Part shown: in pieces, positions 1-64,000 of the stretch | How the letters are laid out: every line of letters begins with the position of its first letter | How positions within the stretch are numbered: the first letter of the stretch is position 1 | Assembly (NCBI GenBank): GCA_029263395.1 | Contig: JAJCXO010000228.1 | Location: 1-64,000 of the forward strand | DNA length: 64,000 nt | Direction of reading: 5' to 3' | Origin: Acidobacteriota bacterium | GTDB taxonomy: Bacteria; Acidobacteriota; Thermoanaerobaculia; Multivoradales; J023 | Notes under the pieces: generated by a model | The model's input: the letters and a program-made list of their open reading frames with translations, nothing else | Told to the model about the DNA's origin: nothing | The model's database searches: none | Made by a program: the position numbers and the translations under genes

Positions 1-859
1 GCTTGAAGACCAGATCCATGATCAGGACCGAGCTGTCCATCTCGTGGACCTGCGCTTCGGCTTCCGGATGGACCGCATCTCCGAGCAATAGCAGACAGGC
101 ATCGCCCCGATCCAGCCTCTCGAGCAAGCGATTTTCGCTCAAAATCTTGAGCAGATTGTCGACCGCAGCATGGAGATCACCCACCACGACGGGAGTCAAA
201 CGCTCGGGTAGCTCGAGCAGACCACCGGCGTTGCCATCGCCGTCCTTCGGCCGATAGGCAGCGTCGCGAAGCCGGTGATTCACCTCTTGCAGAGTCGTCA
301 GTGCGGTCTCGGCCGGGAGCGGCTCGAGAGGGCCACCGAAGATCTCAGCGACTCGCTCCAGCGATTGCCGGCGGCGGTGGACGAGCTCCTCGGTCTCGCT
401 TCCGTCTTCGAGCATCGACAGATAGGTCCCGAGCTCGGAGATCGGGTCGCGGAACACCAGGGCGTCACCCTCATGGCGTACTTGGAAATGCCGCCGGAAG
501 GCATCGCGTGGGTGGCTGAAAAGCGGCCTCTGATCCTCGGCGCCGTGGCTGATCGCCAGGCTCTCTCCCGACGCCAGCCTGAGGAAGTGGCCAAGACCGG
601 AGAGATAGCGTTGCGGATCGAAGACCAGGAAGGCTAGAGCTCCCTCTCGGTGACTGGTATCCAGGGCCAGGTCGGGATGGATCCGCAGCCGTTGCCGCCC
701 CATCTCCACCTCGAAACAAGGACCCGGCGAGGCAAGTCCCTGAAACGGAATCCTGATCGCTTTGCCAGAGAGACGCAGTCGCTCCGCAGGTCCAGGCGTC
801 ACGGTCTCGCACCCACCCCCCAGGCGATCCCAGAGCGCCCCCAGTAAAGACCGTTTCAT
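1..859 (-). CDS. FHA-domain metallophosphatase, 3' end beyond window
   Basis: An open frame starts at the ATG at 859 and reads without a stop to the first base of the window, so only the N-terminal 286 residues are present. Around residues 110-165 the segment ending in HFQVRHEGDALVFRDP and ELGTYLS matches the closing part of an FHA phosphothreonine-binding domain. Further on, VVVGDLHAAVDNLLKIL and LLLLGDAV look like the first two metal-binding blocks (GDxHx and GDxV) of calcineurin-like protein phosphatases. I infer a phosphopeptide-recruited Ser/Thr phosphatase. The catalytic NHE and later histidine blocks would lie outside the window. It is divergent from the phosphate uptake pair that begins at 1022. 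The frame and the GD motifs are clear; the FHA call is weaker. Confidence 0.6.
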   Translation of the reverse strand, partial: MKRSLLGALWDRLGGGCETVTPGPAERLRLSGKAIRIPFQGLASPGPCFEVEMGRQRLRIHPDLALDTSHREGALAFLVFDPQRYLSGLGHFLRLASGESLAISHGAEDQRPLFSHPRDAFRRHFQVRHEGDALVFRDPISELGTYLSMLEDGSETEELVHRRRQSLERVAEIFGGPLEPLPAETALTTLQEVNHRLRDAAYRPKDGDGNAGGLLELPERLTPVVVGDLHAAVDNLLKILSENRLLERLDRGDACLLLLGDAVHPEAEAQVHEMDSSVLIMDLVFK

Positions 860-1021
860 GGCTCTATCATAAGGCTACTCGAGAGAGAGCTGGAACAGCC
901 CCGGCAGGTGGCGTGATCCAGGCCACAACAACCCGCTCGGGTAGTTCTTAAAAGGCAGAGAGCCGCTAGCATCGCCGGCAGCACACTTGAATCTGAGCTC
1001 CAGCCCCAACAGGAGGAAGCT

Positions 1022-1702
1022 ATGTTCGGAAGCAATCCGATCGCCGGTCTGTTCGGCAAGTCGCCGTTCAAACCGACCCAGAAACATATGGAGGTGGTCG
1101 CTGAATGCGCCGCAGAATGCGTCCCACTGTTTGAAGCCTTGCTCGCCGGCGACAGCCAGCAGGCCGTGATCCACAAAGACCGCGTCTTCAAGCTCGAAAA
1201 CCGGGCGGACGACATCAAGAACCAGATCCGCTCTCAGCTTCCCAAGAGCCTGTTTATGCCCATTGACCGGCGCGACCTGCTCGACCTGCTGCATGCCCAG
1301 GACTCGATCGCCGACACTGCCCAGGACATCGCCGGCCTGGTTACTATACGCAACCTGGCGATCCCGGACTTCTTCCGCGATCTCCTGCCAGCCTTTGTCC
1401 AACGCAACGTGGACGCCGTCGAGCAATGCAGGAAAGTGATCAACCTGCTTGACGAGCTGCTCGAGATGGGTTTTCGCGGCCGTGAGGCCGACCAGGTCGA
1501 AGAGATGGTTCAGAAGCTCTCCGAAATCGAGAGCGAGACCGACGATCAGGGCATGGAACTCTCCCGACTGCTCTTCGAGCACGGAGATGAGATGACACCA
1601 CCGACTTTTTTCCTTTGGCACGAGCTGTTCCAGGGATTGGGCGACCTCGCCGACTACGCCGAGGACGTCGGCGATCGGCTGCGTCTCCTAGTGGCACGTT
1701 AA
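1022..1702 (+). CDS. DUF47 / PhoU-like phosphate transport accessory protein
   Basis: This 226-residue all-helical protein has the length and pattern of the DUF47 (TIGR00153) family, cytoplasmic PhoU relatives that accompany Pit transporters. Seen directly: the N-terminal segment MFGSNPIAGLFGKSPFKP, alternating acidic and hydrophobic helices such as FKLENRADDIKNQIRSQLP, and the closing helix GDLADYAEDVGDRLRLLVAR, which is characteristic of the family. The ATG at 1022 is preceded by AGGAGGAAGCT, a strong ribosome binding site. The Pit gene starts 16 bases after its stop, so the two form one operon. Family knowledge suggests it tunes transport through Pit rather than transporting anything itself. 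Confidence 0.9.
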   Translation: MFGSNPIAGLFGKSPFKPTQKHMEVVAECAAECVPLFEALLAGDSQQAVIHKDRVFKLENRADDIKNQIRSQLPKSLFMPIDRRDLLDLLHAQDSIADTAQDIAGLVTIRNLAIPDFFRDLLPAFVQRNVDAVEQCRKVINLLDELLEMGFRGREADQVEEMVQKLSEIESETDDQGMELSRLLFEHGDEMTPPTFFLWHELFQGLGDLADYAEDVGDRLRLLVAR

Positions 1703-1717
1703 TTAGAGGAAACCACC

Positions 1718-2965
1718 ATGGAATTCGCAATGGTCTTCATCATTCTTGCCGTCATCTTCGGCCTCTACATGACCTGGGGCGTGGGTGCCAACGACGTCGC
1801 AAACGCCATGGGCACCTCGGTGGGATCCGGGGCAATCACGGTCAAGAAGGCGATCCTGATCGCCGCGATCTTCGAGTTCACCGGCGCTGTCCTGGCCGGT
1901 GGCCACGTCACCGGGACGATACGCAAAGGAATCATCGACGCGGACTTCGTGCCGTCGCCCGAGATCCTGATTCTCGGGATGCTTTCGGCCCTACTGGCCG
2001 CTGGCCTATGGCTGATGGTGGCCAGCTGGTTCGGTTGGCCGGTGTCCACCACTCACACCATCGTCGGCGCCCTGATCGGCTTCGGAGTGGTCGGCTTGGG
2101 CGTGGAGGCGGTGAAGTGGGACAAGGTCGGCAGCATCGTCGCCAGCTGGCTGGTTTCGCCGATGCTGGGAGCGTTCTTCGCCTTCCTGCTAGCACTCTCG
2201 GTGCGTAAATTCATTCTCGACGCCGACTCGCCACTGGCGGCTGCCAAACGCTACGGACCGGTCTACGTTTTCTTCATGGGCGTCCTGATCTCGCTGGTGA
2301 CCATCTTCAAGGGCCTAAAGCACCTCAAGCTCGAACTGACCACGAGCCAGAGCCTGGCAGTGTCGATTGTCGTCGGCTTCATCATCGCCATTGCCGGCAG
2401 AAGCTTGATTCAGCGTGTGGAAGTCGATCCCAAGGCTGATAAAGAGTTCCACTACGCCTCGGTGGAGAAGGTCTTCGCGCCGCTGTGCGTGTTCACCGCC
2501 TGCTCGATGGCTTTCGCCCACGGCTCAAACGACGTCGCTAACGGCATCGGCCCCTTGGCGGCGGTGGTGTCGATCGCCAAGACCGGCGAGGTGGCACAGA
2601 CGGCCGAGCTGCCGATCTGGATTCTCTTCCTCGGCGGCGGCGGCATCGTCCTCGGCCTGGCCACCATGGGTTATCGGGTAATGAAGACCATCGGCAAGCG
2701 GATCACCGAGCTGACGCCGAGCCGTGGTTTTTGCGCCGAGTTGGCCGCCGCGGCCACCGTGGTCACCGCCTCGCGGTTGGGTCTGCCGGTGTCCACCACT
2801 CACATCATCGTCGGTTCGGTCCTTGGCGTCGGTCTGGCGCGGGGCATCGCGGCGATCGACCTGCGCGTCGTGTTGGGCATCGTCACTTCGTGGATCGTCA
2901 CCCTGCCGATCGGCGCTGCCACGGCGGCCTTCTTTTTCTTCTTCTTCAAAGGAATCTTCTTATAG
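1718..2965 (+). CDS. pit: Low-affinity inorganic phosphate transporter, Pit/PHO4 family
   Basis: This 415-residue inner-membrane protein is a complete PHO4-family symporter. The two inverted half-repeats each carry the family signatures: GANDVANAMGTSVGSGAI near the N-terminus and HGSNDVANGIGPLAAVVS in the second half, each followed by a VSTTH(T/I)IVG block (about residues 108 and 358). The rest alternates hydrophobic membrane spans with short loops and ends in a Phe-rich helix. The start ATG has AGAGGAAA upstream. It lies directly downstream of the DUF47 accessory gene, the usual arrangement, and would import phosphate as a metal complex with a cation. No Pho-box was recognised upstream. Confidence 0.95.
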   Translation: MEFAMVFIILAVIFGLYMTWGVGANDVANAMGTSVGSGAITVKKAILIAAIFEFTGAVLAGGHVTGTIRKGIIDADFVPSPEILILGMLSALLAAGLWLMVASWFGWPVSTTHTIVGALIGFGVVGLGVEAVKWDKVGSIVASWLVSPMLGAFFAFLLALSVRKFILDADSPLAAAKRYGPVYVFFMGVLISLVTIFKGLKHLKLELTTSQSLAVSIVVGFIIAIAGRSLIQRVEVDPKADKEFHYASVEKVFAPLCVFTACSMAFAHGSNDVANGIGPLAAVVSIAKTGEVAQTAELPIWILFLGGGGIVLGLATMGYRVMKTIGKRITELTPSRGFCAELAAAATVVTASRLGLPVSTTHIIVGSVLGVGLARGIAAIDLRVVLGIVTSWIVTLPIGAATAAFFFFFFKGIFL

Positions 2966-3135
2966 CTCTGCCCGAGTTGAGACGGCTAAGCCGCCGACCA
3001 CGGCCCAATCGAGATCTAGCTTATTCAAATCGGCTGCGAGTCGGCTGAGAGCCTCTTGTAGTCGAGTCACTTTCGATGCCCGCGGAGAACGCTCGGCGGG
3101 TGGATAACGTGCCAGCGACCTCGGCATGGGATCCA

Positions 3136-5604
3136 TCACTCTTGGCGCAGAGCGACGGTGGGGTCAACCGTCGCCGCGCGACGGGCCGGCAGGTATGCTG
3201 CCGACAGGGTCGCCAAAACGAGCACACCTGCTCCAGCCGCTAGGGTCAACGGGTCGGTTGCCTCGACGCCGAAGAGGAGGCTTTGGATCAGCCCTGCCAG
3301 CAGGTAGGAGAGCGTCAGGCCCAAGATGAGCCCGAGGGTCACCGAGGTAAACGCCTTCTTAAGGATGAGGCGGCTGATGTCGACACGCTCGGCGCCGATG
3401 GCTACCCGCACGGCGATCTCCCGCTTCCTGCGGCTGACCGCCAAGCTGACGACGCTCCAGATCCCGACGACAGACAAGGCCAGGCCGAGAAACGCCACGA
3501 TCGAAAACATCTCGGCGTTCATGCGGTGGGTATATAGAAATCCCCGCACGATATCTTTGTAGGTCACGACGTTGATGATGGCGAGATATGGCTCGAAGTC
3601 GCGTAGCCAGCGGTGTAGACGGGGTACCGAAAGGAGAGGGTTGCCGGTCACCGAGACCATGAGCGCACTGGTGGTGCCATAACCCTGCTGCGGATAGGCG
3701 AAATAGACCGTCGGCGGGGGCTCGGCGAAGAAATCCTGGGTTTTGGTGTCGCGGACGACGCCGACGATCTCGAATCTGCGGTCCGCTTCGGGCCAGCTGA
3801 GATGCCGGCCGAGGGGGTTCTCGCCTGCGAACAAGCGTCGCGCCAACGCTTCGTTGACCACCGCCACGTCGCGCCCGTCGGCGGTGTCTGTCTCCTCGAA
3901 AACGCGTCCCTTCCGGAGATCGATTCCAAGGGCCTCGAAGAACCCTGGAATCACGTTTGAGAGGACCAGCGAAACCGGCTCGCTGCCACCTTCCGGAACC
4001 AGCTCGGCTTCGGGATGTGGGGCGAGCAGAGGATAGTCCGTCACGGCGGCGGAACGCACCCATGGTTCCTCGGCGAGCCGCTCGGCGAGTTGACGTAGGA
4101 ACGCGTCGCGCTCGGTGACTTCCAAGTCGGTGCTGCTGGTCGAGATTTGGGCCTCGATGAGGGGAGTGTAGGAAAACCCGGGATCGAGGTTGCCGGCGGT
4201 GGCGAGGGTGCGGAGCACGAGTCCAGCGACTACGAGGAGCACAACACACAGCGCCACCTGGGCCGAGACCAGCAGATCGCGTACCCCCGGGACGCGCCAC
4301 CCCCAAACCCGCCGCGGGATGCTGATAGAGGCATCGCCGGTCGTCCGCAGGGTCGTCAACAGGTCCCGGCGCCAGACTCGGGCTGCCGGCAGGAGGCCCG
4401 CGACCACGCCGGTGGCGATCGAGGCGAGCAGGGCAAAGGCGACCACGGAAAGATCGATGGACGTTTGGCGGGCGACGTTGATCCCCCACACGCTGGGCCG
4501 TGCGAAATACGCCCCTAACCGGAAGCTCAACGGACCGGCCAAGAGCAGCGCGATGCTGCCAGCCAGGGAAGAAAGCAGGATGTTCTCGAGCAGCACCTGC
4601 CGGACGAGCCGTCCTGGGGAGGCTCCCAGCGCCGCCCGCACGGCCGTCTCACGCCGGCGCCTCAAAGCCACCGACAAGAGTAGGTTTGCTACGTTGGCGC
4701 AAACCAGGAGGAGCAGCCCACCGGCGGCTGCTGTCATCATCCGGACAGTGGACCACTCGTCGAGGCGTGAACGCGGATCGATCCAGGTCGAAGCCTCGAG
4801 GCGGAGATGCCGGGACCCGTTTTGTCGCGGATATGTTTCGTCCAGCCCCGCCGCCGTCGCTGTGAGCGCGGCGAGCCCCTGTTCCTGGCTGACGCCGGGG
4901 CGCAGGCGTCCATAGAGCCGCACCAGCGGCAGGTCGCGGTCCTCGGAACGGTTTGCCCACCGGGTGTACCGGTCCTTGAACGGCGTGAATGGGATCCAGA
5001 CGTTCGGGCGGAAGTCGGACATCGTGCCTAGAAATTCCGGCGTCGCCACGCCCACCACGGTGAAAGGCCGGTAGTTGAGATAGATCGTGCGCCCTAGGAC
5101 CGATGCGTCACCACCGAAGGTGCGTTGCCACCATTCGTGGGAGATCACCGCCGCGGGATCCGCCCCGGGACGGTTGTCGTTCGCTGTCAGGCCTCGGCCG
5201 ATCGTCGTGCGGATGCCGAGCACGGAAAAATACTCGCCCGAGACCGCTTCGAGGCGGCAGAACTCGGTCATGGTCTCTAGGCGCACGGACGCGAGGTAGT
5301 AGGGTTGCGTCGCGGCAATGCCCTCGAAGGCGGTGTTCTCGGCGGCGGTGAACGGCGCGGCGTAGTCGAGAAAATCCAGGTAGGAGATGTTCTGGTAGGT
5401 CTCGTCGTCCTCAGTCCCGAAGACGCGGACCAGCCGGTCGGCGTCAACTCCCGGAAACGGTTGGTAAAAAGCGTTGACGTAGGTGACGACAGCAATGCAG
5501 GCGCTCAGGCCGAGCGCCAAAATGCTCACCGCCACGATCGGATAAGTCGGCCGGCGTAGCAGGCCGCGGATCGAAACCCTCGCGTCGTGTGCTAGGTCAA
5601 ACAT
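3136..5604 (-). CDS. ADOP-type FtsX/MacB permease
   Basis: An 822-residue ABC-transporter permease of the acidobacterial duplicated orphan permease type. After a short cytoplasmic N-terminus (MFDLAHDARVSIRGLLRRP) comes a first transmembrane helix, a large MacB-like periplasmic domain (about residues 50-250), a three-helix FtsX domain, a second periplasmic domain and a second FtsX domain that ends in LPARRAATVDPTVALRQE, a standard C-terminal signature. A longer frame opens at 5733, but the ATG at 5604 has AAGGAG eight bases upstream and starts the conserved family N-terminus, so I chose it. No ATP-binding subunit is adjacent, fitting the 'orphan' label. These proteins are thought to use a separate ATPase for export or envelope signalling; the substrate is unknown. 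Confidence 0.9.
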   Translation of the reverse strand: MFDLAHDARVSIRGLLRRPTYPIVAVSILALGLSACIAVVTYVNAFYQPFPGVDADRLVRVFGTEDDETYQNISYLDFLDYAAPFTAAENTAFEGIAATQPYYLASVRLETMTEFCRLEAVSGEYFSVLGIRTTIGRGLTANDNRPGADPAAVISHEWWQRTFGGDASVLGRTIYLNYRPFTVVGVATPEFLGTMSDFRPNVWIPFTPFKDRYTRWANRSEDRDLPLVRLYGRLRPGVSQEQGLAALTATAAGLDETYPRQNGSRHLRLEASTWIDPRSRLDEWSTVRMMTAAAGGLLLLVCANVANLLLSVALRRRRETAVRAALGASPGRLVRQVLLENILLSSLAGSIALLLAGPLSFRLGAYFARPSVWGINVARQTSIDLSVVAFALLASIATGVVAGLLPAARVWRRDLLTTLRTTGDASISIPRRVWGWRVPGVRDLLVSAQVALCVVLLVVAGLVLRTLATAGNLDPGFSYTPLIEAQISTSSTDLEVTERDAFLRQLAERLAEEPWVRSAAVTDYPLLAPHPEAELVPEGGSEPVSLVLSNVIPGFFEALGIDLRKGRVFEETDTADGRDVAVVNEALARRLFAGENPLGRHLSWPEADRRFEIVGVVRDTKTQDFFAEPPPTVYFAYPQQGYGTTSALMVSVTGNPLLSVPRLHRWLRDFEPYLAIINVVTYKDIVRGFLYTHRMNAEMFSIVAFLGLALSVVGIWSVVSLAVSRRKREIAVRVAIGAERVDISRLILKKAFTSVTLGLILGLTLSYLLAGLIQSLLFGVEATDPLTLAAGAGVLVLATLSAAYLPARRAATVDPTVALRQE

Positions 5605-5770
5605 GGGATGCTCCTTGTTCTCGAGGCCGCACCTCGGTGCAAGGCCCCACAGATCTTGCATCCTATATTTGTTAGCACCAGGGGGCCGTAGAGGCGCCGT
5701 TAGCTTCCGTGGAGGTTCCGTACGGTGCTTCACGACGCTGTCGCGGCGCCGTCGGGAGGCGATTCAGCCT

Positions 5771-6556
5771 TCAACAAGACGTTTCGATCAGCCAACCCAG
5801 CGCCGCGGCGGCGACCGCAACGGTGTGGTTGTGGGCATCGATGTTGGTTTTGCCGAATCCGCCGTCCGGTTGTTGAAGACTGTGCAAGTGGTCGGCGTAG
5901 TCCAGGCATGTGGGGAAGTCAGTCGGAGACAACATGCTTTCGATCAGTAAACGTTCGGCGCACAGGTCTGGATTGTTCCTGACCACCGGCTCGGTGAAGG
6001 TGCTGTCGATGCGGCTTAGCACATCGTGAAATTCGGTTCGTGGGGCAGGGTTGCGGCCGTAGTCGGTCGCAAACATGATCAGATGTAGGTCGAGGTAGGC
6101 GGCGGGGGTGGGGTCAGCAGGCGTTGAGCCGTAGGGCTGCGGGGGCAAGATGCCCAGTTCGCCGATCGCGAAGTGGAACATGCTGCGTGAAGGTTCTTCC
6201 CAGGTGGCCGCTTCCGCGGCGATGGTGCGAGCGACGGGGGCAATCAGGGCCAGCAGACGGCCAAATTGCGCGACCTCCAGCCGTTGCCAGCTGTAGGCCA
6301 GGGCGAGGACGGCCGTCACATCATATTGCAGCTCGTCCGCATCCGCCTGAACCTGGCATACGTCAACCAGTAGGTCGCAGGTATCCCGCAGGCGGGCCAG
6401 ATCAGCCTGGGCCGCGTCCGAGTTGGCCCACAGTGAGCGCGTGAAGAAGCGGTCGGCAAACCCCAGCAACGAATCTGGGAAGTTGGCCTTCAACCACTTC
6501 TCCACGCCCTCGACCATCTGACCGTAGCGGTGACATTGTTCGGGATTGAGCTTCAT
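5771..6556 (-). CDS. DUF6895-like protein of unknown function
   Basis: A soluble, largely helical 261-residue protein without signal peptide or membrane span. The segment DLHLIMFATDYGRN and the C-terminal QQPDGGFG followed by DAHNHTVAVAAAALGWLIE resemble the paired conserved blocks I recall for DUF6895 proteins (a 'THxxFYxTDFG' block and a closing His-Thr block). The QxPDGGFG element also recalls the repeats of terpene cyclases and prenyltransferases, which suggests a helical-barrel fold, but no catalytic DxD or zinc set is evident. It lies 82 bases downstream of a 26-codon reading frame with a good ribosome binding site, so it may act on or with that peptide. The family assignment is from memory; the function is unknown. 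Confidence 0.65.
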   Translation of the reverse strand: MKLNPEQCHRYGQMVEGVEKWLKANFPDSLLGFADRFFTRSLWANSDAAQADLARLRDTCDLLVDVCQVQADADELQYDVTAVLALAYSWQRLEVAQFGRLLALIAPVARTIAAEAATWEEPSRSMFHFAIGELGILPPQPYGSTPADPTPAAYLDLHLIMFATDYGRNPAPRTEFHDVLSRIDSTFTEPVVRNNPDLCAERLLIESMLSPTDFPTCLDYADHLHSLQQPDGGFGKTNIDAHNHTVAVAAAALGWLIETSC

Positions 6557-6638
6557 ACGTGCTCGAGCTCAATGAACAGGCTGGAAGAGAACATCGCCTT
6601 CGTTCCAGCTGTCTCTACCGGTCAAAGGGACGTCCGAC

Positions 6639-6719
6639 TCACTTGCTGAGGATGAATCCGGCCTTCATGCCAGTCTTCACGCGGACGTTGTACACCTTCT
6701 TCATTTGTTTCTTGTCCAT
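6639..6719 (-). CDS. Candidate 26-residue cationic micropeptide
   Basis: A tiny frame encodes MDKKQMKKVYNVRVKTGMKA followed by GFILSK. It is supported by an AGGAG eight bases before the ATG at 6719, a near-optimal distance. An in-frame ATG at 6725 is too close to the AGGAG to be preferred. The product is strongly basic with a hydrophobic tail and has no cysteine. It lies between the AraC remnant and the DUF6895-like gene on the same strand, in a leader-peptide-like position. It could be a substrate peptide for a modifying enzyme, a regulatory leader or a small membrane-active peptide. Support is only the ribosome binding site, the codon pattern and the context. Confidence 0.5.
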   Translation of the reverse strand: MDKKQMKKVYNVRVKTGMKAGFILSK

Positions 6720-6855
6720 GAACATGTCTCCTAGGTTGATGGCGCGACCCGCCGTTCGGGTCGGTCGGTTTCGAGTGAAGGCCGAGGCCAATCGCCGGCC
6801 CTATCCTTGTAGGGCGTTTTTCAGGCCCGAAAAGAATCACCTCGGCACAAGTTTC

Positions 6856-7160
6856 TTACGATTGCCCGACCGAAAAGTTGGTCGCGAGTTGCTCTCGTGG
6901 CGAAACGGAGGCATTCCAGGCGTGCCGGGAGTATTCTCTCGGGGTCATGCCAGTAGTCCGGCGAAATCTGTCGTAGAACGCCGACACGGAAGCATAACCT
7001 ACCGCAAACGCCGTTTCGGTGGCGCTGACTTCCCGGGCTCGAAGGAGACGCATGGCGACTCTCATTTCGGCTTGCGTGGATGAGCTCTGCCGGCGTCACC
7101 GCAGGATATCTGGCGCGACGAGTGGAGTGCTTCCGCCAGCCTCCGCTCGAATCTTGCCAA
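6856..7160 (-). pseudogene. AraC-family regulator remnant, frameshifted
   Basis: The frame ending at 6856 encodes the second helix-turn-helix of an AraC-type DNA-binding domain: SATETAFAVGYASVSAFYDR followed by FRRTTGMTPREYSRHAW. It is stopped upstream at 7096-7098. The other half of the domain appears in a different frame, where LARFERRLAEALHSSRQIS resembles the first helix of the motif, starting near 7160. The segment between the two halves is too short for a normal AraC domain. I therefore read this as an internal deletion with a frameshift rather than a functional 69-residue protein. There is no ligand-binding domain. Confidence 0.6.
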
Positions 7161-7224
7161 AGGAACGTCACCCCAAGGGACGTCTGGTCTGCGAAAAAAT
7201 GGTGCCTCGGCAGGTGCTTAGCGA

Positions 7225-7674
7225 TCAGGGATCGAGATCACCTAGGGTCGACCGATCGACCAGTGGAAAGCCTTCTCTTAGAGCCGCGGTGCAGAGCCGA
7301 TCGTCCAGGCAAACGAAACCGAGCGAGGGTGGCTGCCCCTCTGAAGCTAGAAAAGCAGCGGCCAGCTGTAGCGCATCGGCTGCCCTGAGAGGGTGAACTC
7401 GCAAGAATCGTCGTGCAGTCTGTCGAATGGTCTCGATCGGCTCGATGCGGTGCCAACTGCGAGCCAAAGCGTCAAGCTTCTCCAGAGCGAAGCCCGTTTC
7501 CCGCGGTGAGAGCTTGTTCTCACGTTCGAGACGAGCAATCGCCGAAACGCATTCGACCTCGCTGCCCCACCAAGTCAAGATCGCTCCATCTTCGAGGTAG
7601 AGCTCAGCAAGCCGATAGCTCACCGCTTCCGTGATGACCAGAGGCACGAGAGCAGAGCTATCCCAGAACCTCAA
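7225..7674 (-). CDS. vapC: VapC-like PIN-domain toxin
   Basis: This 149-residue protein has the acidic residues of a PIN ribonuclease in order: the N-terminal MRFWDSSALVPLVI with Asp5, an early Glu in SEVECVSAIARLE, the central LRAADALQLAAAF and the distal FVCLDDRLCTAA. PIN toxins cleave RNA, often initiator tRNA or rRNA, in an Mg2+-dependent way. Its start overlaps the stop of the upstream antitoxin-like gene by four bases (ATGA), the normal coupling for toxin-antitoxin pairs. The length is typical of the family. The RNA target cannot be told from the sequence. Confidence 0.9.
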   Translation of the reverse strand: MRFWDSSALVPLVITEAVSYRLAELYLEDGAILTWWGSEVECVSAIARLERENKLSPRETGFALEKLDALARSWHRIEPIETIRQTARRFLRVHPLRAADALQLAAAFLASEGQPPSLGFVCLDDRLCTAALREGFPLVDRSTLGDLDP

Positions 7675-7967
7675 CGACCCGAGTCTCTCTCCTCGAGCAG
7701 CGCCTCGAGGGCCGAAGCCCCCGATCGTGGACTCAATGGCTCCTGGGTCAGTATGTCCCGCGGCAGAGGTGCCTGTGCTCGACGTGCCACGCCGCTGCGC
7801 TCCAATCGGGCGAGTCGCCCTTCGGCGTCCACCGTTCCCTGGACCGCCGACTCGATCCGGGCGACCGGGCGACCTCGGTCCAGCACAAGAATGGTCTCGC
7901 CGTTACGGACCTGATCGATCAGAGCACTGAGATTATTTTTGGTCTCAGTCAGAGTAGCTGTTCTCAT
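7671..7967 (-). CDS. Phd/YefM-type antitoxin
   Basis: A 98-residue protein whose N-terminus (MRTATLTETKNNLSALIDQV, then NGETILVLDRGRPVARIES) matches the Phd/YefM antitoxin fold: a short beta strand, an amphipathic helix and the conserved DRGRPVA strand. It should bind operator DNA as a dimer and neutralise the PIN toxin through its charged C-terminal tail (LEALLEERDSGR). The gene precedes the toxin and overlaps it by four bases, so co-translation is expected. Autoregulation is typical of such pairs; the AT-rich stretch just upstream (7966-7990) is the likely promoter-operator. Confidence 0.9.
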   Translation of the reverse strand: MRTATLTETKNNLSALIDQVRNGETILVLDRGRPVARIESAVQGTVDAEGRLARLERSGVARRAQAPLPRDILTQEPLSPRSGASALEALLEERDSGR

Positions 7968-8078
7968 TTAGCTACAATAGCCAATTGGAGTTCGGCTGTC
8001 AAAGCCTCATGTGGATCACAAGCGATGTTGGCCCTACTGGGTTGATGGCCAAGGGCGTTGATCTTCATCCGACGCCGG

Positions 8079-11015
8079 CTATTCGAGGAGCTTCATGCCG
8101 CCGGTGCCGTCGACCTCAAAGATGCGAGCGGTGCCGTCGGCGCAAGCCAGGATCGCGACATCATGGGTGTCGGCGAAGGCGACTTCGAGGGCGTCGCAAT
8201 CCGAGGTGGCGATCTTCGCTCCTTGCCCGGTGTCGATGGCCCACAGCCAGACTTCACCATCGTCCGCCAGGGTCAGGATCTGAGTGACCTCGAGATTGAA
8301 CGCGCCGGAGATCAGGCTGGACTGATGGCCGGTGAGTACTTGCGGGGCGGTAAACAGATCTGCCAGGTACCAGATCCGAGCGGTGCCGTCTCGTGAGGTG
8401 GTCAGGAGGCGTTGGCTTTCGGGATCGAAGCTCACCGAGGTGATGTGGCCATGGTGCCCTCCCAGCAGCACCGGTTCGGCGTCGCTGGTGGTTCGCCAGA
8501 GACCGATATCGTCTTCGCAGGCGGTGGCGGCATAGGCGCCGTCGGGGCTGATGGCCGCTACCGAGATTTTGTTGGGATGGCCATCGTATTGGGTCAATAG
8601 TCTAGGCTCGAGCTTGCGATGGATCAGCTCGGCGCCGGGGAGTTTGGCGTCGCGCATGGTGGTGATGATGGTCTCGACTTCGGGCAGCTCCCAAAGCCGT
8701 ACCACCAGGTCCTCCGAAGCGGTCAGCACCTTTCTGCCCCGGCGGGATCGCAGCTCACCGAATAGGCTGGCGCCCTTGGCACCTTCGATCACCGTCAAAT
8801 AAACCGGTGCATCATGGCGTAAACGCACCGACCAACGGGTGTCGAAGAGCAACTTGATGTCGACGTCGCCGCCAGGACGCGGCGGTCCGTCGAAGGGCGC
8901 CTCGTCGGAGGTGGTTGGCGCGTCCCCGATGGCGGGCGCATCCGGGGCGCTGACCGCGATCAGGATGCCATCCTCACTTTTACCGAGTATGCGACCTTCG
9001 TCCGCCAGTTGGTCGATATCCAGGCTCTTCAGGTAGAGCTTGGGATTGTGTAGGTCCAGTAAGACCCGAGAAGCGACCTTGGGCGCTTCGCTGCGCAGTC
9101 CACGGCTGTGGCTCAAGATGCTGCGGTCGTGGGCCACCACCATGACTTTCTCGGTGATCCGACGCTGCACGTGACTCCAAGCCGCGAAAACGGCGAGAGA
9201 GAAGATGAACAGACCAATCAAGCCGCCGCGTCGCCGTTTGCGGCGGCGTCTCGCACTCAGACTGTGACCAATGAACGCCTGCTCTTCGCGGCTCAGCAGG
9301 TCGCGATGCTTCTCAGACCAGCCCGCCGCCTCAGCCAGAGCAGGACCCCGCAGCAGTGTCTGAGAGTGACGCTGCGTCCGCTCCCATTCGCGGCGAGCTT
9401 CCTCGATGCGTTTGCGCCACAGCAGAAAGGCGCGACCTTCCTCGAGCCAGGCCACTAGGCGATCCCAGGAACGCAACAGGGCTTCGTGTGCGACTTCCAG
9501 GTGACTCGTCCGGCCGTCGCCGTGGGCTACCAGCAAGCGCGCTTCGACGAAACGCTCCAGCAGATCGCGGACGCTCGCTGGCGTCTCCGACCATAGCACC
9601 GGCTGTCGTGCGTACTTGCCCTCGTCGTTGATTCGAACCATCGCGATGAAAGCGGTTTGCAGGTCGGCCTGTTCGGTCGCGGACATCTGCGTGGACCGCG
9701 AGGTCAGGACCGTCTCGGCGGCCAAGGCGACCGCACCGCTGAGTCCACCAAGCTTGTCGCGATACTCCGCGGTTTCGAGTCGTCCGTCGGAGCCGAACCC
9801 TTCCCACAGTTCGCGCAGGGCAAAAGCGAGAAGCGGCAGCGCGTCTTCGGTCTCGGTGTCCTCGACCATCGCTTGGACCAGACCGGTTTCGAGCTCGATG
9901 CCGGCGAGCTGCGCCGGGCTCTCGATGACCTGGGCGTAGCCGTCGACCGACATTGGACCGACGGTGAGGCTCTCGAAGGCGAGCTCCCGCAGCTCAGCGT
10001 GGCCTTGAAAGCCGCCGAGAAAGTCGGATCGCAAGGTCGCGAGGATTCGCAGCGAGCTGTCGCGGGATGTGATTGCCGCCCGCAGGAAGCTGAAGAAACG
10101 TGAGCTATCTGCGGCAGTGTCCGGCGCCAGCAGCTCTTCGAGTTGATCGATGGGCAGCAGCACGCTGGCCCGTGGACGACCTGCTAGCTGTCGTAATTCG
10201 TCCGCCAACTCCACCAGGGCGTCGGGGTTCGGCCGTCCGGTCGACGGAACCAATTGATGCTGCAGATCGTTGGTGTCTCGGGGCGCTCCATGGTGGTCGA
10301 AGGCGTCTGCCAGGGTCCTTGCGAGTCCTTGAAATGGCTGATCTATCGGCCGAAAAGGCGACAGTGGTAACCATGTTTCATGATCGCGCTCGAGGCGCGG
10401 CAGGATGCCGGCTCGAACCAGCGACGACTTGCCGCTGCCGGAGGCTCCCAGCACTAGCGTCCAGCGAGCTCCGCCGAAACGTTCGAGTCGACGCAGCAGC
10501 GATAGACCTCGACGGATCTCGTCGTCACGACCGAAGAAAACCGCCGCGTCCTCGGCCTGAAACGCCAGCAGGCCGGGATAGGGCGGCCGGCTGCCGTCCC
10601 AGTCGAACATGTTCTTGGGGTCGAGACCCGCGACTTCCAGCCCCCGCCACAGTCGGCGAAACGTGTCCTCGGGATCGGCAGTCCAGTCGAGCACCTGGAA
10701 CTCGGTCAGCAGCGGTCGCACCTCGCAGGGCGCCACCTTGATCGGAAAGACGTGTTTGCCGAGAGACTTGGCGTGGGTGATCTCAGCGAAGCACCAATCC
10801 GAGGCCATCGAATGCTCGCTGCACAAGACAATGATCGCCTGACAGGCCCGCAATCGGGCGTAGAGCTCCTGCTCCCAGCTTCGACCGGCGGGGATGCCGT
10901 CGGCGGGATCAAAATCGAGAAAGATCGAGCGGTGGCCTTGTTCCTGCAGCCGGCGTCGAATCTCAACCGAGACGTCGTTATCGCGACTGCTGTGACTAAT
11001 GAAAATTGCGCTCAT
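8079..11015 (-). CDS. TIR-nSTAND NTPase-WD40 protein
   Basis: A 978-residue multidomain protein. Residues 1-130 form a TIR domain (MSAIFISHSSRDNDVS, then IFLDFDP, ACQAIIVLCSEHSM and SDWCFAEI with the catalytic-type Glu). Residues about 165-560 are a STAND NTPase with P-loop GASGSGKSS near 190 and an IDQLEELL Walker B. A basic stretch and a single transmembrane helix (GGLIGLFIFSLAVFAAWSH) follow near 600. The C-terminus has about five degenerate WD40 blades ending in motifs such as DGTARIWYLADL. An upstream frame exists to 11084, but the TIR domain starts exactly at 11015. TIR-STAND-repeat proteins are innate-immunity-like sensors, with the repeats detecting a ligand and the TIR domain cleaving NAD+ or signalling. 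No partner gene is adjacent. Confidence 0.88.
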   Translation of the reverse strand: MSAIFISHSSRDNDVSVEIRRRLQEQGHRSIFLDFDPADGIPAGRSWEQELYARLRACQAIIVLCSEHSMASDWCFAEITHAKSLGKHVFPIKVAPCEVRPLLTEFQVLDWTADPEDTFRRLWRGLEVAGLDPKNMFDWDGSRPPYPGLLAFQAEDAAVFFGRDDEIRRGLSLLRRLERFGGARWTLVLGASGSGKSSLVRAGILPRLERDHETWLPLSPFRPIDQPFQGLARTLADAFDHHGAPRDTNDLQHQLVPSTGRPNPDALVELADELRQLAGRPRASVLLPIDQLEELLAPDTAADSSRFFSFLRAAITSRDSSLRILATLRSDFLGGFQGHAELRELAFESLTVGPMSVDGYAQVIESPAQLAGIELETGLVQAMVEDTETEDALPLLAFALRELWEGFGSDGRLETAEYRDKLGGLSGAVALAAETVLTSRSTQMSATEQADLQTAFIAMVRINDEGKYARQPVLWSETPASVRDLLERFVEARLLVAHGDGRTSHLEVAHEALLRSWDRLVAWLEEGRAFLLWRKRIEEARREWERTQRHSQTLLRGPALAEAAGWSEKHRDLLSREEQAFIGHSLSARRRRKRRRGGLIGLFIFSLAVFAAWSHVQRRITEKVMVVAHDRSILSHSRGLRSEAPKVASRVLLDLHNPKLYLKSLDIDQLADEGRILGKSEDGILIAVSAPDAPAIGDAPTTSDEAPFDGPPRPGGDVDIKLLFDTRWSVRLRHDAPVYLTVIEGAKGASLFGELRSRRGRKVLTASEDLVVRLWELPEVETIITTMRDAKLPGAELIHRKLEPRLLTQYDGHPNKISVAAISPDGAYAATACEDDIGLWRTTSDAEPVLLGGHHGHITSVSFDPESQRLLTTSRDGTARIWYLADLFTAPQVLTGHQSSLISGAFNLEVTQILTLADDGEVWLWAIDTGQGAKIATSDCDALEVAFADTHDVAILACADGTARIFEVDGTGGMKLLE

Positions 11016-11253
11016 GGATCGTCTCTTATTCTGACAGCAGAGGGACCCCAGCGCGTATCGCGCGTCAACCCAGTCCTCTCTCATAATTCTCGGAGAAGAG
11101 CCGGCGAGACGCCAGCGCTCCCAGCAGGTGGCTTCTTCGAGTCCCGGCAGGCGGAGGCGAAGCCGCAGGTACTTTATGGCTGAGCGAGGGGTTTTATCTC
11201 CTCGAAGGGATGCCTGTTCCTGGGCGATGAAAGGGGGTGCCGCTTGACGAGAT

Positions 11254-12576
11254 CTAGCTTAGATCTTTAGGAATCGCCGCGGTCAGGATCTCGGGATCAC
11301 CTTCCGTCACTAGCACGTTGTCTTCGATGCGAATGCCGCCAAAATCGCGCATCTGATCGACCCGGTCCCAGGCGACGTTGTCGCGGTGTTTCTGGCGGTT
11401 CTCGGAGTCGTCGAGCAGGGCTGGGATGATGTAGATCCCAGGCTCGATGGTCACCACGTAGCCGACATCCAACGGCATGTTCATCTTCAGTTTGCGAAGC
11501 CCCGGCTGTTTGCTCTGGCTCCGACCGGGCAACATGCCGCTGCAGTCCCGGACCCCAAGGCCGACCATATGCCCGACGCCATGGGGAAAGAATAGCTCGT
11601 GAGTCTCCTGCTCCACCAAGGAATCGGGGTCGCCGAGGAGCAGCCCGAAGTCGACCAAGCCGCGGGTCAGATCGTGCACGGTCTCGAGATGGATCTCGGT
11701 GTATTCCTTGCCGCGAAGGCAACGGTCGACAGCGTTCTTCTGGGCTTCTAGCACGATGCTGTAGAGATCTCGTTGCTCAGGGGAAAAACGTTGCACTGAC
11801 AACCGACGGCAGGGGTAAGTCCGACTCACGTCGCAGGCGTAGTTCCTGACCTCCGCCCCGGCATCAATCAAGATCATTTCCCCGGATTTCAGCTTGCGGT
11901 CGGTGGGGGAGAAGTGAAGCACGGCGGCGTTCGAACCGAATCCGACGATGGTGTCGTAGGCGGTGCCATGGCCGCCGGCACGAAGGAACGCGGTTTCGAG
12001 CTCGATCTGAATCTGGCGCTCGGTGACCCCGGGGCGGAGGAGACCCTGAATCGCCGCATAACCTTTTTGCGTCGCTTGCGCTGCCTGACGCATGAGGTCG
12101 AGCTCGTAGGGATCTTTGGGGCGCCGCACCGCCAACAGCTGGTCTCGTAGCTGTTGGGTCAGATCGGTGTCGATCTCGAGGTTGAGCTCTAGATCGGGCA
12201 GTGTGCAGCCCAGCAGCGCGATCATCCGCTTGCCGCGATCTTTCAGCCAAGCTTCGAGCTGGGATCTTGGAGTGGTGCCTTTCGACGGGCGTTCGCCAGT
12301 CCAGACTCTAGCTTTCTGAGTCACCTCGGGGACAAAATCTGTCCAGCCCTCGTGGGGATCAAAAGCCAGCACCGCCCCCGGGCGATCGCGGTCGGTGAGA
12401 TAGAAGTATTCGGAATGGGATTTGTAGGGGTAAGTCTGGTCACCGCGGCCCGGGATCCCCAGCAGATCTCCAGCGGATATCAGGACAATTTCGGAGCCCA
12501 GGCTCCAGGCAGCGGCGACCCGATCACGGCGCAGCTGGACGGAGTCCGGTCGAATGCCGCGTTCGAGGTCGCTCAT
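11254..12576 (-). CDS. M24-family Xaa-Pro aminopeptidase
   Basis: A 440-residue cytoplasmic metallopeptidase with an N-terminal creatinase-type domain (to about residue 155) and a C-terminal pita-bread catalytic domain. The five metal ligands are visible in order: Asp in LIDAGAEV, Asp in CDVSRTYP, His in FFPHGVGHMVGLGVRD, Glu in TIEPGIY and Glu in GIRIEDNVLVTEG. The layout matches PepP-type aminopeptidases that remove an N-terminal residue preceding proline. I chose the ATG at 12576 because it overlaps the stop of the methionine aminopeptidase gene as ATGA, so the two peptidases are translationally coupled. Confidence 0.92.
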   Translation of the reverse strand: MSDLERGIRPDSVQLRRDRVAAAWSLGSEIVLISAGDLLGIPGRGDQTYPYKSHSEYFYLTDRDRPGAVLAFDPHEGWTDFVPEVTQKARVWTGERPSKGTTPRSQLEAWLKDRGKRMIALLGCTLPDLELNLEIDTDLTQQLRDQLLAVRRPKDPYELDLMRQAAQATQKGYAAIQGLLRPGVTERQIQIELETAFLRAGGHGTAYDTIVGFGSNAAVLHFSPTDRKLKSGEMILIDAGAEVRNYACDVSRTYPCRRLSVQRFSPEQRDLYSIVLEAQKNAVDRCLRGKEYTEIHLETVHDLTRGLVDFGLLLGDPDSLVEQETHELFFPHGVGHMVGLGVRDCSGMLPGRSQSKQPGLRKLKMNMPLDVGYVVTIEPGIYIIPALLDDSENRQKHRDNVAWDRVDQMRDFGGIRIEDNVLVTEGDPEILTAAIPKDLS

Positions 12577-13478
12577 GCGGTCAGAATGTCGACTCCGGTC
12601 TCGGTTACCGCGACGGTGTGCTCCCACTGGGCGGAAAGCGAGCCGTCTCGGGTGATAGCCGTCCAGTCGTCGTCGAGGATTTTCACTCCGTATCGGCCCG
12701 CATTGATCATCGGCTCAACCGTGAAGACCATACCGGGAACCATCCACGGACCGTCACCCGGTTTGCCGAAATGGGGCACTTGAACCGACTCGTGGAATTT
12801 GGTGCCGATACCGTGGCCGACAAACTGGCGGACGACGGAGTAGCCGTGGGTCTCGGCATGGGTCTGGATGGCGTGTCCGATGTCGCCGATTCGGCCTTCG
12901 GGTCGGACTGCGGCGATACCAAGGTCGAGACACTCCTTGGTGATCTCGACCAATTGCCGGGCGTCCTCGCTGACGTCGCCGATGAGGTACATGCAACTGG
13001 CATCCCCGAAGAAACCATCAAGTAAGGACGTCACGTCGATATTGATGATGTCGCCAGAAAGCAGCTTGCGATCACTCGGAATACCATGGCAGACGACTTC
13101 ATTGATCGAGGTGCAGCAGCTCTTCGGATATCCCTTGTAGCCGAGGGTGGCAGGGCGTGCCCCACGCTCAACGGTGAAGTCGTAGACAAACTGGTCGATT
13201 TCGCCGGTCGTCACGCCAACGTCGGCGATGTCCTCGAGGCGCGTCAGGATCTCACGGGTCAGTTGACTCGCCCGCCGAATGCCTTCGATCTGCTCCTTGG
13301 ATTTGAGCTCGATCCGCAGCTTCCGATCCAAGGATCGCTTCCAGCCGCTCGACTTGACGGGCGGTGGGGCAGTTGAGCCCTGGCGATCTTGGGCCAGATG
13401 GCACTTCTTGTATTTGTTGCCGCTACCGCACCAGCAGGGGTCATTTCGGCCGATCTTCTTTTTGGTGGTCAGTTTCAT
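12573..13478 (-). CDS. map: Type I methionine aminopeptidase with SEC-C zinc motif
   Basis: A 301-residue protein that removes initiator methionine. Residues about 10-30 form a SEC-C zinc-binding motif (GRNDPCWCGSGNKYKKCH), known from one subclass of bacterial MetAP and from SecA. The catalytic domain follows with all ligand blocks: VVCHGIPSDRKLLSGDIINI, FFGDASCMYL, GHGIGTKFHE, TVEPMIN and QWEHTVAVTE. It is a complete enzyme of normal length for the SEC-C subclass. The downstream M24 peptidase gene overlaps by four bases, forming an N-terminal processing operon. Confidence 0.95.
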   Translation of the reverse strand: MKLTTKKKIGRNDPCWCGSGNKYKKCHLAQDRQGSTAPPPVKSSGWKRSLDRKLRIELKSKEQIEGIRRASQLTREILTRLEDIADVGVTTGEIDQFVYDFTVERGARPATLGYKGYPKSCCTSINEVVCHGIPSDRKLLSGDIINIDVTSLLDGFFGDASCMYLIGDVSEDARQLVEITKECLDLGIAAVRPEGRIGDIGHAIQTHAETHGYSVVRQFVGHGIGTKFHESVQVPHFGKPGDGPWMVPGMVFTVEPMINAGRYGVKILDDDWTAITRDGSLSAQWEHTVAVTETGVDILTA

Positions 13479-13561
13479 CCCACGTCTCCGTCCATGGTCG
13501 AGGGCTGCGAACTCGGACCCCGAGCTGCTGTCGCCAGGCGATCTGGATTGTCGCCGAAGGC

Positions 13562-14806
13562 TCAGTATACCAATCGAAACAACAGGAATTTGGTGGGTCG
13601 CATTTGGGTAAGCCGTCGGGGAGGCTGACAGGCGGTGTTGTCGTTGTCTCCGAGGACCAGCAGCGATTGGCTGCCGTCAGCAAAGCGCGGCCCGAAAGCC
13701 AGACCTTCCAGGTTGTCGAGTAGTATCGGCAACTCCTTGAAATCGAGCAGTAGCTGTTTGTCGAGCACTGGCAGGGTATGCGCCGCAGGACTCAGCCCGG
13801 ATCGGTCGACGTCTGACTGCGTTGCGTCTGACCGTGCGGCGTCGAGATGGACCTCGAACAGCTTGATGAGCATACCGATCTCTGGGCCCCAAGTGCGCTC
13901 CATAGCGAGCAGTCGTCCGGCGTTGTCGAGCGCCAGCAGCTCGACCAGGCCGTGGGCGACGACCTTACCTTCCGGAATCCGTAGCGGATAGAGAAACTCA
14001 CCCACCAACACCGGGACATGGCGGTCTTCAAAGCGCAGCACGCGGGCAAAACGCTGCAGGGTCGCGTCGGGATCGCGGGCGTCCTGGGCTAAGGCCGACT
14101 CAGTGGCAGTGACCAGGTGTCGGCCGTCGGGACTTGCGGTCAAAGACTCGAAGCCGAGATTCGAGCGAACTCCCTGGAGTTGAACGGTTCCTTGGTGGCG
14201 CGGCTTGAAAGCGAACGGGATCGGTGCGGTGCCCAGCCACTCCCCGGTCGCCAGGTCGATCCGATCGACGAACGGCGGCACACCGTCGTCGGCTACCCCT
14301 TCGCTCGACACAAAAGCGGTGCCGTCTCCGACCAGCACCAGACCCTCTGGGTCGACCCGATCGTCGGGATAGGGTAGTCCCTCGCGGGTCTGCAGACGGA
14401 TGACGCTTTCAAACTCGACGCCGGAAATTCGTGGCTTGGGTTCGGCGTTGGTTTTTCTTTCCTCGCTGATGGTCACTCGTAAGGTGAAGATGCGGGCGTC
14501 CCGTCGCGAGTCCGAGACGGCGAAGAAGAGCCGCTGTTCTGGGTCGTAGGCGAGTGCTGACAAGCCACCGATGCAGGCGCCTTCAAAACGTGCGCCGCCG
14601 GGGATGTGGTACTCCGAGAGTAACTCGAGTGAAATCGGTCGAGGTGATGTCTCGCCGGTCTCTGCGTGCGCTGCCTCTGCGAAGAGGGTGGCAGCGAAGA
14701 CGGTTACAGCGAAGAGGGTACCGACGAAGACGGTGGCAGTAAAGACGGTACCTGTCAGCAAACCCGGTAGCAAGAGTTTGCGTTGGATGGTGGTGGGCTT
14801 GAACAT
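13562..14806 (-). CDS. Exported esterase-like phytase-domain protein
   Basis: A 414-residue exported protein matching the 'esterase-like activity of phytase' family (PF13449), a beta-propeller fold. Supporting blocks are FEGACIGGLSALAYDPEQR, FFAVSDSRRDARIF, RVDPEGLVLVGDGTAFVSSE, SNLGFESLTASPDGRHLVT and the closing DNLEGLAFGP with LLVLGDND. The signal peptide (residues about 10-40) is unusual: its hydrophobic core is a five-residue repeat, TVFTA, TVFVG, TLFAV, TVFAA, TLFAE, ending with AHA as a plausible cleavage site. The start ATG at 14806 lies 10 bases after the acyl-CoA ligase stop, so it is the last gene of that operon. The substrate is unknown. Confidence 0.85.
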   Translation of the reverse strand: MFKPTTIQRKLLLPGLLTGTVFTATVFVGTLFAVTVFAATLFAEAAHAETGETSPRPISLELLSEYHIPGGARFEGACIGGLSALAYDPEQRLFFAVSDSRRDARIFTLRVTISEERKTNAEPKPRISGVEFESVIRLQTREGLPYPDDRVDPEGLVLVGDGTAFVSSEGVADDGVPPFVDRIDLATGEWLGTAPIPFAFKPRHQGTVQLQGVRSNLGFESLTASPDGRHLVTATESALAQDARDPDATLQRFARVLRFEDRHVPVLVGEFLYPLRIPEGKVVAHGLVELLALDNAGRLLAMERTWGPEIGMLIKLFEVHLDAARSDATQSDVDRSGLSPAAHTLPVLDKQLLLDFKELPILLDNLEGLAFGPRFADGSQSLLVLGDNDNTACQPPRRLTQMRPTKFLLFRLVY

Positions 14807-14816
14807 CGATCGGGCC

Positions 14817-16760
14817 TCAGCTTCGCCCGGCATCGATCGCGAACGTGTCGTCGGTGTACACGCGTTCGAAGAGCTCGGCATACTTCTCTTCGATCACCTT
14901 GCGCTTCATCTTCATCGTCGGTGTGAGCTCGCCGCCTTCTTGGCTGAGGTCTCGGTCGAGGACGAAGAAACGCCGCACCCGTTCGACGCGAGCCAGGTCT
15001 CGATTTCCTTGTCGTACCGGCTCCAGGAAGAGCTCGCAGAACTCGCGCTCAGCGACGACCTTACCCATCGCCTGGGCCAACGCCTCGGAGCGGGCCATCG
15101 GGTCCCGCATCAGTTCGCCGCGTCGTTCGTCGAGCTCGTCTTGTGAGAGCAAGCCGTGCACGGCGCCCCACTCCAAGGTCTCGAGGGGACTCGGCGCGAT
15201 CAAGGCGGAGATGTAGTTGCGACGGTCGCCGTGGGCATGCACTTGGGAGATCAGAGGACTCTTGGATTTGATCGCGCGCTCTATGTTGGCGGGGGCGACG
15301 TTCTTGCCGCCAGCGGTTATGATCAAGTGCTTCTTACGATCGGTGATCCTCAGATAACCTTCGTCGTCGAGCTCGCCGATATCACCCGAGTGCAGCCATC
15401 CATCGATCAGCGTCTCCTCGGTTGCGGCTTCGTTCTTGTAATAACCCTTGAAGACGAACGGTCCGTGAAGCAGGATCTCGCCGTCGTCCGCGATGCGGCA
15501 GCGGTTGGGCGCGACAACTTGACCGACGGTCCCCAGTTTCATCGCATGCTCGCGATTGATGTGGGTCAAGACCGTCGCTTCGGTCATCCCGTAAGCTTCA
15601 TAGATTGGCAGGCCGGCGGCCCAGAAGAATTCCAGGATCTCGTATGAAATCGGAGCGGCTCCCGTCAGGCATAGACGCACCCGACCGCCAAAGGCTTTGT
15701 GGACTTTCGAGAAGACCAAACGTTGGGCCAAGCGATATTGCAAGGCGAGGCTGGTCGGCACGTTTTCCCGCGCCAGGATGTGGCGCAAGCGTCGACGCGC
15801 GACCTGCGTCGCCCAAGCGAAAATGGATCGCACCAGTGCCGGCTTGTGCTCGATTTCCGAATGGATCTTGGCATAGGCCTTCTCGAACAGTCGGGGAACC
15901 GAGCCGAAGATTGTCGGACGGACCTCCTGCAGCTCAGCCAGCACCGCGCCGACGCTCGACGCGTAGGCCGCTGCGACGCCGCCGTTGACGCGCACGTAGA
16001 AACCGAGAACGCGCTCGGTAGCGTGTGCCATCGGCAGGAAGCTCAGCAACAGGTCGTCGCGATAGTAGGGGACGATCTGATCGCTATGCCCGACCAGGGC
16101 GAGGATGTTGGCGTGGGAGATCATCGCTCCCTTGGGCGGGCCGGTTGTCCCAGAGGTGTAAATCAGGATGGCGGTATCGTCCCCCGCGATTTGGGCTTGG
16201 CGGGCGACGATGGTCTCTTCGTCGAGCTCGGTGCGTCGAAATCCTTGCGGTGACATGACGCGTTTGTCGTCGGCCAGATGGCCTTGGGCCAACGCGTCGG
16301 TCCACGGCACGATCGCCACGATCCGCTCATTGTCGGCGACCGCCGCAATCACAGTGGCCAGCTCTGCCTCGTCCGCGACGAAGACGACTCGGCTTTCGCT
16401 GTGCTCGAGCAGGTAACGCACTTGTTCGACGCTCTGATGGGGGTAAACGCCCACCGTCACGAGCCCGGCGAGGTGAGCGCCGAAATCGTAGACGCCCCAG
16501 TCGATGTGTGTCGGCCCGAGAATGGACACCCGATCCCCGACCTCAAGCCCAAGGTCCACCAGTTCCGACGCCACTCTGCTGGCCTGATCGAAGAGATCGC
16601 GCCAGGAGTCCCTGCGCCACCCATCGCCATCCTTCTGAAAGCTGGCGGCCGCATCCGGTGTGCGCGCGGCACGCAGTCTGAGAACGTCTCCGATCGTCCG
16701 TGCCTCGCTGGCAACATCGGTCGTCGGCTCGTGGGGTGCGTCAAAGACGAGCTGTTTCAT
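14817..16760 (-). CDS. Long-chain acyl-CoA synthetase (AMP-forming)
   Basis: A 647-residue adenylate-forming enzyme that would activate fatty acids with ATP and CoA. It shows the P-loop-like ILIYTSGTTGPPKGAMISH motif (about residue 200), the EAYGMTEATVLTHIN motif, the GWLHSGDIGELDDEGYLRI core and the C-terminal DRKKHLIITAGGKNVAP with the hinge and the conserved Lys region. Length and insertions fit the FadD15/ACSBG-like long-chain branch rather than short-chain ligases. Its start overlaps the upstream gene stop as ATGA, so it is translationally coupled to the spermidine-synthase-like gene. No obvious membrane span is present; peripheral association is likely. Confidence 0.93.
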   Translation of the reverse strand: MKQLVFDAPHEPTTDVASEARTIGDVLRLRAARTPDAAASFQKDGDGWRRDSWRDLFDQASRVASELVDLGLEVGDRVSILGPTHIDWGVYDFGAHLAGLVTVGVYPHQSVEQVRYLLEHSESRVVFVADEAELATVIAAVADNERIVAIVPWTDALAQGHLADDKRVMSPQGFRRTELDEETIVARQAQIAGDDTAILIYTSGTTGPPKGAMISHANILALVGHSDQIVPYYRDDLLLSFLPMAHATERVLGFYVRVNGGVAAAYASSVGAVLAELQEVRPTIFGSVPRLFEKAYAKIHSEIEHKPALVRSIFAWATQVARRRLRHILARENVPTSLALQYRLAQRLVFSKVHKAFGGRVRLCLTGAAPISYEILEFFWAAGLPIYEAYGMTEATVLTHINREHAMKLGTVGQVVAPNRCRIADDGEILLHGPFVFKGYYKNEAATEETLIDGWLHSGDIGELDDEGYLRITDRKKHLIITAGGKNVAPANIERAIKSKSPLISQVHAHGDRRNYISALIAPSPLETLEWGAVHGLLSQDELDERRGELMRDPMARSEALAQAMGKVVAEREFCELFLEPVRQGNRDLARVERVRRFFVLDRDLSQEGGELTPTMKMKRKVIEEKYAELFERVYTDDTFAIDAGRS

Positions 16761-18292
16761 AGGTCCCCATCTCCTGTGGGTCGATTCTCGGATCCGCCAT
16801 CCCAGTTTTTATCCATCCGTACAAGGTGGTTTACTGGAGCGAATTTGTCGGTCAAAAGTGGTGCGTCAACGAGGTCGAGATCGACGTCCCGCAATAACCC
16901 TGCGACTTTCTCCAAAGAGGGCTCGAAGGTGTATTGTGGATCCAGGCGTCGAGCAGTGGCGAGAAGTTGTTGCTGCCCTGGCGGCTCTTCGAGGTTGGTC
17001 GCCAGGAGGAGGTAGTTGCCCGCCGGAACGGAGAACAAGTAGAGTTTCTTGAAGACGACGTGGACACTGCGCAGAACACCTTGCGCGAAGGGGTTCTCGA
17101 GGTTGGAGATCAGATTGATGCCAAGCACGCCGCCGGGATTCAGATGCGCTTTGATCTCGCTGAAGAACTCGACCGTTGAAAGGTGAAACGGGATGGAGTG
17201 TCCGATATAGGTGTCGACATAGATGTAGTCCCAGCGCGTTGCGGGTTGGCTGGTAAGGAAACGTCGGCCGTCGTCGATGTGAACCACCGAATGATCGCCT
17301 TCCTCGAAGAACATCAGTTCCCGGGCCAGCTCTGGCACCGCTGGATCGATATCGACGTAATCGATGTGGAGGTCGGGTAGCCGTCTCTTCAGGTAGGAGC
17401 CAGCGCTGCCGCCGCCCATGCCAAGGCCAAGAAAGCTCGAGAGGTCGGGATTGAGCAACAAGGCGGCGCTCTGCAGGCGAGGGTATACCAGCCAAGGCTC
17501 TCGGCTCTCCACGATCACCGCGGCGTGAACGATACCGTCGCTATGCAAGAAACGGACGCCGTCACTTTCAGTGACCCGCAGCGTTTGGTATGGCGTCATG
17601 CGATCCGCCAAAAGCTCCAGGCCAGCCTCTTGAGTCACGGTTCCGGGAACTAGGGCCAACAACAACAGGCTGACCGCGAGAAGCAGCGTGAGGCGCTCCT
17701 GTCGCACGTCGGAGACCAGCGCGACGATGCCCGTCACCGCGGTGATCGCCAGAAGTAAACGCAGGATCGACTCGAGATCTAGACGCGGGATCATCACGAA
17801 TGTTGCACCGAGCGTACCGACCAGGCTGCCACCGGTTGACAGAGCGTAGAGATGTCCCGCGGTGCCTCCCAGGAGATCGAGATCTCGGGTCGCCAACCGA
17901 ACGGCATAGGGTGAAACAGCTGCTAGGCATATCGTCACCGGGCCGAAAAGGACCGCCGTTGCGATCAGTGTTCCGGTTGGCGAGCCGTGGGTGAGACCCC
18001 CAATCCACGCCACGACCCGCGAGCCCGCGAGCAGCACCACCGTCTGGGCCAATGCTGCGCCCAAAATCAGGCGTCCTAGGGTCGCTAGGTTGGGTCGTCG
18101 ATCCGCCAGCCTTCCGCCCCATAGGTAGCCGATCGACATGGCGGCCAGGAAAACTCCTATGATCGAGCCCCAGACGTAGACGCTGCTACCGAAGTGGGGG
18201 GCCAAGATACGGCTCGAAACGATCTCGAGTGCCATGAGTACGGCACCCGGAGTGACAACAACTCCGTAGAACTGAAAGCGCGATATGTTCAT
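16757..18292 (-). CDS. Fused membrane / spermidine-synthase-like protein
   Basis: A 511-residue protein with two halves. The first about 230 residues hold roughly seven membrane spans beginning FYGVVVTPGAVLMALEIVSS and including IGVFLAAMSIGYLWGG, as in the MFS-fused spermidine synthase family. The second half is a class I methyltransferase-like fold with LGLGMGGGSAGSYLKRRLP, HIDYVDIDPAVPELA and DYIYVDTYIG, matching the aminopropyltransferase core. Whether it still makes polyamines is uncertain, because many fused members lack the decarboxylated-SAM site and no SpeD is nearby. It overlaps both its neighbours by ATGA and so belongs to the peptidase-ligase operon. Confidence 0.88.
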   Translation of the reverse strand: MNISRFQFYGVVVTPGAVLMALEIVSSRILAPHFGSSVYVWGSIIGVFLAAMSIGYLWGGRLADRRPNLATLGRLILGAALAQTVVLLAGSRVVAWIGGLTHGSPTGTLIATAVLFGPVTICLAAVSPYAVRLATRDLDLLGGTAGHLYALSTGGSLVGTLGATFVMIPRLDLESILRLLLAITAVTGIVALVSDVRQERLTLLLAVSLLLLALVPGTVTQEAGLELLADRMTPYQTLRVTESDGVRFLHSDGIVHAAVIVESREPWLVYPRLQSAALLLNPDLSSFLGLGMGGGSAGSYLKRRLPDLHIDYVDIDPAVPELARELMFFEEGDHSVVHIDDGRRFLTSQPATRWDYIYVDTYIGHSIPFHLSTVEFFSEIKAHLNPGGVLGINLISNLENPFAQGVLRSVHVVFKKLYLFSVPAGNYLLLATNLEEPPGQQQLLATARRLDPQYTFEPSLEKVAGLLRDVDLDLVDAPLLTDKFAPVNHLVRMDKNWDGGSENRPTGDGDL

Positions 18293-19326
18293 GAGTGGTC
18301 GACGATTATATTGGCGAGGGCCAACACCAAGGCGCTGGCACGTCGGATCTGTGCATAGTCGACGCGATCTGGTGTATCACTCACCCGATGGTGATCTGAG
18401 TGAAGCGCGGTAGAAAGCAACAGGGTAGGCAGTCGCTGGGCTAGAACCTCAGCGTCTGTGATCATCGGCTTTAAATCACCGAAGTCTTCGAGCGAAACGA
18501 TCTCGACTCCGGCATCTCTAGCAGCCTGGTCCAGATCAGGCATGATCAGCTGGGAGCGTTCTCCGAAGGTTAGATACCCGATCGCTTCGCGTGCGTCTGG
18601 CCCCAGCGGGCGACCGACCATATCGAGATTGATGACTAGCTCGATGCGCGACAGTTCGATCGACGTGTCGGCGAGAAAGTTTCGGGCGCCCAGCTGTCCA
18701 ACTTCTTCCGCGCCGAACGCCACAAATACCCAGTCGATAGGTCTGGTTGACGTCTCGGTGCTTGACGTCTCGGCGGCTGACGTGTCGGCGCTGGCTGACG
18801 GGTGGCGTTTTGCCAATCGGGCAACCTCGAGTAAGGCAGCGACTCCGGAAGCATTGTCGTCGGCCCCGGGATAGATCTGGCCAGCGGGATGGCGGCCTTG
18901 GCCGTCGTAGTGGGCTCCGACGAGAATCACCGGTCGGTCGCCCGCGGACGGTCCGTTGGAGAGGTGTCCGATGACGTTGTAGTCCTCACCGTCTCCATAC
19001 AAAGTGAAGCTTCGGCAGAAGCCCGATTCACCCGAGTCGAGACCGAGGGTCGTCATCTGCCCGGCGACCCATGCCGCCGCCGCTCGGGCCCCCGGTTCGC
19101 CAGCGTGGCGTCCCTCGAGTGCCGGCGAGGTCAGACCCGCAACCCAGGCGCGGAGGTTGAGAGTAGAAAGTTCAGCACTCTCGACTTCTATCTCGAAAGG
19201 CGTCAGCGGTCCAGGGGCGAACTGGGAGCAAGGATCCTCAGCTGCCGGCTGACATCCACATAGATAGATCGGAGAGCAAAGGGCGATCAGTCTCAGCGGA
19301 CCCAGCTTTTTGAGCAGCTCTGTCAC
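18289..19326 (-). CDS. M28-family zinc aminopeptidase lipoprotein
   Basis: A 345-residue secreted peptidase. I chose the GTG at 19326 because it gives a clean lipoprotein signal, VTELLKKLGPLRLIALCS then PIYLCGC, with the lipobox Cys at about residue 25; the frame is open further upstream but that part is basic and unlike a signal. Zinc ligands of the M28 family are visible: VGAHYDGQG (His, Asp), YPGADDNASGVAALLEVAR (Asp), AFGAEEVGQLGA (Glu pair), NLDMVGRP (Asp) and LHSDHHRVSDTPD (His). It begins the leftward operon with the membrane, ligase and phytase-like genes. There is no clear Shine-Dalgarno; two 17-bp repeats lie directly upstream. Confidence 0.88.
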   Translation of the reverse strand: MTELLKKLGPLRLIALCSPIYLCGCQPAAEDPCSQFAPGPLTPFEIEVESAELSTLNLRAWVAGLTSPALEGRHAGEPGARAAAAWVAGQMTTLGLDSGESGFCRSFTLYGDGEDYNVIGHLSNGPSAGDRPVILVGAHYDGQGRHPAGQIYPGADDNASGVAALLEVARLAKRHPSASADTSAAETSSTETSTRPIDWVFVAFGAEEVGQLGARNFLADTSIELSRIELVINLDMVGRPLGPDAREAIGYLTFGERSQLIMPDLDQAARDAGVEIVSLEDFGDLKPMITDAEVLAQRLPTLLLSTALHSDHHRVSDTPDRVDYAQIRRASALVLALANIIVDHS

Positions 19327-19925
19327 CCGTGCATGGTAGCACTGTGTCAGTGGTAGCACAGTGTCAGTGGTAGCACGGTGTCGGTGTCCGTGCCGGAGCC
19401 ACGGCGATGGTCGCCGTGAATGTCCTCTCGCGGGGCCGAAGGGTCCATGAAGACGGTCGTTTGGCGTCGCGAGGAGCTCCATTTGGCGGAAAGTCGATGT
19501 TCTCGAAGAAGAGCGACGACGAATGGCGGAAATAAGCTGGAAGCTGCGTCAACAGACGGCCAAGCAGGCGCTCGGTCGCGACTAGATGATGGCGGTCCGA
19601 GAGTGGCTTAAATGTTGATTACGTTACCTTTATATTGTAATTGAGAATTTCGGATTCAGGCCCTGTCGGAGGGGTTCAGGTTCGAGGTGGTGGGTCCGAT
19701 CCACTGGTCTGAGTCGCGGCAGTCGTCGGCTCTTCGACGACTCGGTTACACGAACTGGCATCTGCTTTGCTACGTCTATTCTGGGCGGAGGGAGCCGGGC
19801 ATTCTCCCTGTCGTTTACGCTGGATTCTCCAGTTGGCTTCCTCCGCGTTTGTCGGCTACCGATCCTCTCGGCGACCGACACGCAGTTCATGCGAAAGCCA
19901 TTTGAACAAAGATAAAGGTCGTCTC
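19327..19925 (+). other. Divergent intergenic region without a convincing gene
   Basis: About 600 bases separate the leftward M28 peptidase from the rightward exported protein. The left part carries a 17-bp tandem repeat. The middle (about 19610-19650) is AT-rich around TTGATTACGTTACCTTTAT and may hold a promoter for the rightward gene. Short frames exist on both strands, but none has a ribosome binding site together with a recognisable product. Confidence 0.4.
19333..19390. repeat. 17-bp tandem repeat upstream of M28 peptidase gene
   Basis: GTGTCAGTGGTAGCACA at 19344-19360 is followed directly by GTGTCAGTGGTAGCACG at 19361-19377. A partial copy precedes them (ATGGTAGCACT from 19333) and a decayed one follows (GTGTCGGTGTCC). 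The array ends seven bases upstream of the chosen GTG start of the leftward peptidase gene, so it lies in its 5' leader or promoter. Confidence 0.8.
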
Positions 19926-21191
19926 ATGAAACAACCAGCTATAAGAGATCTTCTCTTTTTGACCGTTTTAGTTTTGGGGTCGCAGTCGGTTGCAGCCTCG
20001 GAATGTGTTTCTGGAGCCTCGGAAGGCTCTGTCTCTGGAGCCTCGGAAGGCTCTGTCTCCATCGATCTGGATTTCCCTCGACAAGCCATCTATCAGGGCT
20101 TACAGGCTGAGGCCTCCGTCGGTCGTCCTTCCGTTTCACCTCCCGCTGCCGGAACCCTTCCCAGGTTCGCTGAGCTTGCAGCTTCGGCCGCCGATGATTC
20201 GACCTTGGGACTGTCAGGCGCTGCCGATGTCAGCCGGGCTATCGAAACCCAAGCCGCTGTTGCAGCGACATGGACGGCGAGGCAGCAGTTCCGCGTTGCT
20301 GGTCAACGACAACTCTACCAACTCGGCTTTTATGAATCGATGAAGCTTGCTCTGGACGATCCGTTGATTGGAGAGTGGGACTATCAGCGGGGGTATCGCG
20401 CCGGAGGACGGTCACCGGAGGCCGCAGGAGCTGGAACTGAAGTGGGCCGTCAGGACGCGGAGCGTGTCGCGCGAGCGATGGCTGAAGGTCATGTCACAGC
20501 TTTGTTCCTCGAATCGGGGCGTCTGCCGTCGCCTAATCCTCGGCCCACCGTGCCGTTGACGACAACAGCCGATCTGAAACCCGCGGTTCGTGAGCCGAGG
20601 CTCTTCGATGTCTTCGACGACCATCCCGTAACCGAGGTGATCCAGTGCGAAGATTCCCTGAGGTTGCCGGATCCGTGGATCTTCTCTCGTCAAGCCAGCG
20701 CTGCCGACGTTTACGATGGCGGGTGGGCCGAGGCCGATCAAGCTTTTGATGTCTGGTTGAGCCATCATCATGAGCGTGCGCTTTGGCGTCAGCTAGATCC
20801 ATCCGACAGGTCACACTTTTCACGTATCTTTCGGCAAATCTATAATCACCAGCTCAGTGATTTGTTTGCGCAGAGCGCGGAACGTGCCTACGGTCGAGGT
20901 TTCGATCACGGCTGGGAATACGGCACTCTCATTGCCTATGAGTGGAGCTTCCGCAAGGGCTATCACGATGGCTTCGCGAGGCTGATTTCGGAGAGTGCGC
21001 AGGCGAGTTTTGAAGACCGCTACCCCGAGGCCTACAACAACCTGTACCGGCGCCTCTATCGCCAACGTTCCGTCGCGACCCAGTCGCCTGCGGTTGATAC
21101 CAGCCGTACCTGGGACGACAAGGCGATGTACGTCGATTCGACGCCAGCCTTGTCTGACCGGCACCGGTATGAACTGACCCTTCACCCCTAA
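19926..21191 (+). CDS. Exported protein of unknown function
   Basis: I do not recognise this 421-residue protein. It starts at the ATG at 19926, with AAAGG upstream, and a signal peptide (LLFLTVLVLGSQSVAAS) that should be cleaved near residue 26. Directly after it comes an eight-residue repeat, GASEGSVS twice, encoded by a 24-bp tandem duplication. The rest is rich in aromatic and acidic residues with Gly-Tyr-Arg motifs that look internally related: DYQRGYRAGGRSPEA, AYGRGFDHGWEYGTL and SFRKGYHDGFARL. These suggest amphipathic helices of a periplasmic or surface protein. The neighbours do not suggest a pathway. Confidence 0.75.
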   Translation: MKQPAIRDLLFLTVLVLGSQSVAASECVSGASEGSVSGASEGSVSIDLDFPRQAIYQGLQAEASVGRPSVSPPAAGTLPRFAELAASAADDSTLGLSGAADVSRAIETQAAVAATWTARQQFRVAGQRQLYQLGFYESMKLALDDPLIGEWDYQRGYRAGGRSPEAAGAGTEVGRQDAERVARAMAEGHVTALFLESGRLPSPNPRPTVPLTTTADLKPAVREPRLFDVFDDHPVTEVIQCEDSLRLPDPWIFSRQASAADVYDGGWAEADQAFDVWLSHHHERALWRQLDPSDRSHFSRIFRQIYNHQLSDLFAQSAERAYGRGFDHGWEYGTLIAYEWSFRKGYHDGFARLISESAQASFEDRYPEAYNNLYRRLYRQRSVATQSPAVDTSRTWDDKAMYVDSTPALSDRHRYELTLHP

Positions 21192-21426
21192 CCAACTCTC
21201 TCGAGCCCTGGAAAGACGACATCGTGCAGCGATGGGTTCAGCGTCAATGGCGGCGCTTCATGTGAGGCGGACGCTCCTGTCAGCTGCACGGTGCCGTCTT
21301 TTCAGGGCTCGAAGAGGGTAAGTTGCTCGGCTCGCCCCGAGATCGGTGTAAATTGGCGTAGAAGATCGCCTTGCGGCAGGGACGCAAGGCTCGATTGTCG
21401 TCAACAACGATTGTCCGGGGTGTTTT

Positions 21427-22032
21427 TTGACCGAGTCCATCGCAAGCTTCTGGGATCTGGCATACGACAACGGGGACTACCTGAAGCATTGGGAAAGCCC
21501 TCATCCACCTCTCGAGTTGGCTGCAATTGTCGCAGCTTCCATCATTCCGCCGGCAGCCAAGGTGCTCGATGTGGGGTGCGGCGCGGGAAGCGAGGCGATT
21601 TTTCTTGCCCGTTTTGGTTTCCAGGTGACCGGTGTCGATTCCAGCGTCAGGGCCATCACCCTTGCCCGGGAGCGCGCCGCGAACGAGGGTGTCGAGGTGG
21701 TGTTTCGAGCCGACGATGCCACCAAGTTGCCACTCGCCGATCAATCGATCAGTTTCGCGAGCGACCGGGGCTGTTTCCATGTCCTCGATGATGACCAACG
21801 GCCCGACTATGCTCGAGAGTTGTCTCGAGTGTTGAAGCCGGGAGCGTCCTTCTTGCTGCGCGGCGCTCGAGCCGACTGTGATGAAGAGGGGGTCTTCGCC
21901 GTCGATGCCGGAGCAATCGACCACTACTTCGTGAGCCAGGGCTTCACCCGTGGGCCGGTGGTGGCGATTGATCTAGTCGCTGAATCTGGCTCATTACCGT
22001 CGAATCTGGTTCTGTTGAAACGTGTCCGCTGA
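21427..22032 (+). CDS. Class I SAM-dependent methyltransferase
   Basis: A 201-residue methyltransferase of the small single-domain type. The SAM-binding motif I is VLDVGCGAGSEAIFLAR (about residues 46-62), motif II ends with VDSSVRAI and the later blocks are FRADDATKLPLADQSIS, SDRGCFHVLDDD and LKPGASFLLRGA. The N-terminus (SFWDLAYDNGDYLKHWES) is like TehB or thiopurine-type methyltransferases, where FWxxxY opens the domain. The only start in the right place is TTG at 21427, preceded by CCGGGG rather than a standard site. The substrate cannot be predicted, and no partner gene overlaps. Confidence 0.88.
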   Translation: MTESIASFWDLAYDNGDYLKHWESPHPPLELAAIVAASIIPPAAKVLDVGCGAGSEAIFLARFGFQVTGVDSSVRAITLARERAANEGVEVVFRADDATKLPLADQSISFASDRGCFHVLDDDQRPDYARELSRVLKPGASFLLRGARADCDEEGVFAVDAGAIDHYFVSQGFTRGPVVAIDLVAESGSLPSNLVLLKRVR

Positions 22033-22306
22033 TAAGAGTTTTGAGCGGTTGTGAGGGATTCCTGCTCTTCACGGGTTTATCCCCTTCGAGAGGACGGCAA
22101 AAAGACGCTGAATTTTCGCTTCGACCGGTCTATGGCGATTCGAACGGCAGATGGTGCTCTCGAAGGCGCGCGGCTGCCTGGATGTACCCCCTCGTTTGGA
22201 GAGGGAGCTGAAAGACCTAGCATTTGGCTTGCCAAAGCGGTCTCGAAGCAGGACTTGGATCAACATGTCGAGGGGTCGATGGGATGCCTGATCAACGGAT
22301 ACCGCA

Positions 22307-22981
22307 ATGACGAGTCAAGCCAAAAGAAACGATGTCGATGATGCTACAAAATCGTCGACTGCAGGCGCGATCGATGATGCAACAGGCCGAGCCAAGAAGT
22401 TGAGTATTCGACTATTGAAAGACGATGGCCCTGGCGAGCGACGGGAGCACGGTCAAACTTGGAGTCTCGACGAGGTCGAGCTTCACAACGTGCTACGCAA
22501 GATGGTGACTGCCAACTGTCGCCCCGACTTGATGGACGTTGCAGAGGATCTGTTTCAAGATGCTTTTCTACGTTTGCAGAAGCAGGGTGATCAGCCCAAC
22601 GGCGACCCGCGGCGATTCAATGCCACCTATTTGTGGATGACTGCGACCAGCATAGTACGCCAAACGAGAGCCGATCGTAGACGGCAGCACCAGTATCATC
22701 AAGCAATAGACGAGGGCGACACAGACTCCTACGAAACGCTCTCGGTAGTAAATCCCGAGAGAACAGCCATCGGCAACGACCACCAGCAAAAGATCCGAGC
22801 GTGCCTCGAGACTTTGCTGGACAAGCACCGTCGGGCGGTTGTTCTTCGTTATCGCTTTGAATACCGGAGCCGTGAAGCGGCTTCGATTCTCGATTGTTCT
22901 CCCAAAGACGTCGAGAACTGGGCTCTTCGAGGCCGCAAAAAACTCCGCGGCTGCTTGAAGAACAAGGGAATTGACCTATGA
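22307..22981 (+). CDS. ECF-like RNA polymerase sigma factor
   Basis: A 224-residue sigma-70-family protein. Residues about 60-135 hold region 2 (MDVAEDLFQDAFLRLQKQ followed by YLWMTATSIVRQTRADRRR), and residues about 165-215 hold region 4 with the helix-turn-helix LRYRFEYRSREAASILDCS. A charged 55-residue N-terminal extension precedes region 2. The next gene starts inside its stop codon (ATGA), so the two are co-translated, the normal arrangement for a sigma factor and its membrane regulator. I infer that it drives this locus, which ends with a CHAT protease gene. Family-level subgroup is not assigned. Confidence 0.88.
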   Translation: MTSQAKRNDVDDATKSSTAGAIDDATGRAKKLSIRLLKDDGPGERREHGQTWSLDEVELHNVLRKMVTANCRPDLMDVAEDLFQDAFLRLQKQGDQPNGDPRRFNATYLWMTATSIVRQTRADRRRQHQYHQAIDEGDTDSYETLSVVNPERTAIGNDHQQKIRACLETLLDKHRRAVVLRYRFEYRSREAASILDCSPKDVENWALRGRKKLRGCLKNKGIDL

Positions 22982-23871
22982 ACTCACATCAACCCTCCAC
23001 CACACTCGACAACCTACTGCGGCTACTTCCACCGCTGCTCACTGATGGCGACCCTCACTATGGGAAGTGTCCGCCTCCCGAGAGCATCTGGGAAGTTCAC
23101 TGCGGTCACCTGAGTCGAGACCGAGTCGGAGAGATTCTCGACCACGCGACGTTCTGCCCCACGTGTAGCCATGAGTTTGTGCAGGCGCGGCTATTGGCCT
23201 GTGAACTAGGCGAAGCTCGACGCGTTCAAGATCTCGGGTTAGATGTCTCTCTCCATTCGAACGAGGAGGGCGACACGCAGGCGGTCTCGGGCCTGGCTGA
23301 CATCGACGACCGACTCCCCGAATCGGACCGATTCTGTGCCGCGCCGTCGGTTCGTCGGCGACCGCTGTGGTTCTCTCTGTTGCCGCTGGCAGCTACATTG
23401 CTGTTTGTAGTTGGCGCCGTGAATTTCTGGCTGCCGCTGGATTCGAGGGGACTCACGATTGCCCAAAGTACGAGCTCCCTCTTCGATCGCGGAGAGATGC
23501 GGCGAACAGACGATCTTCGAGGTCCCGAAACGGAACAACGAAATGTTGCCCCGGACGCACGGGACTTGGCCAGCGTGACCGCCCGCAATAGTGTGACGGT
23601 GACGTCCTTGATCGCTGATGGAGCGACAATGTCGCGCGATCGTTTCTTATTGCGATGGGAGGGGCCGGAGGATGCACGGTATGCCGTGCGTGTGCTGACC
23701 TTGGAATCGGTGCTCTATACCGATTCGGATCTGAAAACAGCAGAGCTTTTGGTGCCCGAAAGAATGCTGACTGCGGTAACGTCAGGAACGACCATTCTCT
23801 GGCAAGTAGACGCTAACGTGCCCGGTGGGGTGCCGGTTTCGTCGTCTACGTTCAGAGTAGAGCTCAAGTAA
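22978..23871 (+). CDS. Membrane-anchored zinc-finger regulator, likely anti-sigma factor
   Basis: A 297-residue protein with a single membrane span (PLWFSLLPLAATLLFVVGAVN, about residues 124-144). The cytoplasmic N-terminus has a zf-HC2-like segment, EVHCGHLSRDRVGEILDH then ATFCPTCSHEF, with the His/Cys spacing of anti-sigma factors. The periplasmic part ends in an Ig-like beta domain (YAVRVLTLESVLYTDSDL, then TTILWQVDANVPGG). Its ATG overlaps the sigma factor stop, which supports the inferred role of holding that sigma factor inactive until an envelope signal arrives. The pairing is inferred from position and topology. Confidence 0.75.
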   Translation: MNSHQPSTTLDNLLRLLPPLLTDGDPHYGKCPPPESIWEVHCGHLSRDRVGEILDHATFCPTCSHEFVQARLLACELGEARRVQDLGLDVSLHSNEEGDTQAVSGLADIDDRLPESDRFCAAPSVRRRPLWFSLLPLAATLLFVVGAVNFWLPLDSRGLTIAQSTSSLFDRGEMRRTDDLRGPETEQRNVAPDARDLASVTARNSVTVTSLIADGATMSRDRFLLRWEGPEDARYAVRVLTLESVLYTDSDLKTAELLVPERMLTAVTSGTTILWQVDANVPGGVPVSSSTFRVELK

Positions 23872-23975
23872 AATCCGAGCCTTGATTTGAAGGGCTTGTT
23901 GCCCGATAGCGTCAATTTATTGAGAGGACTCCTCGCTACATTCCAACTGCACGCGCTTTTTGAAGGAGGAGCGAA

Positions 23976-24125
23976 ATGAGCGTACAGAAGAAAGGTCCGA
24001 TGTCCAAACCGAAGGAAAAAGCCCGAGTGGAGCCGATCCAGACTCCCACCTCGACGAAAGAGGCTTCGAACTCCGATAGTCAGCCTATTGCCCGTCCGGG
24101 GCATCGTCAAGATCCGCCGAACTAG
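23976..24125 (+). CDS. 49-residue hydrophilic small protein
   Basis: A short frame starting at 23976 encodes MSVQKKGPMSKPKEKARVEP and 29 further residues rich in Pro, Ser, Lys and Gln, ending RQDPPN. It is preceded by GAAGGAGGAG, one of the strongest ribosome binding sites in the window, at good spacing. The product has no cysteine, membrane span or recognisable domain and looks disordered. It lies between the anti-sigma-like gene and the CHAT protease gene on the same strand, so it may be a substrate or regulator of that protease; this is only a positional idea. Confidence 0.6.
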   Translation: MSVQKKGPMSKPKEKARVEPIQTPTSTKEASNSDSQPIARPGHRQDPPN

Positions 24126-24145
24126 CCGTCGACGTTCTTGAGATT

Positions 24146-24165
24146 GGGGGGTCCGGGCGGCCCCC
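24146..24165 (+). terminator. Possible GC hairpin terminator
   Basis: GGGGGG at 24146-24151 faces CCCCC at 24161-24165 around a short G/C loop, followed by GTCTGTTTC. It lies 20 bases after the stop of the 49-residue gene. The T-tract is poor, so termination would be weak or partial. Confidence 0.4.
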
Positions 24166-24171
24166 GTCTGT

Positions 24172-24239
24172 TTCTTGCAGCCCTGCTGTTCTTGCAGCCC
24201 TGCTGTTCTTGCGGTCCTGCTGTTCTTGCGGTCCTGCTG
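24172..24239. repeat. Four 17-bp tandem repeats
   Basis: TTCTTGCAGCCCTGCTG occurs twice (24172-24205) and TTCTTGCGGTCCTGCTG twice (24206-24239) with no spacer. The two versions differ at two positions, so the array looks like a 2 x 2 duplication. It lies downstream of the small gene and before the CHAT promoter region. Confidence 0.9.
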
Positions 24240-24269
24240 TTTTCGTCGTCGCAGCCGACTCGAGTGGCG

Positions 24270-24284
24270 TGAGTTATTCACTCA
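24270..24284. promoter_or_regulatory. Palindrome near putative CHAT promoter
   Basis: TGAGT-TATTC-ACTCA is a perfect five-base inverted repeat with a five-base spacer. It overlaps a weak -35-like element (TTATTC at 24274-24279), so it could be an operator. No regulator is assigned. Confidence 0.3.
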
Positions 24285-24461
24285 AGTGGTATAGGCTATT
24301 GTTATGCTTTATTTTGCTGGAATGGATGGCGCGTCAGCCGAAGTACGTGTCACTCTACGATGGGTTCGCCAGGCCGAATTCTCGTTCCGAAAAACCGATC
24401 TCGGGATCGGTGATTGCCTTTCTGAATGCGACATAGCTAGCACCCTCGGTGTCGAGCGTTC

Positions 24462-26942
24462 ATGAGAGTTTCGAGGGTGTCGTTACTGGCGCTGTCCGTG
24501 GGCTTGGCCTTCTCTGCCCAGGCAAGTGATGAAGTCTTGTGCGGGCCAGCGGTTGAGGACCAGTTGCGAACAGTTCGTAAGTTGACGGTGGGTGGTCAGG
24601 TGACTCGAGCGCGTGTGGAGCTTGGGAAGGCCCGGGCGATGCCCGCGGTAGCCGACTGTCCACAGTTGTCTGTGGCGCTGGATCTTCGCGAGGTCGAGAT
24701 CTTGATCATGGAGGGTAATCTCGCAGACGCGGATCGATTGGTGCATCGAATTCAAAAAGAGCCGCTGGATTCGAAACGATTTGAAGCAGATCTCTTACAC
24801 AACGTCGGCATGATGGCTTACAACCTGGGGCAGTTCGGGCGGGCACGAGAAAGCTACCAGCAACTCGAAATCTTGGATCGCCAGAGTGGTGACTTGTTCA
24901 ACATGGCGACCGACATCTACAACATTGCAACCACCTATCTGGCGGACCCGCCGGATGACCCCATGCGGGATCGAGCGATCTCGGAGCTACGGCGTGCTCT
25001 GGCAGCAGCTGAAGCAGCAAAACATCTCGAGATTCAGGCGCAAGTTCACCTTGAGCTCGGTAAGCTCTCGCACGGCCTCGAGGCGGTACAGCACCTGGAA
25101 ACCTGTCGCGAGTTGGCAAGAATTCCAGTTGACGAGACAGGGTGCCTGGGTGCCTTAGCCGTGGCGCGGGCCTCGGAAGATCCGGGGCAGGCGCAGCGGC
25201 TGATGACCGAGGCGATGGAGCTCGCCGAGCAAGCGGCAAAAGATGGCGATCCATGGCCACTCATTTATGGTTGGCCCGATCGCATGTTGGTGAGCTGGGA
25301 GACTCAGCCCAGAGCCTCGGCAGTTACGGAATCCCTGGCTGCCCTGCGGGACATTGAAGAGTTGCGCAGAAAGCAGAAAGACTTGATCGTCCAGGCCGGT
25401 CTCTTCTCACTCTGGGCGGAGGCCTACCATTGGTTGGTGGGTCGCCTGCTTAGCCTCGGTGGCGACTCACCGGACCGCAAAGACATCCATCTGGCCTTCA
25501 TCATCGAGGAGCGCTATCGGGCACGTTCTCTCTTCGATTCTCTGGAGAGTGCCAACGTCGCTCCAGCGTCCGGCGAACCAGCATCCGACGAACCGGCGCC
25601 CAGCGAACTGGAGGCCGCAGAAGCGAGCGCGGGCCGGGATCAGGATGAGCAAGATCTTGCATCGACGCAACCGGCTTTCCCCAATTTGAAGGACCGTCGT
25701 TTTGCTTCTTTGGCTGATATCGAGTCACACCTGGCGCCGGATGAGGCGATGCTGTCGTTTCAAGTGGCTCCCTGGGAAGATGTTTATGGCCGCTTCGGTG
25801 GAGGCTCGTGGTTGATTGCCACCACCCGGTCTGGTTCGCGTGCCTACCAACTCCCCGATCGACGGCAGATCTCCCACAAGGTCAAAGCGCACCTTGGCTT
25901 GTTGAAGCAGAGAAGCAAGGTAGCGGACGACCTCGCGTCCAAGCTTTATGAAGAGCTGCTTGAAGACGCCATTTCGGATTTGCCTACTGGCGTCGACAAA
26001 TTGATCACCATTCCGGACGGCGACCTCCATCTTTTGCCTTTTGGCACCTTGCGCGCAAGCCCGGAATCGCCACCTTTGGCGATCACCCATCAGATCTCGA
26101 TGGTTCCCTCGGCTACTTTATGGTTACGTTGGACAAGATCCGCTGCAACGCCTGAACGGACCTCAGCGTTGATCCTTGCGGATCCTCAGTTACCCGAGGT
26201 CACCGAGGTTCCGGGTGCTACGGTCACTCGCGATCGGCCGGCTCAGCTCCAGCATGCTCTGGCCGAGGGGGAAGCGGTCAAGACCTACATGGGCTCCTCG
26301 AGCAAATTGCTGAGTGGCGCGAGTGCCAGCGAAGCCAGCCTCAAACGTCAGCTGCAAAGCTTGGACAACGATTTTGGCTTGGTCCACTTTGCCGCTCATG
26401 CCGTGGTCGATGGCAACCAGCCAGAGCTCTCGGCAGTTTTGTTGGCAGCTGATAACGAGCGCCTGGCAGGCAGCAATCGCGAGGATGGCAGCCTACAGAT
26501 CCGGGAGATCGTCGATCTGGCGCTCGAGGGGCGCATGATTGTGCTCTCGGCCTGCAGCAGCGCGTCCGGTAGCGTACTCAAGGGCGAGGGAGTGATGAGT
26601 CTGGCTCGAGCTTTTTTCCAAGCCGGCGCTAACACAGTCATCGGCAGCCTCTGGCCTTTGGGTGATCGTGAGGCTCTGGAGCTTTTCGACGAGTTCTACC
26701 GTCATTTGACCCAAGGCCGTTCGGTGCGAGAAGCTCTTCAACGAGCTCAGGTCGCGATGATCGATGCTGGCAAGCCAGCAACAGCGTGGGCTGGAATCGT
26801 CGTAATCGGGGATGGTGCTCGGGTGCCTGTCACCGCACACCGACCCATTTGGTGGGCAGCCTGGGCTCTTGCGGTGATAGTGTTATTGATCTACGGTGTT
26901 CTGGTCGCTCGCCACCGTCGGGGTGTGCAAGGCTCGAGCTAG
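24462..26942 (+). CDS. Exported TPR-CHAT caspase-like protease
   Basis: An 826-residue protein with a cleavable signal peptide (VSLLALSVGLAFSAQAS), tetratricopeptide-like helices (about residues 50-290), an acidic low-complexity linker (about 370-405) and a CHAT caspase-fold domain to about residue 780. The catalytic dyad is present: His646 in LVHFAAHAVVDG and Cys698 in IVLSACSSASG. A C-terminal transmembrane helix (IWWAAWALAVIVLLIYGVL) and short basic tail follow. The catalytic domain should therefore face the periplasm, anchored in the inner membrane. It closes a locus of ECF sigma factor, membrane regulator and a small protein, which suggests envelope-stress control. CHAT proteases cleave specific partners, but the target here is unknown. 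Confidence 0.88.
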   Translation: MRVSRVSLLALSVGLAFSAQASDEVLCGPAVEDQLRTVRKLTVGGQVTRARVELGKARAMPAVADCPQLSVALDLREVEILIMEGNLADADRLVHRIQKEPLDSKRFEADLLHNVGMMAYNLGQFGRARESYQQLEILDRQSGDLFNMATDIYNIATTYLADPPDDPMRDRAISELRRALAAAEAAKHLEIQAQVHLELGKLSHGLEAVQHLETCRELARIPVDETGCLGALAVARASEDPGQAQRLMTEAMELAEQAAKDGDPWPLIYGWPDRMLVSWETQPRASAVTESLAALRDIEELRRKQKDLIVQAGLFSLWAEAYHWLVGRLLSLGGDSPDRKDIHLAFIIEERYRARSLFDSLESANVAPASGEPASDEPAPSELEAAEASAGRDQDEQDLASTQPAFPNLKDRRFASLADIESHLAPDEAMLSFQVAPWEDVYGRFGGGSWLIATTRSGSRAYQLPDRRQISHKVKAHLGLLKQRSKVADDLASKLYEELLEDAISDLPTGVDKLITIPDGDLHLLPFGTLRASPESPPLAITHQISMVPSATLWLRWTRSAATPERTSALILADPQLPEVTEVPGATVTRDRPAQLQHALAEGEAVKTYMGSSSKLLSGASASEASLKRQLQSLDNDFGLVHFAAHAVVDGNQPELSAVLLAADNERLAGSNREDGSLQIREIVDLALEGRMIVLSACSSASGSVLKGEGVMSLARAFFQAGANTVIGSLWPLGDREALELFDEFYRHLTQGRSVREALQRAQVAMIDAGKPATAWAGIVVIGDGARVPVTAHRPIWWAAWALAVIVLLIYGVLVARHRRGVQGSS

Positions 26943-27246
26943 AGTTGGGAAGGCCCCCGCTGCGCCTTAGAGTGGCAGGAGAAAAATCTGCCGCGGGTTC
27001 GCCAGATCGAGACATGACGCACTGTTTCACGTATACTTGCCCTTGCACGGGTCGGCACCGCCAAGTGCAGTGGCAGTCCGATCTGAGGGGCCTTTTGGGC
27101 ATCACTCCCCGCATCGTCTCTTTTTGAAAAGACACATCCCCAATTATCTCGTTTCTGTCTTCGCTGAGGCCACTTTTGCCTCACCTGCGCTAGCTACGCT
27201 TTTTGACCCACCTCATTTTCGGATCTGAGAAACCAGGAGGACAACC
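26943..27246 (+). other. Intergenic leader of the S1-domain gene
   Basis: These 304 bases contain no supported gene. A TATACT (27037-27042) could be a -10 element but has no matching -35. The stretch CTCTTTTTGAAAAGAC (27117-27132) is a short inverted repeat. The final 12 bases before the start codon carry AGGAGG, the ribosome binding site of the next gene. Confidence 0.35.
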
Positions 27247-28944
27247 ATGTCCGACCGACTCGAAGACGCTACGCCGCAAGAGCCCGCCGAGGCCACCCCT
27301 GAATCCGCCGTCGAGGAGACTGGGGACTCTGAGACCTCGGCTTCCGACGACCCGCAAGACGAGTCGACGGTGGCGGCGGCTGCTGAAAGCGAGCCGGTGG
27401 TAGAAGTCGACGCGGAGGCAGTCTCTGAGGCTGAGGTCACAGCTGCGACTGAGGATGCCGAGCCTGAAGCCGCGACTGAGGATGCCGGGGCCGCGGTCGT
27501 TTCTGAGGACGCTGAGCCAAAAGCCGCCGCTGAGGTCGCCGAGCCAGAAGCCGCCGCTGACGAAGCCGAGCCAGAGGCCGCCGCTGACGAAGCCGAACCG
27601 GAAGCCGCCGCTGACGAAGCTGAACCAGAGGCCGCCGCTGAGGTCGCCGAGCCAGAAGCCGAAGCTGGGCCTGAAGCCGCTGTCGCAGCCGACGATGCCG
27701 AAGGGAAAGTCGAAGCCAGTGGTGGTGAGGGTGAAGCTTCTTCAGCCTCCGACGAGGCAGGTGATGGTGAGGCGAAGGCTGATTCGAACGAAGGCATACC
27801 TGATCTCGAAGAGGCATTGGCCCAGAAGCAAGCAGTCAAGGGTCAAGTTATCGGCTGGAACAAGGGTGGCTACCACGTCGCGATTGGAAAAATTGCTGCA
27901 TTCTGCCCGGTCTCTCAGATAGAGATTGGTAACCCTCGCAGCCCGAAGCGTTACCTCGATAAGACCTTCTCATTTCGCATCATAGAGATTCAGAACGGCG
28001 GCCGCAGAGTTGTTCTTTCGCGTGCCGCGGCCATCAAAGACGAGCGCGAGCAGAAAGCGGCACTGGTTCGAGAGTTGTTGCAACCCGGGGTTGAGCTCGA
28101 GGGGAAGATTAGCTCGCTGACCAGTTTCGGAGCCTTTGTCGACCTTGGTGGTGGTATCGAGGGTCTGGTTCACGTCTCTGAGATCAGCCGTCGCCGCGTC
28201 GAGCACCCGAAAGAGGTGTTGAAGAGCGCCCAGAAGGTGCGGGTCACCGTCTTGAAGATCGAGAAGGGCGGCCAGCGCATTTCGCTCTCTATGAAACGCC
28301 TCGAGCCCGACCCGTGGAAAGGTGTAGCCGAGCGCTTCCCCGAAGGCTCGCAGTTCACCGGTAAGGTGTTGCGACAGACCGACTTTGGGGTCTTTGTCGA
28401 GGTTGAGCCTGGCCTGGAGGGCTTAGTACATACGTCGCGGCTGGCGCTCGGAATGAACCTTTCGGACGAAAGCCTAGAGGTCGGCAAAGAAGTAGCGGGC
28501 TGGATCCACGAAGTCGAGGCGAAGCGCAGGCGCCTGTCGCTGTCGTTGCGTGAAGTCGCTGGCGGCAATCCCTGGAAGGGTATTCACGATCGTTATCCGG
28601 TCGGCGACGTGACGAAGGGTACAGTCGAGAGGCTGGCAAGCTTTGGAGTCTTCATCATGCTCGAGCCAGGGTTGACTGGCCTGTTGCCGTTCTCCGTTCT
28701 CGGTACTACGGCTGGTAATCCTCGCCGCCAATATCATGTTGGCAAGGAAGTGTCTGTCCGCGTGTTGTCGATCGATCGCGATAAGCGCCGGATCTCCTTG
28801 GGTACCGAGAGCTCGAAGGCCGAAGGCAATGAGCAAGACTACCGTGAGTATGTGAAGGCCGAACGTAAGACCTCCACCTCCTCCAGTGGACTGAATGCGA
28901 TGGCGGCAGCGTTCGCGAAGCTCAAGGAGCAGAAGCAGGCCTGA
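27247..28944 (+). CDS. Four-S1-domain RNA-binding protein with acidic N-terminus
   Basis: A 565-residue protein with a strongly acidic, Ala/Glu-rich N-terminal third (to about residue 185) and four S1 RNA-binding domains at about 195-265, 280-350, 365-440 and 455-525. The domain signatures are clear, for example LTSFGAFVDLGGGIEGLVHV, TDFGVFVEVEPGLEGLVHTS and LASFGVFIMLEPGLTGLLPF. The number of S1 domains and sequence relate it to ribosomal protein S1, but it is shorter than the usual six-domain form and has an added acidic tail. AGGAGG lies at ideal distance from the ATG. The acidic part contains five 27-bp repeats. It may serve as an S1-like translation or RNA-decay factor. Confidence 0.88.
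   Translation: MSDRLEDATPQEPAEATPESAVEETGDSETSASDDPQDESTVAAAAESEPVVEVDAEAVSEAEVTAATEDAEPEAATEDAGAAVVSEDAEPKAAAEVAEPEAAADEAEPEAAADEAEPEAAADEAEPEAAAEVAEPEAEAGPEAAVAADDAEGKVEASGGEGEASSASDEAGDGEAKADSNEGIPDLEEALAQKQAVKGQVIGWNKGGYHVAIGKIAAFCPVSQIEIGNPRSPKRYLDKTFSFRIIEIQNGGRRVVLSRAAAIKDEREQKAALVRELLQPGVELEGKISSLTSFGAFVDLGGGIEGLVHVSEISRRRVEHPKEVLKSAQKVRVTVLKIEKGGQRISLSMKRLEPDPWKGVAERFPEGSQFTGKVLRQTDFGVFVEVEPGLEGLVHTSRLALGMNLSDESLEVGKEVAGWIHEVEAKRRRLSLSLREVAGGNPWKGIHDRYPVGDVTKGTVERLASFGVFIMLEPGLTGLLPFSVLGTTAGNPRRQYHVGKEVSVRVLSIDRDKRRISLGTESSKAEGNEQDYREYVKAERKTSTSSSGLNAMAAAFAKLKEQKQA
27514..27648 (+). repeat. 27-bp coding repeat in the acidic N-terminus
   Basis: Five consecutive 27-bp units encode nine-residue repeats: EPKAAAEVA, EPEAAADEA three times and EPEAAAEVA. 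The DNA copies differ mainly at third positions, so the array is older than the newest duplications. Length variation between strains is likely. Confidence 0.85.
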
Positions 28945-28952
28945 CCATCCAT

Positions 28953-28976
28953 GGCCGCGGTAGAAGAGCCGCGGCC
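28953..28976. terminator. Hairpin between convergent genes
   Basis: GGCCGCGG (28953-28960) and CCGCGGCC (28969-28976) form an eight-base perfect stem with an eight-base loop. It lies nine bases after the S1-gene stop and before the end of the leftward response regulator. There is no strong T-tract, but the site suits a shared terminator for both. Confidence 0.55.
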
Positions 28977-29014
28977 TTGACTTGGCCAGATCGATCCTGA
29001 GGGGCCTGGGGATC

Positions 29015-30394
29015 TTAAAGATCGAGTGATTCGGCGGTGATTTTCAGCCGCTTCATCATTTCGTGGAGCGTCGTCGGCTTGACTTTCAGCTTTTCGGCTG
29101 CCCGCTTCTGGACTCCACCTGCGAGTTTCAGCGCGTTGGTGATCAGTTGACGCTCGTAGGACGCGACCGCTTGCTTGAAAGACAGGCCGTTTGTCGGCAG
29201 CGCTGGTGACGGTGCCTCGAACGACTTGGGCTCTCGCACTGACGGCGGCAGTAGGTCGACGTTGAGCACCGCTCCGGTCGACAGGACTGTGGCCCGCTCG
29301 ATTACATTTTCGAGTTCGCGAACGTTGCCCGGCCAGTGATAGTCCATCAACAGTTCCATGGCCTGCGGCGCGATTTCTGCAATCTCTTTTTCGTTCTCTT
29401 CGGCGTAACTTTGGAGAAAACGTCGGGCGAGCAGCGGAATGTCTTCGATCCGTTTGCGCAGTGGCGGCAACTGGATCGTAATCACGTTGAGGCGGTAGTA
29501 CAGATCCTCTCGGAAATCGCCGCGTTCGACCAATGATTCGAGGTCAGCGTTGGTTGCGGCGATGAGTCGAGCGTCGGAGGTCAATGTCTCGACACCGCCC
29601 AATTGCATGAATTCCTTTTCCTGGATGACTCTCAAGAGTTTGGCTTGGGTATCTGGCGGGATGTTGCCAATTTCGTCGAAGAAGATCGAGCCACCAGACG
29701 CTAGTTCGAAGAGGCCCTTCTTGCTGGCTATGGCACCGGTGAACGCTCCCTTGACGTGCCCGAAGAGATTACTCTCTAGAAGATCATGCGGCATCGAACC
29801 TGAGTTCACGGTGATGAACGGTCCCTTGGCGCGTCGCGACTGATGATGAATCGCCTTGGCCGCCAGTTCTTTGCCGGTTCCGCTCTCCCCAAGAATCAGA
29901 ATGTTGGATTTCGAAGGTGCTGCCAGTCGAATGAGATCGAAAACCTTGAGCATCGGCTTGGACTTGCCGATGATGTTGCCAAAGGCGTACCGCTGCCGGA
30001 GTTGCTCGCGGAGGGACTTGTTCTCGGTCGCCAGTCGACGTTGCTCCAGGCCTTTGTGGAGCGTTAGCAACACCTCTTCGTTCTTGAACGGCTTCGGGAT
30101 GTAGTGGAATGCACCCTCGCGCATTGCGTCGATCGCGCCTTCGATCGACGAGAAGGCAGTGATGATGACGACCACCTGTTCTGGATCTCGCTGCTGGATC
30201 TGCTTCATCACCTCCATACCCGACATACCGGGCAACATCAGGTCGAGCAAAACCAGGTCAACTTCTTCTCGCTCGATCAGGACGAGTGCCTCTTCACCGG
30301 TCCGTGCGTTCAGAGGGTTCCAGCCCTCGCGTCGAATCAGGGCCGTCAAGACGTCCTGTAGCACCTCTTCATCATCGACGATCAATATGTTCAT
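29015..30394 (-). CDS. Sigma-54-dependent response regulator, NtrC family
   Basis: A 459-residue three-domain regulator. The receiver domain (1-120) has the acidic pair DDEE and the phospho-acceptor Asp in LVLLDLMLPGMSG. The AAA+ domain (about 135-370) shows Walker A GESGTGKE, the sigma-54 contact loop GAFTGA and Walker B GGSIFFDEIGN. The C-terminal Fis-type helix-turn-helix ends VQKRAAEKLKVKPTTLHEMM. Phosphorylated, it would activate sigma-54 promoters. Its cognate kinase gene ends 20 bases upstream, so the pair forms one operon. Target promoters were not identified in the window. Confidence 0.95.
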   Translation of the reverse strand: MNILIVDDEEVLQDVLTALIRREGWNPLNARTGEEALVLIEREEVDLVLLDLMLPGMSGMEVMKQIQQRDPEQVVVIITAFSSIEGAIDAMREGAFHYIPKPFKNEEVLLTLHKGLEQRRLATENKSLREQLRQRYAFGNIIGKSKPMLKVFDLIRLAAPSKSNILILGESGTGKELAAKAIHHQSRRAKGPFITVNSGSMPHDLLESNLFGHVKGAFTGAIASKKGLFELASGGSIFFDEIGNIPPDTQAKLLRVIQEKEFMQLGGVETLTSDARLIAATNADLESLVERGDFREDLYYRLNVITIQLPPLRKRIEDIPLLARRFLQSYAEENEKEIAEIAPQAMELLMDYHWPGNVRELENVIERATVLSTGAVLNVDLLPPSVREPKSFEAPSPALPTNGLSFKQAVASYERQLITNALKLAGGVQKRAAEKLKVKPTTLHEMMKRLKITAESLDL

Positions 30395-30414
30395 AGTGTT
30401 GATGTTGTAGCCGT

Positions 30415-33192
30415 TCAGGCTTCGTGCTGCCTCAGCTCCACCGTAAAGGTGCAGCCGGGGCCGTCCTGATTGTTCTCGACGTGAAGCTCCCCCGCGTGGC
30501 GGCGGACAATGTTGGAGGTGATCGCTAAGCCTAACCCCGAACCTCCTTTGGTGAGCTTACTAGAGAAGAACGGTTGGAAGATGCGATCCAACCTCGCAGT
30601 CGGTATACCCGGCCCAGTATCCGAGACACGAATTTTGATGCGGTGTTCCTGGCAAGAGACACCAACGGTGATCTGACCACCGGTCTGTCCCATTGCGTCG
30701 AGCGCGTTCACAATCAGATTGGTGAATACCTGATGCAGCTCTCCCTCGTGGCCGAGTACAACCATTGGTTCTGGCGGGCGTTGCCATACGATCTCGATAT
30801 TGCTGGCAGCGGCGCGATCCGTCAGGAGATGGACACATTCGTCCAGGACGGCATCGAGATGGACCGGCACCAACTCGTCTCTCCGATTGCGTGCGAACTC
30901 GAGCAGGTTGTTGACGATCTGCGCAGCCCGGAAGGTCTGGCGCTCCATTTTTTTGAGGATCTCGTAGCTAGGATCGTCCTCGTCGATATCTGACAACAGC
31001 AGCTGGGCATAACTCGATATGCCGGTCAGGGGGGTGTTGACTTCGTGAGCAACTCCCGCTGCCAGCATCCCGAGGGAAGCGAGCCGCTCTTTCTCTTGCA
31101 GCTCATGCTCCATGGAAATCCGTGCACTGACATCCTGAATAACCAAAACTTGTTGCTTGGCGTCATTGCCCTGTTGGTAGCTAGCCACGCTCAACTGGAG
31201 ATGGCATTCCTCCCCGGAGAGTCGACAAAAACTCACCTCGACCATGCCGTCTTGGGGCGACGGTAAGGGGGCTACCGGCACCAGGTCCTGCAGGCGGCTG
31301 CCGATGACTTGAGGGCGCGGAGTGGCGGCAATGGCGGCAAACGCATGATTTGCAGAGACTACCCGCTGTGAGGTGTCGAGCACCGCGATACCCGCCGGGG
31401 AGGACTCGAAGATCCCTCGTTTGTCCTCTTCTAGGCGAGTCACTTCGAGGAGTTTACGATTGACCTCCTCGAGGAGCTGGGCGTTCTCGATCGCTAGCGC
31501 TACTTGGTTCAACAGGCCGCGTGCAAGATCGAGATCTTCACTGGTCAGCGGCTCGTCGTCGAATTTATAACTCACGAGTGCGATACCGATGCGTTGATCT
31601 CTTACTACGAGCGGGAAGGCATAGCGATAGCCAGCCATGAACAGCAGCTGCTGAGCTGTCGCTCGCTCGGAGGGTAAATTGATGGCGGAGATGCTCTCGA
31701 CATCGCGATCCCAGAATTCCGGCCCAAACGTCTCGTAGGACAACTCTCTGGGGATCCCATCTTGTAACTCGACCGGCACCATGGCCCCGCCTTGTGCCAG
31801 GTAGAGATTGGCGCGAGTCACCAAGCCGTCGGCCAAACGATCCAGCAGGGTTTCGCACAGCTGGTCCAAGTCCCGCTCGTGTACCAACTCCTGGCCCAAG
31901 CGGGCCAATTCGCGCCGGGGTCCCAGCGAGCCACGAAATTGCAGGCGCTCGACGCTCGACGATATTGCGCTGCGTGCTGGCGCCAGTACGCCAGCAATGA
32001 CCACGCCCGCGGCAAAGGTGAGCAGGTTTCTAGCCAGAGAAAGGTCTTCGGCCACGCCTTGACGGATCGCCATGTTGATGATCCCGAACCCAAAGAGGCC
32101 AACCAGGATCGTCAAAGAGTACGAGATGCTGTCGCGCAGGATGACACCGATGTCCAGTAACTTGTACTTCAGGATGGCCCACGAGAACGCCAGCGGCACG
32201 AGGGCAAGCGGCAGAACCCCTAGGATTTCTGTCCAATAGGGCCAAGACAGCTCGAACGACCAGGGTAAAACATAGAGCAAGAGGAAGGGCGAATAGCCCC
32301 CTACCATGCCGAACACGATCCACTGAACCTGGCGGCGGTCTTCCCACTCTGGACGATCGATAAGACGCTTGACGAGCATCAAGGCAGCCAGCACTGCGCT
32401 GGCTATCAGGAGATAAATCTCGAACTCGGCCACCCAGGCGAGTCGATGGTCTGACAAGGGGCCGAATAGCTTCTGCCCGCCATAAATCTGATCGATGTGG
32501 AACGTGATCAGCAGAGTTGATGGTAGATAAATCAGAGGGATCGCCCGTGACCATCTGCGGGAACTGAAGAGTTTGGTGGGAAAGACCAAGAATAGATGCA
32601 AGGTGAGGGCGGGGAGTAGCGTCCGCGCTAACTGATCGACGATGAAGATGAGCTCGTCAGTAAAGTCGCCCGGGCTGACCGGGGGGCTCAGCACGTAGAG
32701 AGCTAAAGAGGCGACACACCAGAGGTAGAACAGCCTGGCCTGGAGCTGCCTATCTTTGAAAGCTGTATACAAGCCGATCAGGAGGTAGATACCACCGACT
32801 GCAGCGAGGATCAGGTAGGAAACATCAATGTCCAACCCGGGCCGCATATAGGTGACCGTCTCGAGTTCTTTGTCACGCAGCAGGAGAATGGTGCTGCTGT
32901 CGCGACCGCGTAGCAGTCGTTGCAAACTACTGAAGCTCTCCGGCTCTTGCTGATTGACCGTGAAGATCTCATCGCCGGGAAGTAGGCCGGTCTCTGGAGA
33001 CTTGACGGATGTCACCCGCCATACCCCCTGCTGAGCTAGAGCCTCGAATGCGATCGGCTGAAAGGCTTCGATGCGTCTTTGAAAACTGGTTCCACCAAGC
33101 GCCGCGACCACGGTTGCCAAGAGCAACGCAAAGCCGAGGAAGAGGAGGTGGGGATGACGCCTGATGATTCGCATGACTTGCCACAACACCAT
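30415..33192 (-). CDS. Membrane sensor histidine kinase with PDZ, GAF and PAS modules
   Basis: A 925-residue sensor. An N-terminal membrane helix (LLFLGFALLLATVVAALGG) is followed by a short PDZ-like periplasmic loop (ETGLLPGDEIFTVNQQE) and then about seven membrane spans up to residue 400. The cytoplasmic part carries a GAF domain (about 430-590), a PAS domain (about 605-690), the H-box GVAHEVNTPLTGISSYAQLL near residue 710, and the ATPase motifs NLIVNALDAMG, DTGPGIP and GGSGLGLAI. Autophosphorylation of the His would feed the downstream sigma-54 activator. The architecture resembles PrsK/PilS-like kinases. The signal is unknown. Confidence 0.93.
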   Translation of the reverse strand: MVLWQVMRIIRRHPHLLFLGFALLLATVVAALGGTSFQRRIEAFQPIAFEALAQQGVWRVTSVKSPETGLLPGDEIFTVNQQEPESFSSLQRLLRGRDSSTILLLRDKELETVTYMRPGLDIDVSYLILAAVGGIYLLIGLYTAFKDRQLQARLFYLWCVASLALYVLSPPVSPGDFTDELIFIVDQLARTLLPALTLHLFLVFPTKLFSSRRWSRAIPLIYLPSTLLITFHIDQIYGGQKLFGPLSDHRLAWVAEFEIYLLIASAVLAALMLVKRLIDRPEWEDRRQVQWIVFGMVGGYSPFLLLYVLPWSFELSWPYWTEILGVLPLALVPLAFSWAILKYKLLDIGVILRDSISYSLTILVGLFGFGIINMAIRQGVAEDLSLARNLLTFAAGVVIAGVLAPARSAISSSVERLQFRGSLGPRRELARLGQELVHERDLDQLCETLLDRLADGLVTRANLYLAQGGAMVPVELQDGIPRELSYETFGPEFWDRDVESISAINLPSERATAQQLLFMAGYRYAFPLVVRDQRIGIALVSYKFDDEPLTSEDLDLARGLLNQVALAIENAQLLEEVNRKLLEVTRLEEDKRGIFESSPAGIAVLDTSQRVVSANHAFAAIAATPRPQVIGSRLQDLVPVAPLPSPQDGMVEVSFCRLSGEECHLQLSVASYQQGNDAKQQVLVIQDVSARISMEHELQEKERLASLGMLAAGVAHEVNTPLTGISSYAQLLLSDIDEDDPSYEILKKMERQTFRAAQIVNNLLEFARNRRDELVPVHLDAVLDECVHLLTDRAAASNIEIVWQRPPEPMVVLGHEGELHQVFTNLIVNALDAMGQTGGQITVGVSCQEHRIKIRVSDTGPGIPTARLDRIFQPFFSSKLTKGGSGLGLAITSNIVRRHAGELHVENNQDGPGCTFTVELRQHEA

Positions 33193-33534
33193 TAAGCATT
33201 TTCTATGCCATCCGTCAGAAATTTGAATCGCTGAAGAATCGCCCTTTTGACAGGTCTACGGTGAGATTCATCCAAAAATTTGGATAGAATTCGAGCCTCT
33301 GGATTCAAATCACTGAGCCAGCGGCACTTCGGCAGCTTTCAAATGCGCAACTCGGCTCGTCCAGTCGGTGCCGATCAGGGTTCGCGAGGATCCCGGCTAA
33401 AGGAGCAAGGAGCCGGTTGCCTGTGCTGTGTGTGAGCGCGGTGCGCTGTTACCAGACTCTTGGAGGGTCTTGTGTTGCCGGGCCGAGTTGCCGGGCCGAG
33501 ATGCCGGGCCGAGATGCCGGGCTGAACGGACGTC
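33193..33534. other. Intergenic region with 13-bp repeats
   Basis: 342 bases between two leftward genes contain no supported gene. The left portion is AT-rich and holds near-palindromic AAATTTGAATCG and CCAAAAATTTGGAT elements (the latter at about 33274-33287), which may be part of the kinase operon promoter. The right end carries the four-copy repeat listed separately. Confidence 0.4.
33474..33525. repeat. Four 13-bp tandem repeats
   Basis: GTTGCCGGGCCGA occurs at 33474-33486 and 33487-33499, then GATGCCGGGCCGA at 33500-33512 and GATGCCGGGCTGA at 33513-33525. The array ends ten bases before the stop of the leftward outer-membrane protein gene, so it is in that gene's 3' region. Confidence 0.85.
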
Positions 33535-35520
33535 TCAGAAGCTGACCGAAATACCGCCGGTCAGCTTCTTACGCAGCTCGTCGTCTGACGCAAGCGTGTA
33601 CGGCGTCGAGCCTCGACTGAGCTCTACATTAAACCGAACCGCCCAATTGGATGCGAAGTCGGCCAACACGTTGAGATCTTGGGTCAGCATCAGCTGCAAC
33701 CGTTGCATCTCACGCTCACTAGCAACGGAGGACGGTTGATCAGACACAGGGTTGAGCTCTTGCTCGAGATGGTGGAATGCGACGAAAACGCCGGTGGACG
33801 TCTGTTGGAAGCGGGTGTCCAGAGACGTTACGAGGTACCGCACTTGATTCTCATACGGCCGTTCGTCGGTAGCGTAGAAAATCCCGCCGCCACCCGCGGC
33901 GATGTTCGACTCGAGCTTGGCCAGAACTTTAGGGGCGATCCGCCTCACCATGCTGAATTGGAGCTCTGGCAACTCGTCGCCCTGAACAACGAATAGGCTT
34001 TCCAGGCGATTGAAAAAATCTGGGCTGAAGTAAAGCCTCAAGGTCTCAGCAAATTCACGGTGAACGGCGCCGACCGAGATCGAGTTGTCCTTTTCACCCT
34101 CGCTGCGAGTGAAGAAGACCTCATAACAAGCCTCACCAGCCTTGTGGCAGGTGGTTCTATCACTGTAGAACGCCGTGCTGAAGCCATAGAAGGGCTCGTC
34201 GGCAGCCTTGTCTTCCACCCGTTGAGCGAACGACGTTCGAGCCGTCCACTTCGAGCCCAGGTCTAGAACTAGGCCACCGTGTGGCATCAAAGACAAACTG
34301 CCATCGCGAACCGAAGAGTAAAGCCCGTACTCGACCACCACGCGGGGGACGATCTGTGAGCCCGCAAGGCCGTAGATGCCGAGCGTCTCATTGCTCAGGG
34401 GATCGTCAGCCAGTTGCTCGGGACTGAAGATCGCAGCATCAAAAAGCCCTTGCCCGATGCGTTGCTGATAGGTGACACCGGCCTGCAGGGAAGTCCGTTC
34501 GGTCAGATCCCCTGTGTAAGCGCCTTTGAGATCCCAGGTGCGAGATGACTCGGGGATCGCGATTGGATCAACCCGGCCTGTGCTGTGATAGTTGGCCTCT
34601 TCGGTGTACTGCGCTGTGACTGCTGATTTGCCACGCGCTCCTGTTTTACCGGACCACTGCAGCCGATGGTGTTCCAGGTCGACGGAAGCCATGTCATTGC
34701 CGCGAAAGTCGGTGAGTTGCCCGGTGGAGGACGCAACACTGAGTTTTGAATTCTGTGCGTTCTCGATCGCGATCGAAACGGCCGCCATCTCAGCATCGGG
34801 AAGGTGACCTCCTGTCCCTGAGCTGTCGGGCGCCAGCAACTTGTATTGGCCATCGATATCGACCCGCATCTGGCCGACCGTGCCTTGCAAGTCAAACTCG
34901 GCGCCCGTCAGTTGAGCTTCGCCGAATGAGCCGCCTAGTTGCTCGAAGCCACTCTGTGCCAACATTTGGCCTTCGAAGTGACCCAAGCCAGCGATTTGGA
35001 TGCCGGACTTGACTGCGTCATCAGCGATCGTCCAACTGTAGCGGATGTCCCGCAGGACGTCCGCTGGCACTCGGCTACGAACAGACCAGTAGTCTTCGCT
35101 TTGGCGAACTTCTCCGACCTGTTCTTCTTGCATCTCGATCTCGAGATACTGACGGTCTTGTTCCCGGCGGCGCAGCAGTAGTTCGATCGTCGGCGCGAAG
35201 CCCTCCTTGTAAGCGATGATCTTGTACATTCCGGCGGGTAGTGACCCGAGCAGGAATCGACCATAACCATCGGTGAGGACCTTCTTCAACGAGTAATTCG
35301 CCACTTCATAGGCGTAAACCGTCGCGTCAGCCACGGGTACCGATTGTCCTACAACCTTGCCGGCGACGACGGCCTTTTCGGCTTCCGCAATTGTTCCTGC
35401 ATCCCGACCGCCGCTGGTCTCGACTACCGCCCCGCCGATCGCAGCGACAGATTGCGCGACCATCAGCCCTATGGCGATAGGAAGCAACGTGCGGAGAGAG
35501 GTGCGTTTGAGCTCGTGCAT
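33535..35520 (-). CDS. Outer-membrane beta-barrel with carboxypeptidase-regulatory-like domain
   Basis: A 661-residue exported protein. A signal peptide (LLPIAIGLMVAQSVAAIGG) precedes a carboxypeptidase regulatory-like beta domain (about 50-130) with the typical DGYGRFLLGSLPAGMYKIIA block. The rest alternates polar and hydrophobic residues in strands ending with aromatic residues, and closes with KKLTGGISVSF, a terminal Phe that suits an outer-membrane barrel. It is like a TonB-receptor barrel without a recognisable plug. The ATG at 35520 was preferred over a more upstream frame because it begins the signal peptide. Neighbours give no substrate clue. Confidence 0.75.
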   Translation of the reverse strand: MHELKRTSLRTLLPIAIGLMVAQSVAAIGGAVVETSGGRDAGTIAEAEKAVVAGKVVGQSVPVADATVYAYEVANYSLKKVLTDGYGRFLLGSLPAGMYKIIAYKEGFAPTIELLLRRREQDRQYLEIEMQEEQVGEVRQSEDYWSVRSRVPADVLRDIRYSWTIADDAVKSGIQIAGLGHFEGQMLAQSGFEQLGGSFGEAQLTGAEFDLQGTVGQMRVDIDGQYKLLAPDSSGTGGHLPDAEMAAVSIAIENAQNSKLSVASSTGQLTDFRGNDMASVDLEHHRLQWSGKTGARGKSAVTAQYTEEANYHSTGRVDPIAIPESSRTWDLKGAYTGDLTERTSLQAGVTYQQRIGQGLFDAAIFSPEQLADDPLSNETLGIYGLAGSQIVPRVVVEYGLYSSVRDGSLSLMPHGGLVLDLGSKWTARTSFAQRVEDKAADEPFYGFSTAFYSDRTTCHKAGEACYEVFFTRSEGEKDNSISVGAVHREFAETLRLYFSPDFFNRLESLFVVQGDELPELQFSMVRRIAPKVLAKLESNIAAGGGGIFYATDERPYENQVRYLVTSLDTRFQQTSTGVFVAFHHLEQELNPVSDQPSSVASEREMQRLQLMLTQDLNVLADFASNWAVRFNVELSRGSTPYTLASDDELRKKLTGGISVSF

Positions 35521-35848
35521 TAGGTCGTGTGTGAGCCGAAAGCCGGTTCTGGTGAATCCACTATAGAGAAATATACGTCGATTCGCCAAGCGCGGTTCAT
35601 GAGTTGCCGCTTTTCTGTGACCAGTCGCTATCTTGGATCTCATAGGATGCTACCCTGCCATCGCTAGCTCTTAGAGCTATTGAAACCCGCACACCGAACG
35701 ACCTAGAAGATCACTGACAACAGTCTATGGCACTTGTCGAGCGAGCTTCTGCCAAGTTAGTGAGCAGTTCCGAGCAATCTCACGGATGTCAAGGCTGTCT
35801 AGTGGAAACACGTTTGCAGCGGTTAATGAAGGCGATATCAGTACGAAA
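35521..35848. other. Intergenic region, nothing recognised
   Basis: 328 bases between the outer-membrane protein gene and the end of comF. No frame with a ribosome binding site, no strong hairpin and no repeat was seen. The AT-rich part near 35560-35580 may belong to the outer-membrane protein gene promoter. Confidence 0.3.
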
Positions 35849-36634
35849 CTAGGGGGTCCGTGCGGCGGTTAATGTGGTCACTGAGGCTACGCCCGCGTTC
35901 AACAGGCAGCGTGCCGCGGTGTTCACCGTGGTTCCTGTGGTCACGATGTCGTCGATCAAGAGTACGTGACGCCCGGCGCAGAGACTGGGGCGTTTGACGG
36001 AGAAAGCGCCTTTCAAGTTGCCGGTCCGCTCGACACGACGCAATTGGCTTTGAGCTGGAGTCGAAAGCCGGCGTCGCAAGACCGAAGCCGTGGGCAAATC
36101 CAGCTCGGCTGCAAGGGGCGTAGCGATGGCTGCCGCTTGGTTGTATCCACGGCTCAGGTAGCGTCGCCAGTGGAGAGGCACCGGCACGACGAGGTCACAG
36201 TCTGTCAATCGATCACGGAACAGCCGCGCCAGCTCGCGAGCCAACTGCCCCCCGAGATATTCGAGACGGCGGAATTTCAATCCGGTCAGGACCGCGTCAA
36301 TGGGTGGTTGGTAACTCCAGCCACTGAGTACGACAGCACAAGGGGGCTCTTGTCGTCGACACTCGCCGCAGCGGTAGCTAGCCGGGAGGTGTGATGCATC
36401 TAGAGTCTTGCCACAGGTTGCGCAGCATCTACTGGGCCAGCGTACCAAGTGCCCGCGACAGTCGTCGCAAAGGCCCAGTGAATCCGCTGGCTCCCGGACG
36501 AGTTTGTTGCAAGCAACACACGCGGCAGGTAGAACGACGTCGAGCACCCGCCGCAGGAGTCTGCGTGTGACGTTTTCTGTGGGAGGAGCGTACAAGGTAG
36601 AGGTTACAGCGTGGGCTTCGTCATCGTGATTCAT
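35849..36634 (-). CDS. comF: ComF family phosphoribosyltransferase-like protein
   Basis: A 261-residue cytoplasmic protein with an N-terminal four-Cys zinc region (ACVACNKLV, CDDCRGHL, CCATCGKTL and CGECRR, about residues 40-95) and a C-terminal type I phosphoribosyltransferase domain. The PRPP-binding loop is VLLIDDIVTTGTTVNTA, and the preceding YNQAAAIATPLAAEL segment matches ComF proteins. ComF is required for DNA uptake in naturally competent bacteria, although many genomes carry it without known competence. It stands alone and is divergent from the next gene. Confidence 0.92.
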   Translation of the reverse strand: MNHDDEAHAVTSTLYAPPTENVTRRLLRRVLDVVLPAACVACNKLVREPADSLGLCDDCRGHLVRWPSRCCATCGKTLDASHLPASYRCGECRRQEPPCAVVLSGWSYQPPIDAVLTGLKFRRLEYLGGQLARELARLFRDRLTDCDLVVPVPLHWRRYLSRGYNQAAAIATPLAAELDLPTASVLRRRLSTPAQSQLRRVERTGNLKGAFSVKRPSLCAGRHVLLIDDIVTTGTTVNTAARCLLNAGVASVTTLTAARTP

Positions 36635-36777
36635 AATCGTGCCGAGTGTCTTCTCGGTGTGGAGACGATTTTGTCGCAGATTTCTGCCAAACTATCTTTC
36701 CCAGGGCATTTTGATCCGAGTCTTGGGCAACTCTTACCCACACTTTGCGGCATGCGCCGTCTTCGAAGGAGAAGCTC

Positions 36778-37368
36778 TTGCGTCAGCAACGTCCTCTTAT
36801 ACTGTTGAGTCTGGCGATTCTGGTTCCGTTGCTTGTCCCCGGCAGCAGTTTCGCACAGAGCAGCTATCGTTACTCTGTCAGTCTCATGGCAGGACTTGGC
36901 GGCACGTTCGGCTCGGAGCCGGCCAGTGCCACGGTTGCCGAGACCTTCGTGCGAGATGACCAGTTCGAGTTCGGTTACCAGGTCAACTTCAATATGGAAC
37001 TCGACCGCGGGAAATTGTTCGGAGTCCGTGTTGGACAGTTCGATGTCGAACTCTCCAACAATGGGCTACTCGGGCTAGTGCCGTTGCCAGTCGAGAGTGA
37101 ACTCACCTATGCGACCTTGGCTGGGGAGTACCGAATTCCCGCTGGCCTCTACGAGTCTGGCTTCTTCGTTGGTTTGGGCTATTTCTCGATTGATGGCCAA
37201 GGCATCTTTGAGAACGACACGGGGCTTGGCGTGACCGTCGGTACCACGGGAGACTTCACAATCTCGGATCGACTGAGTTTGATGGTCGAGTTCTCGGCCA
37301 ACTACGCTGATATGGACTACGCACAATTCTTCGTGCTTGGCAGCGCCGGCCTGGCGTTCCACTTCTGA
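36778..37368 (+). CDS. Small outer-membrane beta-barrel protein
   Basis: A 196-residue exported protein. The TTG at 36778 is chosen because GAAGGAGA lies six bases upstream and it leads directly into the signal peptide (LILLSLAILVPLLVPGSS then FAQ); an in-frame ATG at 36745 has no ribosome binding site. After cleavage near residue 27 come eight or so alternating strands such as YRYSVSLMAGLGGTFG, YATLAGEYRIP and FFVGLGYFSIDG, and the final residue is Phe (SAGLAFHF), typical of an eight-stranded OmpA/OmpX-like barrel. Function unknown. Confidence 0.78.
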   Translation: MRQQRPLILLSLAILVPLLVPGSSFAQSSYRYSVSLMAGLGGTFGSEPASATVAETFVRDDQFEFGYQVNFNMELDRGKLFGVRVGQFDVELSNNGLLGLVPLPVESELTYATLAGEYRIPAGLYESGFFVGLGYFSIDGQGIFENDTGLGVTVGTTGDFTISDRLSLMVEFSANYADMDYAQFFVLGSAGLAFHF

Positions 37369-37450
37369 GACCTAACAACGGCGGCAGCCGCGCTGGCGCC
37401 GCCAAGATCGAACATCGTGGAATCGCCCGCGAGCCTTCTCGAGATCTGAG

Positions 37451-38035
37451 TCAGCCCGCGCTGTTTTGCGCTGTTTCGACTGCCTCTTCGATCTGCTGGC
37501 GGATCTTCGGCTGATCCCAGTCGGTGGCCCCGATATAAGTCTCTACGATCTCGCCGTTGACCACTAAGTAGGTTTCCGGCAGCTTGCGGGTACCGTAGCT
37601 ATGGGTCACTTTCCACTCGTGGTCGAAAAGAGAGTTGTGGAAACTGTCGCCGAGGAATGACTTTACCTTGTCCGAGTCATCAGCCACCGCGATCATGATC
37701 AGCGAGAAGTTGTGGTTGCCATCGAAGTCCTCTTCCAGTCGTTGGATCGAGGGCACCTCGTCGATACAAGGCGGGCACCACGTAGCCCAGAAATGTACCA
37801 GCGTCACCGGCGCCGAACGGGTGGCCAAAGGTACCGGCCGCCCGCCCGCATCGACCAGCATCCCTGGCGGTGCCGGCCGCGGACCTCGTGAGCTTGGCCA
37901 GAACAGTGCGATCATGGCGCACACGGCAACCGCTCCCAGGCCGGCTTTGGTTTGCCAGCTCTTGGCCTCCGGTGGGGCTGTGCTCTCGGTTTTCTCAGGT
38001 TCGGGTACAACGGCTGGGGTGGCTTCGTCGCTCAT
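37451..38035 (-). CDS. TlpA/ResA-like membrane-anchored thioredoxin
   Basis: A 194-residue protein with a short cytoplasmic tail, an N-terminal membrane anchor (AGLGAVAVCAMIALFW, about residues 33-48) and a periplasmic thioredoxin-fold domain. The redox motif is WATWCPPCIDEVP (Cys pair near residue 100) and the cis-Pro block is KLPETYLVVNGE. TlpA-type proteins reduce periplasmic cysteines, for example in cytochrome maturation. The ATG at 38035 has AGGGAG eight bases upstream and is preferred over a TTG two codons earlier. It is the last gene before the tRNA that marks the mobile element edge. Confidence 0.9.
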   Translation of the reverse strand: MSDEATPAVVPEPEKTESTAPPEAKSWQTKAGLGAVAVCAMIALFWPSSRGPRPAPPGMLVDAGGRPVPLATRSAPVTLVHFWATWCPPCIDEVPSIQRLEEDFDGNHNFSLIMIAVADDSDKVKSFLGDSFHNSLFDHEWKVTHSYGTRKLPETYLVVNGEIVETYIGATDWDQPKIRQQIEEAVETAQNSAG

Positions 38036-38180
38036 CTTCAAGCTCCCTCAATCTCTCGGTCGGTCGGCCTTGTTGGCGAGAGACTATAACGTCTCTACCG
38101 CTGCGTGGTGTTGACCAACCGACAGCGCCAAAACCGTTGACAGAGCCGCCTCCCTCGATTACAGTCCGTTTCCCGACCCG

Positions 38181-38256
<76 letters not shown>

Positions 38257-38284
38257 ATTTTAAAGCCTTATGGCTCAAGAAGTT

Positions 38285-38308
38285 AACGCCGCCTTGCAGG
38301 GCGGCGTT
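38285..38308 (+). terminator. Hairpin after tRNA-Ala
   Basis: AACGCCGCC (38285-38293) and GGCGGCGTT (38300-38308) form a nine-base perfect stem with a six-base loop, followed by TGACG. It lies 29 bases after the tRNA and fits a tRNA terminator, or a terminator shared with the convergent 38377-40377 gene. Confidence 0.65.
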
Positions 38309-38376
38309 TGACGTTCCAGGAGGCGGCGTGTCAGCTATGTGTCAGCAGCTTGTTGGCCTGTCTACGCCTGGTTCCG

Positions 38377-40377
38377 CTAGTTTTCGCCGTCAGTATCGTC
38401 ACTGGGAGGGCGTTTGGAGCTATCAGGAGGCTCACCAGAATCCGACGTGGAGGATCTGAGTCGGTTCTTTACCCACGTTTGGAGATCGCTGAGGCGGTAG
38501 CGAATCGCTCGTGGTGAAAGCTTCGTGTACGGGGGGCCACCGCCCTTGTACCGAAATCCTTCCATGCTTCGTGGTGTCAGATCGAGAAGTTGGGCCGCAT
38601 CCTTGGTGTTGAGTAAGAGGTTCTCGGCTTCAGACTCATCGACTGCCAGCAGGAGCCGCTCGGCTCTGAGATCTCGTGCTGCTTTCTTGAGCTGCACCGC
38701 CTTCGGATTCTCTCCCGTCTCCTCGTCTTGATCAGAGATGGATGCTGTCGGCGGTATGTTGTCCTGCCTCGCCGATCGCTCGTCCGTGAGTGGTTCGTCC
38801 CTACCAAGAGTCTGTCGCCACCGCTCTGCATGCTCAACGAACGACAGGGTAAGGGAGTCTCGATGAGCTTGCGGGTCGTAGCCGAGCTCCTGCACCTTCT
38901 TCCCATACGGCAAGGTGCCCTGCCGGAGCTGCTCGCAGTCATAGAGGGCTTGCCGAACGCGATCATTGAAGAAATGTTCTCGGGCATCCGGCCCAGCATC
39001 TAGGAGTACATTCCTCAGTTCTCTTTCAAGGTAGTGGTTCAGATCGTCTTGATCAGGATCATGGAGGTTGTCACGGACACGGTCGCGGGCTGCTGCCAGG
39101 AAGTATCCGTAGGCCGGATCGACGTGAACGTGTTCTTCTTTCCTCACTCGCGCTAGCTCGGAGCGATGCAGCCGTAATGTATGGCTCACCGTATTCTCTA
39201 TCCAGCGCTCATGTATCTTGTCAGGCTTGGTTGCTCTTGCGGCTGTAACTCGATCGCGATCCTCCAGGACATCGACTTCGCGCTGCTGTCGCTTTTGGTG
39301 CCTCTCTTCTTCTGTCCTTCGTCGATCAGCTTCACGCTTGGCAATCACTGTTGCGGTAGCTGTCCGCCACGGGAGCAGGGCTCGCACCGGAACCTTGGAA
39401 TAGTGCTCCTCGTCCTTCTTTTCGGATTCGTAGCTCCGATGGACATTCGGCAGCTCGAAACGAAGCGGACACAGCTCGGCCATGATCTCGAAAAAATTCT
39501 GGGCCATGAAACGGCGGAAGCGCTTGCTGTCTGAGAGATAGGCGTCGAGTTTCGTTTTCCTGGCCTCGGGGGTATCGAGTCTTACCAGAGAACGCTCGGT
39601 AGCCAACGGTGCGAATACCTTCCCCAGGGTCAGGACTCTCAGAACCACTTGGGTCACGTGCCAGCGCAGCGCGGGCTCGGGATCATGGACGATGGTGTTC
39701 CCGACAATCAACAGCAGCTCGGTCGGCCGACCATCTACCTCCTGCAAGAGTCTCCTCCGAATCTCGTTGTACACGCCGTTGAGAATCGCCTCGTGATGAA
39801 GATCGCGAAAGATCCCTGGCAGCTCCTTGGCCGTCCACGCTCGAAAGAGCTTTTCGTCGCGGAGCAGCAGATCCCTCAACTCAGTCAAGGCCAAAATCCG
39901 CTGATTCTTCCTGCGAGAAGAGCCGAGACTCCGCCGGAGTCGGACTGTCCTCCGTCCTAGATCCGAGTCGATCAGGCGCCAGATGACAGAATCAAGGCAC
40001 GCCTCATCCTGAAGGTACTCATGACGTGGGAAGAGCGAACCCCGAACCGATCCAGCGAGTTGCCGGCGAGATCTGATGGCGCCCCAGCCCACACGCAGAG
40101 AATCAATGCCCAGAGCCAGCAAGAGACTACTTGCAGCGAGAACAGCATAAGCCTTAAACACCGCGACGAAAAAGCCGCTTTCCGCGAGATGCACTCCTGT
40201 ATTGAGAGCCCACGTCACCGATGTGATCGCCAGCAGAATGATTAGCAGACCAACACAGCCCAGAAGTGACGCCGACAACTCGGAGGGAGCAACACTACGC
40301 ATCACGCGGCCTCCCAGCACCAATCGGCCAATTGCTTTTGCCAGCACCGAACCGAATCCTCGCTTTCTGGTACTCAT
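38377..40377 (-). CDS. Membrane protein with C-terminal MerR/excisionase-type HTH
   Basis: A 666-residue protein with two N-terminal membrane spans (SLLGCVGLLIILLAITSV and FKAYAVLAASSLLLALGI, about residues 33-110) and a long charged cytoplasmic region rich in Arg and Glu. Residues about 600-650 form an HTH_17-like domain, LLNTKDAAQLLDLTPRSMEG then FRYKGGGPPYTKLSPRAI, as in AlpA/excisionase and MerR-type regulators. The gene starts one base after the stop of the upstream exported-protein gene, so the two form an operon. Membrane tethering plus an HTH suggests a sensor-regulator; the position next to the tRNA also allows a role in element excision. I do not recognise the full architecture. Confidence 0.7.
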   Translation of the reverse strand: MSTRKRGFGSVLAKAIGRLVLGGRVMRSVAPSELSASLLGCVGLLIILLAITSVTWALNTGVHLAESGFFVAVFKAYAVLAASSLLLALGIDSLRVGWGAIRSRRQLAGSVRGSLFPRHEYLQDEACLDSVIWRLIDSDLGRRTVRLRRSLGSSRRKNQRILALTELRDLLLRDEKLFRAWTAKELPGIFRDLHHEAILNGVYNEIRRRLLQEVDGRPTELLLIVGNTIVHDPEPALRWHVTQVVLRVLTLGKVFAPLATERSLVRLDTPEARKTKLDAYLSDSKRFRRFMAQNFFEIMAELCPLRFELPNVHRSYESEKKDEEHYSKVPVRALLPWRTATATVIAKREADRRRTEEERHQKRQQREVDVLEDRDRVTAARATKPDKIHERWIENTVSHTLRLHRSELARVRKEEHVHVDPAYGYFLAAARDRVRDNLHDPDQDDLNHYLERELRNVLLDAGPDAREHFFNDRVRQALYDCEQLRQGTLPYGKKVQELGYDPQAHRDSLTLSFVEHAERWRQTLGRDEPLTDERSARQDNIPPTASISDQDEETGENPKAVQLKKAARDLRAERLLLAVDESEAENLLLNTKDAAQLLDLTPRSMEGFRYKGGGPPYTKLSPRAIRYRLSDLQTWVKNRLRSSTSDSGEPPDSSKRPPSDDTDGEN

Positions 40378-42573
40378 TCACTCCGACTCCCGCTTACCAG
40401 CGCCGGAAGACTGTTGCCGCCTTCTTGCTCCTTCGATATCGAATTCCAGAGTCCGCCGTCGTCGCATGAGCATCATCAGACTCAGAACGAGCAGCAGGAC
40501 ACCAACAGCGCCCGATGAAAGACGTAGGGGGTGTGGTAGTTCGAACAGCGCTAAGACACTGGTTTCTGGCAGTGGTGTGCGCTCATCATCAGCCATAGCA
40601 ATCTCGAACTTGAGATACGTCGAAAGTGCCTTTCCCTCTGGTGGGGGCTGAGTTTCATAATCTGTAAGGAGGATTGTTAGCTCATTTCTGAGGTCAGCAA
40701 TCTCTTCACGTTCAGCGCTTTTGACCCAGCGCCGAGCCTCTTCAAGGCTCTTGCCTGTGCGCTCAAAGAACGCCTCGTTGAATGGCGGTGGCCTGAAAGG
40801 AACGTAGACCCTAGGGGTCCAGGTTCGATCAAAGTGATGGATTGCACCAAGCTGATTCTCGCGATATTCCAAGATGTACCAGGCTGGTTTTTGGCCGACA
40901 ATATCTGGCCAGTGTCTATCGGCGAATATGGCGTATCTATGCCCTTCAGCATCACTCCAGGAGCCATCGCCAACAGGGGCGTGCTGCGCTCTAGCAGCAT
41001 CGAATTTCCCCTTCCATGCTAGAAACGCCTGTCCACGGACGCGAAAGAAGTCTCCTGGATCCGGACGCTCATCGATTCGAAGAGATGACAGATCCTCAAA
41101 CGATGAACCCCACATGTGCTTTATTCGCAGCCCTAGCGAGCTTGGGAGCTTACGACTCCGTACCTCCACAGCTTGCTGCTCCGGCGGGCTGATGACCTTC
41201 AGTTTGCCATCAGCCGAGTACTCATAGATTCGCTGAAGATTCTGGCCGCCGGATTCTGCAAAGAGGAGGAGTCTGAGGAACCTGGAATCAGAGCGGCGGT
41301 AGAAGAATACTTGTTCGTCATCGGTCGTGAATATGGATGTCTCGGCGTTTGATGCTCGAACGCTGGTCCAGTCCGGTAGGTACCAATCTGATGATTGTAG
41401 CTCGGCTAGGGGTTTGAATAAATGCCTCGGTTCGACTGCCTTATAACCACGTAGCAGTTGAGAAGTCTGTACATCGCTCCAGCTGGAACCCCAGGACACG
41501 CCATAGGCTTTGTGAAGTGAGCCTGTCTCTGGAAACTCATAGCGAACCTCAGCAAGATCGTCATGGTGACTGCTTCGCTTCCTTCGCCACGTCTCAACAG
41601 AAAGATACTGATCCAATGGCAGCTCGGCATTTCCTAGAAGTGGCCGGAATTCCTGCTCGGTCCGATTGGATCTCATCCGGAAGGCGCCAGTAAGCTTACC
41701 TTCGGTCGTCTCGATCAAGAGGGCGGAGAAGAAACTTCTCGGGCGTGGTCGAATAATGAAAAACTTCTGGCGACCATATGAACTCCAGGAGTAAGCAGGA
41801 ACTGGTTTGTATTTAGTGCCATGCCAAATCCTGTCGACCGCCTCGTCTTTTACGAGTTCTCTATCGACTGGGTCCGTCTGTTTGTACATTCTCTCCCAAC
41901 GCGGGAAAGCGTCATCATGACGACCAAGAAGAAATCTATTGAGGTCTACTCTCTCCTGGGTGAGGTCGCACGGACTACTCCATTCGCAATTGGTCAGTTT
42001 GCGTATTTGACCGCTACTGACGTTTTGTAAGACGCGCCCTTTGTAATTGGCCGGTGTTATGCTGTTGAGCATGCGATACTCAATCTCAAGACCTTCTTCT
42101 GGCTTCATGTAGGCCCTGGCGAGAATCTTCGAAGGCCCTACTGTATAGATCAGAACAGCCCCCTCAGGTTCAGCGCCGCTGGGAATACGAATATGATATT
42201 GGTCGTTGCTGTCAGGTGACGGCATCCACGAGTGAGCTTCTGGCGAATACTCTCTGCGGTAACCACAGCGTAGTTTCTGTCCCAAGTTATCGTGTGCTGC
42301 CATATAGAGCTCGTGCCAGCGCTCGAAGTATTTTCTTGTTGAACTGCTGTGGCATATAAATTGATTGACGTCAATAGAGAGCGGCGGGCAGGGCGTGAGC
42401 CATTCGCATCCAGTCAGATCCTTAATCTCATGAGTTTCGAGGTACTCCGTCTTGAGGTCAACAAGACCGGAGTGGGCTCTCCCAGCCGCGAGCGCAAGAC
42501 AGAGTGATATAAGCACTTGTCTGCAGGCTTGCGAAGTGTTATAATTTAGAGATTTATTTCTCCATCTCTTCAT
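40378..42573 (-). CDS. Exported single-span membrane protein with internal repeats
   Basis: A 731-residue protein I do not recognise. It has a signal peptide (VLISLCLALAAGRAHS, to about residue 35), a large extracytoplasmic part and a C-terminal membrane helix (SSGAVGVLLLVLSLMMLM) followed by RRRR, so it should be a type I membrane protein. Two segments, LTGCEWLTPCPPLSIDVNQF (about residue 54) and LTNCEWSSPCDLTQERVDLNRF (about residue 192, shown in part), share a Cys-Glu-Trp..Pro-Cys pattern and point to a repeated domain with disulfides. Its start codon shares two bases with the start of the divergent peptidase gene. The gene for the membrane-HTH protein begins right after its stop. Confidence 0.65.
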   Translation of the reverse strand: MKRWRNKSLNYNTSQACRQVLISLCLALAAGRAHSGLVDLKTEYLETHEIKDLTGCEWLTPCPPLSIDVNQFICHSSSTRKYFERWHELYMAAHDNLGQKLRCGYRREYSPEAHSWMPSPDSNDQYHIRIPSGAEPEGAVLIYTVGPSKILARAYMKPEEGLEIEYRMLNSITPANYKGRVLQNVSSGQIRKLTNCEWSSPCDLTQERVDLNRFLLGRHDDAFPRWERMYKQTDPVDRELVKDEAVDRIWHGTKYKPVPAYSWSSYGRQKFFIIRPRPRSFFSALLIETTEGKLTGAFRMRSNRTEQEFRPLLGNAELPLDQYLSVETWRRKRSSHHDDLAEVRYEFPETGSLHKAYGVSWGSSWSDVQTSQLLRGYKAVEPRHLFKPLAELQSSDWYLPDWTSVRASNAETSIFTTDDEQVFFYRRSDSRFLRLLLFAESGGQNLQRIYEYSADGKLKVISPPEQQAVEVRSRKLPSSLGLRIKHMWGSSFEDLSSLRIDERPDPGDFFRVRGQAFLAWKGKFDAARAQHAPVGDGSWSDAEGHRYAIFADRHWPDIVGQKPAWYILEYRENQLGAIHHFDRTWTPRVYVPFRPPPFNEAFFERTGKSLEEARRWVKSAEREEIADLRNELTILLTDYETQPPPEGKALSTYLKFEIAMADDERTPLPETSVLALFELPHPLRLSSGAVGVLLLVLSLMMLMRRRRTLEFDIEGARRRQQSSGAGKRESE
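42517..42545 (+). promoter_or_regulatory. Sigma-70-like promoter for the peptidase gene
   Basis: TTGTCT (42517-42522) and TATAAT (42540-42545) are separated by exactly 17 bases and lie 26 bases upstream of the rightward ATG at 42572. The -10 is a perfect consensus. The promoter lies inside the signal-peptide coding region of the leftward gene. Confidence 0.65.
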
Positions 42574-43513
42574 GTCTAGTTCTCCTGAGCTGCCGATTCT
42601 TTCTGTTCGTGCTCCTGAATCCGATGACGCCGTTGATCCTATGAAATCTTATCTGGAAGGATTACCAGAACAGTACTTCATCAAATATAGAAAGCTGCGC
42701 CTTGAGTTGTTTTTCCGCCTGGATGAGTTTGTGAGAGATGCGAAGGGGACGGAGATCGAGGTCCATGCTCAAAGGCTGCATCAGGAATTCGATAGAACTG
42801 GAGACATGCATTTTCTTAGATTGTTCCGGGCAATTGGCTTGAAGTCGAGCCCGATCGTCCTCGACCATGTGCTGGGTGAAAGACAGCGTATGCCCCCTGT
42901 TCGCGTGGCAACCGAGACCAATACTGATCGCCTGCTGGGCGACGACTCTGACATCCCGGCCTGGTATTCGAATGCTATTTACTTTAATGCCACCCATGAA
43001 CTCCTCGGGAGTTACAGGGAGTTCAAGGCAGTGTTCTTTCACGAGCTTGTGCATGCTCTTGTTGGCGGACCGACGTATCATCGGCAAAAACTTCTTGACG
43101 AGATAGTTACAGAGTTCTTGAATCAAAAAGCGTTCGGTTACGGAGTGGCTTGGGTGCCGGAGGCGATGGAGCTGGTGGCATCGCTATACGATCTCGACTC
43201 CAAGATGCTATTGGACTGGTACTGTGGCAGAGACGATGATGCGTTCAGGCAGAGCTTGAGAACGAACCTGGCAAAGTCTTACTCGCCAGAAGCAGCGGAT
43301 GACATCGAGCGCGAGGTCTGGTTCTTGCGGCACTGGATGGTCAATGCCTGGGCCAGATCTCTCGACCGATACCAATTTGAAGATATTGCTCAAAGGTATT
43401 TTGAAAAGATAGGTCCAGACTATTTCCGAGGACTGGCAGCAAGAATCAAGGGCCGGCCAATACCCGACAGTCAAATGCCATATGAGATGAGAGTCGACGA
43501 CCCTCTGCACTAA
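42572..43513 (+). CDS. Putative zinc metallopeptidase (HExxH)
   Basis: A 313-residue protein without signal peptide or membrane span. Residues 157-161 form HELVH, in VFFHELVHALVGGP, and a Glu at 177 in LLDEIVTEFLNQ lies 16 residues later, the spacing expected for a third zinc ligand in a gluzincin-type site. I do not recognise the family; the remainder is mostly helical. Its start codon overlaps the divergent exported-protein start (CATG), and its stop overlaps the convergent ATPase gene stop by four bases. Because it sits beside a membrane-tethered HTH protein, it might process that regulator; this is inferred from position only. Confidence 0.65.
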   Translation: MSSSPELPILSVRAPESDDAVDPMKSYLEGLPEQYFIKYRKLRLELFFRLDEFVRDAKGTEIEVHAQRLHQEFDRTGDMHFLRLFRAIGLKSSPIVLDHVLGERQRMPPVRVATETNTDRLLGDDSDIPAWYSNAIYFNATHELLGSYREFKAVFFHELVHALVGGPTYHRQKLLDEIVTEFLNQKAFGYGVAWVPEAMELVASLYDLDSKMLLDWYCGRDDDAFRQSLRTNLAKSYSPEAADDIEREVWFLRHWMVNAWARSLDRYQFEDIAQRYFEKIGPDYFRGLAARIKGRPIPDSQMPYEMRVDDPLH

Positions 43514-46095
43514 AACTCCCACGGACTATTCTCCGGCAGTTCACCAACGGCAGCAGGCGGCTCAAATCTGACCTCCTCTGTAACCCCCTGTTCGGGCCTC
43601 AACCGTCGGAGCTGGCGTTGCAGAACCTCAGCAGGCAGATTCCGGTCCCAGTAGCTGTAGTAACCATCCGGGATGAAATAGGTCTCTACTTCAATCGCCG
43701 CGAGCGCCGTCTTGGCGACGACACAATGGCGGGTCGGGAGCTTCTGGAGATCATTGATGCTGATCTCCCGTTCGCCTTCCAGCGTGAAGTAGACCCGGTG
43801 CTCAGTCGTGGTCTCGCCGGCAGTCGCGGATTCCCCGGCAGCCTCAGCGGTCCCCACCGTGCTTCCTTCCTCAACGCTTTGTCCGGCAGTGCTGGTACGA
43901 GACACCGTTTGCGAAAGGGTCTCTCCGTACGAATGCGCGAGTTGCTCCAGCTGCTGGAAGGACTCGGCGAGAGAGATCTGATGGGATTTACCGATAGCGA
44001 GACTCTTGCCGCGAGCCTGGGAGACCCCCTGCATCTTGGCCCGTGACTGCGAGACTGTGTCTGTTTGCGTGATCCCGCGCTGCCGCGAGCCACCGAGCGT
44101 CTTTCCTGTCGTCGATCCCGTGTTCTGGGCCTTGCTCAAACTGTTACCTCGGGTACCAGTACTGCTGAGACTGCTGCCGACTGAGGCGGCGACACCGCGT
44201 AGGTTCTGAATGGCCTGACTAAAACTGCGACCTTGTGCGGTGGCTTGCTGATGCGTTTCGCCGAGAGCCGTCGATTGGCTGTCGGAACGATCATGCGATC
44301 CACTGTCGGGGCCAGAGCGCCGGTGGAAGGCGGTCGAGCCGTTGGTGCGCACGAAGTTATTGCCATGCGAATCAGTCACCTTGAAGTCGCGCCCGGCCGT
44401 GGCTGTCTCGCCTCGCTGGAGGGAATCTGACCGTTGCTCAGAGCTGCCGCGCTGAACTGCCAAGCTCTCGTTCTGGCTCTGGGTATAGGTGAAGCCAGTA
44501 TTGTGATTGACCATGTGGCTCCAGTTGTCACCAATGACGACACTGATGCCATGAGCTCTACTGCGCATTTCGGTCAGAGTCTCCGACTGCGAGCGGGTAA
44601 TCGTCTCCGAAATGGTCTCCTGAATGCTTTCTCCGAATCCCTCCGTGAGTGATTGCCCCAAGGTCACACCTTCAGTCTTGGCAATGCCATAGTTCTCGCT
44701 TTCGGCAATGGCGATTGAATCGGCTCGCGACCAGCTCAGCCCTGTCGAGCGCGATTTCTGGAAAGACACCGTGCGGGTCTTGGTCTGGCTGCTCCCTTGC
44801 GAACGGGCCACTTCGGAATAGCTGAAATTGTGCCGCCGCTGAGAAAGTTCGAAGAGTTCCTTGGTCATGCCCTCGGCATCCTCACGACTGAGGCGGAACA
44901 GGATTTTCACTTGGGCATTGGCCTTGATCGTTTCCAGGATGGAACGTCCTTCAGTGGTGTGGAACGGCGGTTGCGACTGTGACTGATGGACATTGATCAT
45001 GCGCAGGTTGTATTGGCGCAGCGTCGTTGCCGCTTTGGCAAACTCGATGTCGGCGAATTCGTGGAATTCGTCGATGTAGAGGTAGTAGGGCGAGCGCTCT
45101 TCGGGTTTTCTCCGATAAGCAGCGCGCTGGAACTTGGTCGCCAGAAACGTGCCGACCAGCTGGCAGCCCTTGAGGTTCTTTCCGAGCGGCAGAGAACAGA
45201 ACAAGCTGCGGCGCTGGCGCAGCAGCTCGGGCACGTGAATCGTGCTCTCGCGAGTATCGAAGAACCGAGCGACCAGAGAATCGCCAAGGAAGTACTGCAG
45301 AACGTTCCAAGTCGATTCCAGCCGTTCCTGTTGCTGCCCTGCTGTGAAACGGGCGAAGAACTTCGTCCAATAGGTCTTCACATAGGAATTCAGCCGTGAG
45401 TCTGGGATGGCTCGAACCAGCCGGACGCGGGTGTCGTCGTCCGCAGCGAGGAATTCCGCCGCGAAAGTGAGATTCAGCGGGTACTGGAACCCCTCGATAG
45501 CAGGGCGTTCTTCCTGAGGGAGCCGGTTCAGTTCCGCGATCACCCATAGGCAGTTGCGCAGGTTGTTGCGGATACGCCGGGTCTGGTCGATGTCCCCGAA
45601 CAGCCGTTCGGCCGCTTTCAGGAAGTCGTCGACCTGCTCTTCCGTCGTCTCTTCACCTTGTGGCTCCAGCGGATTGAGACGCAGCGGATTGGCTGGCGTG
45701 TCGAGATCGAGAAAGAGGTAGCGCTCAAGCAGGCTGTCCAGCTCATGGTTCCGGCGCTCGGCGATCTCGAGACAGCGGGCGATGAACTCCAGCGCTTTGC
45801 GGTAGAGCGACCCAGTGGGATCGAGCAGACAGAGCGGGCGCTGACAGATGATGTCCTGGACGAGCATGTTCTCCAGGAAGCGAGATTTACCGCTACCAGT
45901 CACACCACATATATAGACGTGTGCAGCACGATCTCCATCCTCAAGCACTACATGCCGATTACTCTCGCGGGCCTGGCCAAGAAAGAGGTGGTCAGGAAGT
46001 TCGGACGGGTAGAGCGAATCCGGCCCATTGGCGAACAGGAAGCGGCGTTGGTAGGGAACGGGGTGCATTGGCCTCACGGATCTGAGTGCTGACAC
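43510..46095 (-). CDS. HerA/VirD4-like conjugative ATPase with Ser/Thr/Gln-rich insert
   Basis: An 861-residue P-loop ATPase related to HerA/FtsK and type IV secretion DNA-binding proteins. Walker A is ICGVTGSGKSRFLEN (near residue 60), the next block is LCLLDPTGSLYRKAL and Walker B is YYLYIDEFHEFAD (near residue 345), with the later NAQVKILFRLS segment typical of the family. From about residue 420 to 755 the chain becomes strikingly rich in Ser, Thr, Gln and Gly with an alternating pattern, before a folded C-terminal part with VYFTLEGEREISINDLQKLP. The start is GTG at 46095; an ATG at 46068 is an alternative. With the relaxase and replication-relaxation genes it suits DNA handling during transfer. 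Confidence 0.85.
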   Translation of the reverse strand: MSALRSVRPMHPVPYQRRFLFANGPDSLYPSELPDHLFLGQARESNRHVVLEDGDRAAHVYICGVTGSGKSRFLENMLVQDIICQRPLCLLDPTGSLYRKALEFIARCLEIAERRNHELDSLLERYLFLDLDTPANPLRLNPLEPQGEETTEEQVDDFLKAAERLFGDIDQTRRIRNNLRNCLWVIAELNRLPQEERPAIEGFQYPLNLTFAAEFLAADDDTRVRLVRAIPDSRLNSYVKTYWTKFFARFTAGQQQERLESTWNVLQYFLGDSLVARFFDTRESTIHVPELLRQRRSLFCSLPLGKNLKGCQLVGTFLATKFQRAAYRRKPEERSPYYLYIDEFHEFADIEFAKAATTLRQYNLRMINVHQSQSQPPFHTTEGRSILETIKANAQVKILFRLSREDAEGMTKELFELSQRRHNFSYSEVARSQGSSQTKTRTVSFQKSRSTGLSWSRADSIAIAESENYGIAKTEGVTLGQSLTEGFGESIQETISETITRSQSETLTEMRSRAHGISVVIGDNWSHMVNHNTGFTYTQSQNESLAVQRGSSEQRSDSLQRGETATAGRDFKVTDSHGNNFVRTNGSTAFHRRSGPDSGSHDRSDSQSTALGETHQQATAQGRSFSQAIQNLRGVAASVGSSLSSTGTRGNSLSKAQNTGSTTGKTLGGSRQRGITQTDTVSQSRAKMQGVSQARGKSLAIGKSHQISLAESFQQLEQLAHSYGETLSQTVSRTSTAGQSVEEGSTVGTAEAAGESATAGETTTEHRVYFTLEGEREISINDLQKLPTRHCVVAKTALAAIEVETYFIPDGYYSYWDRNLPAEVLQRQLRRLRPEQGVTEEVRFEPPAAVGELPENSPWEF

Positions 46096-46426
46096 CCGGA
46101 CAGTTGGCGTCAGCAGTTAGATGAATCTCTCCTCTCTCCCTACAAAAGCGGCAAGTGCCCCAATCCGGCTTCATGGCGCCGACCACCACGGAGCGAAGGC
46201 AGATGACAGGAGAATGAACCAGCGAAAAAGCGAGTATAACTTGGGGCTCGTCTTTTTGTGAGCTGGGGTTGGCAAATAGCTAATGCTGAGAGTGTGCTGG
46301 GTGAAGCAACAGATCGAAGGAAGCTCGAATGATTCTTCAGCGCAGTAAGACGCGCCTTCTTGAAAGCAAGCACATAGCCCCTCTCGGCAGCACTGGAAGC
46401 TTCATTGAGAGAAACCAGTAGGATTA
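46096..46426. other. Intergenic region, no supported gene
   Basis: 331 bases between two leftward genes. A short leftward frame (46189 to 45992) with CRFCRERGE overlaps the ATPase start but has no ribosome binding site. An AT-rich element (GCGAGTATAACTTGG, about 46228-46242) could be a promoter. No repeat or strong hairpin seen. Confidence 0.35.
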
Positions 46427-47335
46427 CTATAGAAATTCTGCTCTGAGAAGCGCCCTTCTCTCCCCACTCGCCACCACCCAAATCGCCTCGAACACCGGAT
46501 CCCGCTCCTTCAGTTCGTCGAACGTCGTAAACGCCATCAGCTCAAACCCCGGCTCTCCATGAAGATGACGGCGCAGCAGCTCGATACGCCGGGCATGCGT
46601 GGTAACGAAGAGCACCCGGAAGTCATCAACCTGGCCATAGCGTTGCCACAAATACCGGTCTGGGTGCTGAGGATCACGTGTCCGTAGGTAGTGCGAGTAG
46701 CCAACCTGCTTCGCAGCGATCTCCTTCGGCCCCTCACTCCCTCGATCCGCCTCAAGCAAGAACAACCGACTGGCCGTACCCTGAGCCAAAGCGAAAACGA
46801 GATCCGGCCGAATCCGCCACGGCTCAAGGTGGCTAGGCGAAGAAATATCCTGCTGCGTCACGAAACGTTCGACATGTTTCTTTCGCGAAGCATCCTCGAC
46901 AGCATGCGTATGGTAGAAGAGTACCCACAGCGGAGCGAGCTCGGGCGTCGTGACCGCCGTTCCCCGCAACGATTCAGTGAATCGCACCGCACACTCCGTC
47001 ACCATCAACGGATGGAGCAGTTGCTGCGCCGTGTCCGTTCGTGACTGGTAAAGCCGGCGTTGATCGATCCCGTAGCGATCACGGAGTGGAGCCAAGGCCT
47101 TCTGGCCCAGGAAGTAGATACGCTCCCTGCTGCTTAAGAGCGTGTCAGGTAGCAGATACCCAGCATCAGCGAGTCGCTTCATGCGCTTGCGGACATTGTC
47201 CAGCGCCGACAAGCGACCCGTCGCCGGCTGGAAGTAGCGTGCCCGTCGGATCTGCTCCAGCGTCATCACCCGCAGCATCCAGAGCCACCGAAAGACCTCA
47301 AGATCACCGTCCGTGAGAGTGAGTCGTTGTGACAT
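46427..47335 (-). CDS. Replication-relaxation family protein
   Basis: A 302-residue protein beginning MSQRLTLTDGDLEVFRWLWM, then LRVMTLEQIRRARYF, a winged-helix opening typical of the Replic_Relax family (PF13814). The middle contains RPDLVFALAQGTASRLFLLE, a nuclease-like strand pattern with conserved Asp and Glu. Family knowledge places these proteins on mobile elements next to conjugative ATPases, with proposed roles in DNA relaxation or replication initiation. It lies upstream of the HerA-like ATPase gene on the same strand, separated by an untranslated stretch. Two 14-bp direct repeats lie immediately upstream. Confidence 0.85.
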   Translation of the reverse strand: MSQRLTLTDGDLEVFRWLWMLRVMTLEQIRRARYFQPATGRLSALDNVRKRMKRLADAGYLLPDTLLSSRERIYFLGQKALAPLRDRYGIDQRRLYQSRTDTAQQLLHPLMVTECAVRFTESLRGTAVTTPELAPLWVLFYHTHAVEDASRKKHVERFVTQQDISSPSHLEPWRIRPDLVFALAQGTASRLFLLEADRGSEGPKEIAAKQVGYSHYLRTRDPQHPDRYLWQRYGQVDDFRVLFVTTHARRIELLRRHLHGEPGFELMAFTTFDELKERDPVFEAIWVVASGERRALLRAEFL

Positions 47336-47372
47336 GCCCTATCCGTTCCCTTGTCCGGTGCCCTATCCGTTC
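47335..47372. repeat. 14-bp direct repeats at the replication-relaxation start
   Basis: TGCCCTATCCGTTC occurs at 47335-47348 and 47359-47372, a 24-base period. The first copy overlaps the start codon. GTCCGGTG (47353-47360) and CACCGGAC (47385-47392) form an inverted repeat across the second copy. The arrangement suggests an operator or iteron-like binding site. Confidence 0.6.
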
Positions 47373-47581
47373 TGAGGACAGGCACACCGGACACCTAAGC
47401 CGGATACCCCTGGTCGATCCAAATCGTTTTAATATAAGGATTTACAAGGCCAGGATGAGTCTTTCAGGTAGACGTCTACGAGCATACCAGAATAGAGCAC
47501 TTCGTCGCGTATTCCTTTGGCTGAGTACAGCTGGCTGGTGGTGGGGAGGTGGAGGTTCTCAGGAAGAATACTGCTGCGCTC

Positions 47582-47806
47582 CTACAACTGCACCAGCCCG
47601 AAAATGACAGCCGCGAGCAGCATCAGTTTCAGGTAGATAAGGATCTCGCGATGCGACTTGTACTCGGGCATATAGGGAACGAGCTTGAATGTCTGCCGTC
47701 GATTGGAACCACAGTTGGGGCAGCGAGCTTCGTGGTGGCTCGTAAACCAACGTCGGTTACACCCGAGGCAGTGATGGGTGAAGCTCAGGGCAGGTCGCTG
47801 TTTCAT
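47582..47806 (-). CDS. Zinc-ribbon single-span membrane protein
   Basis: A 74-residue protein starting at the ATG at 47806. It has two Cys pairs, THHCLGCNRRWF and ARCPNCGSNRR, with zinc-ribbon spacing, and a C-terminal membrane helix (LKLMLLAAVIFGLVQL). No ribosome binding site is obvious; an in-frame GTG at 47845 is an alternative. The protein is probably tail-anchored with the ribbon in the cytoplasm. Its function is unknown, and its neighbours are element genes. Confidence 0.55.
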   Translation of the reverse strand: MKQRPALSFTHHCLGCNRRWFTSHHEARCPNCGSNRRQTFKLVPYMPEYKSHREILIYLKLMLLAAVIFGLVQL

Positions 47807-48186
47807 GGTGGAGGGGGTCAAAGGATGAAAACGCCTCTCTCGCACCGGCCGAAGCGAGCCGGGTCAAGGAGGAGTCCCGCATCGCGGGAAGCTCCTTGAT
47901 GCGGCGCGGTTCGTGCCGGTATCCTGAAAAGGCGTTTCGACTGTAACGGGGGGCAGTAGGGTGGCGGTGGTGGTTGTGGAGGCCGACGATCTCATGCCAC
48001 CGTCTCCAACAGAGACTCCAACAGAGACGCTGCCTGAACCTGAGAAACGCTGAACACAACTCTGCATTCGTGCAAAGTTGAAGCGCAGCGGAAACTCCTT
48101 GCACAATGGCAAGTTGTGTCAGCGCGAAAGAATGACTGGAGAGCAGGCCGAGTCGAGTAGTACGCCCCTGAGTGGCACGTCCATTT
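47807..48186. other. Intergenic region, no supported gene
   Basis: 380 bases between two leftward genes. Several overlapping frames exist but none has both a ribosome binding site and a sensible product. The stretch CTCCAACAGAGACTCCAACAGAGAC (48005-48029, described rather than quoted fully) contains a 13-base direct duplication of the motif CTCCAACAGAGA. Confidence 0.35.
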
Positions 48187-49323
48187 TCAAACGTCGCTGC
48201 GTTTTCCGGCTGGGATGGTAGCTGTCGGGCGAGAGCCAGCAGGTATCGTGTGCGCAGCAACGGTCGTCCGGGTTGAAGTCAGCAGCTCGAGTGTGAGCTG
48301 CCGCTGTTCGACTGCGTCGTGCCAGAGTTGCAGGGCACTGATAGCCTGCTTTTGCAACGAGAGGCCGGAGCACAGTTTCCAGGTTTCGGAAGCAAGTTCC
48401 CTGAGCTCGCCGAGGCGTCCTTGCGGCAGATAGAGCGCTGCCAGGTCGAGCGAGATCATCGCGACTTCGTACGGCGCTACCATTTCTATGAGTCCGCGCC
48501 GCGATGCTTTGTAGCTGAGTTCAGCTTGTGCAGTTGCTCCGAAACGAGCCTGAATGATTCCCTGAAGCCACTTGAGTTTGTATTTGCCGTAGTGTCGCTT
48601 CTTGAACCATCGCAGCTTTTTCCGTGCAACACTCAGCCACTGTACAGCTGTAGCGAGCTGATCAGGCGAGCCACCATTGACCAGATCGACGGCGAGGTTA
48701 TGTACAGCAGCGAAGTAGGGTCGCGGCCCGCGATTGACCTCGAGGTGATTGAGCGCGGCAGTGAGATCGAGGATTGATGCACCGAGGTTACCCGCTTCTC
48801 GTTGGATAGTCGCCCGGGCGACCAGGCACCGACCCAGCTCGTGACGATCGATTAGGTCAGATTCCAGTCGCTGGATGCGGATGGCGTCCTCGATCAGGCG
48901 TGCAGCCTCATCGCCGTTTCCTTGATAGAGGCGGAGATAGGCCAACCTACGATACAGATCTGCCGCTTCAACCGGCGGAAGATTCTGCTCAGCTAGCGCC
49001 AGGTCATACGTGCGGTGTGCGGCCGCATAGTCGCCGACCGCTCGATACGCACTACCGAGTCGACAGTAGGCGCGTACGTGAAGCGTCGGTGCATTCAGAG
49101 TCGAGTCGTACGTAATGATCTTGTCGGCGAATGGCGGGGCAAACTTGGCCAACCGCAGACCGGCGGAGCAGTCATCAAAGATTTCTTCGTCACACTTCTC
49201 GAGGAACAGACTGAAGACGTCGAGCTTCCAGAACTTCTCTGCCTCAAGAAGTTCCTGGGCACCTTGATTGAGATCGACGCTGCCAAGCAGCTGTCGAGCA
49301 TAACTACTGTAGGGACTAACCAT
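48187..49323 (-). CDS. TPR-repeat protein
   Basis: A 378-residue, soluble helical protein. Several helix pairs match tetratricopeptide repeats, for example YCRLGSAYRAVGDYAAAHRT, LYRRLAYLRLYQGNGDEAAR and ATIQREAGNLGASILDLTAA. The N-terminus (MVSPYSSYARQLLGSVDL) has no signal. The repeats span most of the chain, and the last 30 residues are probably unstructured. TPR proteins mediate protein-protein contacts; the partner may be the small exported protein encoded just upstream. I could not assign a specific role. Confidence 0.75.
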   Translation of the reverse strand: MVSPYSSYARQLLGSVDLNQGAQELLEAEKFWKLDVFSLFLEKCDEEIFDDCSAGLRLAKFAPPFADKIITYDSTLNAPTLHVRAYCRLGSAYRAVGDYAAAHRTYDLALAEQNLPPVEAADLYRRLAYLRLYQGNGDEAARLIEDAIRIQRLESDLIDRHELGRCLVARATIQREAGNLGASILDLTAALNHLEVNRGPRPYFAAVHNLAVDLVNGGSPDQLATAVQWLSVARKKLRWFKKRHYGKYKLKWLQGIIQARFGATAQAELSYKASRRGLIEMVAPYEVAMISLDLAALYLPQGRLGELRELASETWKLCSGLSLQKQAISALQLWHDAVEQRQLTLELLTSTRTTVAAHTIPAGSRPTATIPAGKRSDV

Positions 49324-49484
49324 TCAATGCCTCCCGCTCGAACTTGAATCTGCTGAAGATGCGAGGGCATTCTATCAAGAGGAAAGCGCACGGTGGCTGA
49401 ACGCCACCGTGGCCTCTTCTGAACTTTTCGATCTGCGCATTTGTTCTGAGTGCCGAAACTCGATCCAGAGCCTCGAGCGCCGAT

Positions 49485-49772
49485 CTAGGGTGATACTGGC
49501 CTCTGCTCGCGTGGAGTCCTCCGGCTTGAGTCGTCTGTGCTCGGCGGATCTGGCTGCCCATTGAGCCCATCTGGAACGATATGGGTGCCCAGGTTTGCGG
49601 TGGCTACTTCTGGACTGAGCCAGCCCATGACAGTTGTACTGAGCCATTGCCCAAAGGCTCGGAGTGGCGCCAACCAATTCTCGCTAGACACCGATTGTTC
49701 GTAGGGTGCGGCCAAGGTAGGGGGCGCGAGTATGAGCGCCAGGAGAAGGACGACGGTTGCTCTACGAGTCAT
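49485..49772 (-). CDS. Small exported protein
   Basis: A 95-residue protein with a clear signal peptide (VVLLLALILAPPTLAA, cleavage near residue 22) and AAGGAG eight bases before its ATG. The mature part contains a Trp-rich stretch (NWLAPLRAFGQWLS, then TTVMGWLSPE) and a Pro/Asp/Ser-rich hydrophilic tail. There are no cysteines. It precedes the TPR gene on the same strand with a 161-base gap. No family is recognised. Confidence 0.7.
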   Translation of the reverse strand: MTRRATVVLLLALILAPPTLAAPYEQSVSSENWLAPLRAFGQWLSTTVMGWLSPEVATANLGTHIVPDGLNGQPDPPSTDDSSRRTPREQRPVSP

Positions 49773-50156
49773 GGGGATCTCCTTACAGGCGAGTCGGAGC
49801 AGGCTGGCGAAAGTGCCGCTGTCTGCTCGCCTCCAGACTCCATTATCGAACGAGTGGTCAGCAAAAGGCGCTTTTTGAAAATGGCGCCCTTTTTCTCAGT
49901 CGCCGTTTCCGAAAGCCGCGCTTTCTCGCCCAGGCGGGATGACAGCAACGTCGCAGACCGCTGCTACGCTGCTGGTTGACCTCAAGAACGCCATGCGTGG
50001 TCATCGTCGAAAAGTTTCGTTAACCCTCGGCGTGCCGGGGATTTCGGCAGAGATGCAGCTATTGGTTGCAAGCTCTCCCGGCCCCTCCCCCCGACACGCC
50101 GGGGCTCCTGAACCGTAGGCGAATCGTCCATTTGTCCGACGGAAATTTCGGCATCT
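49773..50156. promoter_or_regulatory. Divergent intergenic region with long inverted repeat
   Basis: 384 bases between the divergent small exported protein gene and the rightward unknown gene. TCGGCGTGCCGGGG (50027-50040) and CCCCGACACGCCGG (50089-50102) pair with two mismatches and could form a long-loop hairpin upstream of the rightward gene. A second hairpin-like pair, AAAAGGCGC and GCGCCCTTTTT, lies near 49862-49896. ATTTCGGCA occurs twice (50041-50049 and 50145-50153) around the first structure. Confidence 0.4.
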
Positions 50157-50675
50157 ATGAGAGACCTTGCCGCAGCGATTCGGATTCAGACAATGCATTC
50201 TTCAACGAGACCCAATCGCGACCAGTTTCTCGACCTGATTCGGCTGCTCGATCAGTGTGCTGATCCCTACCTCGTAGCCGCAACCGTACTGGCAGAAGAC
50301 CTGCGTATCGTTGATGACTTGCGTCGCGAGATGGGCGTCTTCCTCGATGACATGGTCACTCTGGCACGGACTCAGAAGTACCCGTTACCGGAATCCTTCG
50401 TCACCGATGCTCGGCGAGAGGTTCGCGAAATGGGACAGCTGCCGAAACGCCTCCAACTCCGTCTCCTGTTCAGTCCCGAAACGCTACACAGCTGCGGTCG
50501 CCAAGCTGTGCCGATTCTGGCGCTTGCCCTTACTCTCGTCGCGCAGTGGGTGGAGTACGGAACCAGCTGGCTAGAAAGCGTCGACCGGTTGAGAATTCAG
50601 GTCGATGGCTTGCTCGGAGAATCCCTTCCAGTCTTGGACAGAAACGGTGCGAGTAAACGCTGCCAATGTGCTTAG
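50157..50675 (+). CDS. Hypothetical protein, helical
   Basis: A 172-residue protein, predicted soluble and mostly helical, with no recognisable domain. The segment DQFLDLIRLLDQCADPYLVA and later QWVEYGTSWLESVDRLRIQV are amphipathic. An alternative start is the ATG at 50193. The next gene starts 21 bases after its stop and the following one lies near, so the three are probably co-transcribed. It is cargo of the mobile element; function unknown. Confidence 0.55.
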   Translation: MRDLAAAIRIQTMHSSTRPNRDQFLDLIRLLDQCADPYLVAATVLAEDLRIVDDLRREMGVFLDDMVTLARTQKYPLPESFVTDARREVREMGQLPKRLQLRLLFSPETLHSCGRQAVPILALALTLVAQWVEYGTSWLESVDRLRIQVDGLLGESLPVLDRNGASKRCQCA

Positions 50676-50696
50676 GGGTTTGGAGGGAAGACACGA

Positions 50697-51209
50697 ATGA
50701 AAGACAGCAGCACAGAAGCGTACGTGGACTTCGGCAAGATCGCTCGTCTGCTCGATGCTGTCTCAGCACACGCTCCGGCAGAGTTACCAACTCTGCTCGA
50801 TGTGCTGTGGCGATCTGAAGAACGACAAACCGCGAAGGTGATCACTCTCGTTGCTGGACAGGTCGAAGATCCGCTGGCGCCGGTGGATCAAACTTGTCAA
50901 GACGCCTTGCGGACGGCTGCGCAACTCGAGCACCTCTGCACAGCTCGTAGCTGGCGCGATCCCTCCAAAGTTGTTGAGAGTCCGCGTTGCCAAGCACTGC
51001 TGCATCTCTGTGCTGAACGGATCGTCAATCGGCAGGATGATTCGGCGACGTTTCGGCGCTATCGGGATATTCGGGTACGGCTCTTCCAGGCATCTGAACA
51101 AGAACGCCAGGAACGGGAAGCTGAGATCGAACGCTTGGCACAAATCCGTGACGCAATAGTGCCAGATCTCCTGACGTTGTATCGGGACTTTGGAACTCGG
51201 GTGGGATAG
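50697..51209 (+). CDS. Hypothetical protein, coiled-coil C-terminus
   Basis: A 170-residue protein starting at an ATG with GGAGGGAAG upstream. The N-terminal half is helical (FGKIARLLDAVSAHAPAELP). The C-terminal part, FQASEQERQEREAEIERLAQ, is a likely coiled coil. No family is recognised. It lies between two other unknown genes on the same strand, and together they look like one accessory operon. Confidence 0.6.
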   Translation: MKDSSTEAYVDFGKIARLLDAVSAHAPAELPTLLDVLWRSEERQTAKVITLVAGQVEDPLAPVDQTCQDALRTAAQLEHLCTARSWRDPSKVVESPRCQALLHLCAERIVNRQDDSATFRRYRDIRVRLFQASEQERQEREAEIERLAQIRDAIVPDLLTLYRDFGTRVG

Positions 51210-51316
51210 GTCGCACAGGTTCCTGGAGATGCTCTCCCAACGGCAGATCGGCTCCCCCTCAGAGCCCGCTTTCTCAGAGGGTGTCTCCAGGGCCTCTTTT
51301 TTGTCTGGCTTCGATC

Positions 51317-51961
51317 ATGAATGACTGGCGGAAACGTGAATTGTTGGGAGCGTACCGGCAATTGGCGTCGGGGCTTTCTGCCTTGCTGCGAGCGTACAGG
51401 GAGATCTTGCCTGACCTGCGGCAATCGCCTGGAGCTCACGACATGATTGCTGGCGCACTGGCACAGCTTGAGGTACTGGGAGTGACAGCGGTCTACCTTC
51501 AGCAAGAAGAGCGACCTGGAGAGTGGCTCGATGATCAACCTGCCGCTGTATTCAGCATTGAGTGGGTCGAAACCTCTCCGGGCTCATGCACGATTTGCGA
51601 GGCTGAGGTCAGTCAGGGGCCAGTCGGCTGGCAGCGTGGAACTGGCGCAGTTTGCGATGGCTGCATGCTCGAGAAAGCCTGGAGCCTAGGCTCGATGCTG
51701 CTGGCGGTCAACGTGATGCGCGAGATGGGAGCGATCGATAGCGAGTGCGATGAGGATATGGACGTAGCCACTGGAGCGCTCGCTACCTATGCTCGGCTCT
51801 ATCAACGGGTAGCCGAAGACAGGTGGTCGTACAGACCAGTTGGGCTGCTGCGCTACTTACGCCACCTGGGGGCCAAGTTCGAGCAGTTGGCGCCCGAGGG
51901 GATCGATGTTGATGAACTGCTCGGCAGCGGTGAGGAAAAAGGCACTGACACGACGCACTGA
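51317..51961 (+). CDS. Hypothetical protein with four-Cys zinc site
   Basis: A 214-residue protein, starting at the ATG at 51317; an in-frame GTG at 51281 is less likely. Two Cys pairs, SCTICEAEV and AVCDGCMLEK, spaced by about 20 residues, suggest a zinc ribbon or treble clef in the middle of a helical chain. The C-terminus is acidic. It is the last gene of the three-gene rightward group, followed by a long inverted repeat. Function unknown. Confidence 0.6.
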   Translation: MNDWRKRELLGAYRQLASGLSALLRAYREILPDLRQSPGAHDMIAGALAQLEVLGVTAVYLQQEERPGEWLDDQPAAVFSIEWVETSPGSCTICEAEVSQGPVGWQRGTGAVCDGCMLEKAWSLGSMLLAVNVMREMGAIDSECDEDMDVATGALATYARLYQRVAEDRWSYRPVGLLRYLRHLGAKFEQLAPEGIDVDELLGSGEEKGTDTTH

Positions 51962-51986
51962 CTCGCGTTTGATAAGTTCTGGTTTA

Positions 51987-52065
51987 GGGGGGCGTCCTCG
52001 AGGAAAATCCTGAGTGCAGGGTTGTTTGAATGTAAGCCCCAATTTACGTGCTCGGGGACGCCCCT
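51987..52065. terminator. Long inverted repeat between convergent genes
   Basis: GGGGGGCGTCCTCGAG (51987-52002) and CTCGGGGACGCCCCT (52051-52065) pair over almost their full length around a 48-base loop. They lie between the rightward zinc-site gene and the leftward retropepsin-like gene, so they may end both transcripts. The large loop makes a simple rho-independent terminator less certain. Confidence 0.5.
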
Positions 52066-52104
52066 CCGATTCTTCGCCTATGATCCCCAACGATAAGCTG
52101 GAAT

Positions 52105-52497
52105 CTAGTTGATCGGCTCAATCTCGACGAGCTGTTCTTGTTCAGAAAACGTGATGCGGAACTTGTCGAAGATGCCTGCTCTGCCGAGGAGCGGTCGATG
52201 AAAAAGATCTGGTATCTCAGCGAAGCAAACAGGTGCCGGAAAGCGACTGCCTTCCAAGTCGAGCGAAAGCTGAAACTCTCTCACAGCTAGATTGGTCGTA
52301 TAGGCAGTGTCGAAAGAACGCTGTTCGCCTTCGCTCCAGGTGAGCCCCAAATCGAGAGCGAACTGCTTGTGGAACAGGCTGTAGTCTGCGCCACTGTCGA
52401 GCAGCGGGAGTGCGCGCTGTCGCCGATTACCGTACTCCAGCACGATGGGCACATGTGGCCGATTCTGATAATACGGAAAACTAAATGTAGGAGACAT
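52105..52497 (-). CDS. Retropepsin-like aspartic protease
   Basis: A 130-residue protein with the single-lobe aspartyl protease active site: LPLLDSGADYSLFHKQFA, with catalytic Asp in D-S-G, preceded by HVPIVLEYGNRR and followed by RPLLGRAGIFDKF, the second conserved strand of the retropepsin fold. Such proteases act as dimers. I chose the ATG at 52497; a TTG seven codons upstream is possible. The gene overlaps the end of the upstream DUF5678-like gene, so the two are coupled. The substrate is unknown. Confidence 0.8.
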   Translation of the reverse strand: MSPTFSFPYYQNRPHVPIVLEYGNRRQRALPLLDSGADYSLFHKQFALDLGLTWSEGEQRSFDTAYTTNLAVREFQLSLDLEGSRFPAPVCFAEIPDLFHRPLLGRAGIFDKFRITFSEQEQLVEIEPIN

Positions 52498-52675
52498 TGG
52501 GTCGAGGTATAGGGACAATCATCACCTGATCGCGTTTGTATCCTTTGGCCTTCGCCTTGGCGTAGAGCTCTTGTAGTGACTTGCCAAAGGCAACGAACTT
52601 ACCGTTGACTACGGCGCCTTGTTCTCCAGCGTGTTTAGTTTGGATGGCGTCGGTGAGGACTGGGATTTTGGTCAT
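52481..52675 (-). CDS. DUF5678-like small protein
   Basis: A 64-residue protein ending GKFVAFGKSLQELYAKAKAK, GYKRDQVMIVPIPRP. The block of short strand, 'VAxG-Ser-Leu' turn and amphipathic helix, with a following IVPIPRP strand, is what I remember of DUF5678 proteins, which are often encoded beside retropepsin-like proteases. Its stop overlaps the protease start by 17 bases. An in-frame GTG at 52750 would lengthen it. Function unknown; an antitoxin-like or substrate role is possible. Confidence 0.65.
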   Translation of the reverse strand: MTKIPVLTDAIQTKHAGEQGAVVNGKFVAFGKSLQELYAKAKAKGYKRDQVMIVPIPRPNVSYI

Positions 52676-52867
52676 ATGAGTGAGGATGAAAGCCTCCTCA
52701 TAGTAGACTTGCCTGGTCGATCTAGCAAGGTGAATTGCTGTACCTATCACAAGCTCGATTGTGCGAAGCGCAAGGAGAATACGTCACTCAGCCTCAAGAT
52801 GGCACCGTAAGATCAGTGCTTGGCCAGAGCACGGAAAACGACTCCATAAGTGCGCGATCTCGTATGA

Positions 52868-52895
52868 AGATGTGAGCTAGCTAGCATCCACATCT
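52868..52895. promoter_or_regulatory. Inverted repeat upstream of DUF5678-like gene
   Basis: AGATGTG (52868-52874) and CACATCT (52889-52895) enclose AGCTAGCTAGCATC, itself containing GCTAGC palindromes. It lies between the end of the leftward kinase gene and the leftward DUF5678-like gene, and may be a terminator without T-tract or an operator. Confidence 0.35.
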
Positions 52896-52933
52896 TGGAT
52901 CGAAGCTCTTGGGCTCTACCTAGAGCGAGTCAG

Positions 52934-53989
52934 TCAGTATTTACTCTTGCGAAAAAAAGTGCCCCAAGCCGCTCTTCCAACATGGGATAGCCTCCTTCGG
53001 GACAATGACTGCAAGCAGGACTCGACCTCGTCAGAGAGTTCCTTGGCAGATGAATAACGAGCCGATGGGTCTGGATTGGTCGCCTTAACAACAATAGACT
53101 CAATGGCGGCGCGGAGTGCATGCAAATCCAGGCTGTTTCTGAACCTGTCTCTCAGGGGAGTTTCGTTTTCCTCAGAGTCATCGTCATCAAGGACGAAGAG
53201 TAACTGCAATATCCGCCCCAACGAATAGATATCTGATGCTATTGTTGCGACCCCGTTACTGACTTGCTCTGGACTCGCGAACTCTGGGGTGCAAGCTCGT
53301 CTAGCTACTTCTGATTCGAAGAAGCCAGTGGCATTACATGAAATACCGAAATCCAGCAACTTCGGCGCGTTGTCACTTCTCACCAAGATGTTGGATGGCT
53401 TTAGATCGGAGTGGACAACCAGTTCCTCGTGTGCATAGTGGACGGCGCCGCAAACCTGGATAAATAGCTCCAGCCTAAGAGGCAAACTGAGTTTATGCTG
53501 AACGCAATGGCTGCCGATGGGGAGGCCGTCTACATGCTCCATTACAATATACGCAGTCTGAGACTTGGTCATGCCCGCGTCGTAATACTTGGCTATGCAT
53601 GGGTGGTACAAGTCGGCGAGAAATCGTTTTTCGTGGTGGAAGAATAAAATATTGCGGCCGAGTCCAACGCCTCTCGGGAACAGCTTCAGCGCGACGTTCT
53701 CGTCGGGCGTGGCTTCGTGCGATGCCAAATAGACCACGCCCATGCCACCCCTTCCCAGTAGCCGCTTGGGGCGATACTGGCCTACCTGCCCAGGGATTTC
53801 AGCCGTCGGGCGAAGCGTCACCAATGGTTCAATTGATCTGTGGTCGACTCTAGTGAGATCTAATACCGCTTTGTAGAGCTTTCGGTCCTTTCCACAGCGC
53901 TCTTGCAAGAAGGCCTGCCTCTGGTGGCCGGGGAGCTCAAGAGTATCAGCCGCGAGCTCCTTGACTCGTTTCCAATATGCAGGTTTCAT
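52934..53989 (-). CDS. Ser/Thr protein kinase, PknB-like
   Basis: A 351-residue cytoplasmic kinase. It shows the Gly-rich loop LGRGGMGVVYLAS (near residue 78), ATP-binding Lys in NVALKLFPRG, catalytic loop VVHSDLKPSNILV (HSD instead of the common HRD), LDFGIS and the APE-like region PEFASPEQVS. The N-terminal 65 residues are helical, as in acidobacterial and planctomycete kinases that follow ECF sigma genes. There is no transmembrane sensor domain. The ATG overlaps the ECF sigma gene stop by four bases, so the two are co-translated; the kinase may phosphorylate the sigma factor or its targets. Confidence 0.9.
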   Translation of the reverse strand: MKPAYWKRVKELAADTLELPGHQRQAFLQERCGKDRKLYKAVLDLTRVDHRSIEPLVTLRPTAEIPGQVGQYRPKRLLGRGGMGVVYLASHEATPDENVALKLFPRGVGLGRNILFFHHEKRFLADLYHPCIAKYYDAGMTKSQTAYIVMEHVDGLPIGSHCVQHKLSLPLRLELFIQVCGAVHYAHEELVVHSDLKPSNILVRSDNAPKLLDFGISCNATGFFESEVARRACTPEFASPEQVSNGVATIASDIYSLGRILQLLFVLDDDDSEENETPLRDRFRNSLDLHALRAAIESIVVKATNPDPSARYSSAKELSDEVESCLQSLSRRRLSHVGRAAWGTFFRKSKY

Positions 53990-54579
53990 TTTTTTAACTG
54001 TGCCTCTAGGAAGCGCCTCGAAATCGACCAGTCTCGCCTTACCGTCCGTTCGGTAACCCCTGTTACTTCAGCGATTTCTCGCACCGTCAGTCCTAGGAAG
54101 TACCGGTATCGGACGATTTTTGCCGCACGAGAATCTAGCCGACTGAGCTTCTTGATAGCTCTGTCAACATCAAGGATGTTTGGAGAAAAATAGGCTGGAA
54201 ATACGGGGTGGTGAATCAGCTCACTAGATGCTGATAAGATCTCGTGGCCAGCTCCCCTTTTCTCGGTTTGCTTCATGCGTGCGTAGTCAACAAGCACTCG
54301 TCGCATGATGGTTGCCGCGAACTGGAAGAACTCGTCGCTTGATTTCCAAGTGGCCTTGCGGGAGCTGTTGAGCCGAAAATAGACCTCGCTGACGAGCGCA
54401 GTCGGCTGAAGAGTGTGGGCAGGAGACTCCTTTTGAAAAATGCGCGCAGCCATGGCTCGGAGGTCGTCAAAGACTATAGGGATCAGAGCCTCCAGCGCTC
54501 GCTCGTTGCCGTTGGACCAGTCTGCCAGAAGAGTTGTGACCGGGGTATCACCCCCTTGGTCTCCGCCTGGTTTCGACAT
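53986..54579 (-). CDS. ECF sigma factor
   Basis: A 197-residue sigma factor of the ECF type linked to Ser/Thr kinases. Region 2 covers about residues 20-95, including LIPIVFDDLRAMAARIFQKE, then FFQFAATIMRRVLVDYARM. Region 4 covers about 130-190 with the helix-turn-helix RYRYFLGLTVREIAEVTGVT, ERTVRRDWSISRRFL. The neighbouring kinase overlaps it by ATGA. Since no anti-sigma gene is present, control by kinase phosphorylation is plausible by analogy with such pairs. It is carried on the mobile element. Confidence 0.92.
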   Translation of the reverse strand: MSKPGGDQGGDTPVTTLLADWSNGNERALEALIPIVFDDLRAMAARIFQKESPAHTLQPTALVSEVYFRLNSSRKATWKSSDEFFQFAATIMRRVLVDYARMKQTEKRGAGHEILSASSELIHHPVFPAYFSPNILDVDRAIKKLSRLDSRAAKIVRYRYFLGLTVREIAEVTGVTERTVRRDWSISRRFLEAQLKK

Positions 54580-55167
54580 GCCTGCCTCGATCCACCCTCA
54601 ACAAGGGCGGGTAATCCCCCTGCTTGACACGCTTCGACAGATTTTCGCTGGAACTATGTCCGCCTTTGTGGCCGATTCTCGCGTTACAACTTAGAGGCTT
54701 TCAGCCTCTGCATCTTCGTTGAGTCTATCTCACAATCGCCGTGTGTCCCGTCAGGACTTCATCAGGCTCCTCGGTTTTTGTGGATATGGCGAATTCTACA
54801 GAGGGCGGCGAGATTTCTCTCGCGGCAAGCTTTTTTATACAAGGCTTTGGAATACGTGCGCTCACCCGATCGTTGTAGGATATGGTTGCGACGCTCGAAC
54901 CGGTGGCTGCCTGGGGCGCGGTCAGCCGAATCAGAGCAAATTCTTCGCGGGCGGCTTGCCTTGGGTCTCGGCTCAGTACGAGCTGCTCATCTCAGAAGAT
55001 CCTACACCGACATCACTGAACAGGTACTATGCAAGCGCTGGCGAGCAGCGAGTGATATCGCGGCTCCAATAGCTGCGGCAGCCGCTCCGCGTTCTCGCGT
55101 AGCGAACTCGGCTTGACCTTCAAGCTTAGGAGAGTACAATGACCCCAAAATCTAACAAAGGATGTTT
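54580..55167. other. Intergenic region without a convincing gene
   Basis: 588 bases between the leftward sigma factor and a rightward small gene. Two overlapping rightward frames of about 110 residues (from 54719 and 54778) lack ribosome binding sites and recognisable products. The region is rich in A and T near 54830 (CTTTTTTATACAAGG), which could hold a promoter. The end carries AAAGGATGTTT before the next gene. Confidence 0.35.
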
Positions 55168-55497
55168 ATGAGCTCTCCTGAACAAAGTAGAGGAAGCGCT
55201 AGGGAGGTCTACGACTTCAACGGCTTCAACGACGACGGGACGCCGTGTATTCCTGGTGTGGATGAAGCGGGGCTCCAAGAGGCAGCGAGGGACGACGCTG
55301 AGCTAAGGGAAGTGCTTGGCAATCCTCGACCTCCTGCTGAGGGGATACGGCGTCCAACCCCCGGGAGCGACGACCCGTATATCCCTCAAGCTACCCATGG
55401 TTTCTCACGGCCGATTCCAGATCACGAAGAATTAGGTAGCTACTCCGTTAGCGCAGATGATATAATTAAGCGCATGCGGGCAAGAATGACAGGCTAG
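55168..55497 (+). CDS. Hypothetical acidic protein
   Basis: A 109-residue protein starting at the ATG at 55168 with AAAGGA five bases upstream (an in-frame ATG two codons earlier is too close). It is rich in Asp, Glu, Pro and Gly, for example YDFNGFNDDGTPCIPGVDEA, and ends in a basic helix SADDIIKRMRARMTG. No fold is recognised and it looks largely disordered. It precedes the metallopeptidase gene by 121 bases on the same strand, so it could be part of that module, but no coupling is evident. Confidence 0.55.
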   Translation: MSSPEQSRGSAREVYDFNGFNDDGTPCIPGVDEAGLQEAARDDAELREVLGNPRPPAEGIRRPTPGSDDPYIPQATHGFSRPIPDHEELGSYSVSADDIIKRMRARMTG

Positions 55498-55618
55498 TTG
55501 CTTCGTTGCTAGAACTTGTCAGTTGTTGCACCCGGCAGCTTACTGCTTTCGGGTGTATCAGTGTGTTCGCGGGCATTCTAAATCGTATTATATTTTACCC
55601 TCAAAGGGGACTGCCTAA

Positions 55619-58600
55619 TTGTCGAAAAAAGGGCGAACCGATTCCGGCATAGAAGTACACTCTGGTTATCTTAATGTAGTCCTCTTTGAATCGACTCCTG
55701 AGAGGATTTTGGATGTCGCTCTCGAGAGCAGGCGGCGTGTAGACAAACTTGGCAAGCTCCGCGAACTCGATCGAGAGCTGCCGTGGTTTCCCCGTGACAT
55801 TGCGGGACCGGCTGAAGCTACTGCCAGGAAAGACGGTAGGAAATTCTACCGGCCTCGGGTCTACATCCTGTCTGGCACATTCGATGTAGCGACAGTGTTC
55901 TTCTCGCCAGAAATAGAACTCGCTTCGTGGAGCCATCGAGATGAGCTTCGAGAATCTGGGCAAGACGCCAACCTGTCGCTCTTGCCAACAAAAGCCAGTC
56001 TCGGCTTGAAGAGCAAACTCCCTGATTTTAACCACGAATTTCGTGAAGAGTACCTTAAAAGGGGGCAGTCCTCTACGCGCGGTGACCACGACTTCGTAGC
56101 TATAACAAAACTGAAATTGAACGCTGCCCACTGGCCTAAGAGAGAAAGTCAGGCAACAGATGAGAAAGGTCGCTTTCCGGAAATCTTCAAGGCTGTCTGG
56201 AAGACAATCGAAAGTTGGAGGGAGAATACGGAAGTTGTGGGTCGTCCAAGGCCACTGGTGGCGTTTGGGCTTACCTTCGGGTGGAGCGAGTGTCTTGTGG
56301 TCGCACATGCCGATAGCCCTGGCAAGCTCCTGCAGCTCTCAGTGAACTTGCGGTCACTAACCCTTTCTGTCGACCCGTTTCTTCTGAAGATAAAGGATAA
56401 AAGCAAAGAGTGGACTTCCCATATCTTTGCCACGACGATTAGCTCTGTGGGTTACGATTATGCGATCCGTGAGAAGGCGAAGGAGCGAATCATCGCTGAT
56501 CTAGACGATGGTAAGCAAATCACGGCAGACTCCATCGTAAACTCCTTCATGCGTGAGGTGGCTGGAGAGATTCGGCCCCTTGAAAAGGGAGAGGTCGAAG
56601 ACTCTTTCTATCTTTTAGGTTGCCACGTTTATCCGGGTCACGAGCTGCGAGTAGTCAGGCTTCTCTCCGAGATCGACGATACGCTGGGTTCAGAAAAAAC
56701 GACCGGGATGGTCACCGTCGATAGCGGCAAGAGAGACTTGCTCAGCTCACGATTTCTGATCGGTCCGGGTCGCCTGAGCCCGCGCGAAGCTGTCGCCTTG
56801 GTTGAATTGCTTCATATTTGGATACGTTTTGGTGGGGGCTCGAGCGCATCTTCGCAAGACGCTGAAGAGAGAATACCTCATGCTTTCGACTTCCACACGC
56901 GAACCGGATATTCCGCCGCGCGCAATGGGACTAGCACTCTGAAGGACTACAACGAAGATGTTCATATAAGAGGCACGCCAGCAGCGTATTTCATGATCGG
57001 TCGACCTGCTCTGGCAGCTCGACTTGAACTGTCTTCGGCACCCAAAACTTCCCTGGCTACTCTCAGGGAGAGTATGCGGTCTGTCCAGATCCCTTACTAT
57101 CTTGCGGAGCAAGTTTTAAACTTAATCAGTACGTTTCATTGGGTTCACAACAGAGAGGTGATCTGGGACGAAAGCGCAGAGCTTATTCCAGTAATCCTTG
57201 CTCTGTCGGAAAATATTCTGGCCCATGCAAGGTGGTGGAATTCCGGCAAGCCGCGAGTCTTCAGCGAACCGTGGGTGCAGAGTTCAGAGGCCGAGCGCCG
57301 GAAGATACTTGTTGACAGAGTACGGAGGCGCCTCCGTGGATATGTCGACAGAGAGTTGCCAGAGCTGCTGAGCTCTTTTCGTGCCTACTTTTACAATCGG
57401 CATCTTTCCAGTTATCTGACGGATGAGATGCCAGATACGAATTTGCGTTTTCGCGGATCACTGCATCAACTGCTGAGTGTTGGAAACCTGATTCTCGACA
57501 CGTTTGCTGACACTGTCCTGGGCCCGCGTGCCTGCATGGCGAATATTGGCGATAGTGCTTCTCCAGAAGTTGAGCGACTTTGTGATATTACGGTCGTTCG
57601 ATTGAATACTCACACTTTTAATATTCCGATTCTGCTTGAATCGCTAGCTCATGAGGTTGGTCACCAGTTTCTTCGAGAGCTAGTGAAAGACAGTGTCGAC
57701 TCAAAGTGGCGGGCTCATCCATGGAATAGCTGGTTTGATGATCACTGTGAGGATGTGCCTCGAAAGAAGAACTTCCGACGTCTGAAGAACTCCGTCATGG
57801 AGCTGAATCACACGATCTTTGATTCTTCCTTAGACAGCGAAGCACCCGACGCCGTTGCTTTCATCGAATCAGCGAGCGATTTCATCGAAACGAGACTTCT
57901 TGCGTACACGGATCTAGGGACATGGGTGGTCAGTTTTCTGCTGCGTACAGCACTGGCCAGTCTGCCCGACGACTATGACCCGGACAAGGAGCGGTCTTTG
58001 AACCATGAAGACGTCCCATACATGGGAAACGATCTAGTTGTCTCCGCAATCCAGCGTGCTGTACTAACCGTGATTGCAGATCAACTGCAACGGCAGACGC
58101 GTGAAGAAGACGGCGAACTACTGGCGCCGGACTTAGAGGACTTTAGAGAAAAGCTGATTCGCGTAGACCTAGAGAAGATCCGCCAGACGATTGAGCGCGC
58201 TTGTATTATAGGGAAGGCCGGTGAGGCGGCCACGATTGTCTGCGATGCAGCACTCTGGAGAGATTTCTTACGGTACAAAGTCTTCTACCGTCGACCGTGG
58301 TTTGCAAATCAAGCCGCACTCAATCTGGCTGCGGAGACCTTCTATACACTGCATAGGCATGTTAGCTGGAGACCGCCAGATGACTTCAGGTCTCCCGGTC
58401 GATTCTTGCCATGTGTGCAAGATGCTTTTTCTGAACTGCGTAAGGTTCTTTTAGCAAATTATCTTCCGAGCCTGCATGTGCGCTTCTGGCTCTCAAACAA
58501 AGAGAAGGCCCAGTTCCGTTCGTCCGGAAGCCTTGCTTCAGGTCGGGAGCCCTGGGTGCCTCTCCTGCAGCCTATGACGGTACTAAAGACCAGGCATAAG

Positions 58601-58810
58601 ATTATCTACAAGAGTATCATTTTTCAGCGTGGGAATATTCTTCCGTGTGGAGACTACGTGAAGGTTTGGAGCGATGCGAATTCAACCTTCCTCGTTAGGG
58701 CAATACAGATGATTCCTGCCTGGCGATTGTCTATTCTTGAGCAGGCTAATGCGATGGCAGGAATATGTGGAAAAAGGGATGAAGAGACAGAGGCGAGCAC
58801 TAAAACGTAA
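55619..58810 (+). CDS. Large gluzincin-like metallopeptidase, SIR2-associated
   Basis: A 1063-residue soluble protein I do not recognise as a named family. Residues 678-682 read HEVGH, in LLESLAHEVGHQFLREL, and residues 750-754 read ESASD, in FIESASDFIETRLL. This is like the HExxH...NExxSD arrangement of thermolysin-type gluzincins, where both His and the later Glu bind zinc. The first about 350 residues look like two alpha/beta sensor modules (RVYILSGTFDVATVFF and LTFGWSECLVVAHAD); this reading is weak. The remainder is mainly helical. The start is TTG at 55619, with AAAGGGGA upstream. The SIR2 gene starts before its stop, so both are co-translated. Confidence 0.75.
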   Translation: MSKKGRTDSGIEVHSGYLNVVLFESTPERILDVALESRRRVDKLGKLRELDRELPWFPRDIAGPAEATARKDGRKFYRPRVYILSGTFDVATVFFSPEIELASWSHRDELRESGQDANLSLLPTKASLGLKSKLPDFNHEFREEYLKRGQSSTRGDHDFVAITKLKLNAAHWPKRESQATDEKGRFPEIFKAVWKTIESWRENTEVVGRPRPLVAFGLTFGWSECLVVAHADSPGKLLQLSVNLRSLTLSVDPFLLKIKDKSKEWTSHIFATTISSVGYDYAIREKAKERIIADLDDGKQITADSIVNSFMREVAGEIRPLEKGEVEDSFYLLGCHVYPGHELRVVRLLSEIDDTLGSEKTTGMVTVDSGKRDLLSSRFLIGPGRLSPREAVALVELLHIWIRFGGGSSASSQDAEERIPHAFDFHTRTGYSAARNGTSTLKDYNEDVHIRGTPAAYFMIGRPALAARLELSSAPKTSLATLRESMRSVQIPYYLAEQVLNLISTFHWVHNREVIWDESAELIPVILALSENILAHARWWNSGKPRVFSEPWVQSSEAERRKILVDRVRRRLRGYVDRELPELLSSFRAYFYNRHLSSYLTDEMPDTNLRFRGSLHQLLSVGNLILDTFADTVLGPRACMANIGDSASPEVERLCDITVVRLNTHTFNIPILLESLAHEVGHQFLRELVKDSVDSKWRAHPWNSWFDDHCEDVPRKKNFRRLKNSVMELNHTIFDSSLDSEAPDAVAFIESASDFIETRLLAYTDLGTWVVSFLLRTALASLPDDYDPDKERSLNHEDVPYMGNDLVVSAIQRAVLTVIADQLQRQTREEDGELLAPDLEDFREKLIRVDLEKIRQTIERACIIGKAGEAATIVCDAALWRDFLRYKVFYRRPWFANQAALNLAAETFYTLHRHVSWRPPDDFRSPGRFLPCVQDAFSELRKVLLANYLPSLHVRFWLSNKEKAQFRSSGSLASGREPWVPLLQPMTVLKTRHKIIYKSIIFQRGNILPCGDYVKVWSDANSTFLVRAIQMIPAWRLSILEQANAMAGICGKRDEETEASTKT

Positions 58811-60008
58811 TACCGCTGGGCGAGCTCTCCGATCACTTACTAGTTGGTTCTTTGAGGGGAAGCTTGTGCCCGTCATCGGGGCAGGGGCAAGCAAAGATCT
58901 CGGTGTCCCACTGTGGGGTGCGCTTGCCAAGAGTATGGCTACCGGTTACGTTCGGGATCCGGGCGATCTCACTACCAGGGATCTGTTGCTAGCATTCGAG
59001 TTGATGAGCCAGAAGGGAGAGTTATTTTGGGATGATCTGCGGGATCAGCTCTTCTCTTCAACGGAAGAAGGGACGTATTTTGAAGATGCGGATCCGTCAA
59101 CGCTCAAGACAGGTGAGTTGTGGGCGAGTGAAAAATGCACGCACGATAGCTCGCTTCAGTATCTAGCAGCGCTCTGTATCCTGAATGCCCTCCTTTTTCC
59201 TGAGAGGGCGTTTCATGTGATGACTTACAATCTAGATACCCTGTTAGAAGAGAAGATTGCAGCACTAGGTCATCGGGCAATTGCTATAACCGATGAACAC
59301 GAGGCGGTCTGGGAACCGGTCTGTGAGCCAAGCGGTAGTGAACCACTCGTCACGGAAAGACCGAGTATGCATGTCGGACAAAGGGCCGATATTAGGGTGT
59401 TTCATCCCCATGGCTTGGTACTGCGAGCTTCTAAGGCGCGAGCTTTAGGGAGGGAGCAGTGCTATATAAAGCCGATGATGAGACTCAGTGACTATGAATA
59501 CTTAGCCAATAACACTCTTGGGGGCGTCGGCCTATTGCAGTTGCAGGCTCTCCGTAATCTTCGTGGGTTCTTTTATGGTTTTTCATTTTCAGACCCCAAT
59601 GTCCGTCGCCTAGCGAGCCTGACCATTCAGCTTGGTGCAGAGGAGGTTTTCTCTAAAGAATTAGACTGGCGCAGTGGCTGGCGCCGATCGAAGCGAGACT
59701 TTGACTGGATTCGGCATATCATTCTCTTGTCGACCCATCAGAGAGACGCGGAGATCAGATGCCGCTCTCTCTTTGGCCCATTTTCGGCCTCTTCTGAGCC
59801 AAGCGCAGAAGAACGGTTGCAGTATAATTTAACCCAGCTACGCATGCTGCGGGTCGGTTTCTGGAGTGTGAAGCAACATAAAATACTTCTTATAAGGCTT
59901 TTGCACAGTATCAACAGGGACCTCAGATTTCAGTGGCCAGCGCCAGGTTTCTCAACACCACCAGGTGGTCGTGTTGGCGAAACCTCTGCCCATCTGAAAA
60001 TAGACTGA
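58749..60008 (+). CDS. SIR2-type NADase effector
   Basis: A 419-residue protein of the SIR2_2 type. The NAD-binding loop is LVPVIGAGASKDLGVPLW (G44-S48 region), the catalytic Asn161 and Asp163 are in MTYNLDTLLEE, and catalytic His221 is in RVFHPHGLVLR. These match SIR2 NADases of anti-phage systems such as Thoeris and DSR rather than protein deacetylases, as no zinc ribbon is present. The C-terminal about 170 residues are helical, without signal or transmembrane segments. The ATG at 58749 lies inside the upstream peptidase gene; in-frame alternatives are the TTG at 58737, GTG at 58767 and ATG at 58779. I infer that it depletes NAD+ when triggered by its partner. Confidence 0.85.
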   Translation: MRWQEYVEKGMKRQRRALKRNTAGRALRSLTSWFFEGKLVPVIGAGASKDLGVPLWGALAKSMATGYVRDPGDLTTRDLLLAFELMSQKGELFWDDLRDQLFSSTEEGTYFEDADPSTLKTGELWASEKCTHDSSLQYLAALCILNALLFPERAFHVMTYNLDTLLEEKIAALGHRAIAITDEHEAVWEPVCEPSGSEPLVTERPSMHVGQRADIRVFHPHGLVLRASKARALGREQCYIKPMMRLSDYEYLANNTLGGVGLLQLQALRNLRGFFYGFSFSDPNVRRLASLTIQLGAEEVFSKELDWRSGWRRSKRDFDWIRHIILLSTHQRDAEIRCRSLFGPFSASSEPSAEERLQYNLTQLRMLRVGFWSVKQHKILLIRLLHSINRDLRFQWPAPGFSTPPGGRVGETSAHLKID

Positions 60009-60211
60009 CGTTGAAGTCCGCCTTCAACGCTCGGATCGATTCACACTTGATCCAAGTTTACCGGCACCCGGGAAATCTCTAGGCTAAGAGGACACATCAT
60101 TTCTCTCTTCGCCTGATCTCATTCCTTCCCTCACTGGCTCGCTTCCTCCGCACTCTCTTCCGCTGGCTCATCGGACTCTTCCGTTCGCGAGTACACGGCG
60201 ATGCCCGCTGG

Positions 60212-61552
60212 ATGAGCCGCCGCGAGGAACGGAGATTCCTGAATTCACAGAAGAGCGGGCTGATTTTGTCGCCTCGCTGCCGCCTGACCCAGCGCGACTC
60301 CTTCACCAACCTCGCTCTGGTGGCACCAACCGGCTCGGGTAAAACAACCCGCTATGTCATTCCCAATGTGCTGGCAGCCGAGGGTTCTGTGCTCGTCACC
60401 GATCCTTCGGGCGAGATCTTCGCGCAAACTTCGGGGCATCTGCGGGAACGAGGCTTCCGTATTCAAGTCCTCCAGCCAGCCGACCTCAAACATAGCCTGC
60501 GCTTTAACCCCCTCCACTATTGGCGTACACCACAAGAGCTGCGGCAGCTCGCCTCAATCCTGGCATTGAGCGGCTCCAACGGCCGCTCTGATCCGTTCTG
60601 GACGGTTTCAGCAGTGAACGTACTGTACTTGGTGCTGTCAGCCCTGGTCAATGTGCCGGAACGGAGCTACATCAACCTGGCGAACCTGCGCTGGCTCTTG
60701 AATCACCTTGGTGCTCGTGAAGATTCGGGCATGCACTCTTTCATGAGCCGGCATCTCGAGCAGCAGGACTCGCGAGTCTTTTCGGAGTATCTGGCGTTCT
60801 GTGCCACCGAGCCGAAGGTGCGAGCATCAATTATTGCCAGTGCTCGAGCTGCTTTGGAATTGTGGTCGGATCCAGAAGTCTGTCGCTTCACCGCCAGCAA
60901 TACGATCGACTTGGAGCCGTTGCGGCATCGGCACACCGCGATTTACATCATCGTGCCTGAACATCAAGTGACGTACTTCTCGCTGCTGCTGAATCTGTTC
61001 TACTCCGCCTGCTTTGCCCATTGCCTGCGAAGCGACGCCACCGAGCTCCTGCCCGTCTTCTTCTTCCTCGACGAGTTCGGGAATCTCGGACGGATTCAGA
61101 ACTTCGCCTCGATCATCACCACACTGCGCAAACGTCGCTGCTCAGTGAGCATCATTCTTCAGGCGCTCTCCCAACTGGAGACGATCTACGGGCGAGCTGA
61201 GGCACGAACCATCTCTTCAGGCGGCTGTGCGAACAAGCTCTTCTACTCGGGTCTCGATCTCGAGACAGCTCGCTACGTCGAACAGATGCTCGGCCAGAAT
61301 ACCGAGTACGACACGACCTTCGGCGGCATCAGTGAGCATGCCCGCACGATCGGCGTGCCGCTGATGAGTGCCGATCAGATCAGGATGCTGCGAGAGGATG
61401 AAGGCATTCTCATCTCCGGTCGGGAGCGACCGGCGAAGTTTGTGATGCCTCCGTGCTTCCGCGTTGAACAACAACGCCGGCTTATTCAGAAACCTCCGGT
61501 GGCGCTCGGCATCAATGATTCGGATGAGGTTGTGAAGTATCTGGAACTGTGA
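60212..61552 (+). CDS. VirD4/TraG-like coupling ATPase
   Basis: A 446-residue ATPase that would link the relaxase-DNA complex to a secretion channel. Walker A is LVAPTGSGKTTRYVIP (near residue 40), followed by SVLVTDPSGEIFAQTSG, and Walker B is VFFFLDEFGNLGRI (near residue 283). The late block RCSVSIILQALSQLETIYG is typical of the family. In-frame sequence upstream of the ATG encodes RSRVHGDARW, where HGDARW resembles the conserved opening of VirD4 proteins, so the real start is probably upstream, though no ATG, GTG or TTG exists there (a CTG lies at 60113). No N-terminal transmembrane pair is seen. Confidence 0.85.
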   Translation: MSRREERRFLNSQKSGLILSPRCRLTQRDSFTNLALVAPTGSGKTTRYVIPNVLAAEGSVLVTDPSGEIFAQTSGHLRERGFRIQVLQPADLKHSLRFNPLHYWRTPQELRQLASILALSGSNGRSDPFWTVSAVNVLYLVLSALVNVPERSYINLANLRWLLNHLGAREDSGMHSFMSRHLEQQDSRVFSEYLAFCATEPKVRASIIASARAALELWSDPEVCRFTASNTIDLEPLRHRHTAIYIIVPEHQVTYFSLLLNLFYSACFAHCLRSDATELLPVFFFLDEFGNLGRIQNFASIITTLRKRRCSVSIILQALSQLETIYGRAEARTISSGGCANKLFYSGLDLETARYVEQMLGQNTEYDTTFGGISEHARTIGVPLMSADQIRMLREDEGILISGRERPAKFVMPPCFRVEQQRRLIQKPPVALGINDSDEVVKYLEL

Positions 61553-61566
61553 CGAGCTTCGCCCCT

Positions 61567-62655
61567 TCATGCACTTCGTCGCCCCAGCGACACCCAGCGC
61601 CCACCGCTCCCGAGGATCATGTGATCGAAGAGGCGCACTCCAAGGAGATCCGCAGCTTCAGAAATGCGCCGGGTAAAGCAACGGTCCTCTTCGCTGGGCG
61701 AAGGATCCCCCGACGGGTGTGTATGCCAGAGGATGAAACCAGCGGCCGAGCGCAGCAGTCCTTCTTTCAGAATGGTGCGGGGCTCGACTGCAGCCCGACC
61801 GAGTGTTCCTCGAAAAATCTCCCGTTCGGCGATGAGCCGGTTGCGCACGTCGAGGTAGAGCGCCCCCATCACCTCCTGATCGCTCTGCGCATAGCGCAGC
61901 GTCAGGTAGTTCGCGACGAGATCTGGGCGATCGAGGAGTTCTCGACGCGGAATCTTGGCTTGAGCCAACCGCCGACTGAGCTCAACGGCAGCCAGGAGCG
62001 TGGTGGCTTGTGCCTTCCCGAGTCGTTGCGCGCAGAAGCGATCCAACTGCGTCAAACTCGCGAGTCCATTCGTCTCATGGAGCATCTCGTGAGCGAGCTC
62101 TAGCGCGGTTTTGTCCGGTTGGAGTGATCGTTTTTGATCTCCATTGCCGAGCAAGGCGGACAGCAGCTCGGCGTCGGAGAGAGCCTCGGGACCACGAGCC
62201 CACATTCGTTCGGCTGGCTGCTCTTCCAAGCCGTACCGTGAGGAGACCTCGCCAACTACATCATTCGTTAGGGAATCCTGCGTTGGAGTTTGTTTGGAAC
62301 GAGTAGTAAAAAACTCCACTCGATCAGCCGGCACCGTGATCGCCTCCTCGGGGCGACCAAAGTGGACGCGGTAGGGTTGCTGGTTAAAAACAGTGCAGCG
62401 TTCCATGTCAGCTTCCTCAGCCAAAAAAGCAAGCGTCCATTGTGCCGCCTGGCGGTTGTTTTCGATGAGAACCCGAACCGTTTGGCCAGATTCAACTGGT
62501 GCTGCACGAAACTCGGATGACTTATTTTTTGATCGGAGGACATCAGCAGGCATAGGGGCAGGATGAAAGATCACAAGACGGGTACGCCACCGGCAAGGAA
62601 TTTCCAAGCCGTAGCCATGTGATGAAGCGCTGCCGGACTTTCCAGCGTGCTTCAT
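61567..62655 (-). CDS. radC: RadC-family JAMM protein with N-terminal extension
   Basis: A 362-residue protein whose C-terminal half is a complete RadC domain. The helix-hairpin-helix region appears in ALSDAELLSALLGNG, and the JAMM metal site is ILWHTHPSGDPSPSEEDRCF near residue 308, with a preceding Glu in the LIAEREIFRGTL strand. The first 110 residues are an unusual extension, mixed alpha/beta. An ATG at 62553 would shorten it. RadC homologues on mobile elements are common and their role is not settled; the name does not imply DNA repair. It is convergent with the coupling ATPase gene, with 14 bases between the stops. Confidence 0.85.
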   Translation of the reverse strand: MKHAGKSGSASSHGYGLEIPCRWRTRLVIFHPAPMPADVLRSKNKSSEFRAAPVESGQTVRVLIENNRQAAQWTLAFLAEEADMERCTVFNQQPYRVHFGRPEEAITVPADRVEFFTTRSKQTPTQDSLTNDVVGEVSSRYGLEEQPAERMWARGPEALSDAELLSALLGNGDQKRSLQPDKTALELAHEMLHETNGLASLTQLDRFCAQRLGKAQATTLLAAVELSRRLAQAKIPRRELLDRPDLVANYLTLRYAQSDQEVMGALYLDVRNRLIAEREIFRGTLGRAAVEPRTILKEGLLRSAAGFILWHTHPSGDPSPSEEDRCFTRRISEAADLLGVRLFDHMILGSGGRWVSLGRRSA

Positions 62656-62805
62656 GGAGTCTTGGACACTTGAACGAATCGGCAGGAGACAGCCAATGCC
62701 AAGCCCAGGCCGTGTTCGGGAGAATCTCGAGAGTAACCCATGATTGCGTTCGTTCTGGTTTCAGGTGGAGTGAGAAAAAGGGAGAAAAACTGACGGGCGC
62801 CAGTG

Positions 62806-63837
62806 CTACAGACTTTGCTCTGGTGACTCGCGTTCGTCCTGGTGTCGATTGGTACGAAGAGACCGGATGTGCTCCAGTCGATCGCGTTCCTGCGGCGACA
62901 GTTCACTTTGATGTAAAGCGAGTACATCCAAGACCTGGGCGCGATAGCCCTGCTCGTTCCAGAGCTGCTGCGCGTGCTCAAGCTCCTGCTCCTGCAATGC
63001 CATCAGGCGTTTCGGAGCTGCTCTCCACTGCTGGAGAGCCTTCTGGAAAGCATCCTTCAGTCCGAGGGTCTTCAAGCGATAGCGTCGACCGACTCCTGAT
63101 CCTTGGCGTCCTACCAGATCTTGGACAGCGACCGTCTTTCCGCGGCGGTACAGCTGCAAGCCAAAGGTCTTGAGCCGGAGGAAGAATGCCTTGCCAGAAC
63201 GGGCGACGGTGAGCTGTTGCGCAACCAGATCACGCACTTGCTCTTTCTGAGATGGCTCGCGCAGACCTTGGTTGGTGAGGCGGCGGTCTCGCTCGCTTTC
63301 ATTACGACCCTTGCGAAGTCCAGTGCCTTTCTCAGGTCGACCGGGAAGAACGCGCTCGAACACAACTGAATGCTCCAGGAACGGGAAGCGATCTCGCTGA
63401 TACTGTTCCAGATCGCGCTTTACCTTCGAGAATTCCTTCTTGCTCAACGACAAGCGCCGATGGCTGTCGCGAAGGTTTGCCGAAATCATGATGTGCATAT
63501 GGGGGCACTCTGTCTCCAAATGGGCTTTGGCATAGGCCAGTGCATAGGGAGCCCGGAGATCGAGGTATCGACGCGTGAGATCTTCGAGCACTTCTGGCGT
63601 TACCTTGGGTTGATCCAGATCGGAGAAAGAGAGGATCTCGTGGTAGAGCACATTGCCGTTCTTGCGAACTGGTAAGTAGCGGTAGTTATCGAGGAATTCA
63701 CGATGAACAGCTCCAAAATCGTCCGTGTCGGCTGCAAGATTGTGGCCGAGAGTTGTGCCTGGTTGCTCCGTCATTGCTATGTAGGCGAGGAGTTGTCCGA
63801 AGCTTGGTGTCTTTCGGGGCATCGATTTAATGATCAT
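62806..63837 (-). CDS. Relaxase, MobA/VirD2-like
   Basis: A 343-residue mobilization nuclease. The N-terminal domain has the candidate catalytic Tyr in FGQLLAYIAM (near residue 19), the first His in VLYHEILSFS and the metal-binding pair in CPHMHIMIS, the three motifs of the PF03432 relaxase fold (MOBP-like). It would nick oriT and stay covalently attached to the transferred strand. The C-terminal 150 residues are basic and helical (ERDRRLTNQGLREPSQKEQ), suitable for DNA or protein contacts. An upstream MobC-like gene overlaps its start by 11 bases. The origin of transfer is probably further upstream, outside the window. Confidence 0.9.
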   Translation of the reverse strand: MIIKSMPRKTPSFGQLLAYIAMTEQPGTTLGHNLAADTDDFGAVHREFLDNYRYLPVRKNGNVLYHEILSFSDLDQPKVTPEVLEDLTRRYLDLRAPYALAYAKAHLETECPHMHIMISANLRDSHRRLSLSKKEFSKVKRDLEQYQRDRFPFLEHSVVFERVLPGRPEKGTGLRKGRNESERDRRLTNQGLREPSQKEQVRDLVAQQLTVARSGKAFFLRLKTFGLQLYRRGKTVAVQDLVGRQGSGVGRRYRLKTLGLKDAFQKALQQWRAAPKRLMALQEQELEHAQQLWNEQGYRAQVLDVLALHQSELSPQERDRLEHIRSLRTNRHQDERESPEQSL

Positions 63838-64000
63838 GTGGAATAGATGAAAGAGTGTTTTCTAAATCTGTCAGCTGGTGATTGAGCGACCTGATCAGCT
63901 TGGCCGCTCGACGGATGTTCCCCGGTGTGACTCGCTGGAGCTGATCCGCTTCAGCGATGATTGGATTGAGGTACATCCCAATGCTCTGGATCTCGTGCTG
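63827..64000 (-). CDS. MobC-like relaxosome protein, 5' end beyond window
   Basis: The last 57 codons of a leftward gene enter the window from the right edge, reading QHEIQSIGMYLNPIIAEADQ and then helices ending LTDLENTLSSIPHDH. The 'IGxxLNxI' pattern and helical tail resemble MobC accessory proteins, which melt DNA at the origin of transfer. Its stop codon lies inside the relaxase start region, an 11-base overlap. The call rests on this short tail and on its position before the relaxase. Confidence 0.6.
   Translation of the reverse strand, partial: QHEIQSIGMYLNPIIAEADQLQRVTPGNIRRAAKLIRSLNHQLTDLENTLSSIPHDH

Follow-up and report, generated by a model that had tools for sequence, protein, structure and literature searches.

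Genes and features beside a tRNA-Ala gene

The window, that is, the whole stretch of 64,000 nucleotides that was analysed, carries three adjacent genes beside a tRNA-Ala gene, which we call P1, P2 and the HELVH gene. The earlier note had listed all three, and their coordinates and frames were confirmed; when all six frames were scored with the codon usage of the remaining genes of the island, the annotated frame was the best of the six in each case. Positions below refer to the window, or to its 85-kb contig where stated.

38182..38257, plus strand: tRNA-Ala (GGC), the presumed integration target (ARAGORN and Rfam)
38328..38347, plus strand: tandem repeat TGTCAGC-N4-TGTCAGC with an 11-bp period, read as integrase arm-type sites
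38377..40377, minus strand: P1, 666 aa, with two membrane spans, a long helical body and a C-terminal winged helix of predicted RDF type
38431..38616, minus strand: predicted RdfS-like winged-helix domain of P1, residues 588-649 (PF12728, 8dgl, AF2/Foldseek)
40378..42573, minus strand: P2, 731 aa, with a signal-like N-terminus, a duplicated CEW segment and a C-terminal membrane span
42572..43513, plus strand: HELVH gene, 313 aa, HExxH, an orphan lying antisense inside the operon
43510..46095, minus strand: VirD4/TraG-like ATPase, 861 aa, with a Ser/Thr-rich C-terminal half (PF02534, PF10412, PF12696)
46427..47335, minus strand: Replic_Relax (PF13814) protein, 302 aa, E 1.4e-17
60212-61552: coupling protein (PF02534)
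62806-63837: relaxase (PF03432)
76776-77381 of the contig: PF00589 integrase fragment, 201 aa, at the far end

The stop codon of P2 abuts the ATG of P1 with zero gap, and P1 has, as had been proposed, two hydrophobic spans (at about residues 36-54 and 69-96) and a C-terminal HTH. The Cys-Glu-Trp repeats described for P2 are present at 56 and 196 and are two copies of one duplicated segment (local alignment score 81, compared with a maximum of 46 in 500 shuffles). In codon usage P2 outscores its antisense frame by little (0.077 versus 0.061), and it scores slightly negative under a chromosomal codon model.

The start codon of the HELVH gene overlaps that of P2 (CATG), and its stop overlaps the stop of the next gene, that of the VirD4-like ATPase, by 4 bp. 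Its product had been labelled a zinc-peptidase. It does contain a single HExxH (residues 157-161), but the motif arises in 2.2% of shuffles of the protein's own composition and is therefore weak evidence by itself. No match was found in Pfam (to E 10), NCBIfam, PADLOC, the PDB or plasmids, PHROG gave a single weak match (E 0.084), and hydropathy revealed no membrane span; the AF2 model (pLDDT 45) was left unused. Searches of 246 other genomes gave no match, and those of an overlapping set of 244 no credible match; the best other row of the latter (E 0.001) lies on the strand opposite another gene and is interrupted by stop codons. Of the four weak matches inspected, L109 was rejected for overlapping an ORF on the other strand and containing stops, and L110, L111 and L116 were taken as noise.

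The C-terminal domain of P1 resembles excisionases

Residues 588-639 of P1 match HTH_17 (PF12728; E 2.3e-6; 28.2 bits, cut-off 27). The best solved relative by sequence is RdfS, which serves ICEMlSymR7A as its recombination directionality factor (RDF; PDB 8dgl; E 3.7e-6), and the GIsul2 excisionase (8c3t) is matched as well (E 0.05). In the AF2 model of the tail, which has blocks at 90-97, helices 558-577 and 581-584 precede the winged-helix domain. Foldseek with this model ranked RdfS first (35% identity in the alignment, both being HTH_17-type winged helices) and the GIsul2 excisionase next, with BldC and the Pukovnik Xis lower; no match reached E 0.001. Sequence and predicted fold both indicate that the P1 HTH is an excisionase-type, RdfS-like winged helix. 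A winged helix is in keeping with a DNA-binding fold, and of the 'MerR/excisionase-type' description the excisionase part holds while the MerR regulator falls away.

The winged-helix fold is common to the P1 tail and to the GIsul2 excisionase, the mycobacteriophage Pukovnik Xis (4j2n) and BldC (6ama). These are short chains, whereas the P1 tail sits in a large protein. Likewise, RdfS is a free small protein (a 91-residue PDB chain), while the domain here forms the tail of a 666-aa membrane protein or, as described below, of a VirD4-like ATPase of about 1,100 aa; the small standalone form of an RDF is not what P1 presents. Within the RdfS/HTH_17 RDFs, an oligomerising N-terminal alpha-1 helix is confined to ICESym RdfS.

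P1 and P2 close a transfer operon

The locus had been delimited as a three-gene unit ending at 43513. The operon continues beyond this point, and P1 and P2 close a transfer operon that reads Replic_Relax, VirD4-like ATPase, P2, P1. Homologues of the window ATPase, 58% and 38% identical, adjoin P1/P2-type genes, and homologues of the Replic_Relax protein lie within the same operon in genomes G247 and G270. The order is kept in G247 (integrase end, small protein, P1, P2, VirD4-like, Replic_Relax, TPR) and rearranged in G270 (standalone HTH, Replic_Relax, P2, coiled coil, small protein, 119-aa ORF, VirD4-like). P2 has a homologue in G270 (E 1e-9), while that of G247 is a positional counterpart of weak similarity. 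The coiled-coil protein of G270 was not detectably a P1 when compared with the P1 of G247. A first genome-wide scan with P1 gave 54 pattern matches and no relative; the sole P1 homologue found, that of G247, has no HTH, and the P1-HTH fusion is known from one MAG only. No plasmid homologues of the window ATPase were found, and a viral-contig scan with the ATPase alignment returned nine loci, in which mostly the ATPase part alone was matched. A P2 match in genome G263 (L124) was rejected as convergence, involving only a C-terminal span and arginines; it adjoins what we take to be an IPTL-like sorting tail.

These associations bear on the function first proposed for the locus, with P2 as the outward sensor, P1 acting as a membrane-tethered transcription factor and the HELVH protein cleaving and releasing it. 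The topology would permit such a circuit, with a P1 C-terminus predicted to be cytosolic and a HELVH protein without a span, and the three genes are adjacent. However, the expected co-occurrence of the three genes fails: the HELVH gene is missing from both G247 and G270, whose loci have the neighbouring operon, and the three-gene island was rejected because this gene is not conserved with the P1/P2 pair. The HTH is moreover of RDF type, P1 and P2 associate with the VirD4-like ATPase and Replic_Relax, and promoter and terminator scans gave no excess over shuffles. We regard this circuit as very improbable. In the reading preferred below, the HELVH gene is non-conserved cargo.

The attachment region and the far end of the element

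The position beside a tRNA gene was upheld by both ARAGORN and Rfam, and 7 of 14 fetched relative loci have a tRNA-Ala no more than about 1.5 kb from the orthologous TlpA-like gene. P1 ends 119 bp from the tRNA, and the gap contains the attachment-site-like tandem repeat. Its exact TGTCAGC pair is the only one in the 85-kb contig, and G247 likewise has a TGTCAGC tandem motif 3' of tRNA-Ala. Together with the RdfS-like HTH, this repeat supports the earlier idea of an excision-control locus. A relaxase and a coupling protein, expected of a tRNA-integrated ICE/IME, are both present in the window, and besides the 201-aa fragment the contig encodes two more PF00589 genes.

The far end of the window's own element has probably decayed. 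No second att copy, which would directly repeat the tRNA 3' end, was found in the 85-kb contig; 14-base seeds gave one match, to the tRNA's 5' portion, and allowing up to 7 mismatches gave only the 3' end of an unrelated tRNA-like sequence, at contig position 68960. The contig contains no second TGTCAGC repeat pair and no repeats of the tRNA-P1 gap beyond the gap's own hairpin. The layout of tRNA, repeat and tail is that of the elements found in relatives.

VirD4-like ATPases of relatives carry the same tail

In relatives, the same RDF-type domain forms the C-terminal tail of a VirD4-like ATPase of about 1,100 residues in at least 12 loci. The 12 loci fall into six families, and five have an intact long frame; untailed members of the ATPase family occupy at least eight loci. 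In most genomes the best 2-6 first-look candidates were scored in these searches, so the counts are lower bounds. Of the 12 tailed loci, nine terminate next to the 3' end of a tRNA, separated from it by a tandem repeat with an 11-bp period; one combines the repeat with a degenerate tRNA, and two have neither. Three elements could be delimited, of 30, 38 and 53 kb; each is bounded by exact repeats of the tRNA 3' end, has a far-end integrase and contains the tandem repeat exactly once inside each end. Among five other contigs, a far-boundary repeat of the tRNA 3' end was found in three (G254, G152 and G273) and not in those of G282 and G238.

The tailed ATPases have matches among PF02534, PF10412 and PF12696, which VirD4/TraG coupling ATPases and the window ATPase have in common. 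Beyond these they carry a long extension at the N-terminus and the RDF domain at the C-terminus. To our knowledge, an excisionase domain is not usual in VirD4/TraG coupling ATPases. Against plasmids, 47 records were obtained, none at 80% coverage, and the best 10 of the 47 cover 30-38% of the protein, around the ATPase part. Assignment of the middle part to Replic_Relax found no support (hhalign probability 0.4), and Pfam gave stray nuclease hints only.

The fusion in P1 could be a by-product of decay, in which a standalone RDF gene merged with P1 and an internal GTG still yields free RDF. Such a GTG lies in frame at residue 561 (38697), the P1 HTH groups with standalone HTHs, among them the one upstream of Replic_Relax in G270, and both the decayed far end and the HTH-less P1 of G247 fit this origin. 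We nevertheless consider it quite improbable, as the P1 frame runs uninterrupted across body and HTH and outscores the other frames there in codon usage, and the ATPase fusions provide an analogous arrangement across six families.

Somewhat less improbable, yet still unlikely in our judgement, is that the tail is a DNA tether, or a relaxosome/oriT-recognition domain, that brings the element's DNA to the membrane or the transfer ATPase without controlling excision. The long proteins that bear it here are transfer proteins, and G349 encodes an intact tailed protein with neither tRNA nor repeat after it. In G270 the domain precedes Replic_Relax, which resembles the order in ICEMlSymR7A, where rdfS lies upstream of oriT and rlxS according to the available part of the source (PMC11963761); in both, the gene is tied to a transfer operon. 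Against a tether, the closest fold of the tail is an excisionase, and the tRNA and tandem repeat at which nine of the tailed loci end are the place of an RDF and att rather than of oriT. The tailed genes differ in this tRNA/att position from rdfS of ICEMlSymR7A.

A model linking excision to transfer

On balance we lean towards the reading, based on sequence and structural models, that RDF-tailed transfer proteins couple excision to transfer in a tRNA-Ala-integrated element. P1 and P2 would be part of the DNA-transfer module of this mobile element, P1 as a membrane-anchored subunit whose cytosolic C-terminus would be the excision factor (an RdfS-type RDF) and P2 as the exported protein with one span that partners it. 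About 30 bp past the P1 stop codon begins the attachment region, to which the tail would bind, directing the integrase to excise. Being part of the transfer apparatus, the tail would keep the excised attP at the membrane near the VirD4-like ATPase. We infer the RDF activity, the coupling, the topology and the partnership of P1 and P2, and the coupling idea would weaken if the GTG at residue 561 yielded a free RDF.

Shared transcription is the usual explanation for how elements restrict their departure to times when transfer can take place. The sharing of the tail with the relatives' transfer motor, mostly beside a tRNA, suggests that excision and transfer may be physically tied, and a covalent fusion of an RDF to a transfer ATPase or its membrane partner would, if true, constitute physical coupling. 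It is possible, if doubtful, that in integrative elements of Acidobacteriota the excision factor has become an inseparable tail of the transfer machine, apparently evolved at least twice (on the VirD4-like ATPase and on the membrane-anchored partner of the window), so that excision would occur only at the apparatus and attP would be delivered to the pore. The listed titles and abstract openings on RDF-coupling protein fusions, Replic_Relax with excisionase and ICEs of Acidobacteriota mention no such fusion, although one may be in print. Of 12 papers ranked highest in one listing, a single one names Acidobacteriota. The combination of tRNA, 11-bp repeat and tailed transfer gene would offer a simple signature for the ends of Acidobacteriota elements.

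The available part of a study on ICEKp1 describes state-dependent integrase expression across attP through a promoter switch, in which excision joins the sequences flanking att (PMC13023037). The elements described here would be similar in that the tailed gene and int would share one direction across attP in G254, G152 and G273. Unlike in the promoter switch as presented there, the RDF-tailed gene would itself precede int on the circle.

P1 ends in an excision-factor-type domain

The three-gene stretch at 38377-43513 holds the position that an earlier note had given it.

Genes beside tRNA-Ala(GGC) in the window
38182-38257: tRNA-Ala(GGC)
38377-40377, - strand: P1, 666 aa; two N-terminal spans, C-terminal HTH_17 domain
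40378-42573, - strand: P2, 731 aa; signal-like N-terminus, two copies of a CEW segment, single C-terminal span
42572-43513, + strand: HELVH gene, 313 aa; one HExxH motif
43510-46095, - strand: VirD4/TraG-like ATPase
46427-47335, - strand: Replic_Relax gene, upstream of the VirD4/TraG-like ATPase gene

Codon usage ranked the annotated frame first of six for P1, P2 and the HELVH gene, for P2 by a narrow margin. The G+C contents of P2 (0.52) and the HELVH gene (0.51) are both below that of the adjoining ATPase gene (0.59). The two CEW segments of P2 align with a score of 81, against 46 for the best of 500 shuffles. Residues 1-35 of P1 include seven Lys/Arg against a single acidic residue, and beyond the second span comes an Arg-rich stretch; this pattern suggests a cytosolic C-terminus.

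The HTH of P1 had been called MerR/excisionase-type, and the excisionase side of this was borne out. Among solved structures, the closest to it in sequence is RdfS (8dgl, E 3.7e-6), the recombination directionality factor (RDF, excision factor) of ICEMlSymR7A, followed by the GIsul2 excisionase (8c3t, E 0.05). An AF2 model of P1, made from 15 alignment rows of which two span the body, has a mean pLDDT of 64.5 and a pTM of 0.30; the HTH domain is its most confident part (10-residue blocks at 90-97), and a helix near 350-370 also exceeds 90. Foldseek placed RdfS and the GIsul2 excisionase first, then a viral packaging-motor protein and BldC, with Pukovnik Xis at rank 11; the best E was 3.6e-3, with none reaching 0.001, for a model of which the HTH domain makes up about one-tenth. 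Judged by sequence and predicted fold, the P1 HTH is a domain of the excision-factor type. HTH_17 domains are common, with nine matches in the window's own genome (eight above cut-off) and matches in 11 of 14 control genomes.

Less probably, P1-HTH may be a decay fusion from which free RDF would be made, starting at GTG 561. From residue 496 on, before or in the HTH domain, the only in-frame start codons are GTG 561 and ATG 605, the latter inside the domain. In a FastTree phylogeny (supports not printed), the P1 HTH clusters with standalone HTHs, including one that precedes Replic_Relax in genome G270. It stands separate from most of the ATPase tails described below.

P1 and P2 close a rare transfer operon

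The P1 search matched at least 30 of 196 genomes. Among these, the only one besides the own genome to match the P1 body was G247, from the same genus (28% identity across residues 9-369 and a further match at 374-523). The remaining matches sit at or around the HTH; one of them, with stops, begins at residue 514. The G247 contig reads integrase end, a small 198-aa protein, P1, a P2-like protein, ATPase, Replic_Relax and TPR. Its P1 lacks the HTH, its P2-like protein has a single span and a signal-like start (weak similarity to window P2, E 7e-4), and its ATPase is 58% identical to that of the window; the ATPase and P2 genes stand 3 bp apart, with no HELVH gene between them. The window ATPase matched at least 21 of 295 genomes at E 1e-10 or better, and all of these matches except G247, G270 and the own gene cover the ATPase part alone. 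The order in G270 is standalone HTH, Replic_Relax, a P2 homologue (E 1e-9), a coiled-coil protein with no similarity to P1 of G247, the same small protein as in G247, a 119-aa ORF and the ATPase. Scanning 84,980 named species gave 21 loci, with near full-length relatives of the window ATPase on only two contigs, the Acidobacteriota MAGs JAJCXQ010000051.1 and JAGQSE010000170.1, which we take to be the G247 and G270 loci. This conservation of neighbouring genes indicates that P1 and P2 close a rare transfer operon, with the HELVH gene inside it on the opposite strand. A gene antisense within an operon brings 'noncontiguous operons' to mind.

The window ATPase has a long Ser/Thr/Gly-rich C-terminal half (residues about 430-763) that resembles part of NF033849 and is also found in the G247 and G270 ATPases. 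In G247 (contig C51; fetched locus L033, 396-584), what looks by eye like the 3' fragment of a tRNA-Phe separates the integrase end from the P1 operon; this resembles an attP junction, of either a circle or a tandem.

The start codons of the HELVH gene and P2 overlap, as do the stops of the HELVH and ATPase genes. The HELVH protein matched nothing in Pfam, searched to E 10, and nothing in NCBIfam, PADLOC, PDB or plasmids; there was one weak PHROG match (E 0.084), of unknown function in PHROG. Among 247 genomes of the phylum, only the own genome gave a match. At E up to 1, rows appeared in 33 of 245 relatives, own included (a set overlapping the 247); the best non-own row (E 0.001) runs antisense to another gene and is interrupted by stops, and was rejected as not credible. 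A single-sequence AF2 model was unusable (pLDDT 45). The HExxH motif hints at a possible metallopeptidase. The earlier note had read it as a protease that could release a membrane-tethered regulator, P1; all that speaks for such release is the adjacency of the genes. A promoter-like site (42517-42545; 10 of 12, extended -10) lies just before the HELVH start, within the P2 5' end; across the whole region such sites are no more frequent than in shuffles. One stretch encoding a HELVH relative was counted, without locus, in a viral collection; it is perhaps the window's own or very near, and this part of the genome may be listed among viral sequences.

VirD4-like ATPases of relatives carry the same domain

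VirD4-like ATPases of ~1,000-1,150 aa in related genomes end in a P1-type HTH domain. Searches including 295 genomes gave at least 12 such tailed loci; 11 belong to five families within the order of the window, and one (G349) to a different family of the same class. The long frame is intact in five (G292, G152:C51, G282:C40, G254:C13 and G349) and split over two frames in G273; the other six are fragments, either cut at contig ends or broken. In the six loci listed for it, the gene upstream encodes a ~220-aa two-span protein. Untailed homologues whose match begins before residue 230, counted without rows matching the ATPase part alone, numbered eight, of which seven were examined; the eighth, G070, had a tRNA scan only, which found none. 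The copy at G152:C44, one of the eight, is broken.

RDFs, VirD4-like ATPases and tRNA-integrated elements are already known kinds. What appears new is the covalent joining of an RDF to a VirD4-like ATPase, recurrent in Acidobacteriota; literature titles and abstract openings yielded no report of this union.

Most tailed genes point at a putative att site beside a tRNA

In nine of the 12 tailed loci a convergent tRNA (four Ala, two Arg, and one each of Phe, Thr and Pro) comes next, its 3' end 58-102 bp from the end of the tailed locus. All nine carry, within this gap or at its edge, a tandem repeat whose period is exactly 11 bp. Such a repeat arises in 0.06-0.6% of simple shuffles and 0.8% of 120-bp windows along the contig, as tested on eight sites (the window and seven tailed loci) on which the period was first noticed. 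At G292 the repeat occurs together with what looks by eye like a degenerate tRNA-Thr, missed by ARAGORN and Rfam; neither tRNA nor repeat was found at G279:C154 (broken) and G349. The repeat was absent from the 200 bp after all seven untailed genes examined. A tyrosine integrase gene lies ~40-50 bp downstream in untailed G114 and G157, followed by tRNA-Met in G157, and a recombinase-like gene (by eye) ~105 bp downstream in G254:C116. In G141 (contig C11; L208, 1788-2917) the untailed gene is overlapped by an ORF with a weak C-terminal match to the P1-type HTH (E 4e-5), then comes tRNA-Thr, possibly an unfused stage. The other three had no adjoining integrase, recombinase, HTH ORF or tRNA.

Exact tRNA 3'-end repeats were found in three of six contigs searched (the window's, G282, G273, G254, G152 and G238).

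Elements delimited by tRNA 3'-end repeats
G254: tRNA-Ala, 30.5 kb
G152: tRNA-Arg, 37.8 kb
G273: tRNA-Phe, 53.1 kb

G238 had no such repeat within 60 kb, and G282 had none on its short contig. In all three elements an integrase gene lies directly inside the far repeat on the strand of the tailed gene, and each stretch (67-80 kb) holds exactly two tandem repeats, one inside each end, in equal orientation. These are real elements. Given the shared strand, their circles would read tailed gene, attP, int in one direction.

Tailed genes read towards the att site wherever a tRNA was found. In the window, P1 would be a membrane subunit with a cytosolic C-terminus whose RDF tail acts on the att region beside its own gene, and P2 its exported partner. 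Excision may be coupled to transfer in this way. The tail may instead be a pure DNA tether.

The window's own, probably decayed element

The 119 bp that separate the end of P1 from tRNA-Ala contain TGTCAGCTATGTGTCAGC; an identical TGTCAGC pair follows the tRNA-Ala of G247. The tailed element of G254 occupies the same chromosomal place, with tRNA-Ala beside the same TlpA-like gene. The far end was not found, the contig having no tRNA repeat and no second TGTCAGC pair. An integrase fragment outside the window (contig 76776-77381, - strand) lies on P1's strand where other elements have int, so that the region is most simply read as a ~39 kb element whose right end has decayed. Between P1 and this fragment lie a MobA/VirD2-type relaxase, a second VirD4, RadC, a primase-like protein, two further integrase-family genes and genes reading, by eye, as type I restriction-modification.

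A second transfer set at 60212-63837, consisting of VirD4 (PF02534), RadC and a MobA/VirD2-like relaxase (PF03432), shares the island with the Replic_Relax/VirD4-like operon. At 55619-60008, a 1,063-aa HEVGH protein is overlapped by a 423-aa SIR2-like protein (PF13289, E 6e-5, slightly below cut-off); the pair looks like two-gene defence-type cargo. The island also holds an ECF sigma factor (PF07638) with a Ser/Thr kinase directly after it (52934-54579). At contig position 68960 (L034, 4960), between two phage-integrase-family genes, a tRNA-like 3' end, TTCGAGTCC...CGACCA, unlike tRNA-Ala, may be an att scar left by a nested element.
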